Source: Porphyra umbilicalis
Lineage: Eukaryota; Rhodophyta; Bangiophyceae; Bangiales; Bangiaceae
Assembly (NCBI GenBank): GCA_002049455.2
Contig: KV918976.1
Coordinates: forward strand, 1 to 64,000
Length of the DNA: 64,000 nucleotides
Direction of reading: 5' to 3'
The notes beneath the pieces were generated by a model. It saw only the letters and a program-made list of their open reading frames with translations. It made no database searches and had not been told where the DNA came from. Numbering within the stretch: the first letter of the stretch is position 1; each line of letters starts with the position of its first letter. Shown here one piece after another: positions 1 to 64,000 of the stretch. The translations under genes were made by a program, and so were the position numbers.

Positions 1-1411
1 CCAGCCGGCCGGGCCGGGCGGCGCGGCGTGGTCCGTCGGCCAGCCGGCGGGCGCGCCGGGGCCGGCGGCAGCAACGAGGCGGGCGGCATTGCTGCCGGTG
101 CGCCGTCGTGGACAGTGGCGCCGTGGCCACACCTGTCGTGTGTGCGGTCTGTGGCGTCCCCCTCGAGGGGTGACATTTGCTGCCGAGGGCGGGCTCAGCA
201 GAGATACAAAAAGACAAAACAAAAGCAGTGTGATCATCGAGGAGTGGGAGGATGCACACGGGAGGAGAAACAAAATGCAAGGAGTGTAGGCGGAGAGGCA
301 GGTTGACAGCGGCAATGACAGCCACCGGCGGCGCCACTGGTACGTCTCGCCCACTCGCCAGCTCGCTCGCCCACCCACCCGCCCGCCTGTCGTGGATCGG
401 CAATCACGCCCGGGCGGCGGGGACAAAGGAGCAGCAACGACGGTAAGAACACGCGGAAGCGACACGCGGCGGCAGTGGTTGCGAGGCGCGCCGCGGCGCG
501 CCGCCGCCGTTTAGGCGGGCTGCCGGCCGGCCGCCGCCGCGGTCCGTGTAGAACCACCACGGCAGAGCGACACCGCCCCGCGCAGAGGCGGCGGTACCAG
601 CCGTGAGGGGCACGCCGGCGCCCGGCCTTGGCAACTTGGACGGCGAGAGGAAGAGCAGCAGCGGGGCGCACCAGCGGGTGGGCGGCGGGGGTTGGGATGG
701 CGGCTCAACCACCGTCGGGCGGGCTGCGGTGCCGGCGGCGATGGCGCGTCGCGCCCGTCACGCCCGCTACGACGAGCAACAGGTGGGGCGGGTTCCGCCG
801 CGCGCGCACACAGCACGGTCAAGCACCAGAAAAAAAAAATAAGCAAACCCGAGGGCGGCGGCGCCGTCGGTCGCTGGGGGCTCCACGGGCGCAGCTACCG
901 ACGTGTCGGCGCCCGGCGGTCAGCCGCCCCCTGACGTCACGGTCGCCACGCCAGGCGGCAGAGCGGTCCAGGGTACAACCTGGCAGGCGCGTGCAGGCCG
1001 CCCGCCAACGACCGTTTGCGACCCGCCGACAGCCGCCAGCCGCAGGTCGGTGGTCTCATCTCGCCGCCGACGCCCGCCCTGCAGCCGCGGCTGGCGCTCC
1101 CGACGCCCATGACGGGTGCGTGCGTCCACGTGCCTCCGCGGCGGCGGATCACCCTGCCCCCACCGCGGCACGCGTAAGCGCCTTGGCCACGTCACGGGCG
1201 GACGCCATCCACCGACGCGGTGGGCAGGCCGCCGCGGCGTGGGTTGGCGCGCGCGGCGCCGGCGTCAAAGCACACGCCCCACACAGGGGACGGGGGCGGC
1301 GACCCGACATCGGGTGCTCCCACGGTACCGCCGCGGCCGCGAGACGGCAAGGCGCCGCAGGACCGCCCGTGGAGCGGCGCGTCTCGGCGGCAGCGCGGCA
1401 ACATTGCCTCC
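1..1411. other. GC-rich stretch without a recognisable gene
   Basis: Very GC-rich sequence in which several frames stay open on both strands simply because stop codons are rare. The possible translations are Arg/Ala/Pro/Gly-rich with no domain or motif. I see no promoter or RNA gene. It lies downstream of the minus-strand receptor gene that ends at 1412 and may hold its 3' flank. Confidence 0.6.
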
Positions 1412-4400
1412 TCAACCGTGCTTGGCGAGGAGCCGAGGGAGGAAAAGGACAATCAGGAGAGCCACGCTGAACAAAAGGGCTGCGAGCACGGACGTCAAAG
1501 AGAACGTGAGTGGGAGGGGGCCGGAACGAGCGCGACCATGTGCTCGAATGGACTGTAAGGTCCGGCCGTACAACACAGCATCAGGGTGCCTCGGGCCCAA
1601 GTGGGCCACGGCTCTGGCGAGGGCGCCATCCTTTTCCGGGTCGTGCTCCCCTGTCGACACGACATACTTGCTCCACCGCCCGGTAGAGCGTCAGCGCCTC
1701 GTTGTACTTGCCGAGGTCTTTCAGGACGCCAGCAATGCTACTCTTCGTGTCGAGCACGCTGGGGGTGGTCCTCCCCGAGCGCGAAGACCCTCTTCCGCTC
1801 CAACACCTGGTACAGCGTCAGCGCCTCGTCGTACTCGCCGAGGTCTTTCAGCACGCCGGCAATGCTGTGCCGCGTGTGAAGCACGCTGGGGTGGTCCTCC
1901 CCCAACGCGACGACGCTCTTCCGCTCCACCACCGGATACAGCGTCAGCGCCTCGTTGACTCGCCGAGGTGTTGCAGCACGCCGGCAATGCTGTGCTGCGC
2001 GGTGAGCACGCTGGGGTGGTTCTCCCCCAGCGCGACGACCCTCTTCCGCTCCACCACCCGGTACAGAGTCAGCGCCTCGTTGTACTCGCCGTAGTGTTCC
2101 AGCACGACGGCAATGTTGTGCTGCGTGTCGAGCACGCTGGGGTGGTCCTCCCCCAACGCGACGACGCTTTTCCGCGCCACCTCCCGGTACATCGTCAGCG
2201 CCTCGTTGTACTCGCCGAGATGTCTCAGCACGCCGGCAATGTTGTGCTGCATTGTGAGCACGCTGGGGTGGTCCTCCCCCAGCGCGACGACGCTTTTCCG
2301 CTCCACAACTCGGTACAGCGTCAGCGCCTCGTTGTACTCGCCGAGGTCTTCCAGGATGCCGGCAATATTGTGCTGCGTGTCGAGCACGCTGGGGTGGTCC
2401 TCCCCCAGCGCGACGACCACCTTCCGCTCCACAACCCTGTACAGCGTCAGCGCCTCGTCGTACTTGCCCAGCTTCGACAGCATGAAAGCAATGTTGTGCT
2501 GCGTGGTGAACACGCTGGGGTGGTCCTCCCCCAGCGCGACGACCCTCTTCCGCTCTACCACCCGGTACAGCGTCAGAGCCTCGCTGTACTTGCCGAGGTC
2601 ATTCAGCACGCCGGCAATGCTGCTCTGCGTGTCGAGCACGCTGGGGTGGTCCTCCCCCAGCGCGACGACCCTCTTCCGCTCCACCACCCGATGCAGCGTC
2701 AGCGCCTCGTTGTACTCGCCGAGGTCACTCAGCACGCCGGCAATGTTGTGCTGCGTGGTGAGCACGTTGGGGTGGTCCTCTCCCAACGCGTCGACCCTCT
2801 TCCGCGCCACCTCCCTGTACAGCGTCAGCGCCTCGTCGTACTTGCCCAGCTTCGACAGCATGAAAGCAATGTTGTGCTGCGTGGTGAGCACGCTGGGGTG
2901 GTCCTCCCCCAGCGCGACGACCCTCTTCCGCTCTACCACTCGGCACAGCGTCAGCGCCTCGTTATACTCGCCGAGGTCTTCCAGCACGTTGGCAATGTCT
3001 TGCTGCGAGTCAGCCGTCGAAGTGTGCTCCGACCCGAGGCTCGAGTGTACCTCTGCGTGCAGCGCTTTTGCGATGTCGAGTGCCGCGTGGAGTGCAGAAG
3101 TGCACGTATAGTAGTTGCGCAAGCCGTCCATCAGTGTCCAACGCCCATTGTCCTCTAGGTTGTCCGCGCCACCCACACACGTTTCGATTCCCGGCTGGAC
3201 CAGCAAGGCCTCAGTGTGCGGCGCGACGGCCTGCCAAGAGGTCCACGTCGCACAGTTGTTCTTCGAGAAGCCGGCCGTCATCGCGAGCAGCTTGTTGACC
3301 AAGCCGTCAGCCACCCGCTGCCGCACGTCCGTCGCCATCTGCGCGAGCGCCACCGCCTGCACCAGTCGGTGGATGGACAGCAGACCCGGCCCCGGGTAGG
3401 TCACGATGGCCAAGTCCCACAGCCGGTCGGTCTCGGCGCCATCGCCGAGCACGAGGTCGCGCGGCGCCTTGTCCGGGGCGAGCATGGCCAGTCGCTCAAG
3501 CGTGCGGTAGTTGGCCGCATCGAGCTCCCCGCACGCCGTCAACAGAGCACCCACCACCGACTCGCGGCGCGCATAGTCGGGCAGGTCCGGCACGTTCAGC
3601 GCGCGGGCCGACGGGGCGTTGCCCCGCACGCTCTTGAGCACATCTGAAAACCCGGCGCCGCTGCGCTTGGCGTAGGCCGCCAACACGTGCACGGCCAGCG
3701 GCAGATGCCCCACCTCGGCGCACAGGTCAATGGCGGCATCCAGCTCAATATCCACGTCCACTCTGCTTCCGTCCCATCTGCGGACGTCGCGCCTGCTGAC
3801 CAGGCCCAGCAGAAGCATCGACTCGCCAGGCGTGAACGGATTCAGCGGCAGCGCAGCGGCATCGGGAAATTTGCTCGCATCCCGAGCGGTGAAGACACAG
3901 CGGTGGCACCCGCCCCACGGTATAAAGCGCTTCAGGTCATGAAAGCTCTCGGCATTGTCAAACACCAGCAGCGTCCCGCGTCCGGGTAACCTCCCAAGGA
4001 AGGCCGTCACCGCCTGCGCCCGCTCTGCCATCGAACGGCCGTCGGGCCTCGTGTGCAGCACGTGCAGCTCCGTGCCGAGTTCGACCAGGTCGGCCTCGAC
4101 ATGGCCAACGTGCTCCGCTCGGAGCCACACGATGAGGCTGTAGGCGCCCGACTCGCACTGCAGGTGCGCCCATTTGGTCACGAGCATGCTCTTGCCGACG
4201 CCGGGGAGACCCGTCGAAGCCACCACCGTCATGCCGCCCGCCTCCACGTTGTCACTCAGGAGCTTCATCGCTTCCACGCGGCCAACAAAGTGCTTGGGCT
4301 TGTCCGGCAGCTTGAACGACCGCCGCTTCTGGTGCACAACCGGCTTCATCTCCCTCCACGGGGACGCGTCGCCCAGCCGCTCATGAACAACCGACAGCCG

Positions 4401-5042
4401 CACTGCGCACTTGTTCTTGCCGGACTTGTGGGCGCTCACGTGCACCGCAAAGGCGTGGCACTTGGAGTCGAGGAGCATGCCGCCCGATGAGCCTGCCGCG
4501 GTCGCCCCTTGGTACCGCACTATCCACGGCATCGCCGCCGCCGCCGCGGAAGACTCGCCCCGCACCAGCTGGCCGCGTGCTTCCACCACCAGGTCCGCGG
4601 CCCCACTTGGGTGGTGCAAAAGCGTAAAAAGGCCGTCATCACTAACGTCGTCGGCGCAGGCCGGGGTCAGCTCGCACGGTACAGGTTGCGCGGGGAAGCG
4701 GCGCTCCGCCGGCAAGAAGACCACGGCCACGTCGGGCGGCTCGTTCGCCCCGTCGCCCTCCTCCGCAGGCACGAGCAAGACACGCGCGCCGATCAGGTCT
4801 ACCTCCTCTCTGCCCTGGACGATGGCCGTCACGTGGCCCGTCACCTCCCCATCCACCCCCCCTTCCCCAGCGGTCATACTGCCCTCGAGCACGTGGCGGG
4901 CCGTCACCAGCGCCGCGGTGGCGTCATTGCGCACCACAAAGCCGGTGCCGGTCTTCGTGTTGCCGCCCACTTGTAGGAGGCACACCGCCTGCTTGCACGA
5001 GTCCAGCTTCCAGGCCCAGTCCATGTTGCAGGCGCCGTCCAT
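1412..5042 (-). pseudogene. STAND receptor: trypsin-like protease, NB-ARC NTPase, TPR array, C-terminal membrane anchor (three frameshifts near the 3' end)
   Basis: From the ATG at 5042 the first frame runs 1032 codons to 1944. Residues about 20-230 are a trypsin-like serine protease with a complete triad: His50 in TARHVL, Asp104 in PDVAVV, Ser186 in GSSGG. An NB-ARC/STAND ATPase follows: P-loop GLPGVGKS at 278-285, Walker B LLVFDN at 358-363, sensor-like CVFTARD at 382-388 and GHLPLAV at 445-451. A helical region leads to kinesin-light-chain-type TPRs of 42 residues each, eight intact. Comparison between repeats shows a missing base near 1955, an extra G near 1765 and two missing bases near 1670. 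Across these the TPRs continue to about eleven and end in a hydrophobic segment encoded near 1420-1500. By family, such proteins sense a ligand through the TPRs, oligomerise with ATP and activate the N-terminal effector; here that role is inferred. An open frame extends upstream to 5288, so the start is uncertain. The indels could be assembly errors. Confidence 0.85.
1680..3010 (-). repeat. 126-bp tandem array encoding TPRs
   Basis: About eleven direct repeats of 126 bp (42 codons). Phase markers such as CTGGGGTGGTCCTCCCC recur exactly 126 bp apart, for example at 2137 and 2263. Units differ mainly at the codons after the EDHPSVL motif and in the helix turn before LGEYNEALTLY. The near identity at DNA level implies recent expansion or gene conversion. 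The antisense strand is also largely open through the array, which is a by-product of the repeat composition. Confidence 0.95.
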
Positions 5043-6666
5043 GCTGGTCACAGGCACCGCATGTAGCGGCAGGGCCGACGCCGCTGGAACAAGACGCACA
5101 GGGAGGCAGGCACAGTGCTGGGCCGTAGAGCCGACGACGCTACAGCACGAAGCACACCGAGGCACCACCGCTGCGCAAAGGGCAGAAACACAACGCCGAC
5201 GGACTGACCGCGACCTGGCACTCGCCGTCGACAGCACAGCTCGGTCCAGCACAGAGGCGCGTCGCCAGCGCGCACAACATTGCTGCACAGTCGGGCGAGA
5301 ACCACGACCATGCGCTGTACCTTAGAATCGGGACATCGGCATGCACACGGCAGTGTGCACGAGGGATGTCCAATCTGATGGTCGAGCCAAACCGGTTAAA
5401 CCGATTTTCGGTACGACTCATGAGCGATTCTAAACCGTGTCGTAGTTTGCCGTAAAACCTTATGGATAATCTGTAACTACAGAGTCATCACTCGAATCCA
5501 TTCAGCCGAGGAACTCGGCTGTACTCTACTGGTCAAGATGGCCAACACTGGGTGTGTGAAACGCTGTGTTCAAGCTGATAGAGTCACTTTCCGCTGATGT
5601 CGCACCCTGACGCACATGACAGGCATACAGGAACAAATATGCGTGCCACGACGGGAAATCATAGGAAGCCCCCCAAGGACAGGTGGGCTAGTAGCGAACC
5701 TTCTTTTTTTCAACTTGTTGATGGCCCTGTTCTGGACCGAAGTGCGTTCAGAACCTTTGCCGCGGGGTGGTATAGTACGGGCGCGGGCGCGATGGCCGCG
5801 CCCGCAGAGGAGACGTCGCACGCCAGATGATCGTGCCTATCGTCCTTTTCGGACGCAAATCGCATCGTGGCGATTTGATAGGCATCGCCCCATGGCGAAA
5901 CCGGCCTCGCGGATAGCATTGGGGGTCACAATGCAATGCCGGATCGGCCGCCGCGATGCGACGCAATTATTTGTTTTAATTTGTTCCGAGAGTGGTGGGT
6001 AGTCTAAGCCACCTCAGGATGTGGCTTCGAGGGACGTGAGTGTCTGTCTGCTTATGCCAGACAGGAGTCAGTGCTGACACACTATGCCAAGTCAAAGAAA
6101 GCAGGGCGGGCTGTGAAGGGGGGTGAGCGGGGGACCATAGACGGCCGAGAATCAACAGAGCTGAGCAACGTATGCTACAATTCTTGACTACGTTCTCATC
6201 ACACCCCAATGCCGAAAGCTCTGAGAGGACGGCCAAGGCGTTCCTGTACCAAATATACAAACCACAGCGTGGGAGCACCAAGAAACCATTCTTTGGGGCA
6301 AGAGAGGGCTGGAGAAATCACCTGCTGCGTGCTCGGAAGCAGCACAGGAGTGTGAGTGTGCTGTCTTCAGGGGGTCTGCCAAGCAAATGGAATGTGACCG
6401 CCGTATGGAGCTTCGTTTTGTCCGACGTGCGCAACAAGAATGAACCTGGCGCACCGGCAAACATGGTCTGATGCTGCATCCGAGCGGTGGGTCTTGAAGT
6501 GAGGCGGCTCCGCCACCCGCTCGGTCGGCGGCGTGCGCCCCCGCCTCTGTCACACCCCCTGCCCTGTGAGCCCCGTCGAAAATCCCCGAGTGCGCGGAGT
6601 AGCGACGGTCGAGCCACCACCGCCACCATGGTGGAGTGGTACCACTCCGCTTGGCGGAGCGGCGAG
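5043..6666. other. Intergenic stretch with one strong hairpin
   Basis: No convincing gene. Positions 5834-5884 form a nested hairpin: outer arms TGCCTATC and GATAGGCA, inner arms AAATCGC and GCGATTT around a 6-nt loop. A short plus-strand frame (6172-6471, about 99 codons) has an ATG but no recognisable domain. Base composition is less GC-rich than the flanks, as expected for intergenic DNA. Confidence 0.5.
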
Positions 6667-6718
6667 GACGGCCCTTACTTCCGTCCTGTTGAGGTAGCGC
6701 CCTAAATTGTGGTACTAC
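6667..6718 (+). repeat. Putative gypsy LTR 3' segment (shared with 55550-55601)
   Basis: A 52-bp segment running from GACGGCC to GGTACTAC recurs with few changes at 55550-55601. It sits just upstream of a tRNA-like primer site and a gag-like frame, so I read it as the conserved end of an LTR. The 5' limit of the LTR cannot be set from this window. Confidence 0.5.
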
Positions 6719-6782
6719 ATTCGGCGCTCCGGCAGAGACCGAACGCACGCACGCTATGCGTGTCGCGGATCGACACTTCTTT

Positions 6783-6799
6783 TGGTACCAGAGTCGGGG
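6783..6799 (+). other. Putative primer-binding site of the gypsy element
   Basis: TGGTACCAGAGTCGGGG resembles the usual initiator tRNA-Met 3'-end primer site TGGTATCAGAGC with two changes. It lies between the putative LTR end and the gag-like region, the expected position. The match is short, so this is tentative. Confidence 0.45.
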
Positions 6800-7301
6800 A
6801 CCCTTCGCTGATTGTATTGCGGTGCGGTGACCGAGGACATCCAATCGATACGCAGGCCCCGCTTCCATGGCTCGCGGATCTTCCCCATTTTCCCCGCTTG
6901 AAGCGGGGCGCTCCTCCGTTTGAGATGCCCGGCTGTAGCCGGGTGATGGACACGCCAGCGGCGGGAGACCCCGGGGATACATCGGCCTTGGGCGCCGTGG
7001 CCCCCGTCGGGGGTCTAAGGGCGGTCCCGGTTGGAGGCGGCGGCACGGTGGCGGGTGAGTCGAACTCCCTGCCCGTGGACCCCGGCCGTACGCCGACCAC
7101 CGAGGCTCGCCATCCTTCTGGCGCAGGACGGACGTCCACGCTGATGGAGCCCCTGATGCGTGGCACAAGGGTTCACCCCTCACCCCTGTACGGGGAGCGC
7201 CTGGACGGGGATCGAGTCGACCTATGGATGCGCTGTCGTTGGAATGGGACAAGCGGCACCGAAGGGAATGACAGCGCGCGCTCGGGGTCTCCCAGGAAGA
7301 T

Positions 7302-9250
7302 GTGGCCCGGGCCCGGTGGCAGAGGGCCACTCGAGACCACTGGTCATTGAACACGCTACACGCGGCGGGCGGGTCGGGGCCCAGCCTGCATGTGGTCGGC
7401 GGCGTCGCAGCTCCAGGGCTGTCACGGCCGCCGGCCGACACTGGACATCTGCGCAATCTCTCCCAGGTGCTCCGCGACGCCGTGGAGGAGGCGTCCACCG
7501 CGGCGTTGGACGAGACCCGGATCCTAAGGCGCGGTGTGGCCGTTGCCCTGGCCCTCGCGTCGGCCCAGGAACCATCCCCGGTTTCCGCCAGCGCGGGCGT
7601 ACCGGCGCCCCCGGAACCCGGGTCGGGCACGTCAGCGGGACGCCCCACATCTTGGGGCGCCGCCGGGGGGGGGCCCGCCTCCACGGTGGACGCCGACCAC
7701 GCGGTTGTCGCGGTCGGGGTCGTGGCGGGCCGCCGAGCGTTGGCGTCCGAGGGCGGCCCCCGCGCGCGGTCACTGCCGTCGTCGGCACTCCCGACAGGAC
7801 CCGTCACCCCCTGCATTGGGGCCCCCCTTGACAACCGAGCGCGACGCGAGGCCGCCGGAAACGTCTGCCTACCCCAGCGGGGGGGAATCATCGGACAGCG
7901 ACGGCTCGACCCCCTCCTCCGCGACCGGCAGCGATCTCGGGGCAACGAGCCGTCGTTGACGGGCGCGTGCGGCCGACAAGCGTCCGCAGCGGGCCTTGGT
8001 GCGAGAGGCGCTGCGCGTCCCCGACGGGAGCAGCGGGAGGATACGGTGGTTAACCCCCGCTTTAAGGAGCTCCTGTCGCCGGAGCGGTACCGGCTGACAC
8101 AGCGAGGTGGCCGCCTGCGCCACCCACGAGGCAATTCCATCCGCGGCATCCGCGCGGACGTGAATGCCTTGCTACACACCTCGCGGCAGTTGGCGAGCGA
8201 CACCCCACTGGGGTTGGTGGCTTTCCTCGGGAATTTCTTCAAAGCGTGCGATGGCAGCGGGCTGAACGAGAGGACGGCAGTGACTCAGCTGCAGTACTTC
8301 GTCTCGAGCGCGGTACTCGGGGTGCTTCAGCGCGCAAAGAATACCCACGCCTCGCGGCAGCTTACGTACAAGCGCGCGGTCCGCGCTCTCCTCAACGAGT
8401 AGCGCGACGGGAAGACCTGGTACATCACCTCCAGCCGCTCACGCAAGCGTCCCAGGAGAAGTGGGACGACGAACACGAGTTTGCCAACCGCATCCTCGAT
8501 GGTAACCGTTCCATGGGCTAGGTCTTACAGGAAGCCGAGCTGAAGAGTATCCTACTTAAGGGCGTCGGACGGGAGGTCCGGGCCCTGGGTAGGAACTTCA
8601 ATACTAAGGCAGGGCCGGACCTTTCCCAAGCTACGCAATCTCCTTGCCAAGACGAGAGCAGCTACCCGCCAAGCGCGGGGGGTCAAGCTTCAGGCCAAGC
8701 CCAAGAGACGCACCCCTCGGTCGGCCGGCGGCAAAGAGCGGGAGCCCCTTCGGTCCCGGCCAGCGGCGTCCGTCGCCCTTCCGTGGGGAGCCCCCTCGGC
8801 CGCAGCGGCCCTGGCCGTCACGGATTGTGGTACCGAGGCGGAGCGGGCCGAGTCGGCCGCTGTGCTGACCGCGGCGGCGTAACCCGAGGAGGATGGTCCC
8901 TTGGGCAGCTTCTCGGTACTACCGGTGAACAGTCTGCTACCCGCGTCCGGGTGGCAACAGCAGCTCGAGTGGGGCGGGCGCCCGAAGCTGTACCCTGTCT
9001 GCACGGGGGCGAGGCGCGGGCGCGGCACCCTAGCTCAAGGCACCACGGTGCCCCGGCGGGCATTTACCGTCTTCGCGCACTCGGATCGCCCTCCGCGATT
9101 CCCCTTTGGCGGGGCCCCTCCGCCACGCGGCTATGCCTGGGGCGGCGCACCCGAGTCGGGACCCCTACCTCGGCGGCGGGGGGCCTGCTAGTTTTGCGGC
9201 CACCTGGGACACTGGAGGTGGGAATGCCCCGCCCAGTCCCCCGAGGGACG
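7302..9250 (+). pseudogene. Ty3/gypsy gag remnant, multiple frames, zinc knuckle with stop codon
   Basis: The first frame (7302-8402) ends in a helical segment with the motif FLGNFFKACDGSG. Homology-like sequence then passes to another frame at about 8402-8640, giving LVHHLQPLTQASQEKW and a capsid-like ELKSILLKGVGREVRALG, with a TAG at 8519-8521. A third frame reaches a CCHC knuckle at 9186-9227: the Cys, Cys, His and Cys ligands are all present with the correct 2-4-4 spacing, but TAG at 9189-9191 occupies a spacer position. I infer a capsid-nucleocapsid protein of the gypsy element whose pol lies at 11945-14998 in the same orientation. No protease was found between them. It is decayed beyond function. 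Confidence 0.6.
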
Positions 9251-9559
9251 GGCCCACAGGCGCGCGCTGCACGAAGCCGTCGCGGTGCACCGTAGCGGGC
9301 GGGGATCTTGGCCCCCGGCCCCCTTGCCACTGGGCGCGGGACGGCCGGCCCCGCGCCGGCCGCCGGCAGTTGCCGCCAATGGGTCGGGCCCACCAGGCAT
9401 GGCCGCGTGCGTCCCTGCCGTGGAAACGGACGACCGGGCGTATCTGGACGCTGCGGGCGACGTGGGGGAAAGCTCCTCCGATGAGTGGACCGCAAGCCCC
9501 CCCGACGCGGGCCACGGGGCCGACCCCAGCGCCCACGCCCAGGGAAATGCGTAAGGGGC

Positions 9560-10880
9560 AGGCAGCCCCCTGAATGGGCTGTCCACGGACGTCGTCCGTC
9601 TCAAGGCACACCGGCACTGTTACATCACGGCGACCCGCCTGCGCCAGGTCCGCAAGCGGCGGGCCGCGGCGGGGCTTCCGCCGCCGCCCGCCTTTTGTTC
9701 GCGCATTCTCGCGCGGCGCGGTGGGGCCGGTGGGGCCGCGGTGGACGGGCCGGTCCGCCTCTCCACCCCGGCGGCGCCGGTGGCCGCCGAGGCCGCCCCT
9801 TCTGCCCCGCTGTTCGCTGCGTCGGTACTGGCCCTTAGCCTTTCGGACCCCCGGCCGTGGGGCGGGGGGATGGCATCGCGGCAGACACGCCCACCAATGA
9901 ACACGTGGCGAGGGGGGGCTCCGGCAGCGCCCCGGTGGGCGCGCCCGGCGCGAGCGGGCCCGCTTCCGCTGCCACGCCGCCGCCGTCGCACATGATGCGG
10001 GGGCGCCGAACACCCCGTCCGGGAGCGGCGAAGTGCTGCACCTCAGCCTCCACAACTACCGCATCGTGGCCTCCATGGGCCTCGAAAATCTATCCGTCGT
10101 CGCGTTTGGCGTCTTCGTGTTCTTTTGCTCATCATATTCAAGTTTTGTGGGAGACGGTATGGTCTGGTCACCGCCGGGTTACAGGCTGCCATCTGGTCCA
10201 AGAAGGAGGAGCGTACGGCATGTCTGGGACGAACTCGACCAAAACACCACTTTTTCAGAGAGTCGTTCCTGGTGCTTTGAAGGGTCCTGGGAACGGAAAC
10301 GTAGATCGCTTGGTGTACAGTCGCCTCCTTCCTACTTTTCTCGCCTCTCCAAGTTCACAGACGCCAGATGAGCCGCTACCTCCCCACGGTGCCCTGTCTG
10401 CGTGCTGGCCAAGTATCTGTGTGCGTTGGCTTTTTTACATCTCATACACTCGATAGCAGCTGAATAGCCACACCAGGACGGTCGTAGGATGACCACGGCG
10501 CATTGTGTCCTTTCAGCCAACCCAGCCACCCCAAAATCGTGCGTATGAGTCGCCTGCGGAGAATGCATACTGCCACTGCACTCTAGGTTCTCCCTGAGGG
10601 ACCCGTGAGCTCCCCGCGCACACGTAGCCGTGGCCCATGACAATTTATGGGCGAATGTATAACAAACATACTACACCGACGCCTGCCGCTCCCGCAGCCG
10701 GTTGCTCCCACCCAATAGCCACCACCAGCTGCCCCACCCACAACCGACGGCCGCATACGGATCATCTTAACACGCGCCACCCGCCACCCGCCACCGACGT
10801 CCCGCCCTGCCGCCGAGGGGTTGCCGCCACTGACCGCCTGCCGGGGCGGCGGCCAGCTGAGAGAGATGTGGACAGGGGCG
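9560..10880. other. Stretch between gag remnant and G-rich tract, nothing recognised
   Basis: Proline/Arg-rich open frames on both strands at 9560-10050 look like composition artefacts. From about 10050 to 10640 the sequence is more balanced and shows no aspartic-protease motif, the domain expected here if gag and pol belong to one element. No RNA gene or repeat boundary was identified. Confidence 0.45.
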
Positions 10881-10889
10881 GGGGCGGCG

Positions 10890-11765
10890 CCATCAGGTGC
10901 GGTGGTTGCCAATGGCGGAAGTGGCAACAGCGGCAGGGGAGGCGGCAAGAGGTGGGGGAGGCGGCCAGGGGCGGGAGCGGGGCCAGAGACGGGGGGCACG
11001 GTCAGGGGCAGGGGCGGCGGTGGCGGCGGCGGAGGCTGGGGCTGGGGCGGCGGTGGTGGCGGCGGCGGGGGCAGCGGGGGCGGCGAGGCCGGGACGGTGG
11101 CGGCGCCAAAGGTAAAGGCGGCGGAAGCGGCAGGGGCGGCGGCGGCGGCGGCAGGGGCCAGGGCGGGGGCCGGGGCGGGGGTGGCGGCGGTGGCGGCGGG
11201 GGCGGCGGCGGCGGGGGCGGAGGTGGGGGCCGAGACCGGGGCGGGGGCGGGAGCGGGGGCGACGCGCGCGCCGGCGGCGGTGGCGGTGGCGGCGGCGGCG
11301 GGGGCGGTGACGGCGGGGGCCGAGGGGGCGGCAGGGGCGGCGGCGGCGGCGGCCGGGGCGGGGACCGGAGCGGGGGCGGCGGCGGCGGCATCGGGAGGCG
11401 GGGGTGGCGGGGGCGGGGGCAGGGGCCGGGGCTGGGGCGGGGGCGGCAGCGGGGGCGACGGGGGCGGCGCTGGCGGTGGCGGGGGCGGCTACGGCGGGGG
11501 CGGCGACGGCGGGGGCCGCAGGGGCGGCAGGGGCGGCGGCGGCGGCGGCCAAGGCGGGGGCCGGAGCGGGAGCGGCGGCGGCGGCGGCCGGGGCGGTTGC
11601 GGCGGGGGCGGCGGCGGCGGGGGCGACGGCGGCGGGGGCGGCGGCGGCGGTGGTGGGGGCGGCGGCGGAGGTGGTGGACGCGGCGGCGGCGGGGGCGACG
11701 GCGGCGGCCGGGGCGGCGGGGGCCGCGTCGGGGGGTAGGGGCGGCGGTGGCGGCGGCGGCCACGG
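10890..11765 (+). repeat. G-rich simple-sequence tract (GGC/GGGGC type)
   Basis: Nearly 900 bp of imperfect GGCGGC, GGGGGC and GGCGGGGGC units with strong G over C asymmetry on the plus strand. Open frames of up to about 380 codons read as poly-Gly/Arg or poly-Ala and are best treated as composition artefacts. Runs of four or more G-tracts spaced by one to three bases make stable G-quadruplexes likely. The tract separates the gypsy gag remnant from the gypsy pol remnant. Confidence 0.85.
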
Positions 11766-11944
11766 CGTGCTGGGCCGGGGTGTTGTGATGCCAACAGCCG
11801 GGCGTGGCAGCACATACCTTTTATCATCGAGGCCGTTCTTCATCGGCAGTGTAAGAAACTGAGTCAGCCAATGAGCGGCATGTGCCAGGCCGACATTGAA
11901 GGGTTCCGCCTTCAATGTAGGCTATCATTACGTCACTTGAGGGC

Positions 11945-14900
11945 GTGGTGGGGACGGTGTCGGGCACCCGGCGCGACCCAAAACTGGGGCGAAGACCGAA
12001 CCCGGCCAAGCCGGCGAACGGCGAGCCCGCGACCCCTGCGCGACCCCGGGACTCGGGCGAAGGGCGCGCCTCGCCAGCCGCTGCGCTGCCCGCGCCCTCG
12101 CCGCAAGTGGAGGATGTTGAACTCCCGGACGCCGACCCGGCGCTGCACACGCGGATCCGCCGTGTGCTGGACTATCACAAAGCCATGAGGAAAGGCCAGG
12201 CGCTGGGCGTCATCACGGCTTCGCAGCACCGCATCGACCTCAGCACCGGCGCCCGGCCCATCTGCTTCGCGCCACGTCGCGCGGGCCACACGGCGCGGCA
12301 GGCCAAGACGGCCGAGGTCAAGCGGCAGCCGGAGGCGGATGTCATCGAACAGACATCGTCGGAATGGGGCTTTCTGGTTTTGCTCATCACCAAAAAGGAT
12401 GGCACCTTCCGTTTTTGCGTCTATTTTCAACTGCTGAATGTCGTGACCAAGAAGAATTCGTACTCACTGCCCCGGATAGACGAGTGCATCGACAGCCTCG
12501 GCGAGGAGACCATCTTCTCGACACTGGATTGTAACGCCGGCTACTGGCAGGTCCCCATCGCGCCCGAGGACCGGTAGAAGACGGCTTTCGCGAGCCACGA
12601 GGGCGCCTACAAGTGCAAATGAATGCCGTTCGGCTTGATCGACGCGCCCGCCACTTTCCAGCGGGCACTGGATGTCGAATTCTCCAGGGTGAAGTGGAAA
12701 ATCTGCCTCATCTACCTCGATGACGTCTTCTTGTACTCCAAGACGGAGAGAAAGCTTTTCGGCCGTGTCGTCCGCGTCTTGCGCCTACTGCGCGATGCTG
12801 GAGTGACACTCCGCCTGCTCAAGTGCCGTTTCTTTCAGAAGACTGTGGAGAACCTTGGGCACTAAATAAACGCACGCAAGTGCAAGGCTCGTGGCGATGT
12901 GCAACGTCCTCCGCCGGTTCGTATCGAACTTCATCCGGATGGCGGCGCCATTCACGGACCTCATAGGGACCACGGCACCTGTCCTCGTGCCCCCCGCGAC
13001 GCCCCTGCAGCAGCAGTCTTTCGACCGGCTTAATGAGGCACTCACGACCCCACCGGCTCTCGGACTCCCGCGACGCGGGCGCAAGTATGTCCTCGACGTG
13101 GACGCCTGCGGGACGCAGGTAGATGCCACCCTGCTCCACGAGCAGGACGACAGAAAGCTCCACCCGGTCGCGTATATGAGCCGGCGGCTGGCGACGAACG
13201 AGCTTCCCGATGAGATCTCACAGAAAGAGTGCCTGGCGGTCGTCTGGGCTTCGCTCAAGCAGCGCCCCTACCTCGAGGGTGACCACGTTCTCGTGCGCAC
13301 GGACCACGACTGCCTGCGGTGGATTCTCAACATCGGAGGTTCGGGGAACCCCCGCCTGGCGCGCTGGCGCTTGCGCCTGAGCGAGTCGGAGATTGACGGT
13401 GCGTACAAGCTGGGAGGGACGCACTACATGGCGGACAGTATCTACCGCCTGGAGTCTGGGGGCAGCGACGAGACGGCGTTCGACGACGCCATCCCCTTTC
13501 TCGCCGTGCCGGCCAACAAGGTCCGGGGGCTCGATGCCGCCAACAACGTAGGAGGCCTCACGGTCCGTGGCATCGACGGAGGCGCGGTGCTCTCGGCCCA
13601 AGCCGGCGATGGGTACTGCGAAGGAATCGTCGCGGCCCTGAACGCCGGCCGGCGCATCCCAGTCTTCGAGGATCTCGCCGGGATCCTTCGCCAACGCGCG
13701 GCACCCTACGGTGCGCACCAAGTGGTGGTCTCGGCCTTCTTGAAGGAGCAGGTCCTCCACTTGGGGCACGAAGCGACCCTCGCGTGGCACTTCGGTGAGT
13801 CCCGTATGTATGCGGCAATGCGGCGGTATTACTGCTGGGTGGGCATCGCGGGCTATGTGTCTGCTATGTTAAAAAATGCGACAGCTGTTCCCGGCAGCGG
13901 GTGCGGCCCCTGGCACGGCACTCGCTTCTCGCCCTGTTCACGGCCATGATGCCCTTCCAGGACATTGTGGTGGATCTCTACGGGCCCCTCGACAAGACGG
14001 CCGCCAGTCACCGGGTCATCCTGGTGATTAACGATGAATTCACCAAGCTGGTGCGCGCCATTCTGATGGACGGTACGTCCGCGGTGGACTGCGCCTCGGT
14101 CGTCCTGGACTACTGGGTGGCCGCTAATAGTTCGCCGGACCGGCTGCTGTCGGATGGGGCACACCAGTTTACCAGTCACTTCTTGGGCCAGGTTTGCAAC
14201 CCGCTCTCCGTCGAGCCGATGGTGACGTCACCGTCGCACCCGCAAGCGAATGGGAAAACGGAACAGTTTAACCGCACGATGCGTACGATCCTCAACCACT
14301 ACGTGGTGGAATATCCGCGGTCGTTGTACTAAGTCCTAGGGGCCCTGACGCTGGCGTAAACGAGCCGTCCGCACCGGAGCACCGGAGTCGCCCCGTCGGA
14401 GCTGGGAAATCACATGGGAGTGGCGAGCTGGGCCTTCAAGGACGTCCTGAAGACCTGGTCGTACCCGCTCACGGCGCAGCGCGGCACCGCCGCCGAGAAA
14501 CGGGCCCGAGCCGCCCTGCTGACGCGGCTGGTTTAGGTCATCCCTCAAATGCGGGCAACGTTAAAGAGGACTCAAGGGCGCTACAAACGCGCCCACGACA
14601 AGTGTCTTGAGCTGCGCGCGGAAAAGCTCACGGTGGGTGGGTGCGCGTGGCTGCGCGATCACGCAGACGAGGAGAGCGCCGGTGGAAAGCTGACGCATGT
14701 CGCCCGAGGCCCGTATCGCGTGGTCTCCACGGACGGCCCCACAGTCCTCCTGGACGTGGATGGCGAGCACCGCTGCGAGAATATCGCCCCTGTCATCCGA
14801 GCTTCGGGCTCGGCCGCCGAGTATCCCGCCCATTACCCCGCTCTGCGGGAGGCTCGCTCCTACCACGGGACGGAGGCCGACGGCCAGCGGTATGCCGTGG

Positions 14901-14998
14901 ACCGGATCGCAGACTACGCGACCCTGCCCGACAGGGCACTCCGGATCCAGGTGTACTGGACCGGATACCCGCAACCAGGGGCTTCTGAATCTGCCTAG
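11945..14998 (+). pseudogene. Ty3/gypsy chromovirus-like pol remnant: RT, RNase H, integrase, chromodomain
   Basis: Reverse transcriptase spans about 12100-12865 with SEWGFLVLLITKKDG, FSTLDCNAGYWQVPIA and the catalytic YLDDV at about 12713, interrupted by TAG (12575), TGA (12620) and TAA (12863). RNase H follows in the frame of 12891-13949, with DVDACG and TDHDCLRWIL. The integrase zinc-binding region at about 13750-13895 changes frame just before CYVKKCDSC. The integrase core (13901-14332) keeps its three acidic residues in VVDLYGPL, LLSDGAHQF and QANGKTEQF. The last frame (14549-14998) ends in YAVDRIADYATLPDR and VYWTGYP, the pattern of a chromodomain, which in chromoviruses guides insertion to modified chromatin. 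At least two frame changes and three stops make it non-coding now. No 3' LTR was recognised after 14998. Confidence 0.9.
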
Positions 14999-15101
14999 TG
15001 AGTGACCACTCAGATATACTCAACATCAGCATTTTTTGAATCAGATAAGACTTTTGCCCTAACTTCTTGAACAAGGATAAGATACATATCCGCAGCAAAT
15101 A

Positions 15102-16000
15102 GAGACCTTCGGCGTGTCAAATGTGGGTCGACGGCGTGGGTCGGGGACACGTTTCACGCCACGTTAAGCCTTGGACCCACATTTCCATCCCATATATCGC
15201 TAAGGAGGCCCTTCGACCCACGTCAAAAACCGGTACCGACCGAGGTGACCGCAGCCACGTAGCAGTCCACGAGTAGCTCACATGGCTGCTTCCGCCAATC
15301 GCTGGCATCCGTTGGCCTTCGATACCCGGTCTTCCGGGTTCCGAAGGACAGTCGCCCGATCGCTCTTTTCGCACACGTCCGGCGCCCTTCCCCCGCCGCG
15401 TCTCCTCGGCGCCATTGATACCCGTTCTCCCACCACCCACTCACCCACCCACCGACGAACCTTTCTGTTCCATGTTTACCACGCTGCTTCGATCATGGCC
15501 GCCAACTCCTCATCGTGCATTGGCACCGATCCCCTCGCTGACCCCAACTCCCACTCCAATTCGACAACGCCCCCGACCGTCACCGTGTCCGCACCACCCG
15601 CCGACAAGCTCAGCTCGACTGCCGGCACATCTGCTGCGCGGCCGGCGTCGCCCAATGCACCGGCCCACCCGCGGTCGAAGGCGTACGCACGGGGCACCGT
15701 CACCGGCGCCGTCGGCAGTACACCAGCAATCGCAAGTGTACGCACAGGGTGCCGTCACCGGCGCCGTTGGCTGTCCATTCGAAATCGCAGGCGTGGGCAC
15801 ACGGCGCTGTCACCAGCGCCGTCAGGAGTCTCTACCCCGTCACACTGTAAGCGAATCCGGAAGGAGTGTGGCAGACTGCCGACCCACATTTGATACATGC
15901 CGAAGCTCCGAAGGGTGGATGTGGCTTCCTTAAAAAACCAGTCGGGCGACCCACAAACTACCCACATCCGATACCCACGTCGCAGTTGCCGAAGGTCTCT
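15102..16000. mobile_element. Non-autonomous TIR element with TA duplication
   Basis: The ends are perfect 12-bp inverted repeats, GAGACCTTCGGC at 15102 and GCCGAAGGTCTC ending at 16000. Each side is flanked by TA (15100-15101 and 16001-16002). Sub-terminal GTGGGT/ACCCAC motifs occur several times next to both ends, for example within CAAATGTGGGTCG at 15118 and CGACCCACATTTG near 15885, a typical transposase-binding arrangement. It is about 899 bp and encodes no transposase. An internal open frame beginning near 15495 is Ser/Thr/Pro-rich and contains three copies of a 54-59-bp repeat at about 15679-15830. Confidence 0.75.
15679..15830 (+). repeat. Three tandem copies of a 54-59-bp unit with frame slippage
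   Basis: Units share the core CCGTCACCGGCGCCGT and an ATCGCA end. Translating each unit in its own frame gives related peptides (YARGTVTGAVG, VYAQGAVTGAVG, WAHGAVTSAV), but spacing is not a multiple of three, so the frame breaks between units. This suggests a decayed coding repeat carried by the surrounding TIR element. Confidence 0.5.
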
Positions 16001-16036
16001 AATACAAGAACAAAGTCAATAAGAATACGGATTCTA

Positions 16037-16484
16037 TTGCTAGCCACCAAAAAATGGCTGTTGCACAGAGAAGGGAGGCGAAGCCGACGACACAGCATAG
16101 AAATGACGCCGGATTGGCTGTTTGACAAGCCACGATCGTACTATTGGCTGAGAATTGCCGCCAGTAATCTCTCAAGCCAATCACCGAGTCTTGCAGGAGT
16201 CGCGCAAAGCCAATGCAACCCACAGTGAGATTCCCTGAGATTCTGGGCCGCTTGCTTGGGCCTGAAGAGGGCATGGACGGGGTTCTAGGTCAGACCTTTG
16301 TTTTCTCATGAGATCATTAAACTTCTTTAGAGTTTTTGAGATCCTGATGTGCGTTTCCAGTGGGCAGAAATGCATGAGGAGACTGTGTAAGGCACTCACA
16401 TGATTCTGAGCCTTTCCATTTGTACACGCACACTGTTCAAGTATTGCAACCACTCTGGAACCGCCTTTTTTTGGAGGTCAGCAA
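16037..16484. mobile_element. MITE, copy 1 (about 448 bp)
   Basis: Terminal inverted repeats begin TTGCTAGCCACCAAAAAATG on the left and, read inward from the right, TTGCTGACCTCCAAAAAAAG. The full element matches 54550-54998 along its length. The left flank is TA; the right flank is AA, one change from a TA duplication. No coding capacity. A TA target site suggests mobilisation by a Tc1/mariner-type or similar transposase, which is not in this window. Confidence 0.85.
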
Positions 16485-17254
16485 AATCCAGAATATATCA
16501 GAATATGGAAGAAGTACGTCGGACAGGATGTACTTTCATGGCGTGTTGCGAAGAGAAAACAAAGAGTGGGTTCTAATGCACGTTGTGAACGTGGACCACG
16601 CGAGACCACGACCAGCAGTGAGCTTGCGAAAGTCGATGGGAGGCAATGGGCTTCGACTTCGGGGTCCATATCGGTATCTAGGTTAGCCCTTTGTCTCAAT
16701 ACTTCTTCTGATGATTGCGGGCCTTCCATGAGGGGCCGCGCGCGACGTCCGTCACAACTGCTTACTGGAGACGATCGGCCCAGTGCTTGCTCACTACTGT
16801 TCAGCACATATGGAACATGTACCTGCGTCCTTTGGCCCGACTTAGAGCATTGTGAGGCACCTGGAAATAGAATTCTTCTGAGGTAGTTGGATGCCTGCAT
16901 CCCACGCATGCTAAGTCATCGGATTTGGGTTTATCCGCTTTGGAGCCATTAAATGGCAGTACCATTCAGATGAGAATATGTAAAATCGGTCTCGTTTATT
17001 TTGAGTATGAGTATATTCGACTATATCTTTTCAGTATATCAGAGTGCCGTTTATTCATGAAAACCTCTGAACGCACCTCCATGGACGCCGTGGACGCTGC
17101 GCACGAAATGCTGCGCGTTTACCTGCGCCGCGCCGCGCGCCTGCGGTTTCCCCACACGTCCGCCGACCCGCCGCCGACGGCCCCGAGCGACGCGACGCCC
17201 AGCGTCGGCGCCGCTGCGGGCAGCTCCCCGGCACAGCTCCTGGCCTTCTGCGCC
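16485..17254. other. Intergenic, nothing firm
   Basis: AT-richer sequence between the MITE and the minus-strand frame ending at 17255. A plus-strand ATG at 17058 opens a 71-codon frame rich in Ala and Arg without recognisable domain. No RNA gene seen. Confidence 0.4.
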
Positions 17255-20170
17255 TTACATCTCGTGTCGTAGCGGCGGTCGGGCGCGGCGGGGTGGGGGG
17301 TGGGGCTTTTGGTTTTTTGTTTGGTTCGCGGGGTCGTCCGACGGACGGGAGACCCGCACCGGCGGGCAAGGGGCGGCGGCCCTGCGGCGGGCAGCAGCAA
17401 CCCTTGGGGACCCGAGAAGAGAGCCTGCGGCTGTATGGGGCGACAAAAGGCTACCTAACACGATCGGAACAAGCGCGGCGCATATGGCGGCAGAGCGAAG
17501 CTCTTCGGCGTGGCTGCGGTACTCCCACACGTAGACAGGGCGACCCGCCTGGCGCAGAACGCGCCGCAGAACGGCGTGAAACCGCTTCGCATACGTACAA
17601 GGGGACTTTAAGCACGGTGGGACGACGCCGGCGAGCCCGATGCGGGCGTACTTGACCAAGGTGGCGGTGACTTCCCGGGGACCCACCGCGGTCCAATTGA
17701 TGGACGGGTCGTACCCGAACAGGGCAACGACCTGCCCCGACGTGAGCGAGTCCCGCAACTCCGTGGCCATCACAGGGGTGGGAGGCGTCCACGTTGCGGA
17801 CATCCACCAATCGTAGGCCACATCCGGCTGTCCCGGGACGGAGGTCACGACAGGGCCGAAGACCCCCAGCTCCATCGGCGCCATAGCGGGCCCGTCGCTG
17901 GCGGAACCGGCGGCCCAGCGCCCGGGGCGCGAGTCTGCTGGGCAGTGCTCCGAACGCCAGTAGCGGTCGGCGCTAGTACCGCAATTGCGGCCGTTGGCGC
18001 TAACGGAAAACCACACGGCTCCGCCACGGCCGGAGGACGCATAGCCGCGACCGTCGCCCGGACCGGCGGCCGACCACGCGTGGTCACCCCGTACGTCGGC
18101 GTGGCATCCGTACCCACCCTCTCCGCGATCGTCGCGGTCAGGACGGTAGGGAGCGGCGCCAGTGCCCATCTAGGGTGCCCAGCCGCCACCGAGCCCGTCG
18201 CCGGCAGCACCGGACTGGTCGTCACGCCACGACGAGGCCCAGCGATCGGCGTGAGCCACGCTTGCCCCCTCCTCGCGCGGAGGCGTGCGGGGGCCATACT
18301 CGGCGCTCTTCGCCAGTGTCGACGCGGCGGAGCCGCGGATGACAACGGCGGGGCCACCGGGGTCTCCAGCACTTGCCTTCTCCTCATCCTCCTCCGGCTC
18401 CCGGGACCCCGGGTGGCACGCAAGCGCCCCCGACGCGGTAACGGCGAACACGCCGACCGCTGCACCCGGAGATGCGACGGCCTGGGACCCAAAAACTTGA
18501 GGCCCGGACCGGGCTGGACAGCCGCGCGCCATGTCGCCGTGACGACGCTTTTGCGAGCGGTACGCGGCCGACGCGGCCGCCTTCTCCACCGACGGCGGGA
18601 CGGCGTCCGGGCCGCATAAGTGACAGCCGGCCGGCACCGCCCAGGGCTCCGTCGTCACGGGTAACGCCCGTAGGGCGACGGCCGCGAGCTGTGGCCTTGC
18701 CAGCATGACTCGCAGTGGGGCTTGTGACGACCGCGGGACGCTCACGACACGGACGTATTGGCACCGGCGGTCTGCCTCGGTACCCACCTGGTGGCGGAGC
18801 AGAGTGCTCGGGGCTTGACGGGTAGGGTCGCGGTAGTGGGACAGCCGGTCGAAGACGGCCGCCCAGGGCACTGCCCTTGCAATGGCGTTGTACTCCTTAA
18901 AGGCGTCAGAGACGGCGCGGTCGCCCGGCGCGAGGTCGTCGACCGAGAACTGCCCCATCAGGGCGAAGTATCACGGAGACGGCTCGAAGACGCGATGCAT
19001 TTCGAGGTGCATGCGCAGCAACTTCGACACGACGGCGGCCGTCATCATGACGTAGGCCGTGCCCTCGATGGGGTGGCAGGGGGACTCCTGGAGCAGGGGC
19101 TGCTGATGGTGCACCACGGCCGGGTTCTCGTAAGGAAGCAACCGCGATATCGCTGACCTCGTGATCGTCGCCGGCGGAAAGGGGGCACGAGCCAGTGTCA
19201 AGGAGATGCCGGAACGGACGGGCATGAAAAGGGCCCCGCGCCCCGCCCGCCGGGCGCTCACGAGCTCGCCGCGCGCGCGTCGCGCGGCCTCCTACTCCAG
19301 GTCCGCCGCGGCCGTCACCGGGCCCACCAGGGCAGGGGCGATCAGGGGTCCCACACCCCCGAAGAGCACAAGGGAAAAGAAGTGTCCGAACGGGACCGCA
19401 GGGCGGTGACGCAGGCGGGTGTGCCAGTCCTCGAGGTTGGCGCACTGCTTGTCGCCGGCGAAGAAAGGCAGCTCGGCCGCGGGGTGCGGATCCCTGAGAA
19501 CCCGCCCCGGGTTGCTCCGCAACATGCAGCGCAACAACCCCGCTCTGTCATCGACGGAGCGGACGAAGGACGCGAAGTCGCGCTCGGCCGCCGGCCCGGC
19601 GTCGTACCCCGCAGCCTTGGCGAACTCCCGGAGGGACCGCCACACGGCGAACGCCTCGCCCGCGGCGTGAGGGTGGGCAGGACGGAAGATGTCGCTGATA
19701 AGCGGCCAGTCGGCCGTGGCCACGGTTGACCCCAGCGGGGCGAGCCACTCCCAGACGGCGGGCGCCATCTGGCGTGGAGAGGGCGCCGGGGCAGACTGCC
19801 TTAGCAACTTGAGACGCTCCACCGGAACAACCACGAGGCCCCCGCTTGAGGACGGAGAGGGCCCCGACCCGGGTACGGGCTCCGGGGAGACGGCGACTTC
19901 GCCCCCGGCACTTGCCGCGGCAGCAGCGCCCGCGGGGCGGGGCGGCCTCCGCCACTCCCGGCCGTTCGGGTCGTACGGTAACCAAATGCCCGGTGGCACC
20001 GCCGGGCGGGCGGGTGCGGACGAACGATGTTCGGTCGGCCCCAGCGCTGCCGGCACGACGGCAGCCGAAAAAGTCCTCAGCGAGGCGGTGGAGGCGTCCG
20101 GGCGCGCGGAAGCCGTAACGGGCGACGAACTGACGCAGCCGGAAGAGGGAGTCGCCGGGGACGGCTGCAT
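17255..20170 (-). pseudogene. Long unrecognised reading frame with three in-frame stops (retroelement gag suspected)
   Basis: From the ATG at 20170 one frame continues about 970 codons to a TAA at 17255, broken only by TAG at 19292-19294, TGA at 18971-18973 and TAG at 18170-18172. Sequence between the stops looks coding: the first part has a Pro/Ala-rich leader and a helical block with PAVWEWLAPLGSTVATADWP and DWHTRLRHRPAVPFGHFF. The middle carries a Cys cluster CHLCG with later His and Cys. The last part has NCGTSADRYWRSEHC, loosely like a zinc knuckle, and VVALFGYDPSINWTAVGP. I recognise no family. The helical block followed by Cys/His clusters would fit a retroelement gag, but that is inference. 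It lies head-to-head with a plus-strand gag-like fragment at 20811. Confidence 0.5.
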
Positions 20171-20810
20171 TGTGGCGGTCGGGGGTCCCACAGTTGGAAG
20201 GGGCGTGGTCCCTCTGCTGTGGACAGCACACCCCCGGGCGCCGTCCCAAAATATCCGGATCCAGGCCAGCACGGGAATGACCTGTCCAGATCTCTGGGAG
20301 ATTGGATTCGGTCGGGGGCGGAACTTTTCCCCTGTGGATTCCCCGGCCCCCCTACTACTTGTTTGAACTTTTCGCTTTGGAGGGATCTATCTGTTTGGCT
20401 CCTTTGGGGCGGCTACTTTAGCCGCCAGCGTTCGGATTGGGGAGGGGTTAATGACCGTGGGGACGCCGTCTCCGTCACCGTTTCATAAAACCAACTGTGG
20501 TTTGGACTACGTTTCCCTCTTGGGCTTTGCCGTGATCCCCTCCTCCCGTTGCGGGCAGGCTGGGCTGTGGGTCGATTTCCGGGGCTGTTCCTTCGACGGA
20601 CCGAGCTGATCAAGAGGTCAATTCGGCAAAACGACAAACCAACGTGGTTGTGCCTAGATCCGCTACAATTTCTGGTGGAGCAGCAGGGGATTTCGGCCGT
20701 TGCCATGCCCGTACCGGGTGGCCGGTTCCCCGATCGTCTGTTGGTTTGTGAATTCAAGGCGACGTAAATCTCCGCGTCGGTCTGTCGTCGATTACCGCCC
20801 GGCCACTACG

Positions 20811-21194
20811 ATGGCGTCGCCGCCCGACCTCACCAAGTTGGACGCGATCGCTAACGGCATTCAGGCGGGTACATCCGCGGTGACCCCAGCGGTCGCTGCG
20901 ACAGGGGTATCCGCGGGTGGATCAGGGATTCCCTTCTCTCCGCCTCGGCCATTGGCGGACCTAGTGGGCGAAACGGTACGGCGGGTCCCGCCGGGGGCCG
21001 ATGCCTTTCTCCCTTGACATCACGACGAACGGACGGGATTGGTGGATCAAGATCGGGGTTCGGCGACGCCTCTGGCGATGGCAGATCTGGACACGGCGCT
21101 GCCGACGTTCCGCGAGTCGTTACTTGCCGACGTTTCTCGGGTCATCGCGGCAAGCCCTGAGGGCTCTGCTCAAAATGTTCCCCGCCGAGATTCC
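20811..21194 (+). pseudogene. Gag-like N-terminal fragment, cut off by copia B LTR
   Basis: An ATG at 20811 opens a 68-codon frame (MASPPDLTKLDAIANGIQAG) that stops at 21017. Plausible continuation lies in another frame, with LDTALPTFRESLLADVSRVI at about 21080-21150. The sequence ends abruptly where the truncated copia B LTR begins at 21195. The preceding 20290-20700 segment is leader- or LTR-like non-coding DNA, with TGGTGGAGCAGCAGGGG near 20673 in the position of a primer site. Family not identified. Confidence 0.35.
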
Positions 21195-21613
21195 TGTTAA
21201 AACGCAGAGGGGATAGGGGTTGGGGGACCACGGTGAAGTGGTTGAGTGGCTTGAGCTTGTGTGTGTGTGTGCGAACGTGCTTTGTTTGGTTGTCCTACGG
21301 TTCGCCTGCCTCTCCCAACCGAGAGCACCTCTCAAATAGTCCCCACCGGCCTAAGTGCTCCCCCCTCTCGCGCCCACACCGACGCCCACGCCCTCGCACC
21401 AAATCGAATCACTCACCAAATCAAAAGCCACTAGATCAAAGCGAAGATCAAATCCAAAGCACGCCAAAAGTAACGCCCCAAGACCACCCAACACGAATGT
21501 GTGCAACTTGACCACGTCTTGCAAATGTACCATGTGGGGTACCATAAGGGTCACCGACCATCATCCACCCGCGAACCGCCAGTGGAGTCGGCGACAATCA
21601 TCACAGTCCAACA
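21195..21613 (-). repeat. Diverged copia B 3' LTR
   Basis: Begins TGTTAAAACGCAGAGGGGAT on the plus strand and ends CCAACA. It aligns with the LTRs at 42531 and 47327 over most of its length, including GGTGAAGTGGTTGAGTGGCT. A polypurine tract (AAGGAGGAG on the minus strand) borders it at 21614. It lacks the tRNA-like GGTTCGAACCC segment present in the younger LTRs. Confidence 0.8.
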
Positions 21614-21648
21614 CTCCTCCTTGCTTTTTGCAGCGGCGGTTCTTGTAT

Positions 21649-22407
21649 TCAGCAAAGCCCCATGGCCTCGACATGCTTGTCGTGCTTGGTCTTGCCGAGC
21701 TCCTTCGTCATCGGGTCCGCCACCATGTTGTCCGTTGCACAATGTTCCAGTGTCACCTTGTCCATTGTGATGGCCTCGCGCACGAAGTGGTAGCGAATGT
21801 CGATTTGCTTTGTGCGCTTGTGCTCGACGGGGTTCTTAGAGAAGTCAATGCACCCGCTGTTGTCGACCTTGATGTTAATCGGTCCGCCCGAGATCGCTGT
21901 GCAGAGCACGTGAGATGCCACGCTTTGCACGAGTTTGTTGAGCCAAACAGCTTCCTTGCTGGCCTCACGTAGAGCCATGTACTCGGCTTCCATCGTCGAC
22001 AGCGCCACCGTCTTCTGCAACTTAGAACCCCAGCTGACGGCTGCTCCGCCAAAGATGAAGGTAAAGCCCGTCGTAGAACGTCGCGTCTCGTGGTCACCCG
22101 CCCAGTCGGCATCACTCAAGCCTTGTAGAACACAGGAAGAGTTCTTATCAAAGACCAGCCCCTTTTCCATCGAGCCCTTGACATACCGTAGAACGCGCTT
22201 GATCGCCGCCCAATGCTCCTTGCCGTAGCACGAGACAAACCGACTCAGCTTCCCGATGGCGAAGGCCAGGTCAGGACGCGTCCCGACCATCAGGTACATT
22301 AGACTGCCGACGGCTTCGCGGTAGGGCAGCGCGTCGTCGCTCTCGTTGGCCTTGACCAGCTGCAGGCCCACCTCCAGCGGCGTTCCGATCGGGTTGCACT
22401 CCGCCAT
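21649..22407 (-). pseudogene. Truncated copia B RNase H fragment
   Basis: The C-terminal part of a Ty1/copia polyprotein: end of RT (ECNPIGTPLEVGLQL, VGSLMYLMVGTRPDLAFAI), then RNase H with LSDADWAGD, STMEAEYMALREASKEAVWL and the tail KRTKQIDIRYHFVREAI. It is collinear with the C-terminal part of the copia B element at 42531-47872. Everything upstream (gag, protease, integrase, most of RT) is missing: homology stops at the codon for the Met of MAECN at 22407, where repeat R begins. No stop interrupts the remaining frame, so the truncation may be fairly recent or the copy young at the time. Confidence 0.9.
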
Positions 22408-22919
22408 CGTCGGCAGTCCTGCCCTAGGTGAATTTTTGGTTCCTTCTTGGCGACATATTGGCGACACACAGCGGTCGAGTGTCGCCATCGTGTCGCGCAG
22501 GGAGGCTAACTGTGTCAGAGACGGAAGCACTATGGGAGCACGCCGGCACCGGATAAGCATCCGGCCGTGCCGGATACAGGACAGACTTACGCAGGGCCCG
22601 AATGCACTTAGAAGCGAATTTATTGAGCATCGAACAAGTCGTGTATTGATGAAGACTTATGAAGACTTATCGCACACTTGAAACAACTACGTATCTATGC
22701 ACGCGGTCTCGTCAAGTGCATTGCAACGGGAACGCACTAAGAGCGCGGGCCAGTCAGGTCGCAGACGTCAGCCAGACACACTCATCATGTCTGTCCGAAT
22801 GGCCCACAGCGCTCATGGATCAATCGAGAGTCGGTTCGAATGATTACAGGGCCTCCCAGACGCGGTGAGAGAGACCCGAGGATGCAATCAAAGATGCAGG
22901 TCATGGTGTGGCCACCGAG
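22408..22919 (+). repeat. Dispersed repeat R, copy 1, left part
   Basis: Matches the reverse complement of about 48345-48859. It starts CGTCGGCAGTCCTGCC at the junction with the truncated copia B fragment and ends at CCGAG, the target duplication of copia A. It continues at 28773 on the other side of copia A. No transposase or TIR recognised. Confidence 0.85.
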
Positions 22920-23318
22920 TGTTGAGGCCGCCCCCCAAGCCCGCGCAGGTAAGTCGGAGTTACCGCGGACTGCCTGGATAATTCCGGGAGTACTTATGCG
23001 GTCACCGGCTTGTTTGCCTGTGCCATTGTCATGCATTGCTGTGTGTGTGTGATGTCATCACTTGTACTTGTATATTGAGGGCAGCTCCTTTTGGAGCTGA
23101 GCTTGGGGAGATTCTCGTGGGGTCATCAAGGGGCGTCGCGATGTGTGGGGTGGTGAGAGCATGTACCCTCCAAGGGAGGGAGCACTGCGCTGGCGGGGGA
23201 GTGCGCCGGCAGAACGTGGCGAGAGAGGCACACGGAGGGTTTATGAGCCTGCTGGCCTCGCGCCTCAGACCGTTCTCGAGTAAAGCAACGCATCCACCCA
23301 ACTACCGCTCATTTCACA
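22920..23318 (+). repeat. Copia A 5' LTR
   Basis: 399 bp, TGTTGAGG to TTTCACA, directly followed by the primer site. It contains a TGTGTGTGTG run and a GTATATTG motif near 23070 that could act as a promoter element. The pair at 28374 differs at about twenty positions. Confidence 0.95.
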
Positions 23319-23332
23319 GGTTATGGGCCCAG
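23319..23332 (+). other. Copia A primer-binding site (half initiator tRNA-Met)
   Basis: GGTTATGGGCCCAG immediately follows the 5' LTR. It is complementary to the anticodon arm of initiator tRNA-Met, not to its 3' end. Drosophila copia is known to prime from such an internal tRNA-Met fragment. The same 14 bases occur next to the 5' LTRs of copia B and C. Confidence 0.85.
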
Positions 23333-23475
23333 TTGTCGCTGGTGGTAACCGTCGTCTTCCCTGCGGTCGCTGGTGAGACGACGTCCCTGGGATCGCGGTG
23401 TGTTTCGGCGTCGGGCGGGCGTGTTCTGCTCCCTACGTCGTTAGTGCGGCGCTGTGCGGCGCCGAGGTTATCAAC

Positions 23476-26400
23476 ATGGCAGACCATGGCCGCTATGGCG
23501 GCCCGCGGTTTGCGCAGCTGGATGACGACTACAAGGTGTGGGCAGCGTACCAGCGTGCGCAGCTCAAGAAGGAGAAGCTCTGGGCGGCGGTCGTGACGGA
23601 CCGACCGGCATCTTCGTCCGACGACAAGAAGTCCGACCCGGTGGTCGACGCGTGGGACGCCATGAACGAGGCGGCGCTGGCGACCATCCAAATGTCGGTC
23701 AAGCCCGTGCATCTCAGCACGGTCACGTCGGTGGACATGGCCAAAGAGGCGTGGGACGCGCTCAAGGTCATGTATGAGGCGCGAGACAACGCGCAGTTGC
23801 TGCGGCTCATGGACAAGCTGAGCTGCCTGAAGAAGGGCGGCGACGAGAACATCATCAAGTTTGCGTCGCGCGCCAAGATGCTCCGGGACCAGCTCGCCAT
23901 GCTCGGAAACCCGGTGGACGACAACACGCTTGCGCTGCGTGTCCTGGCAGGGCTCCCGGCAGAGTACGGGATGCTCAGGACGGTGTTGGAGAACAAGGAC
24001 ACTAAGCTCGTCATGTCCGACTTGACGGCTAAGCTGCTTCAAGTCGAGCAGCGGAGCATTTCTGTCGGCGCTTCCAAGCCTTCTGGCAGTGTCAAGTCAC
24101 AAGCCTTTTCGGCAGCGGCGCCTAAGAGGCCGTTTGCCAAGAAGTCGGTGGTGTGCTTCTACTGCAACAAGAAGGGACATATGCAGCGCGACTGCCACAA
24201 GAAGAAGGCGGACGAGGCCAAGGGCAACGGCAAGCCCGGCGGTGGTGGCCGTGAAGGCGGCCACGGCGGCGGGCCCCACGCGGGTGCCGCTCTGGAATAC
24301 ACTGCTTCTACTGGAAATTCCGGGAGCAGCAAGGCTCGCGGCAGCTCCCTATGTTCATCAACTTGGGTGCTCGAATCGGGCGCAACCAACCACATGGCTG
24401 CCGGGGATAAGGGTTTCACCGTCCGGACGGCGGGAAGCGGGGCCGAGGTCACCTTGGCCAACGGCGAAAAGGTACCCATCAAGGGGCACGGCCACGTCTC
24501 CATGGACGTTGGAAAGGGCAAAACCAATACGCGCATGGTGCTCGGGGAGGCCATGCTCGTGCCGGACCTGACCAGCAATCTGCTCTCGGTTCGAGCGGTT
24601 GACCGCAATCGTGGTGCGGTAGTGTTCGTCGGAAACGCCTGTTACATCCTCAGCGACGGGGATGCTGTCCATTCGAGCGGAGTGCTCGAAAAGGCGTCCG
24701 TTGTCAGCAAGGTCAACGACCTGGAGCAGTACGTGCTCAAGGTCACGCCGGTCAAGGCGTCGGCGTGCGCGGCATCGACGCGCATCGCTGGGGAGGCGGA
24801 GCTGTGGCATCGTCGGTTCAACCACTTGGGGTTGGAGAACCTCAAGCGGGCGGCCACAATGGTCGACGGCATGCCGTCGTCAGTGGCAGTCGCCAAGCGC
24901 GTCATTGTTACGGTGTGTGTGCCGTGTGTGGACGGCAAGATGGTTCAGTCGCCCAGCCCCCGCTCGTCGACAGCAACAACCAAGTGCGAACTGGTGCACA
25001 CCGACATTGGTGGCCCACTTACCGAGTCGCTGGGTGGCTCGCTTTAGTTTATGACGGCGCTGGAGGACTCAGCAGGGTTCATTACGGCTACGCCGATCAA
25101 GACAAAGGGGATGGCGCCAGAGGTGCTCAAGACGCGCATCAAGCAGCTTGAGACGCTGACGGGCGTGAAAGTGAAGCGTGTTCGTCACGATGGTGCAAAG
25201 GAGTACGTCACGAACGATCTGAAGGCGTGGTACGAGGATACGGGCATCACGTCTGAGATGACGGCGCCGTACAAGTCGCGGCAGAACGGCAAGGCGGAAC
25301 GGGTGAACCGCATGCTGATGGAGCGCGTGCGTGCTGCGCTACTTGACGCCGGTGCGGAGGAAGAGCTGTGGGCCGAGGCGTTGGCCTCCGTCCTCCACGT
25401 GCTCAACCGATCTCCCAAGGCGGGGCTCGATGTGACGCCGCTCGAGGAGCTGACGGGTCGACGCCCCAACGTCGCGGGATTCCGCGTTTGGGGGAGTCGG
25501 GCGTGGGCGCTCAAGCCGAAGAACCAGCAGCGCAAGCTGGAGCCGAGGACCGACGTCGGCCGCTTTGTCGGCTACACTGTCGGTGGCAAGGCCTACCGCA
25601 TCCTCGAGGACGAGACAAACCAAGTCTTCGAGCGTCGGGACGTGCTGATGGAGGAGAACCCGGCGAAGGTCGAGACGTCAGCAGTCGGGTCAAGCGCTGG
25701 TCCCCGGCTGACTGCGGAATATGACGGCGACAAGGACGGCGCCACGAAAGGGGCAATGGACATGCTCGGCGCAGAAGGCGGGCGAGAGGACGAGTACTCC
25801 CCCGACGACACCTCTGACAGCGACAACGAAGTCGGTCCTCCTTCCTTTGCTGGCGATAGCCAGGAGGAGGACGAGGACGGTGTCGGTGGCTCGACACCCG
25901 CCGCTACTCAAGCACCTGCGGCCAGTGACAGCGTCGCACCGGGGCCTCGTCGCTCGAATCGCAAGCCAGCTCCCAAGGTCAAATGGTGGGAGAAGGAACC
26001 CAAGGCGTACTTGGCAAGCGGTAACGCTTCCGCGGCTGAGGCGGGCTGGGACTTGCACAAGCCGCCTGCAAACGAGAAGGAGGCGCGCGCTCGTCCTGAC
26101 TGGCCGCTGTGGAAGCAGGCCATTAAGGAGGAGGTGGCGGCACACAAGCACCTTGGCACCTGGTCCAAGACCAAGGGGAACAACAAGAATCACAAGGCCA
26201 TCAAGACACGATTCGTGTTCGACACCAAGCACGACGCGGAGGGCAAGCTCACGCGCTACAAGGCTCGACTCGTGGCCCAAGGGTTCAACCAGGTGCCCGG
26301 ACGAGACTTTGACGAGACGTGGGCTCCGGTACCCAACGCGGCCACGACACGTGCTCTCTTTGCTGTGGCAGCAGCCATGGGCTGGGAGATTCACCATGTA

Positions 26401-27909
26401 GACGTCAAGACAGCCTTCCTTAACGCCAAGATGGACAAGGAGATGTACATCAAACTCCCCGACGGTGTCGAACCGGAGGGGCTGGAGGAGATGTGTCGGC
26501 TTAACCTGGCGCTCTACGGGACAAAGCAGGCGGGGCGGCTGTGGGGCATCAAGCTCGACAAAGAGCTCAAAGAGATGGGGGCGGTCCGGTCCAAGGTGGA
26601 CCCGTGCCTATATGAGTGGCACCACCCCGTGCACGGGTGCATCTTCATCCTCGTGTACGTCGACGACCTTATCGTGGCAGGCGAGAAGCTGGCTGGGGTT
26701 GAGGCTGTCAAGCGCTCCGTGTCTGCCAAGTTTGAGGTGCGCGACATGGGGGAGGTCAAGGACTTTATCGGCATGAAGGTCATGCGCAACCGGGCGGCCA
26801 AGGCTCTGACGTTGAGCAACCCGGGGCACACCGCGACGCTGCTGGAGGCGTTCGGGATGGACAAGGCGACGCCAAACAAGACGCCGATGGCGTCGGGGGT
26901 CAAGCTGACCAAGACAGGGGAGGGTCTGCTGCCAGAGGGCAACCGTTACGCCGAGTTGGTAGGCTCCCTCCTCTACCTGTCTACCACGACGAGGCCAGAC
27001 ATCGTCTTTGCCGTGGGGGTGCTGTCGCGCTTCATGTCCTGCCCTGAGGAGGACCACATGCGCGCGGCCAAAGGAGTTCTGCGCTACCTGTGCGGGACGA
27101 CTCGCCTGGGTGTGGTCTGCAGCGGCAGCGAGCCGCTGCAAGGATTTGTCGACGCCGACTGGGCCGGCGACATCGACGGTCGTCGGTAGACAACCGGTTT
27201 CGTCTTCACCTGCTATGGCGGGGCGATTGCGTGGGCAAGTAAGCGCCAGTTGACCGTGGCCACATCGACGGCCGAGGCCGAGTACGTGGCCGCCGCAATG
27301 GCAACCAAGGAGGCGCTGTGGCTACGCAAGCTGCTGTCGGCTCTGGGCGTCGACGGTGGAGCCGTGGCGATGGGGGAGGACAACCAGTCCTGCCTGGCGC
27401 TGGTCAACAACCCCGAGGCGACGGGGCGGACCAAGCATGTGGACGTCGCCTACCACATGGTTCGCGACTACCAGGCGCGCGGGGATGTGGCCTTCTACTT
27501 CCTCCCGAGCGCCGACATGCTGGCGGATGGGCTCACCAAGCCGCTGCCGTCGCCGGCGTTCACGGCTTTCCGGGCTGCCGTCGGGGTTGGCAAAGACCTG
27601 GGCGCGGCTGAGCGGGGCGCCGGGCCTGGCGACCCCCTGTTGGGAGATTGCCGAGGCGCCATGGCGCCACTGGAGGCGTCCAGTGGCGCGGCCCCGGATT
27701 CGCGGCAGCGACCTCCGTCGTCCTTGCCGCGGGCCGGTACCAGTCGTGGACGGTTGCGCTACCCTCCACTTGTTTGGGGCCGGCGATGGGGCGCTGTTGC
27801 CTTGGGGGGAAGGCCGGTTGGGACCGTCCTTGGGCGCTGTGGCGCCACTGGGGGCGTCCAGTGGCGCAGCCGCGGTTTCCCGGCGATCGCCCGACTCGAT
27901 TTGGCCTAA
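23476..27909 (+). pseudogene. Copia A gag-pol polyprotein, two in-frame TAG codons
   Basis: One frame from ATG 23476 to TAA 27907-27909, broken by TAG at 25045-25047 (consensus Tyr, judged from copia C) and 27187-27189 (consensus Ser). Domains in order: UBN2-type gag (DDDYKVWAAYQRAQLKKEKL), CCHC knuckle CFYCNKKGHMQRDC, protease region, GAG-pre-integrase (ELWHRRFNHLGLENL), integrase with HTDIGG and QNGKAERVNRM, RT with YVDDLIVAG, RNase H with DADWAGD and STAEAEYVAAAMATKEALWL. The protease site reads LESGATNHM, where copia proteases have Asp, so the catalytic residue is lost. Termination of pol proper is probably near 27600, since copia C ends there; the last 100 codons are GC-rich trailer. All core integrase and RT residues remain. 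Confidence 0.93.
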
Positions 27910-28290
27910 GTCGATTTTGGGCCGTTCGGCCGTGAGCAGTAGGCCTACTGCTCCCGACGGGCCCGAATCGATTTTGGTGCAAGTCGAATTTGGTCGATTT
28001 TGGCCGGAAGTAGTCGGCCCCGATTTTGGCCGGGAGCAGTAGGCCTACTGCTCCCAGCGAGCAGACTTTGACGGCCCGCCAATGCGCCGGATCGTCTCCG
28101 TTCGAGACGCACCCGGGTGCGCTGTACTCACCTCGACGTCTGCTTCACGTCAATGGTGATTTCGGCGATTTTGGCCGAAGTCGATTTTACTTGGCCAAAA
28201 TCGGGTCGACTCGGTGGGAGCCGTAGGCCTACAGCTCCCACCGAGTCGACCTGATTTCGGCCAAGTCGATGAGATCGACTTGGCCGTTTT
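27664..28290. repeat. Palindrome cluster between pol and 3' LTR of copia A
   Basis: Six inverted repeats lie in about 630 bp. Two share arms GCGCCACTGG/CCAGTGGCGC with 6-nt loops (27664-27689, 27842-27867). Two are perfect palindromes centred on AGGCCT: 20 bp at 27934-27953 and 24 bp at 28032-28055, half-site GGGAGCAGTAGG. One is a 44-bp near-perfect palindrome at about 28207-28250. One has arms GGCCAAGTCGAT around GAG (28259-28285). Stems are GC-rich and would be stable in RNA or single-stranded cDNA. Confidence 0.9.
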
Positions 28291-28373
28291 CTCGATCGCG
28301 GATGTTGGCGAAAGATCTCGCACCCTGACCGTGGCGGAGCTTGCATGGCGCGGACTGTGGGGCGCTGGGGGAG

Positions 28374-28772
28374 TGTTCAGGCCGCCCCCCAAGCCCGCGC
28401 AGGTAAGTCGGAGTTACCACGAACTGCCTGGATAGTTCCAGGAGTACTTATGCGGTCATCGGCTTGCTTGGCTGTGCCATTGCCATGCATTGCTGTATGT
28501 GTGTGATGTAATTACTTGTACTTGTATATTGAGGGCAGCTCCTTTTGGAGCTGGGCTCGGGGAGATTCTCGTGGGGTCATCGAGGGGCGTTGCGATTTGT
28601 GGGGTGGTGAGAGCATGTACCCTCCAAGGGAGGGAGCACTGCGCTGGCGGGGGAGTGCGCCGGCAGAACGTGGCGAGAGAGGCACACGGAGGGTTTAAGA
28701 GCCTGCTGGCCTCGCGCCTCAGACCATTCTCGAGTAAAGCAGCGCATCCACCCAACTACCGCTCACTTCACA
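28374..28772 (+). repeat. Copia A 3' LTR
   Basis: 399 bp, TGTTCAGG to CTTCACA. It is preceded by a polypurine tract GGGGCGCTGGGGGAG ending at 28373. It has the same length as the 5' LTR and is flanked by the CCGAG target duplication. Confidence 0.95.
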
Positions 28773-29253
28773 CCGAGCACGCGACGCGGGCATCGAAGCC
28801 GGGCACGTCGCAACAGAACAGTGAGCCGCGGGTAACGGGCCGACAGAACAATGAGCCGCGGCTAACGGGCCGAGGGTTGTCTCGTTACCCGTGGCGCGCG
28901 CACGACGCGGCGGGGGCACGGCGGTCATGGACCCGAGGATCTCGCGCGCGACCTGCAGTGTGCACTCTTTACCGCCGCGAATGATCCGCGCTGGCATGAG
29001 GTCCCGCGACCGCGCCGGCTCCGCTGCCGCGCCCACCCCCATTCCCACCCCCACCGCCACCCCCACCGCCAGCACAACCACCGCCACGACATTTGTCCCC
29101 GCGACGCTGGCCAATGCCGCCGGTGACGCCGCCGCTGCCGCCTCCTGGGCCGCGAAGAGAGCATCCGCCGGAGCCCGGAAGAGAGAATCGTCGCAGTTGC
29201 CCCCGCCACAGCGCGCGCCGTCGACGGCGTGACAAAAGCGGCCCCAATAGGCG
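28773..29253 (+). repeat. Dispersed repeat R, copy 1, right part
   Basis: Continues the match to the reverse complement of 47873-48350. On the minus strand a frame through about 28870-29235 is conserved in both copies (SLFRxPADALFAAQ, ARSRDLMPARIIRGG, RRARATGNETTLG) and includes a Val/Gly-rich hydrophobic run that could be a membrane segment. This may be a captured gene piece. Beyond 29253 the sequence merges into a GCC-rich tract. Confidence 0.85.
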
Positions 29254-30680
29254 CCGCCGGAGCGCGTCACCGGCAACGGGCGCCGTCGATACTGCCAGTA
29301 GTTTTTCCGGCAGAGCCGCCACCGTAGCCGTCGCTGCCGGAGAGTGGCATTGCGCACCGCCACGAGTGAAACTGGCATGCGCGGGAGCATGCCGGCGGCG
29401 GCATCCCCCTGAGCGTCGCAGCGGCTGCCATTGCTGTCGGCCCTTCGTCAGCAACCGCCGTCGCTGCCATCACCGCCGCTTCTGGCAGCACCCACCGCGT
29501 GCCCCACGGCCGACGCATCAGCGCAGCAGCGGGCACCGGCTCTGCTTCCAGGTCTCCTTCCGGCAGTGCCACCACGGCGGCAGCCGGAGCGTGGCAGCGT
29601 CCACCGCCGCCGTCACGGAGGGTGGCACCGGCCACCACCGCCACCACCACCGCCGCCACCGCCGCCTCCACCACAACCGGTGGCGGCAGTGCCGCGTTCT
29701 CCACGGCAACAGCCGCACAGCGCGGCGGCGGCCACCGCCGCCACCGGCGCCGCCGCCACGGAGCGTGGCAGCGGCAACCACCGCCGCCACAGCCGCCGCC
29801 ACCGCCGCAGCCACAACCACCAGCGCCGAAAACGAAACGTCCTCCACGGCCACAGCCGCACAGCGCGACGGCGGCCACCGCCGCCGCCACCGCCGCCGCC
29901 ACCGCCGCCGCCACGGAGCGTGGCAGCGGCCACCACTGCCGCCACCGCCGCCGCCACCGCCGCCGCCGTCACCACCGGTGCCGGCAACGTAGCGTCCTCC
30001 ACGGCCACAGCCGCACAGCGCGGCGGCGGCCACCGCCGCCGCCACCGCCGCTGCCACCGCCGCCGCCACAGAGCGTGGCATCGGCCACCACCGCCGCCAC
30101 CGCCGCCGCCACCGCCGCCGCCGGCACCGCCGCCGCTACCACCGCCACCGCCGCCGCTGCCACCGCTGCCACCGCCGTCGCACCGGAGCGTGGCACTGGC
30201 CACCACCGGCGCCACTGCCGCTGCCACCGCCGCCGCCACTACCACCGGTGCCGGCAACGTAGCGTCCTCCACGGCCACAGCCGCACAGCGCGGCGGCGGC
30301 CACCGCCGCCGTCACCGCCGCCGCCACCGCCGCCGCCACAGAGCGTGGCATCGGGCTGCACCGCCGCCACCGCCACCGCCACCGCCGCCGCCGGCACCGC
30401 CGCCGCTACCACCGCCACCGCCGCCGCTACGACCGCCGCCACCGCCGTCGCCACGGAGCGTGGCACTGGCCACCACCGCCGCCCCTGCCGCTGCCACCGC
30501 CGCCGCCACCACCGCCGCAACCGCCACCGCCACGGATCGTGGCACTGGCCACCACCGCCGCCACCACCGTCGCTGCCCGAACCGCCGCGGCCCCCACGGC
30601 CACAGCCGCAGAGTGTGGCAGCGGCGCCCGCCGCCGCCACCGCCGCCGCCACCGCCGCCGCGGTCGGGCCTGCGTGCGTG
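29254..30680. repeat. GCC-triplet minisatellite
   Basis: About 1.4 kb of CCGCCACCGCCGCC-type sequence. A longer unit recurs with spacing of roughly 140-270 bp: it contains CCTCCACGGCCACAGCCGCA and GGAGCGTGGCA, for example near 29700, 29845, 30000 and 30260. Frames stay open on both strands because of composition (His/Arg/Pro or Ala/Val peptides); I do not call a gene. Unit length differences suggest slippage and unequal exchange. Confidence 0.85.
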
Positions 30681-31521
30681 TTGTCTTGTCCTTGTCCCGG
30701 TAGTGCGCGCGGGTGAGCGCGGGCACGGCAGCGCTAGTAGGATGAGTACGGGTGCAGGGGTAAAGGTGTGTATTGTACTTCTCTCGTCTGCCGCTTGGGG
30801 CTAGTCCCCGCGCGTGTCCCTTCTTATACCCCCACAGGGCGGCGCCCGCCCTCACTCGGCGCCCCACTCGCTTCGCCTCCTGAGTCGGTCGGTCCGGTCG
30901 ACCGACCGCCGCCAGGCAGGCTATTCCTATGGCGCCTATGGCGCCCGCCACTATCCACCGCACATACACGCACTGCCGCCTCCGAGGCGGGAACGTCCGG
31001 GACCGCTCATTCCGCCTTACCCCGCCGCCGCCGCAGCCTTGCTGCCCCGGGCGTTGGGGCGGGGAGAGGCGCCGGGGGTGAGCTCCAGCCGGTGCTCTCC
31101 CCCACCGGGCGTGCAACCCACGGGTGGGTCGCCGGGAAGCGGGGGAAGTACTGCACCGGCAGTACACTCTGCAACTCCCCCGCCTCCCCCAAGTTCCGGG
31201 GCGCGAGGGGGGGGGAGCAGTTGACAGTTGCTCCCCCTGTTCGCGCGTTAACAGTGCGGCCCGACGCAGGACAATGACTGCGGCAGCTGCCGAGAAGACG
31301 ACGACACGACTAAGGCGGCTATCGTGGCCGCCTTTCCTGCAAAGAGGAAAAATGGGCACGCGACGCTCACACCACGCGCACGAGCAAGAGCACAGTCCAG
31401 CTCGTGATACGCTGGTTAGTCAGCGCACAGATGCACCCCAAGCACAACCACAAATGACCAGTAGGGAAAAATCGACACTCTCTTACTGGCGACCATCCCG
31501 CAGGATCAATAGTCACACACC
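30681..31521. other. Intergenic, nothing recognised
   Basis: No domain-bearing frame on either strand. A short local duplication (TATGGCGCC twice near 30930) is visible. The sequence lies downstream of the minus-strand gene ending at 31522. Confidence 0.4.
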
Positions 31522-34500
31522 TCATGCAGTCCAGCGGCGACGCTTGGCAGATTGACCGCGGCGGTCGCCCGCCGTCGCATCCGACAGCGCGGAGTCGCTC
31601 GCGCCACTGGCGTCGTCCATCGACAATGCTGTCTCGCGCCGTCTTATTGCCAACAGCGACTCTTCCGGGACGTCACTGTCGTCCTGCAAGTGCTTCTGTC
31701 GACGGTCGGCACGCTCGTCGACCGACGAGGACTCGATCTCGTTGACCATGGCATCCTCGTCGTCCGTCTCCTCGTCGATGCTGGGGTCACAGATCAGGTC
31801 GATCATGACCCGCACCCGCTCAATCCTTGCCAGCTCTTTCGCAGAGGAGTCCTGAGCGGCCGTCAGGTCCAAGCTCTCCCGCTCCGTCAGCTTCTCCCCG
31901 TCGTCCCCGTCGTCGAGCTTAAAGTACGCAGCCTACAAACAGCCCGAGCGGACAGCGTCGCCGACGAGGAAGTCAAGTTCGTAGGCGAATACCGCGCGGT
32001 GCGACTTATGGTGCGACTGCTGGTCCTTCTGGACCTGCTTAGCGCCAAAGGCCACGTTCATGAGTTCCATGAGGATCTGTGTTCGTGGAGCACATGTGAG
32101 TGTGAGAGAAGGAACGGCATGCAATCGATCGATGGCGGGCACGGGAGAAGACAAGGAGAGCACACAACCGCAGAAGGGTCAGTACGCGTCGCAGGCATCA
32201 TTCACAGGATAGACAACAAGCACCGAGACGAAGCAGCCGAAGCAGCCCCAAGCTCTGCCCAGTCTAAGGCTGGGGATGCACACAGACCTTCACAGAAATG
32301 CACGCGAGCTGCGCTCTCGTTGCAACCAACTGATCCCCATCGACTTGTACGCCTGACCCCCCATCCTTTTTCTCCACCCGCACACGGCCGGGCGTCGCGT
32401 CCGTCCTGCCAACGTTGTTCTTGAAGGCTCGGAACGCCTCGACAAACCCCTTGCGGCCGCGCACCGTCTTCGAGTAGCGGCGGCCGCGGAGCCACCACCT
32501 CGCCTTGTCCGACTTGGTGGTCAGGGGTGCCACTGCCACCCCATTATCGTCCTCTTCTCCCGTATTCAGTTGCGCGTCGAATGCGGCGCCCGCCGACCAC
32601 GCCTTGACCACTGTCCGCCCGATAGAGTGGTGAACGTTAGAGCGCGCGCGACAGCAGATTCCTGGAATGAGGTCGTCAAGTCTGACACGGCGCTTGCGTG
32701 CCGCGGTCGCGGGAGCCGGCGGCGTCGGCGCTATGTCATCAGCTGCAGCGGCAGCTGCTCCGGCGCCAGCAGGTGGCCCGGTTGGCAAGGTGGCCGCGAC
32801 GGGCGTGCCGACTGTCGGCGTCCTTCCCTGTTTCGGCGGCAGGCGCTTGGTGAGCAGCCATTTGGCCTGCTGCTTAGAGCATTCGAATGTGCGCTCGATA
32901 TCCGTGCGACAATGCACGGCTGAGTCGGCTTCGCCGTGGAAGACGTCGTCAGCAAAGGATGGCCGGTTCATGTAGTGACGCACACGGTCACGCACAGCGT
33001 GGCGGATCGCCGCTCGGAGCAGGAGCGTCTCCTTCAGCGTCTTGGCCGCCTCCCACTCCGGGGGGACCGTGATGGAAGCAGGACTGCTTTCACCACGAGC
33101 GCGTCCACCGAGACCTCCGCCACTATGGCCCCCATCGACGTCCAGACCGGCGCGAGAACCGGCAAAGGGGAGATGCGCTTGTGTGGGCGACACGCGTGGA
33201 GGTGCGGTAGACGGAGGCGATTCCTCTTCGTCGTGCACCTCATCATCGCCGTGATCAGGCGGCATTGACACAGTGCTGGGTGCTCGGCGCTGCCGCAAGG
33301 GGAGCTCCTCTTCGCGTGCCGCCAGAGCGGCACCTGCTGCAGTCGGGGGTGCCACTGTCCTCCGAGCGCGAGGGCCCTTGTGCACTGGGACGCGCGCAGC
33401 CCTCAGACGGTCCGGACGCGCGACCACGAGCGCATCTGCGTCCGCGACGACAAGGTCGATGTCGACGCCAGCGTCGGTATGGCCACGTCCGGGGCGGAAA
33501 CGTCCTCTACCCCGTGTAAACGCGCCGTCTCCCTCCCCGGTGCTCCCGTCCCCGTGAGCGGCCGCCACCGGAGCCGCGCCGACGCCACGCGACCCGCGTC
33601 GCGTACGCAGAGCGCCGCGCTCCTCCGTAAACCAGCGCTTCCGACCAGCTCTCATTCGGGCGCGCTCCTGGGCCTCCAACGCAGACTCCGCCGGCTCGTC
33701 GCCGCTTCGCAGCTCGCGTCGTGCGCCTCCCCCACCGTGTGCCGCGTCCATTTCAGTTGCTTCGACTGCGCGCGGCTGTTGCGCGTCGGGCGGACGATGA
33801 GAGCGTCCCGGCCCATCCGTCGACGCACGCACAGGCTTTGCGGCCGGCTTCACTGCTTGAGAGTGATGGCCAGCGGCCGTACCACTGCGGCGTGTGACGG
33901 CATCAGTCGACGCCACCCGACGAGGCGCAGCAGCCTTCGACGCACGTGCCCCCCGAGTACCGGTAGGGCCGGCAAGCTCCTTGTTCGCGGCAGCGGTGGC
34001 CGCCCGCGATCCCCGCGTCGTTCCCTGCGTTGGTAGTCCCGCTGCCGCTGCAGCCGCCGCCGATAACCGAGTTGACGGTCGCGCTGCAGCCACGGCTGCT
34101 ACGTAGCGAGCTTCCACGGCCGACGCCCCCGGCGCGGCCACCTTCGAGGCCTCGTTGTCGTTGTAGATCACTACAGCCACCCCGTTTCTCCCAGGAGGGG
34201 CCATACGCCCCACAAGCGGCTGTCGGGAAGCCGCCAAAGACCGTGTCCAGGGGCGCGGGCGGGCTTTTGGCTCTGCGGCACTGTTGACCCCAACCAGCGA
34301 ACCCAACAATGGGCGCACAACAGGCGCCACGCCACTGTCGGTGACCGCCACGTCGCCCGGCTTGCTCCCAGATACGCTGGCGGCAGCCGGCGCTCCACGT
34401 CTTGAAGCTCCCGCGGCTGCCGCCGTGCTGCCGCGTGCGTCTGCCGCCGCGCCGTCACCGGCGTCGACGACGTCGTGCGCGCCGCTCACGACGGCCGGCG

Positions 34501-34840
34501 CCACCGCGTTGCCCACCGTTGCGGTGTAGTCGTTGTGGAAGGGCCCTTCGCACCGAGCAGTGGCGCCAACTCCTCCGTCTGCAGCTCCGGGGGGTGCGCT
34601 CGGCGGCAGAGGTGGCGCGCTGCTGTTGCCCGGCGCGGCAGTGCCGCTGCTTTCGACGCCGGGAACGTCGTAGTCGGCCACGCTCCTCAGTGACGGCGTG
34701 AGCTAGCCGCCGCTTACCGCGGCCTGCGTGCCGCCTCCACCGCCCGCACCAGCGGCCGCCGAAGCTCCGCTGACGACACCAACCAGGTCGGTGGCGTATC
34801 CTGCAAAGAGGTTGCTGGTGGCGAGAGCCGCTGCCGCCGC
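31522..34840 (-). pseudogene. Unrecognised host gene, main part, separated from its 5' end by copia C
   Basis: Minus-strand frame from 34840 to a stop at 32264, then a second segment 32076-31522. Joining them at GTGAAG|GTCTGT (intron 32077-32287, 211 bp, ending CACGAACACAG) keeps the frame, so a GT-AG intron is likely. The product has a long Ala/Gly/Arg low-complexity region, then a better-defined block with LLLRAAIRHAVRDRVRHYMN, RTDIERTFECSKQQAKWLL and RGRKGFVEAFRAFKNNVG. It ends in an acidic then basic tail (RRGQSAKRRRW) that could be a nuclear signal. Two in-frame TAGs occur, at 34703-34705 and 31933-31935. I recognise no family. Copia C at 34841 has cut off the upstream coding part, which resumes at 40807. 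A nuclear protein is a guess from composition. Confidence 0.55.
32077..32287 (-). other. Probable spliceosomal intron
   Basis: 211 bp from GTCTGT to a pyrimidine-containing acceptor ending in CACAG. Splicing joins two phase-0 codons and converts a frame that would stop at 32264 into one continuing to 31522, apart from a TAG at 31933. Confidence 0.55.
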
Positions 34841-35213
34841 TGTGAAGTCGGTGTGGTCAAGTGGGTGCGTTGTAGTGCTATGGCAGAGGTCCTGGGCCGT
34901 GTCCAGCCACCTAATGTACCCCAGGCGGCCCCAGGACAGGTCGTCGGGCAGCCCGCTCTCGGTGCACACCCACGTGCCTCAGTTCTCAGTGCGCGCGGGC
35001 CGCGGCGCACCTCCCGGAACGGGGCATGCACCTCCCCACACAAGTCCCCCCCCCCGAGCTCACCCCAGCAGAGAGTGCCCACATCGAGACCAACAAATCA
35101 AGTACACACAAGTACAAAACATACAACAAGTGCATAGGTAAATACCCAAAACTGAGTCCCAATGCTCAACCGGGTAAGTACAGACAAATGGAATTGCTGA
35201 GCCATGCTCAACA
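34841..35213 (-). repeat. Copia C 3' LTR
   Basis: 373 bp, TGTGAAGTCGG to GCTCAACA on the plus strand. Its inner edge has a polypurine tract (GGGGGGAG on the minus strand, 35214-35221). Confidence 0.95.
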
Positions 35214-35316
35214 CTCCCCCCAATTATATTTTGACGGTTCCGGAGTCCGGATGCAAGGTAGCCCGGCTTCCGGCTTACAGCTTGATTTGGCTTCCCGATC
35301 GCCGCTGCTCGGGCCC

Positions 35317-35993
35317 GGGCTGTAGCAGTACAGCCCTCCTCGGGAAGCCATATCAGTTTTGGGCTGTACTGATACAGAACCCCCCCTCCCCGACTCGGCC
35401 GCAAAACGCGATGTGGGCCAAAAAACCGCTCACCGCCAAGTCGACAACCGCCGACTCGGACAGCATCAGAGCACCCGCCAGCCGACCGCCAGGCCGCCGC
35501 AAGCCGCCCAACCGCCGCAAAGTCGACGCAAACCGCCGACTTGGTAGAGACGCATGAAGCTGGGCTGTATCAGTACAGCCCTCCCCCCGCCACTTAAAAC
35601 AAAAAAAAAACGATGTCCGCCAAGTCCGCCTCGGTCGACGCGGACAGCATCGGAGAAGCCCTTAGCCGACCGCCCGACCGCCGCAGGCCACCCAGTCGCC
35701 GTAAAGGCGACGCAAGTCGCTGCCTTCGTAGCGATGCAAGGGCCTGGAGTTGTATCAGTACAGCCGTAACGGCTACCGCCCAGCCGAAAATCGAATTGAC
35801 GCGGTCGTCCAATGTTGATCGGATCGTCCGACGAAACGTTCGGTAGACATCGATTCGACCGGCCGCCCCCGACTCGATCGGCGAAACGTCGACTTGATCG
35901 ACGAATTTCGGCACGAATCCGACTTGGGCTGTATCAGTACAGCCCGCCGACAATCGGATCCCGATTCCGAGGAGGGCTGTACTGATACAGCCC
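35317..35993. repeat. Six-copy palindrome array between pol and 3' LTR of copia C
   Basis: The motif GGGCTGTA-4 nt-TACAGCCC occurs at 35317-35336, 35361-35377 (one arm decayed), 35563-35582, about 35749-35764 (decayed), 35926-35945 and 35974-35993. The four-base loop is TCAG, CTGA or GCAG, so it appears in both orientations. Sequence between the copies is unrelated. This is the same location as the palindrome cluster in copia A, but the motif differs. Confidence 0.92.
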
Positions 35994-36092
35994 AGCCCCC
36001 GACTTCGCCGTAAACCGCCCAATCGACCCGAAGCCGTTCCGGGCCGCCGACACCGCCACTCCGCCGCCAACCGCCGCCCCCCCCGAGGGGGT

Positions 36093-39000
36093 TCAGCACT
36101 GCGGCGCAGGACGTAGGGCCCGCGTGCCGCTACTCCCCGAAGTGCCCAGATCCGAGCCAACGCCGATGACGCCCCGGAATGTGGTGAATGCCGGGGCCGG
36201 CAGTGGCTTCGTCATGCCATCTGCGGGCATGTCGGCGCTGGGAAGAAAGTAGAAGGCAACCTCCCCACGCGCGACGTAGTCGCGCACCATGTGGTACGCA
36301 ACGTCTACGTGCTTGGTACGCCCGGTGGCTTCGGGATTGTTGACCAAAGCGAGGCACGCCTGGTGGTCCTCCCCCATGGGCACGGCGTCCCCGTCGACGC
36401 CCAGCTCCGACAGAAGTTTGCGCAGCCACAGCGCCTCCTTGGTCGCCATAGCGGCGGCGACGTACTCGGCCTCGGCCGTTGACGTCGCCACGGTCGACTG
36501 GCGCTTGCTCGTCCACGACATCGGCCCGCCATTGAGGGTGAAGACAAAGCCCGTCGTCGACCGACGAGCGTCAATATCGCCTGCCCAGTCTGCGTCAACG
36601 TACCCTTGGAGAGGCTTGTCGTCGCCGTACACGACCCCTAGTCGCGTAGCCCCGCGAAGATATCGGAGCACCCCCTTGGCCGCGCGCATGTGGTCCTCCT
36701 CGGGGCATGACATGTAGCGGGAGAGCACGCCCACGGCAAAGGCAATGTCCGGCCTCGTCGTCGTGGAGAGGTACAGCAACGAGCCAACAAGCTCGGCGTA
36801 CCGGTTGCCCTCGGGCAGTAGATTCTCCCCCGTCTTGCAAAGCTTGGCACCTGACAGCATGGGCGTCTTGTTAGGCGCAGACTTGTCCATCTGGAAAGCC
36901 TCAAGCAGGGAACTGACATGCCCCGGATTGCTCAGGGTGATCACCTTGGCAGCCCGATCTCGCATGACCTTCATGCCAATGAAGTCCTTGACCTCACCCA
37001 TGTCGCGCACGTCGAAAGACGCCGACACCGAGGCCTTGACCATCTGGACCCCTTCGAGGCTTTTTCCAGCCACAATGAGATCGTCCACGTAGACGAGGAT
37101 GTAGACAAGCCCGTGCACAGGGTGGCTCCACGTGTAGAGGCACGGGTCCACCTTGGACCGGACCGCTCCGATGGCATTGAGCTCTTTGTTAAGCTTGATG
37201 CCCCACAATCGTCCCGCCTGTTTGGTCCCATAGAGAGCCAGGTTCAGACGGCGGACATCACCTTCCTCCCCCGGCTCGGCTCCGACCGGAAGCTTGATGT
37301 AAATCTCCTTGTCCATCTTTGCGTTGAGGAAGGCCGTCGTCACATCCACGTGGTGAACGTCCCAGTCCTTGGCCGCCGCCACCGCGAAGAGCGCGCGTGT
37401 CGTGGCCGAGCTCGGCACTGGTGCCCATGTCTCATCAAAGTCGCGCCCCGGCACTTGGTTGAAGCCCTGCGCCACCAGTCGCGCCTTGTACCGAGTCATG
37501 TTGCCCTCAGCATCGTGCTTGATGTCGTACACGTACCGCGTTTTGACAGCCTTACGCTTGTTGCTGCTCCTGGTATTGGACCAGGTACCAAGCTTCTTGT
37601 GTGCGAGGTACTCTTCTTTCTCAGCCGCCTTCCAACGCGGCCAGTCCGATCGCGCACGCGCCTCCTTCGCATTGGCTGGCGCCTTGGTCAGGTCCCATCC
37701 CGACGGATCTCCGCCCTTGGGTCCTTCTGCAGCGTATGCCTTTGGGTTACGCTCCCACCAGGTAACCTTGGGTGCCGGCTTGCGCTTCGACCGCCGGAGT
37801 GCTTGCACCCCGTCGTCACTACTCTCTGTAGTGGATCCAGACAGCACGTCGTGTCCATCATGATCCGCCGCGTCCTCGCCAGCGTCATTGTCATCTCCGT
37901 CTTCTGCGTCGAGTCCGGAAGCCTCGTCCGGCTCAACGTCGCTCTCTGACGACTGCTGCGAGGCATACTCGTCCCCGCTTGCGGCTTCCGCTTCCAGCAT
38001 GTCCATGGCGCCGTCCTCCTTGTCACCATCCGTCTGACTGGTCAGGAGAGGGGTGGAAGCAGGGCCAGGGACAGAGGTCATCTTGATGGCTTTGCTTGAG
38101 GTCTTCTCCATGAGCACATCTCGGCGCTCAAAGACCTTGTTTGAGCCATCCTCTAGGATGCGGTAGGCCTTGCCACCAACAGTGTAGCCGACAAAACGGC
38201 CGACGTTGGTCCTGGGTTCCAGCTTTCGCTGCTGCTGCTTGGGCTTCAGAGCCCATGCCCGGCTCCCCCAGACCCGAAATCCCTTCACGTCGGGGCGTCT
38301 TCCCGTGAGGGCTTCCAGCGGGGTCACATCTTGACCCGCCTTAGGGGATCGGTTGAGCACGTGGATGACGGATGACAAAGCCTCCGCCCACAGCTCCTCT
38401 TCCGCTCCGGCGTCCAGAAGAGCCGCACGGACGCGCTCCATGATGTACCGGTTGGCGCGCTCTGCCTTCCCGTTCTGCTGCGAAGAGTACGGCGCCGTCT
38501 TCTCAGACGTAATGCCTTTGTCTTCATACCAGGCTTGAAGGTCGCGGCTCACGTACTCCTTGGCGCCATCGTGACGAACCCGCTTCACCTTAAGCCCAGT
38601 TAGGGTCTCTAGCTGCTTGATGCGGGCCTTGAGGACATCCGGAACCATGCCCTTGGACTTGATGGGCGTCGCCGTGATGAACCCAGTGGAGTCTTCCATC
38701 AGAGTCACGAAGTAGACAGAGCCGCCCAGCGACGCCCTCAACGGCCCATCAACGTCCGTGTGAACCAACTTGCACTTGGTGGTGGTCGTTGTCGAGCGAT
38801 GATGCGGAGAACGCGCCATCTTTCCGTCGACACAAGGCACGCATACCGTACCAGGAACGCGCTTGGCGTCGGCTACCGTCGATGGAATCCCATCGACCAT
38901 CCCAACCACACGCTTGAGGTTCTCGAAACCCAAATGGTTGAACCGGCGGTGCCACAGCTCTGCCTCGCCGTCCATGTGCGTGGAGGCGGCTCTGGCCGAC

Positions 39001-40277
39001 GCCGTGACCGGAGTCACCTTGAGCACGTAGTTCTCCGACTCGTTGACCGAGCCGACGACAGACGCGTTGCTCAAAACTCCGCTCGCGAGCACCGCTTCCC
39101 CATCACTGAGGATATAGCAGGCGTCGCCAACGAACACCACGGCACCGCCACAGCGGTCGACCGCTCGGACCGACAGAAGGTTGTCTGTCAGATCCGGCAC
39201 AAGCATGGCCTCATAGAGGACCATGCGAGCCGTGGTGATTCCCTTCCCCACGTCCATGGACGCGTATCCGTGCCCCTTGATGGGCACCTTGTGGCCGTCA
39301 GCTAGAGTGACCTTGGCCCCGCTCCCCGTCGTCTTGACGGTGAAACCCGCGTCCTGGGCGGCCATATGGTTGGTCGCACCCGAGTCCAACACCCAGGTCG
39401 AGGACCCGCTGGTGCTCCCGGAAGCGTTGAGCTTCCCGGCCTGGCCTGCCGACGCAGCGTAGGCCAATGCGGCGCGGGGAGGTGCACCACCTCCACCGCC
39501 ACCCTCACGACGCCCGCCATTTGGCTTCTTGTTGCCCTTGGCGTCGTCGGCCTTCTTCTTTAGATAGTCGCGCTTCATGTGCCCCTTCTTGTCGCAGTAG
39601 TAGCACACGACCGCGCGCTTGTCCCACGGCTTCTTAGAAGCCGTTGCCGCAAACGCTTGCGACTTGACGCCAGTCGCCGAGGACGACCGCCCATGGCTCC
39701 CCCGCTGCTCCACAGTGAGCAGCTTGGCGCTCACGTCAGCGAGGTTGCGCTTCCCGTCCATGTTCTCCAGAACGGTCTTGATCATGTCATACTCGGCTGG
39801 AAGGCCCGACAGGATCTGCAGGACAAGCGTGTTCTCGTCCACCTGATTTCCCAGCATGGAGAGCTCTTGACGGATGCCCTTGGCGCGCGACGTGTACTTG
39901 ATGATGTTCTCGTCGCTGCCCTTCTTGAGGTTGCTCAGCTCATGCATGAGCTGCAGCAGGCGTGCGTTGTCCCGCGCCTCAAAGATGTCCTTGAGCGCAT
40001 CCCACGCCTCCTTGGCCGTACTGACCGCCGTCACCGAATAAAGATGAACCGGCTTGACCGACATCTGGATAGTCGCCAGGGCCGACTCGTTCATGAGGTC
40101 CCACGCCTCAGCTGCAACGTCGCTCTTGGCACCGCTCCCAGACGCGGGGCGGTCCGTCACAACCGCAGCCCAAACCTTCTCCTTGATCATCTGTGCACGG
40201 CAGTACACAGCCCAGACCTTGTAGTCGTCGTCCAGCTGCGCGAAGCGAGGGCCAGCATAGCGGCCGTACTCCGACAT
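36093..40277 (-). CDS. Copia C gag-pol polyprotein, intact frame (1394 aa)
   Basis: Start ATG at 40277 chosen by alignment to copia A (MSEYGRYAGPRFAQLDDDYK); the frame is open further upstream through the LTR. Domains: UBN2-type gag; zinc knuckle CYYCDKKGHMKRDY, in which the fourth ligand Cys is replaced by Tyr; aspartic protease WVLDSGATNHM; GAG-pre-integrase ELWHRRFNHLGFENL; integrase with HTDVDGPL, RHDGAKEYV and QNGKAERANR; RT with YVDDLIVAG near 37085; RNase H with DADWAGD and STAEAEYVAAAMATKEALWL. Length is normal for Ty1/copia. It makes capsid, protease, integrase and reverse transcriptase/RNase H for cytoplasmic replication and genomic insertion. The 3' trailer to 35317 holds the palindrome array. 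Function of the altered zinc knuckle is uncertain; everything else looks intact. Confidence 0.96.
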   Translation of the reverse strand: MSEYGRYAGPRFAQLDDDYKVWAVYCRAQMIKEKVWAAVVTDRPASGSGAKSDVAAEAWDLMNESALATIQMSVKPVHLYSVTAVSTAKEAWDALKDIFEARDNARLLQLMHELSNLKKGSDENIIKYTSRAKGIRQELSMLGNQVDENTLVLQILSGLPAEYDMIKTVLENMDGKRNLADVSAKLLTVEQRGSHGRSSSATGVKSQAFAATASKKPWDKRAVVCYYCDKKGHMKRDYLKKKADDAKGNKKPNGGRREGGGGGGAPPRAALAYAASAGQAGKLNASGSTSGSSTWVLDSGATNHMAAQDAGFTVKTTGSGAKVTLADGHKVPIKGHGYASMDVGKGITTARMVLYEAMLVPDLTDNLLSVRAVDRCGGAVVFVGDACYILSDGEAVLASGVLSNASVVGSVNESENYVLKVTPVTASARAASTHMDGEAELWHRRFNHLGFENLKRVVGMVDGIPSTVADAKRVPGTVCVPCVDGKMARSPHHRSTTTTTKCKLVHTDVDGPLRASLGGSVYFVTLMEDSTGFITATPIKSKGMVPDVLKARIKQLETLTGLKVKRVRHDGAKEYVSRDLQAWYEDKGITSEKTAPYSSQQNGKAERANRYIMERVRAALLDAGAEEELWAEALSSVIHVLNRSPKAGQDVTPLEALTGRRPDVKGFRVWGSRAWALKPKQQQRKLEPRTNVGRFVGYTVGGKAYRILEDGSNKVFERRDVLMEKTSSKAIKMTSVPGPASTPLLTSQTDGDKEDGAMDMLEAEAASGDEYASQQSSESDVEPDEASGLDAEDGDDNDAGEDAADHDGHDVLSGSTTESSDDGVQALRRSKRKPAPKVTWWERNPKAYAAEGPKGGDPSGWDLTKAPANAKEARARSDWPRWKAAEKEEYLAHKKLGTWSNTRSSNKRKAVKTRYVYDIKHDAEGNMTRYKARLVAQGFNQVPGRDFDETWAPVPSSATTRALFAVAAAKDWDVHHVDVTTAFLNAKMDKEIYIKLPVGAEPGEEGDVRRLNLALYGTKQAGRLWGIKLNKELNAIGAVRSKVDPCLYTWSHPVHGLVYILVYVDDLIVAGKSLEGVQMVKASVSASFDVRDMGEVKDFIGMKVMRDRAAKVITLSNPGHVSSLLEAFQMDKSAPNKTPMLSGAKLCKTGENLLPEGNRYAELVGSLLYLSTTTRPDIAFAVGVLSRYMSCPEEDHMRAAKGVLRYLRGATRLGVVYGDDKPLQGYVDADWAGDIDARRSTTGFVFTLNGGPMSWTSKRQSTVATSTAEAEYVAAAMATKEALWLRKLLSELGVDGDAVPMGEDHQACLALVNNPEATGRTKHVDVAYHMVRDYVARGEVAFYFLPSADMPADGMTKPLPAPAFTTFRGVIGVGSDLGTSGSSGTRALRPAPQC

Positions 40278-40419
40278 GACGATGACAACCACGCCAGCAG
40301 GCGCGGCACTGACGACGTGGGAGGCTATACCCACCTGCCCGACGCCGGAACACACGGCAACCCAACCAAGGTCGTCCCGCCAACAACGGCACGGAAGACG
40401 ACGATGACCACCAGCGACA

Positions 40420-40433
40420 CTGGGCCCATAACC
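40420..40433 (-). other. Copia C primer-binding site (half initiator tRNA-Met)
   Basis: CTGGGCCCATAACC on the plus strand, directly inside the 5' LTR. It is the same site as in copia A and B and is complementary to the anticodon arm of initiator tRNA-Met. Confidence 0.85.
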
Positions 40434-40806
40434 TGTGAAGTCGGTGTGGTCAAGTGGGTGCGTTGTGGTGCTATGGCAGAGGTCCTGGGCCGTGTCCAGC
40501 CACCTAATGTACCCCAGGCGGCCCCAGGACAGGTCGTCGGGCAGCCCGCTCTCGGAGCACACCCACGTGCCTCAGTTCTCAGTGCGCGCGGGCCGCGGCG
40601 CACCTCCCGGAACGGGGCATGCACCTCCTCACACAAGCCCCCCCCCCCGAGCTCACCCCAGCAGAGAGTGCCCACATCGAGACCAACAAATCAAGTACAC
40701 ACAAGTACAAAACATACAACAAGTGCATAGGTAAATACCCAAAACTGAGTCCCAATGCTCAACCGGGTAAGTACAGACAAATGGAATTGCTGAGCCATGC
40801 TCAACA
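40434..40806 (-). repeat. Copia C 5' LTR
   Basis: 373 bp, differing from the partner at 34841 at only about five positions (for example G for A in the GTGCGTTGT region and in a C-run). Confidence 0.95.
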
Positions 40807-41100
40807 GCCGCGACCGCAAGGTCGTGCAGCTCAGCAACAGCGTCCTCGCTCAGCGGCAAGGGCGACGACGCAGTGGCGGCTGCTACGGGATTGTAGTCCG
40901 CAACGTCGGCGTGGTCCCCGTCGTGGTGTGACGTCGGGCCGACCGCAGAGCCCTCGTCGCCGGCACCAGTCCGCTGGGGTCCCCCGACAACGCCAGCACC
41001 AGGCCGGTGGCGTACCCCTTCGCGTGCGCCGCCCAGACCCGCTGCAGGCGGCGGCGCGCGAGAGCACAAGGACGCGACGACCCGGCTTTTTGGCCAAGCA
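40807..41100 (-). pseudogene. 5' remnant of the host gene interrupted by copia C
   Basis: The minus-strand frame ending in PLPLSEDAVAELHDLAVAA meets the element at 40807 and, once the element is removed, continues in frame as ALATSNLFAGYATDLVGVVSG at 34840. Upstream, another frame reads WAAHAKGYATGLVLALSG, resembling LFAGYATDLVGVVSG, so a domain may be duplicated, with a frame change between. The true start of the gene was not found. About 41100-41291 stays open but is not convincing. Confidence 0.5.
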
Positions 41101-42530
41101 CTGCACTCTATGCCGCCAGAGAAAACTGAGGGGGACGCGGAGTTGCCGGAGGGGTCTTGGGGTGGTGTCATCGGAATCCGCCCGACGGCGTCGCCCAGCG
41201 TGTCGCCACACATCGCTGCGATCCAGGCCCCTTTTGAGGGGAGGTTGAAGCACCACCTGGCGCAGACGGTAGGAGCTCCTGGGGACCTCACTAGTCGGCA
41301 GGCTGGGAGTGCGAGAGGCCAACGTGATCGGAAAACCGGGCCGGAGACGGGTGCAATTCAGCCGTGCGGGAAAGGGCGGTGGAAGGCATGCAAAAGAGGG
41401 CGCCAGCATGGGTCCATCCCGGGAGACGGGCGCATAGAATGCTCTGTTGAGCACTGATGCGGGCGCCGACACAGGGCTCGTCGTTGGCGCACTCCTAGAG
41501 GGGTGTTGCCGCATCGTGCGGCTGCTGCAGGTCGTGCCCGACCGAGCACCAGAATCGCGGCCTCACGGGTCCACCTGCGGGCGGCTTGCTCGCGACCCCT
41601 CAACCGTATCTCCCTTGGGCCAACAGCAGGAAAAAACGCCCAGCGGTGCGAAGAGATCGTGGTATGCGACTTGCCTGAGTTGGTCGACCCTGAGTGGCTG
41701 CTTTTTTACTTCCCCCCAGTGGGGCGGTCGCATGTCAAGAGAGCAGCCCACTCAGGCGTACCTTACGAGTGGGGCCCACCCATTGGCCAGAAGGCACGGT
41801 GCCAATCAGATCACGCGCGTCGTCACCGTTTCCGAAGTATGGCACTTTGGAAGTCTTGAGACTCGATTGTGGCCTGGTCTGTGGCTCTGCAAATCACTTT
41901 GGAAGTCTTGGGACTCGATTGCGGGCTGGTCGGTGGCTGTGGAAAGCAAGGCAGCCAATGGTATCCATTCGTGAGAGGCGGATCAGCAGAGCCTCAGACT
42001 GACCGTCGCTGTGAGTAAGGTCATGCATCCCCGTCTTCGCTCTCCCTCCCTCCGTGAAGCGCCGTGTGAGGCACGCAAGTCGTTGCATCCTGCTTCTCTC
42101 GTCGACCTACCCTGTGTTTCGTCGGGCTTCGGTGGGGGTCGCACCATCCGGTGCATCCGGGTGGCTCCGGGGTCACGTTCGGGTCGACGGGAGAACGCCG
42201 GCGTGGCCGGGGCCGCGCGTCTGGCTGGGGTCGCTCTGTCTGATCGCAGGGGAAGGACGCTCCTCGGGGGCTATGATGCAAGGGGATGCCGATCCGTACC
42301 ACTGTCGGAGATGGAGCGCTGCGGCGAGGGCGCTGAGGCACCTACGCGCACCGCAGGGGCGCCAGCCGGGCGCATCGTGTCGTTCGGGGGTGGCGTCGGA
42401 ATGTCCGTGACGAAGCGGGGGGTCGAAGGCGAGAGAGTATATATACCCCGTCCCCAACCAGTTCCATGTCTGCACACCTCCTTGTTTCCCCCCCCCCACG
42501 GCGTCGCATCGCCATCGGTGGGGCTCCACC
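41101..42530. other. Intergenic; one 43-bp direct repeat
   Basis: No gene recognised. CACTTTGGAAGTCTTG.GACTCGATTG repeats at about 41840-41883 and 41898-41941. A TATATATA motif lies near 42438. Otherwise nothing distinctive. Confidence 0.4.
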
Positions 42531-43075
42531 TGTTGAAACGCAGTGGGGATAGGGGATGGGGGACCACGGTGAAGTGGTTGAGTGGCTTGAGCTTGTGTGT
42601 ATGTGTGCGAACGTGCTTTGTTGGTTATCTCTCCAAAGCGCCCCTCTCCCCATCAAGGGCACTCCTCAAGTAGTCCAAGTCGGAGCACTCAAGCCCGCCA
42701 CGCAGCCCAAGCAGCTCGCCCGCGCACGCGCCCGCCCACACTCTAAATCAAAACGCTCACCAAATCAAAGCATCAGGGATCAAAGCAAAGCCCTCGCAAA
42801 TCAAAGCATCAGAAGCGCAAGAACAAATAATGTGAAATCGCAAAACTTTCACTCAAAATCGCACGGGTACAAATGTCGAATCCACCGGCGGTCACCAAAC
42901 CGTGAGGAAGTCGCATGGGTAGCCTGGTGGGAAGTAAGGCACCCACTCTCATTAGGCGTGACCTTCGGGTCGCGTCCGGGAGTCGGGGGTTCGAACCCTG
43001 TCAATACCTGGATTCTTGAATTTTGCTTTTTACAGCAGAAGGGCTTACAGCGGCGTTGAGCATGACGTTCCAACT
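42531..43075 (-). repeat. Copia B 3' LTR
   Basis: 545 bp, starting TGTTGAAACGCAGTGGGGAT on the plus strand and ending CCAACT, where the partner ends CCAACA. It contains the tRNA-like segment at about 42911-43008. Confidence 0.92.
42911..43008 (+). other. tRNA-derived-looking segment inside the copia B LTR
   Basis: GGTAGCCTGGTGGGAAG resembles a pol III A box and D arm. GGGGGTTCGAACCCTG (B box GGTTCGAACCC at 42988-42998) forms a good T arm. Between them GCGTGACCTTCGGGTCGCG can form a long variable arm, as in Leu/Ser tRNAs. Acceptor-stem pairing is poor, so it is not a functional tRNA gene. The second LTR carries the same segment at about 47707-47804. Confidence 0.5.
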
Positions 43076-43240
43076 CGCTGCCTTGCTTGACGCCGCCTGA
43101 CAGCTGACCGCCCTTGAAGTACTTGTCGAGAAGTAAGTCCGCCAAGAATCTTGACCTCCCAAATCCGGCGCTGCCCGTCATGGCCGCCTTGGGGGAGCAA
43201 TGTATTTACATCCGGATGTACTTACGGCGCGTACTTGAAG

Positions 43241-46200
43241 TCAACACATCCCCATCGTCTTGACATGCTTGTCGTGCTTGACCTTGGCGAGCTCCTTCGT
43301 CATCGGGTCTGCCGTCATCTCGTCCGTTGGGCAGTGCTCGAGGATGACTTTGTCCGTCGTGATCGCATCCCGCACAAAGTGGTAGCGAATGTCGATGTGC
43401 TTGGTGCGCTTGTGCTCGACGGGATTCTTGGCGAAGTCGATGCAGCCGCTGTTGTCGACCTTGATGTTAACCGGCCCAACCAAGTTGTCCGACTGCGTCA
43501 CGAGCTTGGTGACGCGTTGGATGAGCTTGTCGAGCCAAACAGCTTCCTTGCTGGCCTCGCAAAGAGCCATGTACTCCGCCTCCATGGTAGATAGCACCAC
43601 CGTCTTCTGCAACTTCGAAGCCCAGCTGACGGCCGCCCCGTCAAAGATGAACATGAAGCCCATCGTAGACCGCCGCGTCTCGTAGTCACCTGCCCAGTCG
43701 GCATCGCTGAAACCTTGGAGGATGCCCGACGCGGACTTGTTGTAGACTAGGCCCTTGTCGACAGACCCCTTGACATATCAGAGGACGCGCTTCACAGCCA
43801 CCCAGTGCTCCTTCCCGTAGCCCGACACGAAACGGCTTAGCTTGCCGACCGCAAAGGCGAGATCAGGACGCGTCCCGACCATCAGGTACATCAGGCTTCC
43901 GACGGACTCGCGATAAGGAAGAGACTCGTCGCTCTTCTCCGACTTAGCCAGCTGCAGCCCGACCTCCAACGGAGTCGCGATCGGGTTGCACTCCGCCATA
44001 CCGAACTTCTCGAGGACATGTCCCGCGTACTTGCCCTGCGACAGCTTGAGGGTGCCCAACGTCTTGTCACGGCTGATATCTAGCCCGAGGATGACCTTGG
44101 CCTCGCCCAGGTCCTTCATCTCGAAGCGCTTGCGAAGCGCCTTCTTGATTTTGCAAATCGCCTCCAAGCTTGACCCGACCAGAAGAAGATCGTCGACGTA
44201 CACCAGGGCGATGATGATTTCGCCGTCATCCATCTGGAGGTAGAGGCAGGCATCCGGGTCGATGTTGTCAAACCCTTGCGACTCGAGGAAGGCGTCGAGA
44301 TTGGCGTACCACATCTTGGGGGCTTGCTTAAGCCCATACAGCGCTTGGAGAAGACGGCACACCTTTTCCGGATACGTGGGATCGACGTATCCCTCCGGCT
44401 GCTCCATGTAGACCTCCTCGTCAAGGTCGCCGTTCAGGAAGACCGTCTTGACGTCCATCTGATGCAGCTCCCACCCGTTCGCCGCCGTCATCGCCAGGAT
44501 GCATCGGATGGTAGTGAACTTGGCTACCGGCGCAAACGTCTCGTTGAAGTCAAGCCCCTGGATCTGCCGATTGCGCATAAAGCACAGGCGCGCCTTGTGC
44601 CGCATCGTGCTGTTCCCGAACTTTTCCAGCTCGTCCTTGACCTTGTAAACCCACTTGCCCTTGAGCACGCGTCGGCCGACCGGGCGATCCGTCAAACGCC
44701 ATGTCTTGTTCTTGCGGATAGAGTCCATCTCCTGGTCCATTGCGGCCCGCCACTTGGTCGACCCTTGTCCTTGAACTGCTTGCCCATACGTCATGGGAGC
44801 CTCGTGAGCAACGAGGCTCACTGGATGCCAGTACTCAACCGGCGGCCTCCGCGATCTGCCGCTCCGACGCAGCGTGTCTTGAGATCCGGCAGAACCTTGA
44901 TTGTCGTCTGCCGATTTGTCCGAGCCATCATCTTGCTGGTCGTCTCCGCCGTCATCTTCAACGTCGACGGTCGTCGCTGCCGGCATCCAAGCCCGTCTCG
45001 CCTTCCACGACTTCGTCCACGGGTGAGTCCTCTGGAACATCTGCAACCTTGCTTGAGTTGTTCTCGGAGAAAACGACGCTTCGCGCCTGGACGACCTTGC
45101 CGTCGTCGAGGATGACCTTGTACGCCTTGCTGCCGTCGGGATAGCCCACGAAAATGCCCTTTGCCGCCTTGTCTCCGAACTTGCCATCGACGTGGCTCTT
45201 GTGCAGTACCACCCAGCATGTTGACCCAAACACCCGCATGTGGCTTACGTCGGGCTTGTTCCCGGTCCATAGCTCATGAGGCGTCTTGCCTACGGGAAGC
45301 GCACGGCTGGTGACGCGGTTCTTGATGTAGACCGCCGTCTTGATGGCATCCGCGCAAAGCTCTTGGTCGACGTCCTTGTGTCGCATCATAGTGCGTGCCA
45401 TCTCCACGAGAACTCGGTTGAGTCGCTCAGCAACCCCGTTCTGTTGCGAAGTGTCGGGCACCGTCGTCTGGTGCGTCGTGCCGTTCTCATCGTGAAGTGC
45501 CTTGAATGCGGACGACACGTACTCGCCGCCGTTGTCGGCCCGGAGCACCTTGATCTTGTTGCCGGTGTGCAGCTGTGCCTTTGTCAGCCATTTCTTGTAC
45601 TCCGCGAGAAGATCGCTCTTCTTGTGCAAGAAGACCACGTCCGTCCAGCGGGAGAAGTCGTCGGTGAACGTGCCGAAGTAGAGCGCTCCGCCACGAGAGG
45701 GTTCTGACATAGGTCCACCGAGGTCCGAGTGCACGAGCTGGAGCCGCCTGGTCACACGAACGCCTCTTGCGCTAGGCATAGGCGTCATTGCCGCCTTGCC
45801 GTACACAAACGGCTCGCAGATGTCCTTGACCACCATGGAAGTGCACTTGAGTCCCTCTACGTTCTTGTTCTTGATCTTCCTCTTGACGCCGGCTACGTTT
45901 ACGTGGCCAAGACGCTCATGCCATAGCTGCAGAGAGGCAACCGCAGCAGCATCCGACATAGGGGCCATGTTCAGGTGGTAGAGCCTGTTCTTACGCGTGC
46001 CGCACGCAGCAATCTTCTCGTTCATCTTGATGATGGACATACCGCGCTTGAACGACACTTCCGCACCGCGTTCCTCCATCATGCCGACCGACATGAGGTT
46101 GAAGCCCATAGTAGGAACATGGAGCACCTTCTCCAACTTGATCTTGCGCGTCTTGCCTTGAACGATGACGTTGAGGACGACGGTTCCGACGCCCGCCGTG

Positions 46201-47162
46201 GCCACGGACCCCGTGTCACCCATCGTGACGTTCCGTCCCGTGGTCGTCTTGTAGTCATCGAAGCACGCACGCATCCAGCACATGTGTGCAGACGCCGCAG
46301 AGTCGACAAGCCACGACTTGGAAATGTCATCGTTGTCATCCGCGTTGCCAACGAGACAGATGGCGTCGTCGCTGTCGCTACCGTCATCAGCCGCAATCGC
46401 GGCCAACTTGTCCTGTCTCTGCTTCTTGGCGTTGAGCTCTGTGCAATCATGAGCGATGTGCCCAAACTTGTGGCAGTAGTAGCACTCGATCTTGGAAAGG
46501 TCACCATGGCGGCCTTGACCTCGATAGTTGGCGCCGACGAGTGCCATGTCGCCAATGCGCTTGATCGCCGGTGACTTGTCCGCCTGACGCCGCTCCTCCT
46601 GAAGCAAGCGGCTCTTGACAAAGTTGAGGCTTAGCTCGTCCTCGCCCTTGGCGTCTAGAGCCACCAGCAGGTTCTCATACTTTGACGTCAGCCCGTTGAG
46701 AACGCTCATGGCGACATCCATCTCCGTGACCTCGCCGCCCATGGCCTTGAGGTTCTCGCCGAGGTTGCGCACGCGGTTGATACAGCCCAGCATGCCCTCG
46801 CCAACATTCATCGCGACGGTGTAGAATTCGCGTCGCGCCTTCATCTTGTTCATCAAACTCTTGCGCTGAAAGACGCCTTGCAGGGTCGACCACATTTTCG
46901 CCGTCGTCTTGCACCCCGACACGTGCTCCAGCTGCTCGGACCCAAAGGTGAGCCCGATGGTGGCGCTCGCCTTCGTGTCTCGACGCTTCCATACCGCCAA
47001 CTCGCGGTCCTCCGCGTCCGTTGGCTTGCCGTCTTCGTCAAGCATGTCATCCAGGTCGCGCAGCGCCAGGATCATCTTGATCCGGTGGCGCCACTCGTGG
47101 AAGTTCGTCTCCGTCAACTTGTCAATCTTGATGCCGCCCATGCCGGCAGCGCCACCGTCCAT
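43241..47162 (-). pseudogene. Copia B gag-pol polyprotein, one frameshift and one TGA
   Basis: ATG at 47162 starts MDGGAAGMGGIKIDKLTETN, a gag with FHEWRHRIKMILALRDLDDM. Then come zinc knuckle CYYCHKFGHIAHDC, protease WLVDSAASAHM, GAG-pre-integrase LWHERLGHVNVAGVKR, and integrase with VHSDLGGPM, RADNGGEYV and QQNGVAERLNR. Near 44985 the frame shifts by one base and continues with RT (GLDFNETFAPVAKFTTIRCI, YVDDLLLVGS). A TGA at 43778-43780 sits where RVLRYVKG is expected, consistent with CGA to TGA. RNase H (DADWAGD, STMEAEYMALCEASKEAVWL) ends at 43241. It belongs to a different copia lineage from A and C but uses the same primer site. Because its LTRs are nearly identical, the defects are recent, or the copy was mobilised in trans. 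Confidence 0.92.
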
Positions 47163-47312
47163 GATGCCTGCTTGTCGTAGCGCATCCCGATCTTGCCGAA
47201 CCTTGCGCCTTGACCGTCACGTCTTTGAACCTCCTTGCACTCGTCTTCTTCGCACTTGTCGCGACCGCCGCGACGCCGTCTGGCACACCTTGCCCTTGTC
47301 ACAGCCCCGGCT

Positions 47313-47326
47313 CTGGGCCCATAACC
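47313..47326 (-). other. Copia B primer-binding site (half initiator tRNA-Met)
   Basis: CTGGGCCCATAACC on the plus strand abuts the 5' LTR at 47327, identical to the site in copia A and C. Confidence 0.85.
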
Positions 47327-47872
47327 TGTTGAAACGCAGTGGGGATAGGGGATGGGGGACCACGGTGAAGTGGTTGAGTGGCTTGAGCTTGTGTGTATGT
47401 GTGCGAACGTGCTTTGTTGGTTATCTCTCCAAAGCGCCCCTCTTCCCATCAAGGGCACTCCTCAAGTAGTCCAAGTCGGAGCACTCAAGCCCGCCACGCA
47501 GCCCAAGCAGCTCGCCCGCGCACGCGCCCGCCCACACTCTAAATCAAAACGCTCACCAAATCAAAGCATCAGGGATCAAAGCAAAGCCCTCGCAAATCAA
47601 AGCATCAGAAGCGCAAGAACAAATAATGTGAAATCGCAAAACTTTCACTCAAAATCGCACGGGTACAAATGTCGAATCCACCGGCGGTCACCAAACCGTG
47701 AGGAAGTCGCATGGGTAGCCTGGTGGGAAGTAAGGCACCCACTCTCATTAGGCGTGACCTTCGGGTCGCGTCCGGGAGTCGGGGGTTCGAACCCTGTCAA
47801 TACCTGGTTTCTTGAATTTTGCTTTTTTACAGCAGCAGGGCTTACAGCGGCGTTGAGCATGACATTCCAACA
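47327..47872 (-). repeat. Copia B 5' LTR
   Basis: 546 bp, TGTTGAAACG to TTCCAACA on the plus strand; one T longer than the partner in a T-run. It contains the tRNA-like segment with B box at 47784-47794. Confidence 0.93.
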
Positions 47873-48859
47873 TATTAGGGCATCTTTTTTCACGCCGGCG
47901 ACGGCGCGCGCTTTGGCGGGGGCAACTGCGACGGTTCTCTCTTCCGGGTTCCGGCGGATGCTCTTTTTGCGGCCCAGCAGGCGGCAGCGGCGGCGTCACC
48001 GGCGGCGTTGGCCACCGTCGTGGGGCCAAATGTCGTGGCTGTGGCTGTGCGAACGGTGAGGGTAGGGGTGGGGGTGGGAATGGCGGTGGGCGTGGCAGCG
48101 GAGCCGGCGCGGTCGCGCGACCTCATGCCAGCGCGGATCATTCGCGGCGGGCAAGAGTGCTCACTGCAGGTCGCGCGCGTGGTCCTCGGGTTCATGACCG
48201 CCGTGCCCACGCCGCGTCGTGCGCGCGCCACGGGTAACGAGACCACCCTCGGCCCGTTACCCGCGGCTCATTGTTCTGTCGGCCCGTTACCCGCGGCTCA
48301 CTGTTCTGTTGCCCTGTGCCCGGCTTCGATGCCCGCGTCGCGTGCTCGGTGGCCACATCATGACCTGCATCTTTGATTGCATCCTCGTGTCCCTTTCACT
48401 GCGTCTGGGAGGCCCTGTAATCATTCTAACCGACTCTCGATTGATCCATGAGCGCTGTGGGCCATTCGGACAGACATGATGAGTTTGTCTGGCTGACGTC
48501 GGCGACGTGACTGGCCCGTGCTGTTAATGCGTTCTCGGTGCAATGCACTTGAGGAGTCCTCGTGCATAGATACGTAGTTGTTTCAAATGTGCTCCAAGTC
48601 GCCGTAAACCGTTCAGCAATACACGACTTGTTAAATGCTCCATAACTCCGCTCTCAAGTGCATTCGAGGCCTGCGTAAGTCTGTCCTGTATTCAGTATGG
48701 CCGGATGCTTATCTACCACCGGCGTGCTCACATGGTGCTCCCGTCTCCGACACAGTTAGCCCCCCTGCGCGACACGTTGGCAACACTCGACCGCCGTGTG
48801 TGGCCAATGTGTCGCTAAGAAGGAATCAAAATTTCACCTATGGCAGGACCGCCGACGAT
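47873..48859 (-). repeat. Dispersed repeat R, copy 2 (empty site for copia A)
   Basis: Reverse complement of 22408-22919 plus 28773-29253. Around 48345-48355 the sequence reads GCGTGCTCGGTGGCC, that is GGCCACCGAGCACGC on the other strand. This is exactly the target of copia A before insertion, with one CCGAG. The left end abuts the copia B LTR. The right end, GGACCGCCGACGAT, matches the R terminus seen at 22406 and, more loosely, at 52643. Confidence 0.9.
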
Positions 48860-50885
48860 CGCCCACCAGACCGGGAAACACCTAACGAGCAGTAGACAAG
48901 GATCACCAGTCCGTAAGCGAGGACCGACTATGCCATCTTCAGCACCAAGCAGTAGACGGACGATCCAGTCCGCTGCGCAGTGGTTTGCGCACCTGCCGGT
49001 TGCACTTGACACCGCGCAGTCAAGAGAGTGCCGCGGTCTCTGTAGTTGGACCTATGCCGAATGCTCGTTTTCTGGAGCCTCAATCCACCATCCTGATGGT
49101 GCCCAATGAGCACGTCGAGCGGAAGTAGTAGCACCCACTAATTGATAGAAACTGATCTTCGATCTGGTGATTTCAGTGAAAGTAAATCTTGAACTGCGGC
49201 GCTGATTGGCAATTTACCATGCGGAATGCCACGTAAGCGCCTCCTGAAGGGACCAGTTCCGTGCTGCGGCAGTGGTCGCGGACGTCTCCTCGTCTGCATC
49301 CTTCACCACCTGCCGCCAGAGGCACACGCCGCCTCCACGCCGAACTCCTCACGATGACTGTTGCGTTCGAAGACGATCGTGCAGCCGACGAAACAGCAGC
49401 ACGATGCCCAACATGACGCCGTGCTGAGCGGTGTCGCTGTTCAAGTGCAGCAGACGGCCGTACTGCGCCTAGTCCCCGTCCCTTTCAGATCGCTGTCGGG
49501 CCACTGCTGGTCCTCTTTTCGTGGTACGTTGGCCACGGGCTACGCGCGAAGCAGAGGGACCAGTCCGGTGCGGTTTGCATGCGGGGGGGGTGGCCACGCA
49601 ATTGCCGTCTGTGTGGTAGTTCCGGGCTCCAGCGGAATACTCCCCCGGTATCAGGACCCCTTTGGTCCTCCACAGCCTGTGCTCAACGCGAAGCAGATGT
49701 GTGTGGCGCGCGCGTCAACCAGTACTTGTGCTGCCCTCGCTGGCAGAACGGCGACGGCCTGTCTGCCTCTCTTCTGACAACTCATCCTCGTTCTGCCCTA
49801 CCCATTCCCTGCTTCCAACCGCGCCTGTGCCGCCTCTCGCCCTTCTGTTCGGGCTTCACTCCCCCATTTTCCCAATCGTGTCCGCCTCACACCACGCGTA
49901 TAGCCTACGCTCTCTGTGGGGTGCCATGTCGCTGCGCCATGGCTGTTTCTTTTCCACCTCTGCGGTGGCCATCGTACCGCCACCAGGTCATCGTCAAGGT
50001 CTCGCACCTCGTCTAGGCGCGCCGTGCACGCCTGAAGCGGTAGCTCACGGCAGTGCGGGCCGTCACGGCGAAGATGACCTGGTGTTCTTGACGCGCCAAC
50101 ACACGATGGCGCTCCCCGTGAGCGCCGCCTGGCCAGGGCATCGTCCGCTGCTGCACGGCGCGGCGTCTGCCGGCCGCGGGGGGATCTCGTCGTCACCCAA
50201 CCACCGTTCACGCCCGGTGTTCTTTACCCCGCCGCCCGTGCCCATTGTAGTCGGCGGTTCTGCCATCGCGCTTCTTTGGTCACTTTCAAGCGATTTGAGG
50301 GCGACACAGTGTGGTGCCCCATCGAAACCGCAGCCTACGACTTGGAATGGCCGGTCGGGGATCTGGAGACATAATTATTCGGTTCGGATGGCATGTCCGA
50401 CGGCTAAGACAACGAGAACCAAGCTCACACGGCCAAGTCCCAGGCTTGTGTATCACTGTAATGATGCAATTCCACAAATTCAGGAGGGGCCTCGCCCCTG
50501 GTGCACTCAGGCGAGATCACTGTCAGCGCCGAATGGTGCGGACAGCAGCGACCGGCCTCGACGTCCGAGGTTGAGTGTTTCCGCCCTGCGGCGAGGTGTT
50601 TTGAGACGATTTTCATTGGATCAGAGCCATGTCCGCATTGTTCTGCTCGTGTACCCGTGTGTTCCCAGCATTATAATTGGTTGGCGGTGGCCACTTCTCC
50701 CATAAATGCCCCCAGAGCACGTGGGGGGGCGGGAGAGACCCCAACGGCCACTACAGATGCCGCGAAGGGCACCTCTCGCGGCCGGCGCCAAACCGCCGCC
50801 CCCGCCGCCTGCGCGTTGGCACCGACTCTGGCCGCGGCCTGTGCGTTGGCGGTGGTGATGACGGTGGACATGGCTTCGGAGGAGA
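48860..50885. other. Two kb without a recognised gene
   Basis: Moderately GC-rich sequence. The longest plus-strand frame (49662-50705) lacks domain motifs and has no coding-like composition. An isolated CPHC near 50630 does not extend to a zinc knuckle in any frame. No RNA gene seen. Confidence 0.4.
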
Positions 50886-50889
50886 CGGC

Positions 50890-52330
50890 GGCGGCTGAGG
50901 GAGGGGGGGGGGGGGGGGGGGCGGGGCGGCGGTGGGGGCGGCCGCTGTGGGTCGCGGCCAAGGCGGCGGACACGGCGGCGTCCGCTGGCGCCGCCGAAGA
51001 GTGGCGGCGGTGTCGGAGGCCGCCGCTGGGACGGTAGCTTCGCCGGCCCGGCGACGGCGGGGCGGCAAAGGTGGCGGCGGCAGGGCGCACCAGTGGCGGC
51101 CGCGGTGAGGAAGGCCCGCCGGGGCGGTCGGTAGCGCCGGCCTCTGGCGGCGGGACAGCGGCGGCGGGCGGCGGCGGGCGGCGGCGGTTCGGCGGCGACG
51201 TGTGGCAGCCGAGTGCCGGCGGGGTCCGCGGCCGGCTGCGGTTTGGCGTCAGGCAGCGGCGGCGGCGAGGAGCGGGATCGCGTCCGCGGCCTCCCGCCGC
51301 GGGGGGGCCGTGGGGGGCAAACGTGCGGGGGGGGTGCGCGGAGGCGGCGGCGGCGGCGGTAAGCCGCGGCGGAGTCGGGCGTTGCGGCGGCGTCGGCCGC
51401 CGCCGCCACGCGTCGCCGCCGCCGCCGCCAATCTACAAGGCGGCGGCAGCGGCAAGGGGAGGCGGGGATGCGGCGGTCGGCGGCCGCGGCTGGTGTGTTG
51501 TCGGCGCGCGGGGGGGGCGGACGTGCGGCGCGGGTGCGCGGAGTCGACGGCGGCGGCGGCAAACCGCGGCGGTGTCGAGCGTTGCGGCGGCGTCGGCCGC
51601 CGCCGCCACGCGTCGCCGACGCCGCTGTCAATGTACAAGGCGGCGGCGGCGGCAAGGGGCGGCGGCGATGCGGCGGTCGGCGGCCGCGGCTACCGCGTTG
51701 TCGCTGCGGGGGGAAGGCGGACGTGCTGGAGGTGTGCGCGGTGTCGACGGCGGCAGCGCCAAGCCGCGGCGGTGTCGGGCGTTGCGGCGGCGTCGTCCGC
51801 CGCCGCCACGCGTCGCCGCCGCCACCGCCAATGCACAAGGCGGCGACGGCGGCAAGGGGCGGCGGCGATGCGGCAGTCGGCGGCCGCAGCTGCCGCGTTG
51901 TCGACGTGGGGGGAAGGGCGGACGTGCTGTGGCGGTGCGCGGTGTCGGCGGCGGCGGCGGCAAGCCGCGGCAGGGTGCGGCGACAGCGACGCGGCGGCGG
52001 CGGTAGTCTTGGCGGCCAAGGAGGTGCGCGCGGCTGGGGGTGAGGGCGGCGTCGCCGGCGCCGCGTCGACCTCGTATGGGGGGCGGGTGCCAGCGGCGGC
52101 AGGGGGCGGCACCGCGGCGGCTGTCGCGGTTTTCGCGCCCGCGGGCGACAGGCACCACGCGCGGGGGCGGCGCCGCGGCAGCAGACAGGGGCAGCGACTC
52201 GGTGGCGGCGACTCCGCGACGGTGCCTGGGCGCGGCCGGCCGCCGTCAGGCGACGGCACGGCGTCGGCGGCGGTTGCCCGCCGCAAGGTGGCGGGCTGCA
52301 CCGGCGGTGGGGCGGCGGCGGGAAGCGCCG
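50890..52330. repeat. GC-triplet minisatellite with about 200-bp period
   Basis: GGC/GCC-rich sequence with a higher-order repeat. The marker CAATnTACAAGGCGGCG or CAATGCACAAGGCGGCG occurs at about 51430, 51628 and 51829, and GTCGGCCGCCGCCGCCACGC-like blocks precede each. Period 199-201 bp, three to four units between about 51330 and 52010. Long frames on both strands (up to about 570 codons) are Arg/Pro/Ala-rich artefacts. A 14-base G-run lies at about 50905. Confidence 0.85.
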
Positions 52331-52484
52331 CCTCAACATGTCCCCCTGATATGGTTGGTCGCGTGTCAGTCATTGATTGGCACAAAATTGGATCAACAAA
52401 TCTGCATCCGCCAAATAGTACTGAAACATATACCCGAAATCAGTGGTCATTGTGTTTCGCAGATTATGCTTGAAACCGGACAAA

Positions 52485-52643
52485 CCGGATAGCTATCCGT
52501 GTGCTTGGGTGTCCCCTTGGATCCACCGTATGACTCTCTTTGTAGCCCCCTTTGGCGACTTCTTGGCGACACAGCTCGCGCCTGTGTCGCCTCGAAGTTA
52601 CCAAGAAGTAACCCGAAAAAGCGAGTGGGCAGAACCGCCGACG
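52485..52643. repeat. Diverged copy of the R terminus
   Basis: About 160 bp loosely collinear with 48700-48859: a CCGGAT start, a GGCGACA-rich middle and the end GGGCAGAACCGCCGACG. It shows that the R boundary at GCCGACG is shared by three loci. Confidence 0.5.
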
Positions 52644-53151
52644 GTGTCGCTGCCGCCGACTGGCGTCGGCGGTGCAGATGGGCTTTCATGTGGCATGAAG
52701 CTGCAGAGGCGATGCAGCTGGCCTTGCAGCGGGCCCTGGATCCACGCTCCTTGCTCTCGTCTGGGCCCACAGACGGATCCAGTGGCGCGCTCGGGGTGCC
52801 TGTGTCTCCGTCCCCGCCGCTGGGAATGCCGGCTTCACACAAAGGTGCGGACGATACTGATGTGGTTGCACCTCGGCGGCCCGCGGAGCAGGACATTCTC
52901 TTCCACGCGAAGAGGCTGGGGCGTATCCCACGCATCCCGTAGGGAACCGCCGCCGTCGCGCTTCAGGGCCGCCGTCGTCTCCGAGCCCGCCGCCCACTCG
53001 TCAGCGGCGTACCGGACCCTCCCAGGCGCCGTCACCTAGCCGGCCCCTGCACGCACCTCCTGTCTTGCCGCAGCAGGCTCCCTCGCCAGCAGGGTCTGTG
53101 GGGCCAGGTGCTGCTTCTTCCTCTGACAGCGCAACGCGCAGGCTGGCGGAC

Positions 53152-54435
53152 ATGGCCACCGCACACAAGAGCGGGCTGACGGGTCTGCGCGGCGAGGTCA
53201 ACGCGTTGCGCAAGGAGGTCATCGTCAACACCAGCACATTGCGTTTGTTGGTGAAAAAGACGGACGACATTGCGACCGTCGCGGACCGGTTGGCAGCATC
53301 GCTTATCTCTCATCGGCACATCCTCCTCAAGGTGCCCAGCGACGTCGCGGCCGCTGTCGCACGGCTTCCGGCCTCGGGCGGCGCGGCCGTCGCGATGTCC
53401 GCCGGTGCTGCGCGCGGCACGCCAGCTCGCGCTCTCGCAGCGGCTCCGGTGCCGCCGAGGCAGCTGTCGATGGATGAGACGCACGTGGAAGAAGCGTATT
53501 GGGTGATGGAGCTCATGGCTGAGCTTGACAAGTGGCTGCTAGACTGTTCCCTGAACGCCGCGTGTACAGCAGATATCTGAATTTCGACGGCGGACGTCGA
53601 TGCCTTCTTGCGCATTTGGGGGGTACGGCGTTTTGCGGTCGCCCCCAGTGATGCTATCAAGCTCCTGGAGAAGCAGTGGCGCCTGCCGGTGCGCGCTCTC
53701 GCCGCCGTCTTCTCCTCCAACAATGTTATTTCCCGCTTTTCCGAGGCAGGCCAGCAGCGGGATCACCCTCGCGTCGTTGTGTGACGCTTGGGTTACTTCG
53801 CCCCCATCTCCACCAAGGTGCGTGCGCACCTGAAGACACGCGCAGCTGCTCAGTGTCGTGACGGGCTCGACGACGACGGAAAGAGCAACGGCGACCACGG
53901 GCGCCGAGCTGATGGTGACAAGAAGCACAGCGATGGCGGCAGCGGCAGCGACGCGGTCCGTGACGACGCAGTGGGCGGCAATTCCACCATCGCCGAGCCC
54001 CTGATTGGTGGTCACCGTCCCGAGTGGATCAAAGAGCTGCCCGTTTTCGATGGTGTCCTCCGTCCGCAGGGCGCCGGGGCATTCAACGGCCTGCATATTG
54101 TGGATGCTCTCGACGCTGGCCGCACGGTCTCGGTCCGTCCATCGCCTCCGCCACCGTCGGCTCGCACCAGGCCTGGTACGAGTCCAGCACGGCCGACAGT
54201 CACGGAGCCCGTGCCACAGCGCCCCATTGGGACCGTCCCCCCCTTACCGCCGACTGCGGAGCGCGTCGGGCTTCGGCCCCCGCCGCTGGAGAGCGATTCT
54301 GAGGGGGACGACGCTTGGTCGAGCCCGAATGATGAGGAGGACCCACCTCATCGAAGGAGGCGCACAAGGGAGGAGCTCCGGGAAGCTGCCGCGCGACGGG
54401 CGGCAGCTCGTGTTTTGAAGGACGACGTCGAGTAG
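53152..54435 (+). pseudogene. Unrecognised host-like gene with two in-frame TGA codons
   Basis: One frame from ATG 53152 (MATAHKSGLTGLRGEVNALR) to TAG 54433, broken by TGA at 53578-53580 and 53782-53784; reading continues sensibly through both. The N-terminal third is helical, probably coiled coil (LRGEVNALRKEVIVNTSTLR), then ETHVEEAYWVMELMAELDKW. After the first TGA comes VDAFLRIWGVRRFAVAPSDA and LPVRALAAVFSSNNVISRFS. The C-terminal part is acidic and Pro-rich, ending in a basic RRRRTREELREAAARRAAA helix. The frame is open upstream to about 53065, with a possible splice acceptor CTTGCCGCAG near 53073, so a 5' exon may exist. Family unknown. Both TGAs could come from CGA by deamination. Confidence 0.5.
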
Positions 54436-54549
54436 ATTATCCCCTGCCGCGTTTTCTTTTGCTGCTGGTGACTCAGGATGCTCATATGACCCGTGCGCGA
54501 TGCCGTGCTGCTCCGTTTCTGGACTGCTGTCTGCTGTTCGTTGTGTGTA

Positions 54550-54998
54550 TTGCTAACCTCCAAAAAATGGCGGTTGCAGAAGGAAGGGAGGCAGAGCCGA
54601 CGACAGGACGTAGAAATGAAGTCGGATTGGCTGTTCGACAAGCCACGATCGAGCTATTGGCTGAGATTTGCTGCCAGTAATCTTGCCAGCCAATCACCGT
54701 GCCGTGCAGGAGTCACGCAGAGCCATTGCAAACCACAATGAGATTTCCTGAGATTTTTGGGCCGCTTGCTTGGGCCTGAAGAGGGCATGGAGAGGGTTCT
54801 GGGCCAGACCTGTGATTTGTCATGAGATCGACAAAATTCTTCAGATTTTTTGAGATCCTGATGTGCATTTCCAGTGCGTAGAGCTGCATGGGGAGACTGT
54901 GTAAGGAACTCCGACGACTCCTAGCCTTTCCATTGGTCCACGTACGCTGTTGAATGATTGCAACCACTCTGCAACCGCCATTTTTTGGAGGTCAGCAA
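54550..54998. mobile_element. MITE, copy 2 (about 449 bp)
   Basis: Near-perfect terminal inverted repeats of about 30 bp (left TTGCTAACCTCCAAAAAATG; right, read inward, TTGCTGACCTCCAAAAAATG). TA lies on both sides (54548-54549 and 54999-55000). It aligns end to end with 16037-16484. No coding capacity. Confidence 0.92.
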
Positions 54999-55549
54999 TA
55001 CTGTCTTTTATTGTTGTGGGAGGATTTTTGCAGCTCCTTCGTGGCGTGAGCAACGTACTGCAAAGCGACGCGAAGACCACAGCGTGCTGACCCAGTGCCA
55101 AGGAGGCTAAAAAAGGCCAGAAAAAATCCTCGCGACGGACAGCCACTGCAGCAGCTACATACGCCACTGCCGTGCTCATTTTACCGAATAGGGCTGCATA
55201 CAACACGACACGGATAAGCTCCACGTCAACGCCATATAAATATCGGTGCTCTGCAAGTGTCCTTACGTGCCCCCGTGTGAGCTGTCCTAAGCTCCACGTC
55301 GACAAAGACACGCGAGAGACTCGGGACTAAGACCCATGCACCTGAACAGGTCTCCGACGGGAGTGCCTTCGGTTCAAGGACGGGAGGGCGCACGGGAAAA
55401 TTTCCCGTTCGGGGTGTTCGTTCTGGTGACGACGACGGTGGGAGGCACCGTCGTCGCCGGCAAGTAAACCGTGTATCATGCCTTGGCGATTCGATCGGCC
55501 CGACTTCCCGGACCTCGAGTCCCGTAACGGGTGTCGCGCGAACGGAAAA
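54999..55549. other. Intergenic, nothing recognised
   Basis: Mixed-composition sequence without an open frame of note. A short TATAAATA motif occurs near 55233. No repeat partner recognised in the window. Confidence 0.4.
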
Positions 55550-55601
55550 GACGGCCGTTACTTCCCTCCTGTTGAGGTATCCCCCTAGATTGTGGTACTA
55601 C
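55550..55601 (+). repeat. Second copy of the gypsy LTR-end segment
   Basis: 52 bp matching 6667-6718 with a handful of changes. No gypsy gag or pol follows, so this may be a solo or truncated LTR. Confidence 0.5.
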
Positions 55602-55700
55602 GACAAGGAGGACGTCATTGCTGCTGCAGCATGGAAGGCCGGGCTCCTCAAGTGAAGAGCTGCGGCAGGACACGGCGCTCGTGGTGGCAGCCGACTTGAG

Positions 55701-56360
55701 TTGCGAGCGGCGGCACCCGGCAGTGCAACCACCGCTGTGCGCGGCGTTGCTGCGGCCGCCGGCGCAGCGCCCGCCGAAGAGCACGTGCGGAAACAGAAAC
55801 GACGGGTATACAACGTGGCCAAGGTGTTTGCAGGCGACTTGGCCACGCGCCGGACTCAGCCAACATTGCGGCGCTCTTGTGCTTGGCACCACATCGTCAC
55901 GTACGCGTCGCAACGGGGACGCCAATAAAGGCGCGCTTTGACTGTGGCGCGCGTGTGCAGCAGCAGGTGCGAGCGGCCGATGACTACCTCGGCGCTCCGT
56001 GGTACGATGCGGTGCTGTACGACCCGGGCGGTGACGAGTCGCGGCTGTGTATAGGGCAGCTCCGCACCATCTTCAGGGGACCCGATGGGAATGCCGTTGG
56101 CCTAGTGCCATTGGAGGTCGTGTCACCGGAGCTGCTCTGCCCTTTTGTGGCGCGCGGATGCCTGCGCCTCAAATGGCGTGTCTTTGTCAATGCTTCTGAC
56201 GTCACGCTGCGTCTCGTGCCAGTCGGGCACGTGCGGCGGCTGGCCTTCGTGGTGCCTGACTTTGCGGACCTCGCCGATCGCTGCGGCGTGGACGGTGACG
56301 ATGGGGTCCACGGCGGTCCGTGGGCGGTCGCCCGCCCGTGCCGCTGGCTCCCCCCACCGA
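55701..56360 (+). pseudogene. Unknown coding remnant in two frames
   Basis: First frame (55701-55925): RRVYNVAKVFAGDLATRRTQ and LRRSCAWHHIVTYASQRG. A frame change near 55915 leads into ARFDCGARVQQQVRAADDYL, APWYDAVLYDPGGDESRLCI, GQLRTIFRGPDGNAVGLVPL and VGHVRRLAFVVPDFADLADR. The second part looks like a folded C-terminal domain. Its position before the tnp2-like remnant and the pattern WYD..LYDPGG..IGQLRTIFR recall C-terminal parts of large DNA-transposon proteins, but I cannot name a family. After 56360 it runs into Pro/Arg low complexity. Confidence 0.4.
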
Positions 56361-56757
56361 CGGCCGCCGCCACCCGGCGGGGCAACGCGGGGGCCGGCCC
56401 CGCCGCGGCGGCCCCGCCGCCCGGGGCGGCCTCGGTCAAGGGTCGCCCCTCGCGCCGCGTGCCGGCATCGCGTCGGCGGTGCTCCCCCCACCTCGCGCCG
56501 CCGCTCGCTGCGCCTCGCGCGTGGCGGCTTCCGCCCCCCGCCCACCACCACCACCACCTGCCGTTGCCGGTGGTGTGACGCCCGCCGCCCCCGCCGACGA
56601 CGCGGTCGAGGTCGTGGAGTTGTTCCGCTGACGGGGGGGCGCACGCCTGAAGCACCGTCCCCCTCCCCCAGCGCCGGTTTGCGTTCCCCCACCGTGGCCT
56701 GCCGGCGACGGCGGCGGCGGCGGCGGCCACCCAAAGGCGGCCGACGGCGGCCACCCG

Positions 56758-57332
56758 ATGGCGGCCGACGGCGGCGGCGGCCACATCATGGAGACCGGCG
56801 GCGTGGACGAGGACGCGGTCGCGACCTTTTGGGCGGCCGTCGACGACGGGGACGCCGCGGCCGTGACGGCGGCGGTTACAGCAGCGCCGCGCCTCCTCAC
56901 GAGAACCCGCGAGTGGGGCTTTTCGGCGCTGCATGTTTCCGCCGCCGGCGCCACGGCCACGGTCGACGCGCTGCCGCGTGCGGGCGCGGCGGTCGGGGCG
57001 CCGTCGGTCGACGGCACGACGCCGCTGCACCTGGCCGCCTTGTATGGCCACCGCGGGGCGGTGGGGGCGTGCCTCGACGCTGGTGCCGCCGTCGGCGCGG
57101 CAGACGCGTGTGGGATTACGCTGCTGCACTTGGAGGCGCGCGGCGGCGACGCGCCGACGGTGGCCGCGCTCGTCAACGCGGGCGTTGTGGTCGGCGGGAC
57201 GGACGCGGACGGGGAGACGCCCCTCCACTCGGCGGCGCGCTACGGCAATGGCGCGACGGCGCGTGCGCTGGTGGCCGCCCGCGCGACGGTGGGTGCCATG
57301 GACAATGGCGGCGCGACGCCGTCCCTACAAGA
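56758..57332 (+). pseudogene. Truncated ankyrin-repeat protein gene
   Basis: ATG at 56758. After about 45 residues come four ankyrin repeats with the usual core, for example GTTPLHLAALYGHRGAVGAC and GETPLHSAARYGNGATARAL, and the start of a fifth (NGGATPS). Coding-like sequence then stops at about 57332 and AT-richer non-coding DNA begins, although the frame remains open to 57636. Ankyrin repeats mediate protein binding; no other domain is left to suggest a role. Upstream is Pro/Arg-rich GC tract, so the start is reasonable but not certain. Confidence 0.7.
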
Positions 57333-58096
57333 AAATCTGACACAAAATACCAGGTTTCTGACCGGAAATCCTAGGTTTTCTGGGATATCGGAGCACTTCA
57401 TGCGGGTCAACCTAGGATTTTTGGCCCCTGAGCCCGGTTCGTGCGGATCAAACAGGGATTGCTGGTCAGCTCATGTCACGGGCGCGGTGCTCGTGCGACC
57501 TGAGTGCCCGAGCGCCCGCGCGCCGCGACCGCTGCGCTCATCCCGGCGCCTCCGCGCGCCGTGCCCGGCGCCCCCGTGCCCCGACGCTGCCGCGCCACGC
57601 CTAGATAGTAGGCTGGGGGGGGGGGGCACGCTCTGAGCGACCGCTTCCCTGGTGCCCGGTGCCCGCGCCCCACCCCGCCTCGACCCCGCGCACCAACCAG
57701 CACTGGACGCGAGGACGGTGCAGGAAGAGAGACACAGCAATGCACAGGCCGCCTCTCGTGATCACGCTGGAAGGCTTTTCTGAGGCCTGTGGCCGGCGCG
57801 GAAAAATCTGGGGCTTGAAACGCTTCAAATGCTTCCAACCGAGATCTCGATCGGAAAGGCCCCGAAGCCAACCGAAGCTTCCACTGCCTTCTACTGTCAG
57901 CAGCATGATCCTCCGCATTGATTGGCTCGATCTATTTTCCAGTTCTGTATAATAGAGTACCCTTCGGACTTCTCTATGACTGTTCATGTGAGAGCCATCG
58001 ACGAGTACACCGCCGGAGTGCATCCCACCTTTCATCTCCTGCACAAGACCGCACCTGCCCCCCCTACCCGCACCCTTCCCTCTTCAAGCTGCCGGC
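57333..58096. other. Non-coding stretch between ankyrin remnant and transposase remnant
   Basis: Begins with a block of CCTAGGTTTT/CCTAGGATTT motifs (57350-57425) resembling 62940-63055. Then GC-rich sequence and, at 57760-58096, ordinary AT-balanced DNA. No gene found. Confidence 0.45.
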
Positions 58097-60652
58097 ATGG
58101 CGGGAGAAAAGTATCAGTGCTCCTGCTTCGTGTGCTCTGACGGCGGACACAGTGGAACCAAGATGGTGTCTAGAGCCACCTGGTACGCCCACCAGAGGCC
58201 GGAAAAGCGCCTCCGCCTCGCCATAGGCGGCGGGGCTGGCGGGCCAGCAAGGACACCGCTGCCAGATGATGGCGACTCGCCCTCGGGCGGGGGCGGGGCG
58301 GCGCCAACTGCGCCGAGCGCTGGGGCGAGCGCTGGGGCAAGCGCTGGGGCGGCCCCCCCAGCGGAAATCATTCCCCAGTGCGATGCTGAAAACACGCCCG
58401 AACCCAGTATTGCCAGCAGCCCTTCAAGCATCGGCTAAGATCCCGACCCAGAAGACGTTCCCCCACCGGAATTCGTGGCCGCGGCCCAGGCAGAACATGT
58501 CAACGAGGCACCTCCCTCTCCAATCTACCAGCCAACTGTCAGCACCAACGAACTCCGGCTTCCAGTTGGCCAATTCAAGAATGACCGGGCGGATTTGGCA
58601 CTGTACGCGTTTACGGTTCAACACGATTTGACGCAAGCGTCGGTAGCGGACCTACTTAAGCCCAGCACCTGCGCGGCCAAGTATCGAACGCCCTACCTAA
58701 TGGAACGCTTCATTCAGGCGAGCGTCAATTTGGAGACTCGCACCGTGGACTACTGCCGTAACGGGTGCCTCGCCTTCACCCACAAGCGCGTACAGCAGAA
58801 CGCATGCGACGCATGCGGCGCACCCCGCTACAAAGCGGACGGGAAACCAGCTAAGAAGATGACATATTGGTCCCTCACGTCGTGGCTGGCCCACCTCCTT
58901 GGTGACCCCGGCATCGGGAAATCCATGCTGGAGAACATGGCGGCCGCCCGCAAGGCGGCGGAGGAAGGCGCAGACGGGGTGCACGACTACTATCACGCAT
59001 AAAAATTCCGTTTCCTCCTCGACGAAGGGCTACTTGGCGGCGTCTGCGTCATGCTGAACTGCGGTACCGACGGCTTCCAGTTTTGGAGACAAAACGGGTT
59101 TGAAGGCTGGCCAATTGTCATGACCCCGCTTAGCAGAAGACAAGATCAACGGACCCGAAACAAGTATCAGCTGCTAATGGCAGTCACCCCCGGCCCAAAA
59201 CAACCTGTGGACCTGGAGTCCTTTTTGCGCCCCATTCCGGAGGAGCTGAACGAGCTGGCGAAGGGAGTTCCTGGGCTTAGGTGGCCGGCTCGACGACACC
59301 GCAAGCCTTAACGGCGGCAGTGCTTAACTTTACGACGGACCAACCTGGTGGCGATAAGCTGGCCCAATTTAAGGGCATCAACAGCCGCATCTACAATCGG
59401 CTTCGTCTTTTCAAAGAGGTCTACTTCTCCGCGAGCAACCACGTCTATTGCCCGCCCAAGGACCCCGCCAGTGGCAACACGCTTTTCGAAATCGAGGACT
59501 GCATTGAAGGACAAGAGTGCATTGCAACTCCCCGGAGGGCAACAAGTATTTCCGCAAGTGCCGCCGTGGTCGAGGATGTTGCACTTTATCCTCTGCAGCG
59601 GAGAAGTCCTACTTGCCGGGCGGATTCCAGGCGATTTCTACGACATGTTTATGGCGCTTTGCCGGGCGAGCCGACTGCTTTTTCAGTTAAGGGGGGTCAC
59701 GAGGGCTGAGATCCAGGCGATTGACGCGGATATAAAGTATTTCGTCACCAACTACTACGCCGAGATCTACCGCGGGTCGACTGAACGCCTGCCGCTGCGT
59801 CTTTCGACGATTGCTACCCTACTAGACATCGTACCCCTGCTGTGGGCGTGCGGACCGGCCTGGGTCTTCTTGCAATTTCCAATGGAGCGCAAGTTTGGGA
59901 CGCTGAGCAAGCTCATTCGATCCCACTCAAGGCCTCATGCAAGCCTAGTAGAGAACTTAACGCGGCAGTGCAAGGCCGAACTCATCAACTCGTTTGGCGA
60001 AAGGTACTTACCGGAGGAGTGGGCGGACGCAACGGGGAAGCGCCCAGCGGCGACGGGGCTTCCTGGTGGCAGTCTGACGATACCCCAAGATATCGGCGCC
60101 GACTGCGCCCTGTTGCCGCCAAGAAGCGCCCCAGCTACCTTCAGCGGGGAGGAGCTAACAAGCATGCGCGCGGTGCTTGCGCAGGAACAGGCCAACGAAG
60201 TACCTCCCGACATTTTGGCAAAGAAGTACTCCCGGATCAACATGGCTTCTGGCAAGATTGCGGGCTCAAAGCCCCTCGGGTCAGATTGTGACAAGCACCC
60301 GCGCCGCAACTACGTGGTTCGGATTAGCTCTACTGAAGATGTTCGACTGCCAAACGGCTCAGTCGATGAGCGGCCTGTTTCTACCTTTGGGGCGGTTCTT
60401 CACTACGCCGCTGTGTTTATTGACGGCCGTGTAATGGCTTTTGCTTTTGTGGAGCGCGCCAAGACCACGAAGGATCGCCGCGGACGTTTCGGGTATAGCG
60501 GGACCAAGTACGGGATTGAGGTCATCCTCGGCTTGGGCGGGACTCGCTACTACGTGCCTGTCGGTGCCCCAGACGACGTCGTCGGGACCATCGAGAGAGA
60601 AGGGGTGCACTTTGTTTTGTTTAGCAGAGAGCCGTTCTCCGATGGCCAGTAG
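58097..60652 (+). pseudogene. tnp2/Plavaka-like (EnSpm/CACTA superfamily) transposase remnant
   Basis: Starts at ATG 58097 with a Cys-rich head (YQCSCFVCSDGGHSG) and ATWYAHQRPEKR. The same frame, through TAA at 58436-58438, gives LYAFTVQHDLTQASVADLL and the hallmark CRNGCLAFTHKRVQQNACDA, then CGAPRYKADGK and MTYWSLTSWLAHLLGDPG. After TAA at 59000-59002 follows NCGTDGFQFWRQNGFEGWPI (DDE-type catalytic region) and MAVTPGPKQPVDLESFLRPI. The frame shifts near 59280 (NFTTDQPGGDKLAQFKGINS) and back near 59520. The last part holds FMALCRASRLLF, WVFLQFPMERKFGTLSKLIR and VLHYAAVFIDGRVMAFAFVE. This order matches the tnp2/Plavaka-type transposase family. Two stops and two frame changes mean it is dead. 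Terminal inverted repeats were not found. Confidence 0.75.
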
Positions 60653-61359
60653 GGCAAGGGAACACGCCCTGAAGGCGCTTGGCCAATTGCAAAATGTTGG
60701 GTTGTTGAGTTAGCTACGTACGAGATTAAGCTATAAGACTTAAGAACTATGCTGATGTCACCGCACTTGGTCCGACTAAGGTAACGACTTTCGTTACACT
60801 CGCGATCTCCTCGGTTTTCTACACCCTTCAGCCGTCGACCACCAACGGAGGTGGGGCGCTTCTGATCTCGCGTCGTCCTCCGAGCGAGAGGGCCTCTCTG
60901 CCGCACAATGTCAGAGCTGTGGTGGAGGGCCCGGCAGAGAGCCCGCCCTCTGGAGGACGAGAGATGGGGGGGGGGGGCGGGCGGGGGGGTCGCAGTCCGC
61001 CTCCTGCGCGTGCGGAACACAGGGAGGGGAGGGGGGGCAAACAGCCTGCCGTGAGGGGGTGCTCTGAGTGGCACGCAGAAGGCACCGTCGCATACGCACG
61101 CCCACACGCACCCCCGTCCGCACAAGCAGCGCGCACCGCTGTCACGCACACGACAGCGAGCTCACGCACGCCACACCGCTTGTGCCCGATGCACACCACA
61201 CCGTTCGTGCCTGCCGTCATCACACTGGCACACGTCACTGCTCCCCGCCCTTCTCCCCCTGCCCTTCTCTCCCTACCCTTTCCGTCACCTCTGTGCTTGG
61301 CAGTCCCCTCCTGCGACCTGCGTTGCCTTTCTTCCATTTACTGGTCGCGCTGGTGCGGC
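60653..61359. other. Intergenic upstream of the two-exon gene
   Basis: Contains G- and C-runs (60965-61040) and a CAC/CGCACAC-rich stretch (61080-61240), then a C/T-rich block (61245-61335) just before the ATG at 61360. The pyrimidine-rich block could be a promoter-proximal element; that is inference. Confidence 0.4.
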
Positions 61360-62867
61360 ATGGCGGGCAGCTGCCGCAAGCGGGCTCGTGACAGCAGCGG
61401 TACGTTCCCTATGTGTTTCGCGTAGTATTTGTATCATAACACACACACCTTGTTCCCCCCGTCGTACGATTGTGATGGACTCGCTCCGTGTCGCCAAGTA
61501 TTCCGTCACGTGTGATCCCTTCGTCCTTGCCTGTACTTGCGCCGCTGCCTCCTCCATCTTCTTCCCGGGACCGAATTGCTCCCACACGGTGCGTATAGTG
61601 TTTCGGTATCGTGACTAACGTGCCCGGTCGACCGTGTTGCTTTTGCGTCTGTCATGCTTTCTATTCATGAGATCTCGTTCACAAACTGATTTTGGTTTTT
61701 TCCTTCTCAGACAATCTCGCGGCTGCGGTGGCGGCCGCCGCACGGCTGCCTGCAGCGCCCGCCCCCACCGACCGGGAACGGACCCCGTCCCCTCCAGCTC
61801 GACATCGGCGCCATCAGCCGTCAAGGCATGGCCGCAGCGGTGCGGTGTCTTCCCCGCCACCGGCGCCAACCCATCGGCCTGGCCCGCCCTCACTCGCCTC
61901 TCCACAGGCGCTCCGCCCTCCGGTGGAGCGACCCCTCCGGCCGCCACCCGAAGCACCACGGTCGTCGGCAGGACGGTCAGGACGGGTCGATCGCCCATTG
62001 GCTCCCCGGCCGGTGCCTCCGCTGAGGCCCGCGCGCCAAGACTTGGCCAGGCCTATACGGCCGCGTGCCAGTGTAAGCGGTGCCGTAGCACGCCCAACCG
62101 CCGCGGGGGCCGCTGTACCCGGCGTTGGGGGGGGGAGCGCCCCGAGTGGGCCAGCGTCCTTTTCGGGCGCCAAGCAGACGCAGCCATTGGTGGTACTCCC
62201 GCCTACCCAGCGCGAGGGCGGGCGGCGGAAGAGCCGCACCAATGGGCGCCTCGGGCTCTACTTGGTGAACGACACAAACTCCGCCCGCCGCACCGTGGCG
62301 ATTACGGGCGGCGCCATCAATCGCATGCCGATTTTTGTCAACCCGGCGGTGGGCATCTCGTCCGCCGAGAAGACGCACCTGCAGAGCCTAGCACGCCAGG
62401 CGGCGAAATGTTTTGACCCTGAGGTGACTTTTTGCCAGCAGTCGCGCGCGGACATGACCACGGCCATCGCGTTTCTGGAGCTCAAGGAGCCACGGCTGGG
62501 CGTGTGCGAGCGCAGTTGGGGCGCCTGCACGCTTCTGTCCAAGGCGGCAAACAACCGCGCCGTCTACATTGCCGCAAAGGCGGCTTTTGCTGCGGCCAAG
62601 GACGCTGGCGGGGCCAAGGATGCCGGCGCGGCCAGGGAGGCTGACGCAGCCAGAAAGGCCGCCGCGGCCAGAAGAGCTGACGCGACCGGCGTGGCACCCG
62701 CGGCGGCGCCGGTGGTGGTCCCGCGGCCGCCCCAGCTCCCGGCACCATCGTCGTTGCCGGCGCCGCGAGCTCCACCGGCCGGGCGCGGTGGGACGGGCGA
62801 CGGTCGAGCTGCTGATGCAGGCGCGACCGCCCAGTCGCCCGCCGATTTCTTCGCAATGAACCCTTAG
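61360..62867 (+). CDS. Two-exon gene for an unrecognised, Pro/Ala-rich basic protein (398 aa)
   Basis: Exon 1 61360-61399 encodes MAGSCRKRARDSS. The intron 61400-61710 begins GTACGTT and ends TCCTTCTCAG. Exon 2 61711-62867 continues in frame to TAG, total 1197 coding bases. The N-terminal CRKRAR could be a nuclear signal. Residues about 15-190 are Pro/Arg-rich and probably disordered. A compact block follows (LGLYLVNDTNSARRTVAITG, INRMPIFVNPAVGISSAEKT, ARQAAKCFDPEVTFCQQSRA, RLGVCERSWGACTLLSKAAN) that looks folded, with several Cys. An Ala/Lys-rich helix with short repeats (AKDAGGAKDAGAARE) and a Pro-rich tail end it. No family recognised. It is the only host-like gene here without stop or frame defect. 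Confidence 0.7.
61400..61710 (+). other. Spliceosomal intron (GT-AG, phase 1)
   Basis: 311 bp. Donor G|GTACGT and acceptor TTTTTTCCTTCTCAG are near-consensus. Removal joins a single G from exon 1 with AC to make an Asp codon and keeps the frame over the whole second exon. This shows the genome uses ordinary spliceosomal introns. Confidence 0.75.
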
Positions 62868-64000
62868 CCTATTTAAACTCCTCGTCGTTCATCAAACCCT
62901 CTCTATGTATGCAATCTGCATTACGGAACCGCTGGGAGTATCCTGGGATTTCTGGGACTCTGAACCGCGGTCTGTGAGCGATCTCGGGGACTTCAACCTG
63001 GGATTTTGGTGGCAGCAACCTGGGATTCTGGTGTCCAAAAACCTGGGATAACATGCAGACTTTTCTTATAGGGCGTTGCACTTGGCCCGAGGACCATGCA
63101 CACACATATTGCCGGATGTGAGAGCGATTCTCAGCGTGTCGTAATCTCGGCGAGAAATAACGATAGGCTGTCGTCGCTCCTGAGATCGCCTCTCAGCCAT
63201 CCGAGATAACGATAGGACATGCACGTCCCATGGGCAAGCGATGTGAGCCATCCAATATCCGCCCCATATTGGGCTCAAAAGTGGCACATCTCTTTTCATA
63301 TTTTCATGAGTCCGCATCCGGTTGTCCCCCCTCTCTGCTGCCCGGAATCGCTGGTGCTGACTCTATTTCGATTTATTTCCATTCTTTTCGAATGGGTCAT
63401 CCCTGTTTCTGGCCTTCTCGATTGCGGAATCCGCCTATTCTGAAGAATGCTGAGCAATGACCTCAACATCGACCCACCTCCCCCCCCCCGCGACCGTCCT
63501 GAAGTCCTCAACCAACCAGTCGGTATCCCCTGCCCTGCGATGATGACAATCGCGACGTCACGACTGATTCAAAAACCACCACTCCGACGCACCATTTAGC
63601 CGCAGCTCATACCCCTCGACCAGCTCTTCCCCTCAGTCCCCCCTGGATAATTCATTTCCGCATGCTTTGACTGAGTACGCCCTGTTTGTTGTTGCTCAGA
63701 GACAGCACTAGCAACAGAAAGTCGTCCCTGCCGAAGGCCAATATTTCTTTTTCACAGAGCAAGGTCGCACTCGTTCTTTTTGGCACTGCGACCCCCCCCT
63801 TTCTTCGTCGTTGGCTCTGGTATTTTCTGGGCCCTTCGCGCTCGGAACCTCGCCTAACGCAGAGAACGGCCGTCGACCGGACGAGACTGGCGTGTCGGCG
63901 TCGTTAGTGTTTCTGGGAAACAAGCTGTACTTGTTAGGGCCATGATCACCCCCATGATCCAGAGGGGCTACTACATCAATCTTGTACTTCATTCTCTTGT
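62868..64000. other. Intergenic end of window
   Basis: No gene recognised. Four CCTGGGAT(T) motifs lie at 62940-63055. Repeated GATAACGATAGG and CGAGA motifs occur at 63150-63220 and C-runs near 63480. Nothing else distinctive. Confidence 0.45.

Follow-up and report, generated by a model that had tools for sequence, protein, structure and literature searches.

A red-algal gene joining a trypsin-like peptidase, a STAND NTPase and a TPR array, a candidate immune receptor in Porphyra umbilicalis

The DNA that we analysed (the window) is 64,000 nucleotides long, and its position 1 is the first base of contig KV918976.1 of the Porphyra umbilicalis assembly. On its minus strand a single uninterrupted frame (1944..5288; 1114 codons from a GTG) carries a peptidase, a STAND NTPase and tetratricopeptide repeats (TPRs). 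The first ATG of this frame, at position 5042, gives a protein of 1032 residues; numbered from there, the peptidase covers residues 1 to 243, the NTPase residues 244 to 630, and the TPRs approximately residues 634 to 1032. Length by itself is weak evidence for this frame (1125 stop-free codons), since the window also holds stop-free frames of 1492, 812, 752, and 713 codons, these five being its longest. Matches to Pfam and NCBIfam models give the frame the effector-STAND-repeat layout of NLR-type immune receptors. A first-pass annotation, made from the letters of the sequence, had proposed this layout, and it held, with all three parts on one frame and not on separate ones.

The N-terminal domain (4314..5042, minus strand) is a trypsin-like serine peptidase by its match to the Pfam model Trypsin_2, which reached 33.1 bits (E value of 1.1e-7) in the whole open reading frame (ORF) and 35.7 bits (1.8e-8) with the isolated domain, against a cut-off of 27.6 bits. 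When the domain was aligned with those of five Streptomyces proteins described below, His50 (in TARHV; 4893..4895), Asp104 (in DVAVV; 4731..4733), and Ser186 (in GSSGG; 4485..4487), all on the minus strand, fell in register with the His, Asp, and Ser of all five and were invariant across the window and bacterial domains, in agreement with the complete catalytic triad claimed at first pass. With the domain as the query, tblastn found no relative in plasmids at E values up to 1, and a PDB search by sequence was also empty at E values up to 1; protease and NTPase together had no match in phages at an E value of 0.01; and single-sequence pattern scans found no protease relative in viral contigs or genome contigs. 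BLAST gave no significant match even between the protease domains of the window and of one of the Streptomyces proteins, L146 (E value of 0.33). AlphaFold models of the domain were of low confidence, with strands predicted and all 243 residues below a pLDDT of 50.

The NTPase (3153..4313, minus strand) consists of NBD, HD1, and WHD with further helices and resembles those of FxsT and Apaf-1. Its P-loop, GLPGVGKS (4188..4211, minus strand), and Walker B motif, LLVFDNAE (3948..3971, minus strand), are intact, as had been claimed, and the key residues of both (Gly and Lys of the P-loop; Asp362) were invariant across alignments of 14 and of 47 sequences. A further motif, SIHRLVQ (3357..3377, minus strand), which we take to correspond to the one named MHD, contains His558, invariant in the 47 sequences; the NBD-HD1-WHD arrangement with an MHD-like histidine is that of a STAND NTPase of the NB-ARC/Apaf-1 class. 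In Pfam, the best matches of this domain were all below their cut-offs: AAA_16 (0.0017), DUF7779 (0.0057), and NB-ARC (0.0067; 16.2 bits against a gathering score of 23.5). Of the three families that the first-pass annotation had named for a profile search, Trypsin_2 and TPR were thus recovered but NB-ARC was not. Among ten bacterial relatives, six passed the NB-ARC score, three fell short of it (21.0, 20.3, and 22.2), and one, L061, had no NB-ARC among the 25 of its 26 Pfam matches listed. The NCBIfam model FxSxx_TPR (NF040586), in turn, matched the whole ORF with 368.2 bits against a cut-off of 300, and the NTPase half alone with 137.2 bits (7.3e-40), below that whole-protein cut-off. The NTPase would be doubtful by Pfam alone, yet we accept it given the strength of the FxSxx_TPR match. 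PADLOC contains models of the anti-phage Avs systems. None of its Avs STAND models matched, and the only PADLOC matches at E values up to 1 were TPR (4.3e-5), RT-Protease_XI (best, 9.1e-4), and PDC-S45.

Downstream of the NTPase lie eight complete TPR units of 42 residues, with a period of 126 nt (2028..3035, minus strand), followed by a ninth that is cut short. The long TPR sensor seen at first pass was recovered by Pfam as eight TPR_10 stretches (1.5e-67). We take the ligand-groove positions of the TPR motif to be 2, 5, 9, 12, and 13, which here are unit positions 9, 12, 16, 19, and 20. Across units 2 to 8, these five of 42 positions held 125 of 266 nonsynonymous differences (47%), and pN exceeded pS in the groove (0.485 versus 0.299) but not outside it (0.082 versus 0.172). 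With the more divergent unit 1 included, the groove share was 173 of 433 (40%). The units are related by duplication and so are not independent, and because the groove positions were applied once the variation per position was known, the window result is not blind; arrays from bacterial relatives provided new data. In all 10 of the bacterial arrays that qualified, from 16 examined, groove pN exceeded the pN of the remaining positions (P < 0.05 by permutation in nine), although in one array (L076) groove pN was lower than groove pS. The bacterial groove shares ranged from 17 to 40%, compared to 47% for units 2 to 8 of the window, whose 40% with unit 1 merely equals the top bacterial array. Canonical positions 33 and 34 (unit positions 40 and 41), presumably also groove positions, scarcely vary in the window. 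Groove-enriched change is consistent with binding of different ligands by the array, but it is a trait of the family and is alone no proof of immunity. Units 5 (2406-2531) and 2 (2784-2909) share 94% DNA identity, versus 80 to 90% for other pairs among units 2 to 8; this points to gene conversion or to units having been copied recently.

Relatives of the NTPase were found in bacteria. A tblastn search of plasmids with the NTPase returned 66 records, 42 from Streptomyces and others from Nocardia, cyanobacteria, Herpetosiphon, and Prosthecochloris, with identities of 22 to 33% in the 60 of 66 listed. Ten of these relatives were scanned whole; TIR_2 was present in one and EAD10 in another, a Nostoc protein, and the matches listed included no peptidase family. 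A pattern scan of prokaryotic genomes yielded at least 396 relatives, from which 78 loci were kept. We scanned the N-terminal regions of the 35 loci with at least 120 residues before the NTPase, the rest being too short for such a peptidase; together with that of the window, these made 36 regions, of which 16 matched TIR_2 in Pfam and 5, including the window, matched Trypsin_2. Five of the 78 loci, all from Streptomyces (L138, L141, L146, L150, and L152), have a peptidase triad in register with that of the window. Scanned at full length, three of the five contained Trypsin_2 (in L146, below the cut-off) and one contained Trypsin (PF00089); L150 matched neither at an E value of 0.01 but is close to L138.

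These Streptomyces proteins share the domain order of the algal protein, with the triad in the same columns, and L146 matches its NTPase and TPRs at 29% identity (8e-76), which bears out the kinship with bacterial STAND NTPases suggested at first pass. The protease domains of the window and L146, however, lack a significant BLAST match, as noted above. A quick tree built from 60 NTPases did not place the Streptomyces proteins next to the algal one, which paired there, with a support of 98, with a remnant from its own genome on contig C444. The tree thus set the algal and Streptomyces trypsin-bearing proteins apart, in a region where long branches meet, but a single origin of the trypsin-bearing proteins was not rejected (p-AU, 0.219; long branches flagged). 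FxsT (NF040586) resembles the algal protein in its NTPase and TPRs (368 versus 300 bits), but the match is limited to that part and excludes the peptidase. The FxSxx-COOH system is a peptide-modification system of bacteria.

Among eukaryotic proteins, Apaf-1, CED-4, and the plant NRC NB-ARC proteins share the NBD-HD1-WHD arrangement, at approximately 12 to 21% identity to the window protein. Their sensors are WD40 or LRR repeats and their effector domains CARD or coiled coil. A protein of the same layout occurs in another bangialean red alga: Table 1 of PMC6928737 lists Pyropia yezoensis py07671.t1 as Trypsin+NB-ARC+TPR+elF2. Going by these domain labels, it is probably an ortholog, though no elF2 was present among the 25 of 38 Pfam matches listed for the window ORF. 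According to the same table, infection with an oomycete left py07671.t1 without a response (1.11- and 1.06-fold), and the portions of that article available to us contain no discussion of the gene. The first-pass suggestion that the combination may be undescribed is not supported, given this entry and the five bacterial loci.

Other protease-bearing or TPR-bearing receptors differ in type or lineage. Fungal NLRs that carry an S8 or a CHAT peptidase (PMC10197012) likewise fuse a protease to a STAND-repeat receptor, but those peptidases are subtilisin or caspase-like, and the word trypsin is absent from the main text of that review. Brown algae, a different lineage, have NB-ARC-TPR genes that are seaweed NTPase-TPR receptors with a proposed immune role, and the portions of PMC8307928 at hand mention no protease in them. 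In bacterial conflict systems, STAND proteins are coupled with trypsin-like peptidases, according to the parts available of PMC7159879, PMC10907252, and PMC8195603. By its sequence, the P. umbilicalis gene is a genuine effector-STAND-sensor protein of a red alga. Its domain order is already known, being present in Streptomyces and tabulated for Pyropia, and we regard the gene as a good candidate immune receptor.

We searched the rest of the P. umbilicalis assembly (83.8 Mb, 665 contigs) for copies and for other receptors. The whole ORF found itself, two related pieces on contig C444, and a TPR match on contig C371; the protease and NTPase found only the gene itself and one C444 piece. By these searches, which set a lower bound, the gene is single-copy in the assembly apart from one broken remnant. 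That remnant (L051, G000:C444:18500-28400; 5104-6639, minus strand) is a 512-codon frame whose front part is missing. By eye, it opens as copia-like gag and reads through, uninterrupted by stops, to the rear half of a related STAND NTPase; TPR-like repeats lie beyond. A retroelement thus appears joined to the remnant of a related receptor gene.

At least 41 other places in the genome match NB-ARC (E values up to 0.01), and the receptor gene is not among them. WD40 was present in 16 of the best 20 of these 41. Of the 40 families matched at those 20, where at most 500 residues before NB-ARC were examined, the 25 most frequent included no peptidase or TIR family, nor any N-terminal family. No contig has both one of the 12 Trypsin_2 places and one of the 41 NB-ARC places, both counts being lower bounds. 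Two TIR_2 places (L161 on C71 and L162 on C187) are long frames with, by eye, C-terminal kinase-like sequence; the L162 frame (55-3060, minus strand) also has a long poly-glycine stretch. In Pyropia yezoensis, Table 1 of PMC6928737 likewise has NB-ARC+WD40, NB-ARC+TPR, and two TIR+Pkinase genes, so that NB-ARC+WD40 and TIR with kinase-like sequence occur in both algae. The genome, described as alga-like at first pass, is red-algal, with a phycoerythrin beta chain and other phycobilisome-family matches. Ten of the 11 lie on contig C665, which we take to be plastid. The best PDB match of the beta chain carries the label "Bacterial fluorescent protein beta"; R- and B-phycoerythrins come next, and cryptophyte chains rank below them. 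Phycobiliproteins gathered on a single contig, in a genome that also has copia-like elements, indicate a red alga.

Taken together, we consider it probable, at roughly 60%, that this red-algal nuclear gene encodes a receptor of the signal-transduction ATPase kind that carries its own protease, with a death or defence response downstream. Apaf-1-class proteins are released by ligand from an ADP-bound closed state and then oligomerise. By analogy, the resting NTPase would be kept closed by the TPR arm and by ADP that the MHD-like histidine holds. Binding of a protein or peptide in the groove of the TPRs would open it, ADP would be exchanged for ATP, and the subunits would oligomerise as in Apaf-1 and CED-4. 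The N-terminal protease domains, clustered in this way, would then cleave a cellular substrate and so set off death or defence. Such an output has been proposed for bacterial and fungal peptidase-bearing STAND proteins, and the bacterial STAND-peptidase pairs and the fungal S8/CHAT NLRs could serve as models for it. Judged from the sequence, the motifs needed for this scheme of ligand, switch, and cleavage are present. Gasdermin, as a possible substrate, had no genome match with a Pfam model that may miss distant gasdermins, which excludes nothing.

We hold the switch-plus-protease mode of action, argued by analogy like the ligand-triggered proteolysis of the first-pass annotation, to be quite likely. 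The immune purpose, also argued by analogy, is the least certain step, and we judge it evenly balanced. It is weakened by py07671.t1, the Pyropia counterpart in layout, which was unchanged on infection in the table cited above, by the single copy in our searches, unlike expanding immune families, and by the name of the top curated family, which refers to the bacterial FxSxx-COOH system and not to immunity. The receptor reading as a whole is weakened by the unmodelled protease, its insignificant match to Streptomyces, the NB-ARC score, and a disrupted 3' frame.

MalT and the FxsT-type proteins are STAND-TPR regulators. The P. umbilicalis protein could be of this kind, a switch that controls or processes an endogenous protein or peptide, with the protease as a maturation enzyme. 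We think this doubtful but a serious alternative. The same NTPase class bears conflict-type domains, namely TIR_2 in 16 of the 36 N-terminal regions and EAD10 in the Nostoc protein, and the groove-enriched change between TPR units also argues against an endogenous role, though alone it does not speak for immunity.

The 3' end bears on whether the gene is still intact. The open frame ends at 1944, and between there and 1412 the repeats continue in other frames: the ninth unit is broken by a frame change, with the next copies in different frames (1670..2027, minus strand), and a strongly hydrophobic tail, after which comes a stop (1412..1489, minus strand), lies in a frame that differs from that of the intact TPRs. 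The 1412 end given at first pass is this stop, in yet another frame. The tail may be a C-terminal membrane anchor; a comparable stretch, by a hydropathy threshold, is uncommon and precedes 4 of the 962 stops in the window that have at least 40 open codons before them. The 126-nt period slips twice, two steps near 1800-2048 totalling 251 nt and that between 1670 and 1797 measuring 127 nt. We thought an intron in place of the frame changes unlikely, as the repeat homology is continuous with no gap; here possible splice sites were only counted. Because the window starts at the contig end, the disruptions may reflect either a contig-end error or real decay. A formerly functional gene that is now a pseudogene would account for both slips and for the further frame change before the tail, and the C444 copy, itself a remnant fused to copia-like gag, offers a precedent. 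However, the frame is open for 1032 codons from the ATG and has kept its catalytic motifs, the disruptions lie less than 2 kb from the contig end, a place prone to misassembly, and a protease-NTPase-TPR protein is left even without the tail. We therefore consider decay unlikely.

Slightly less likely still is a catalytically dead protease that acts as a peptide-binding or dominant-negative part; the failure of its fold to model would agree with this, but His, Asp, and Ser are all there and in register. Bacterial contamination or a chimeric contig, which the bacterial type of the NTPase and the position at a contig end might suggest, is very improbable given that codon usage in the protease-NTPase part correlates better (RSCU) with 20 pooled algal NB-ARC stretches (0.951) than with five pooled Streptomyces homologues (0.831), that retroelement sequence lies on the same contig, that the remnant on another contig (42% identity over 139 residues) pairs with the gene in the tree, and that Pyropia has, by its tabulated labels, the same layout.

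If the receptor reading is correct, one red-algal polypeptide would do the work of receptor, adaptor, and caspase in animal cell death through a trypsin-type protease. A bacterial-type STAND class would then be active in a lineage, Porphyra umbilicalis, for which the available text of PMC8307928 reports no canonical plant receptors found, and nori research would gain a single defined candidate gene. We speculate further, and tentatively, that the protein is a trypsin-type "all-in-one inflammasome" of red algae. Its FxsT-type STAND module would have been acquired from bacteria, separately from the NB-ARC/WD40 family, its TPRs would evolve by unit copying and groove change, and, perhaps tail-anchored, it would be a receptor for immunity or allorecognition that is independent of the NLRs of plants and animals.

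Elsewhere, the window contains three long Ty1/copia-like elements (23398-27189, 36093-40562, and 43778-47162), in which gag, integrase, and reverse transcriptase were identified by eye, and a gypsy-type RNase H/integrase piece at 12891-13949 (Pfam).
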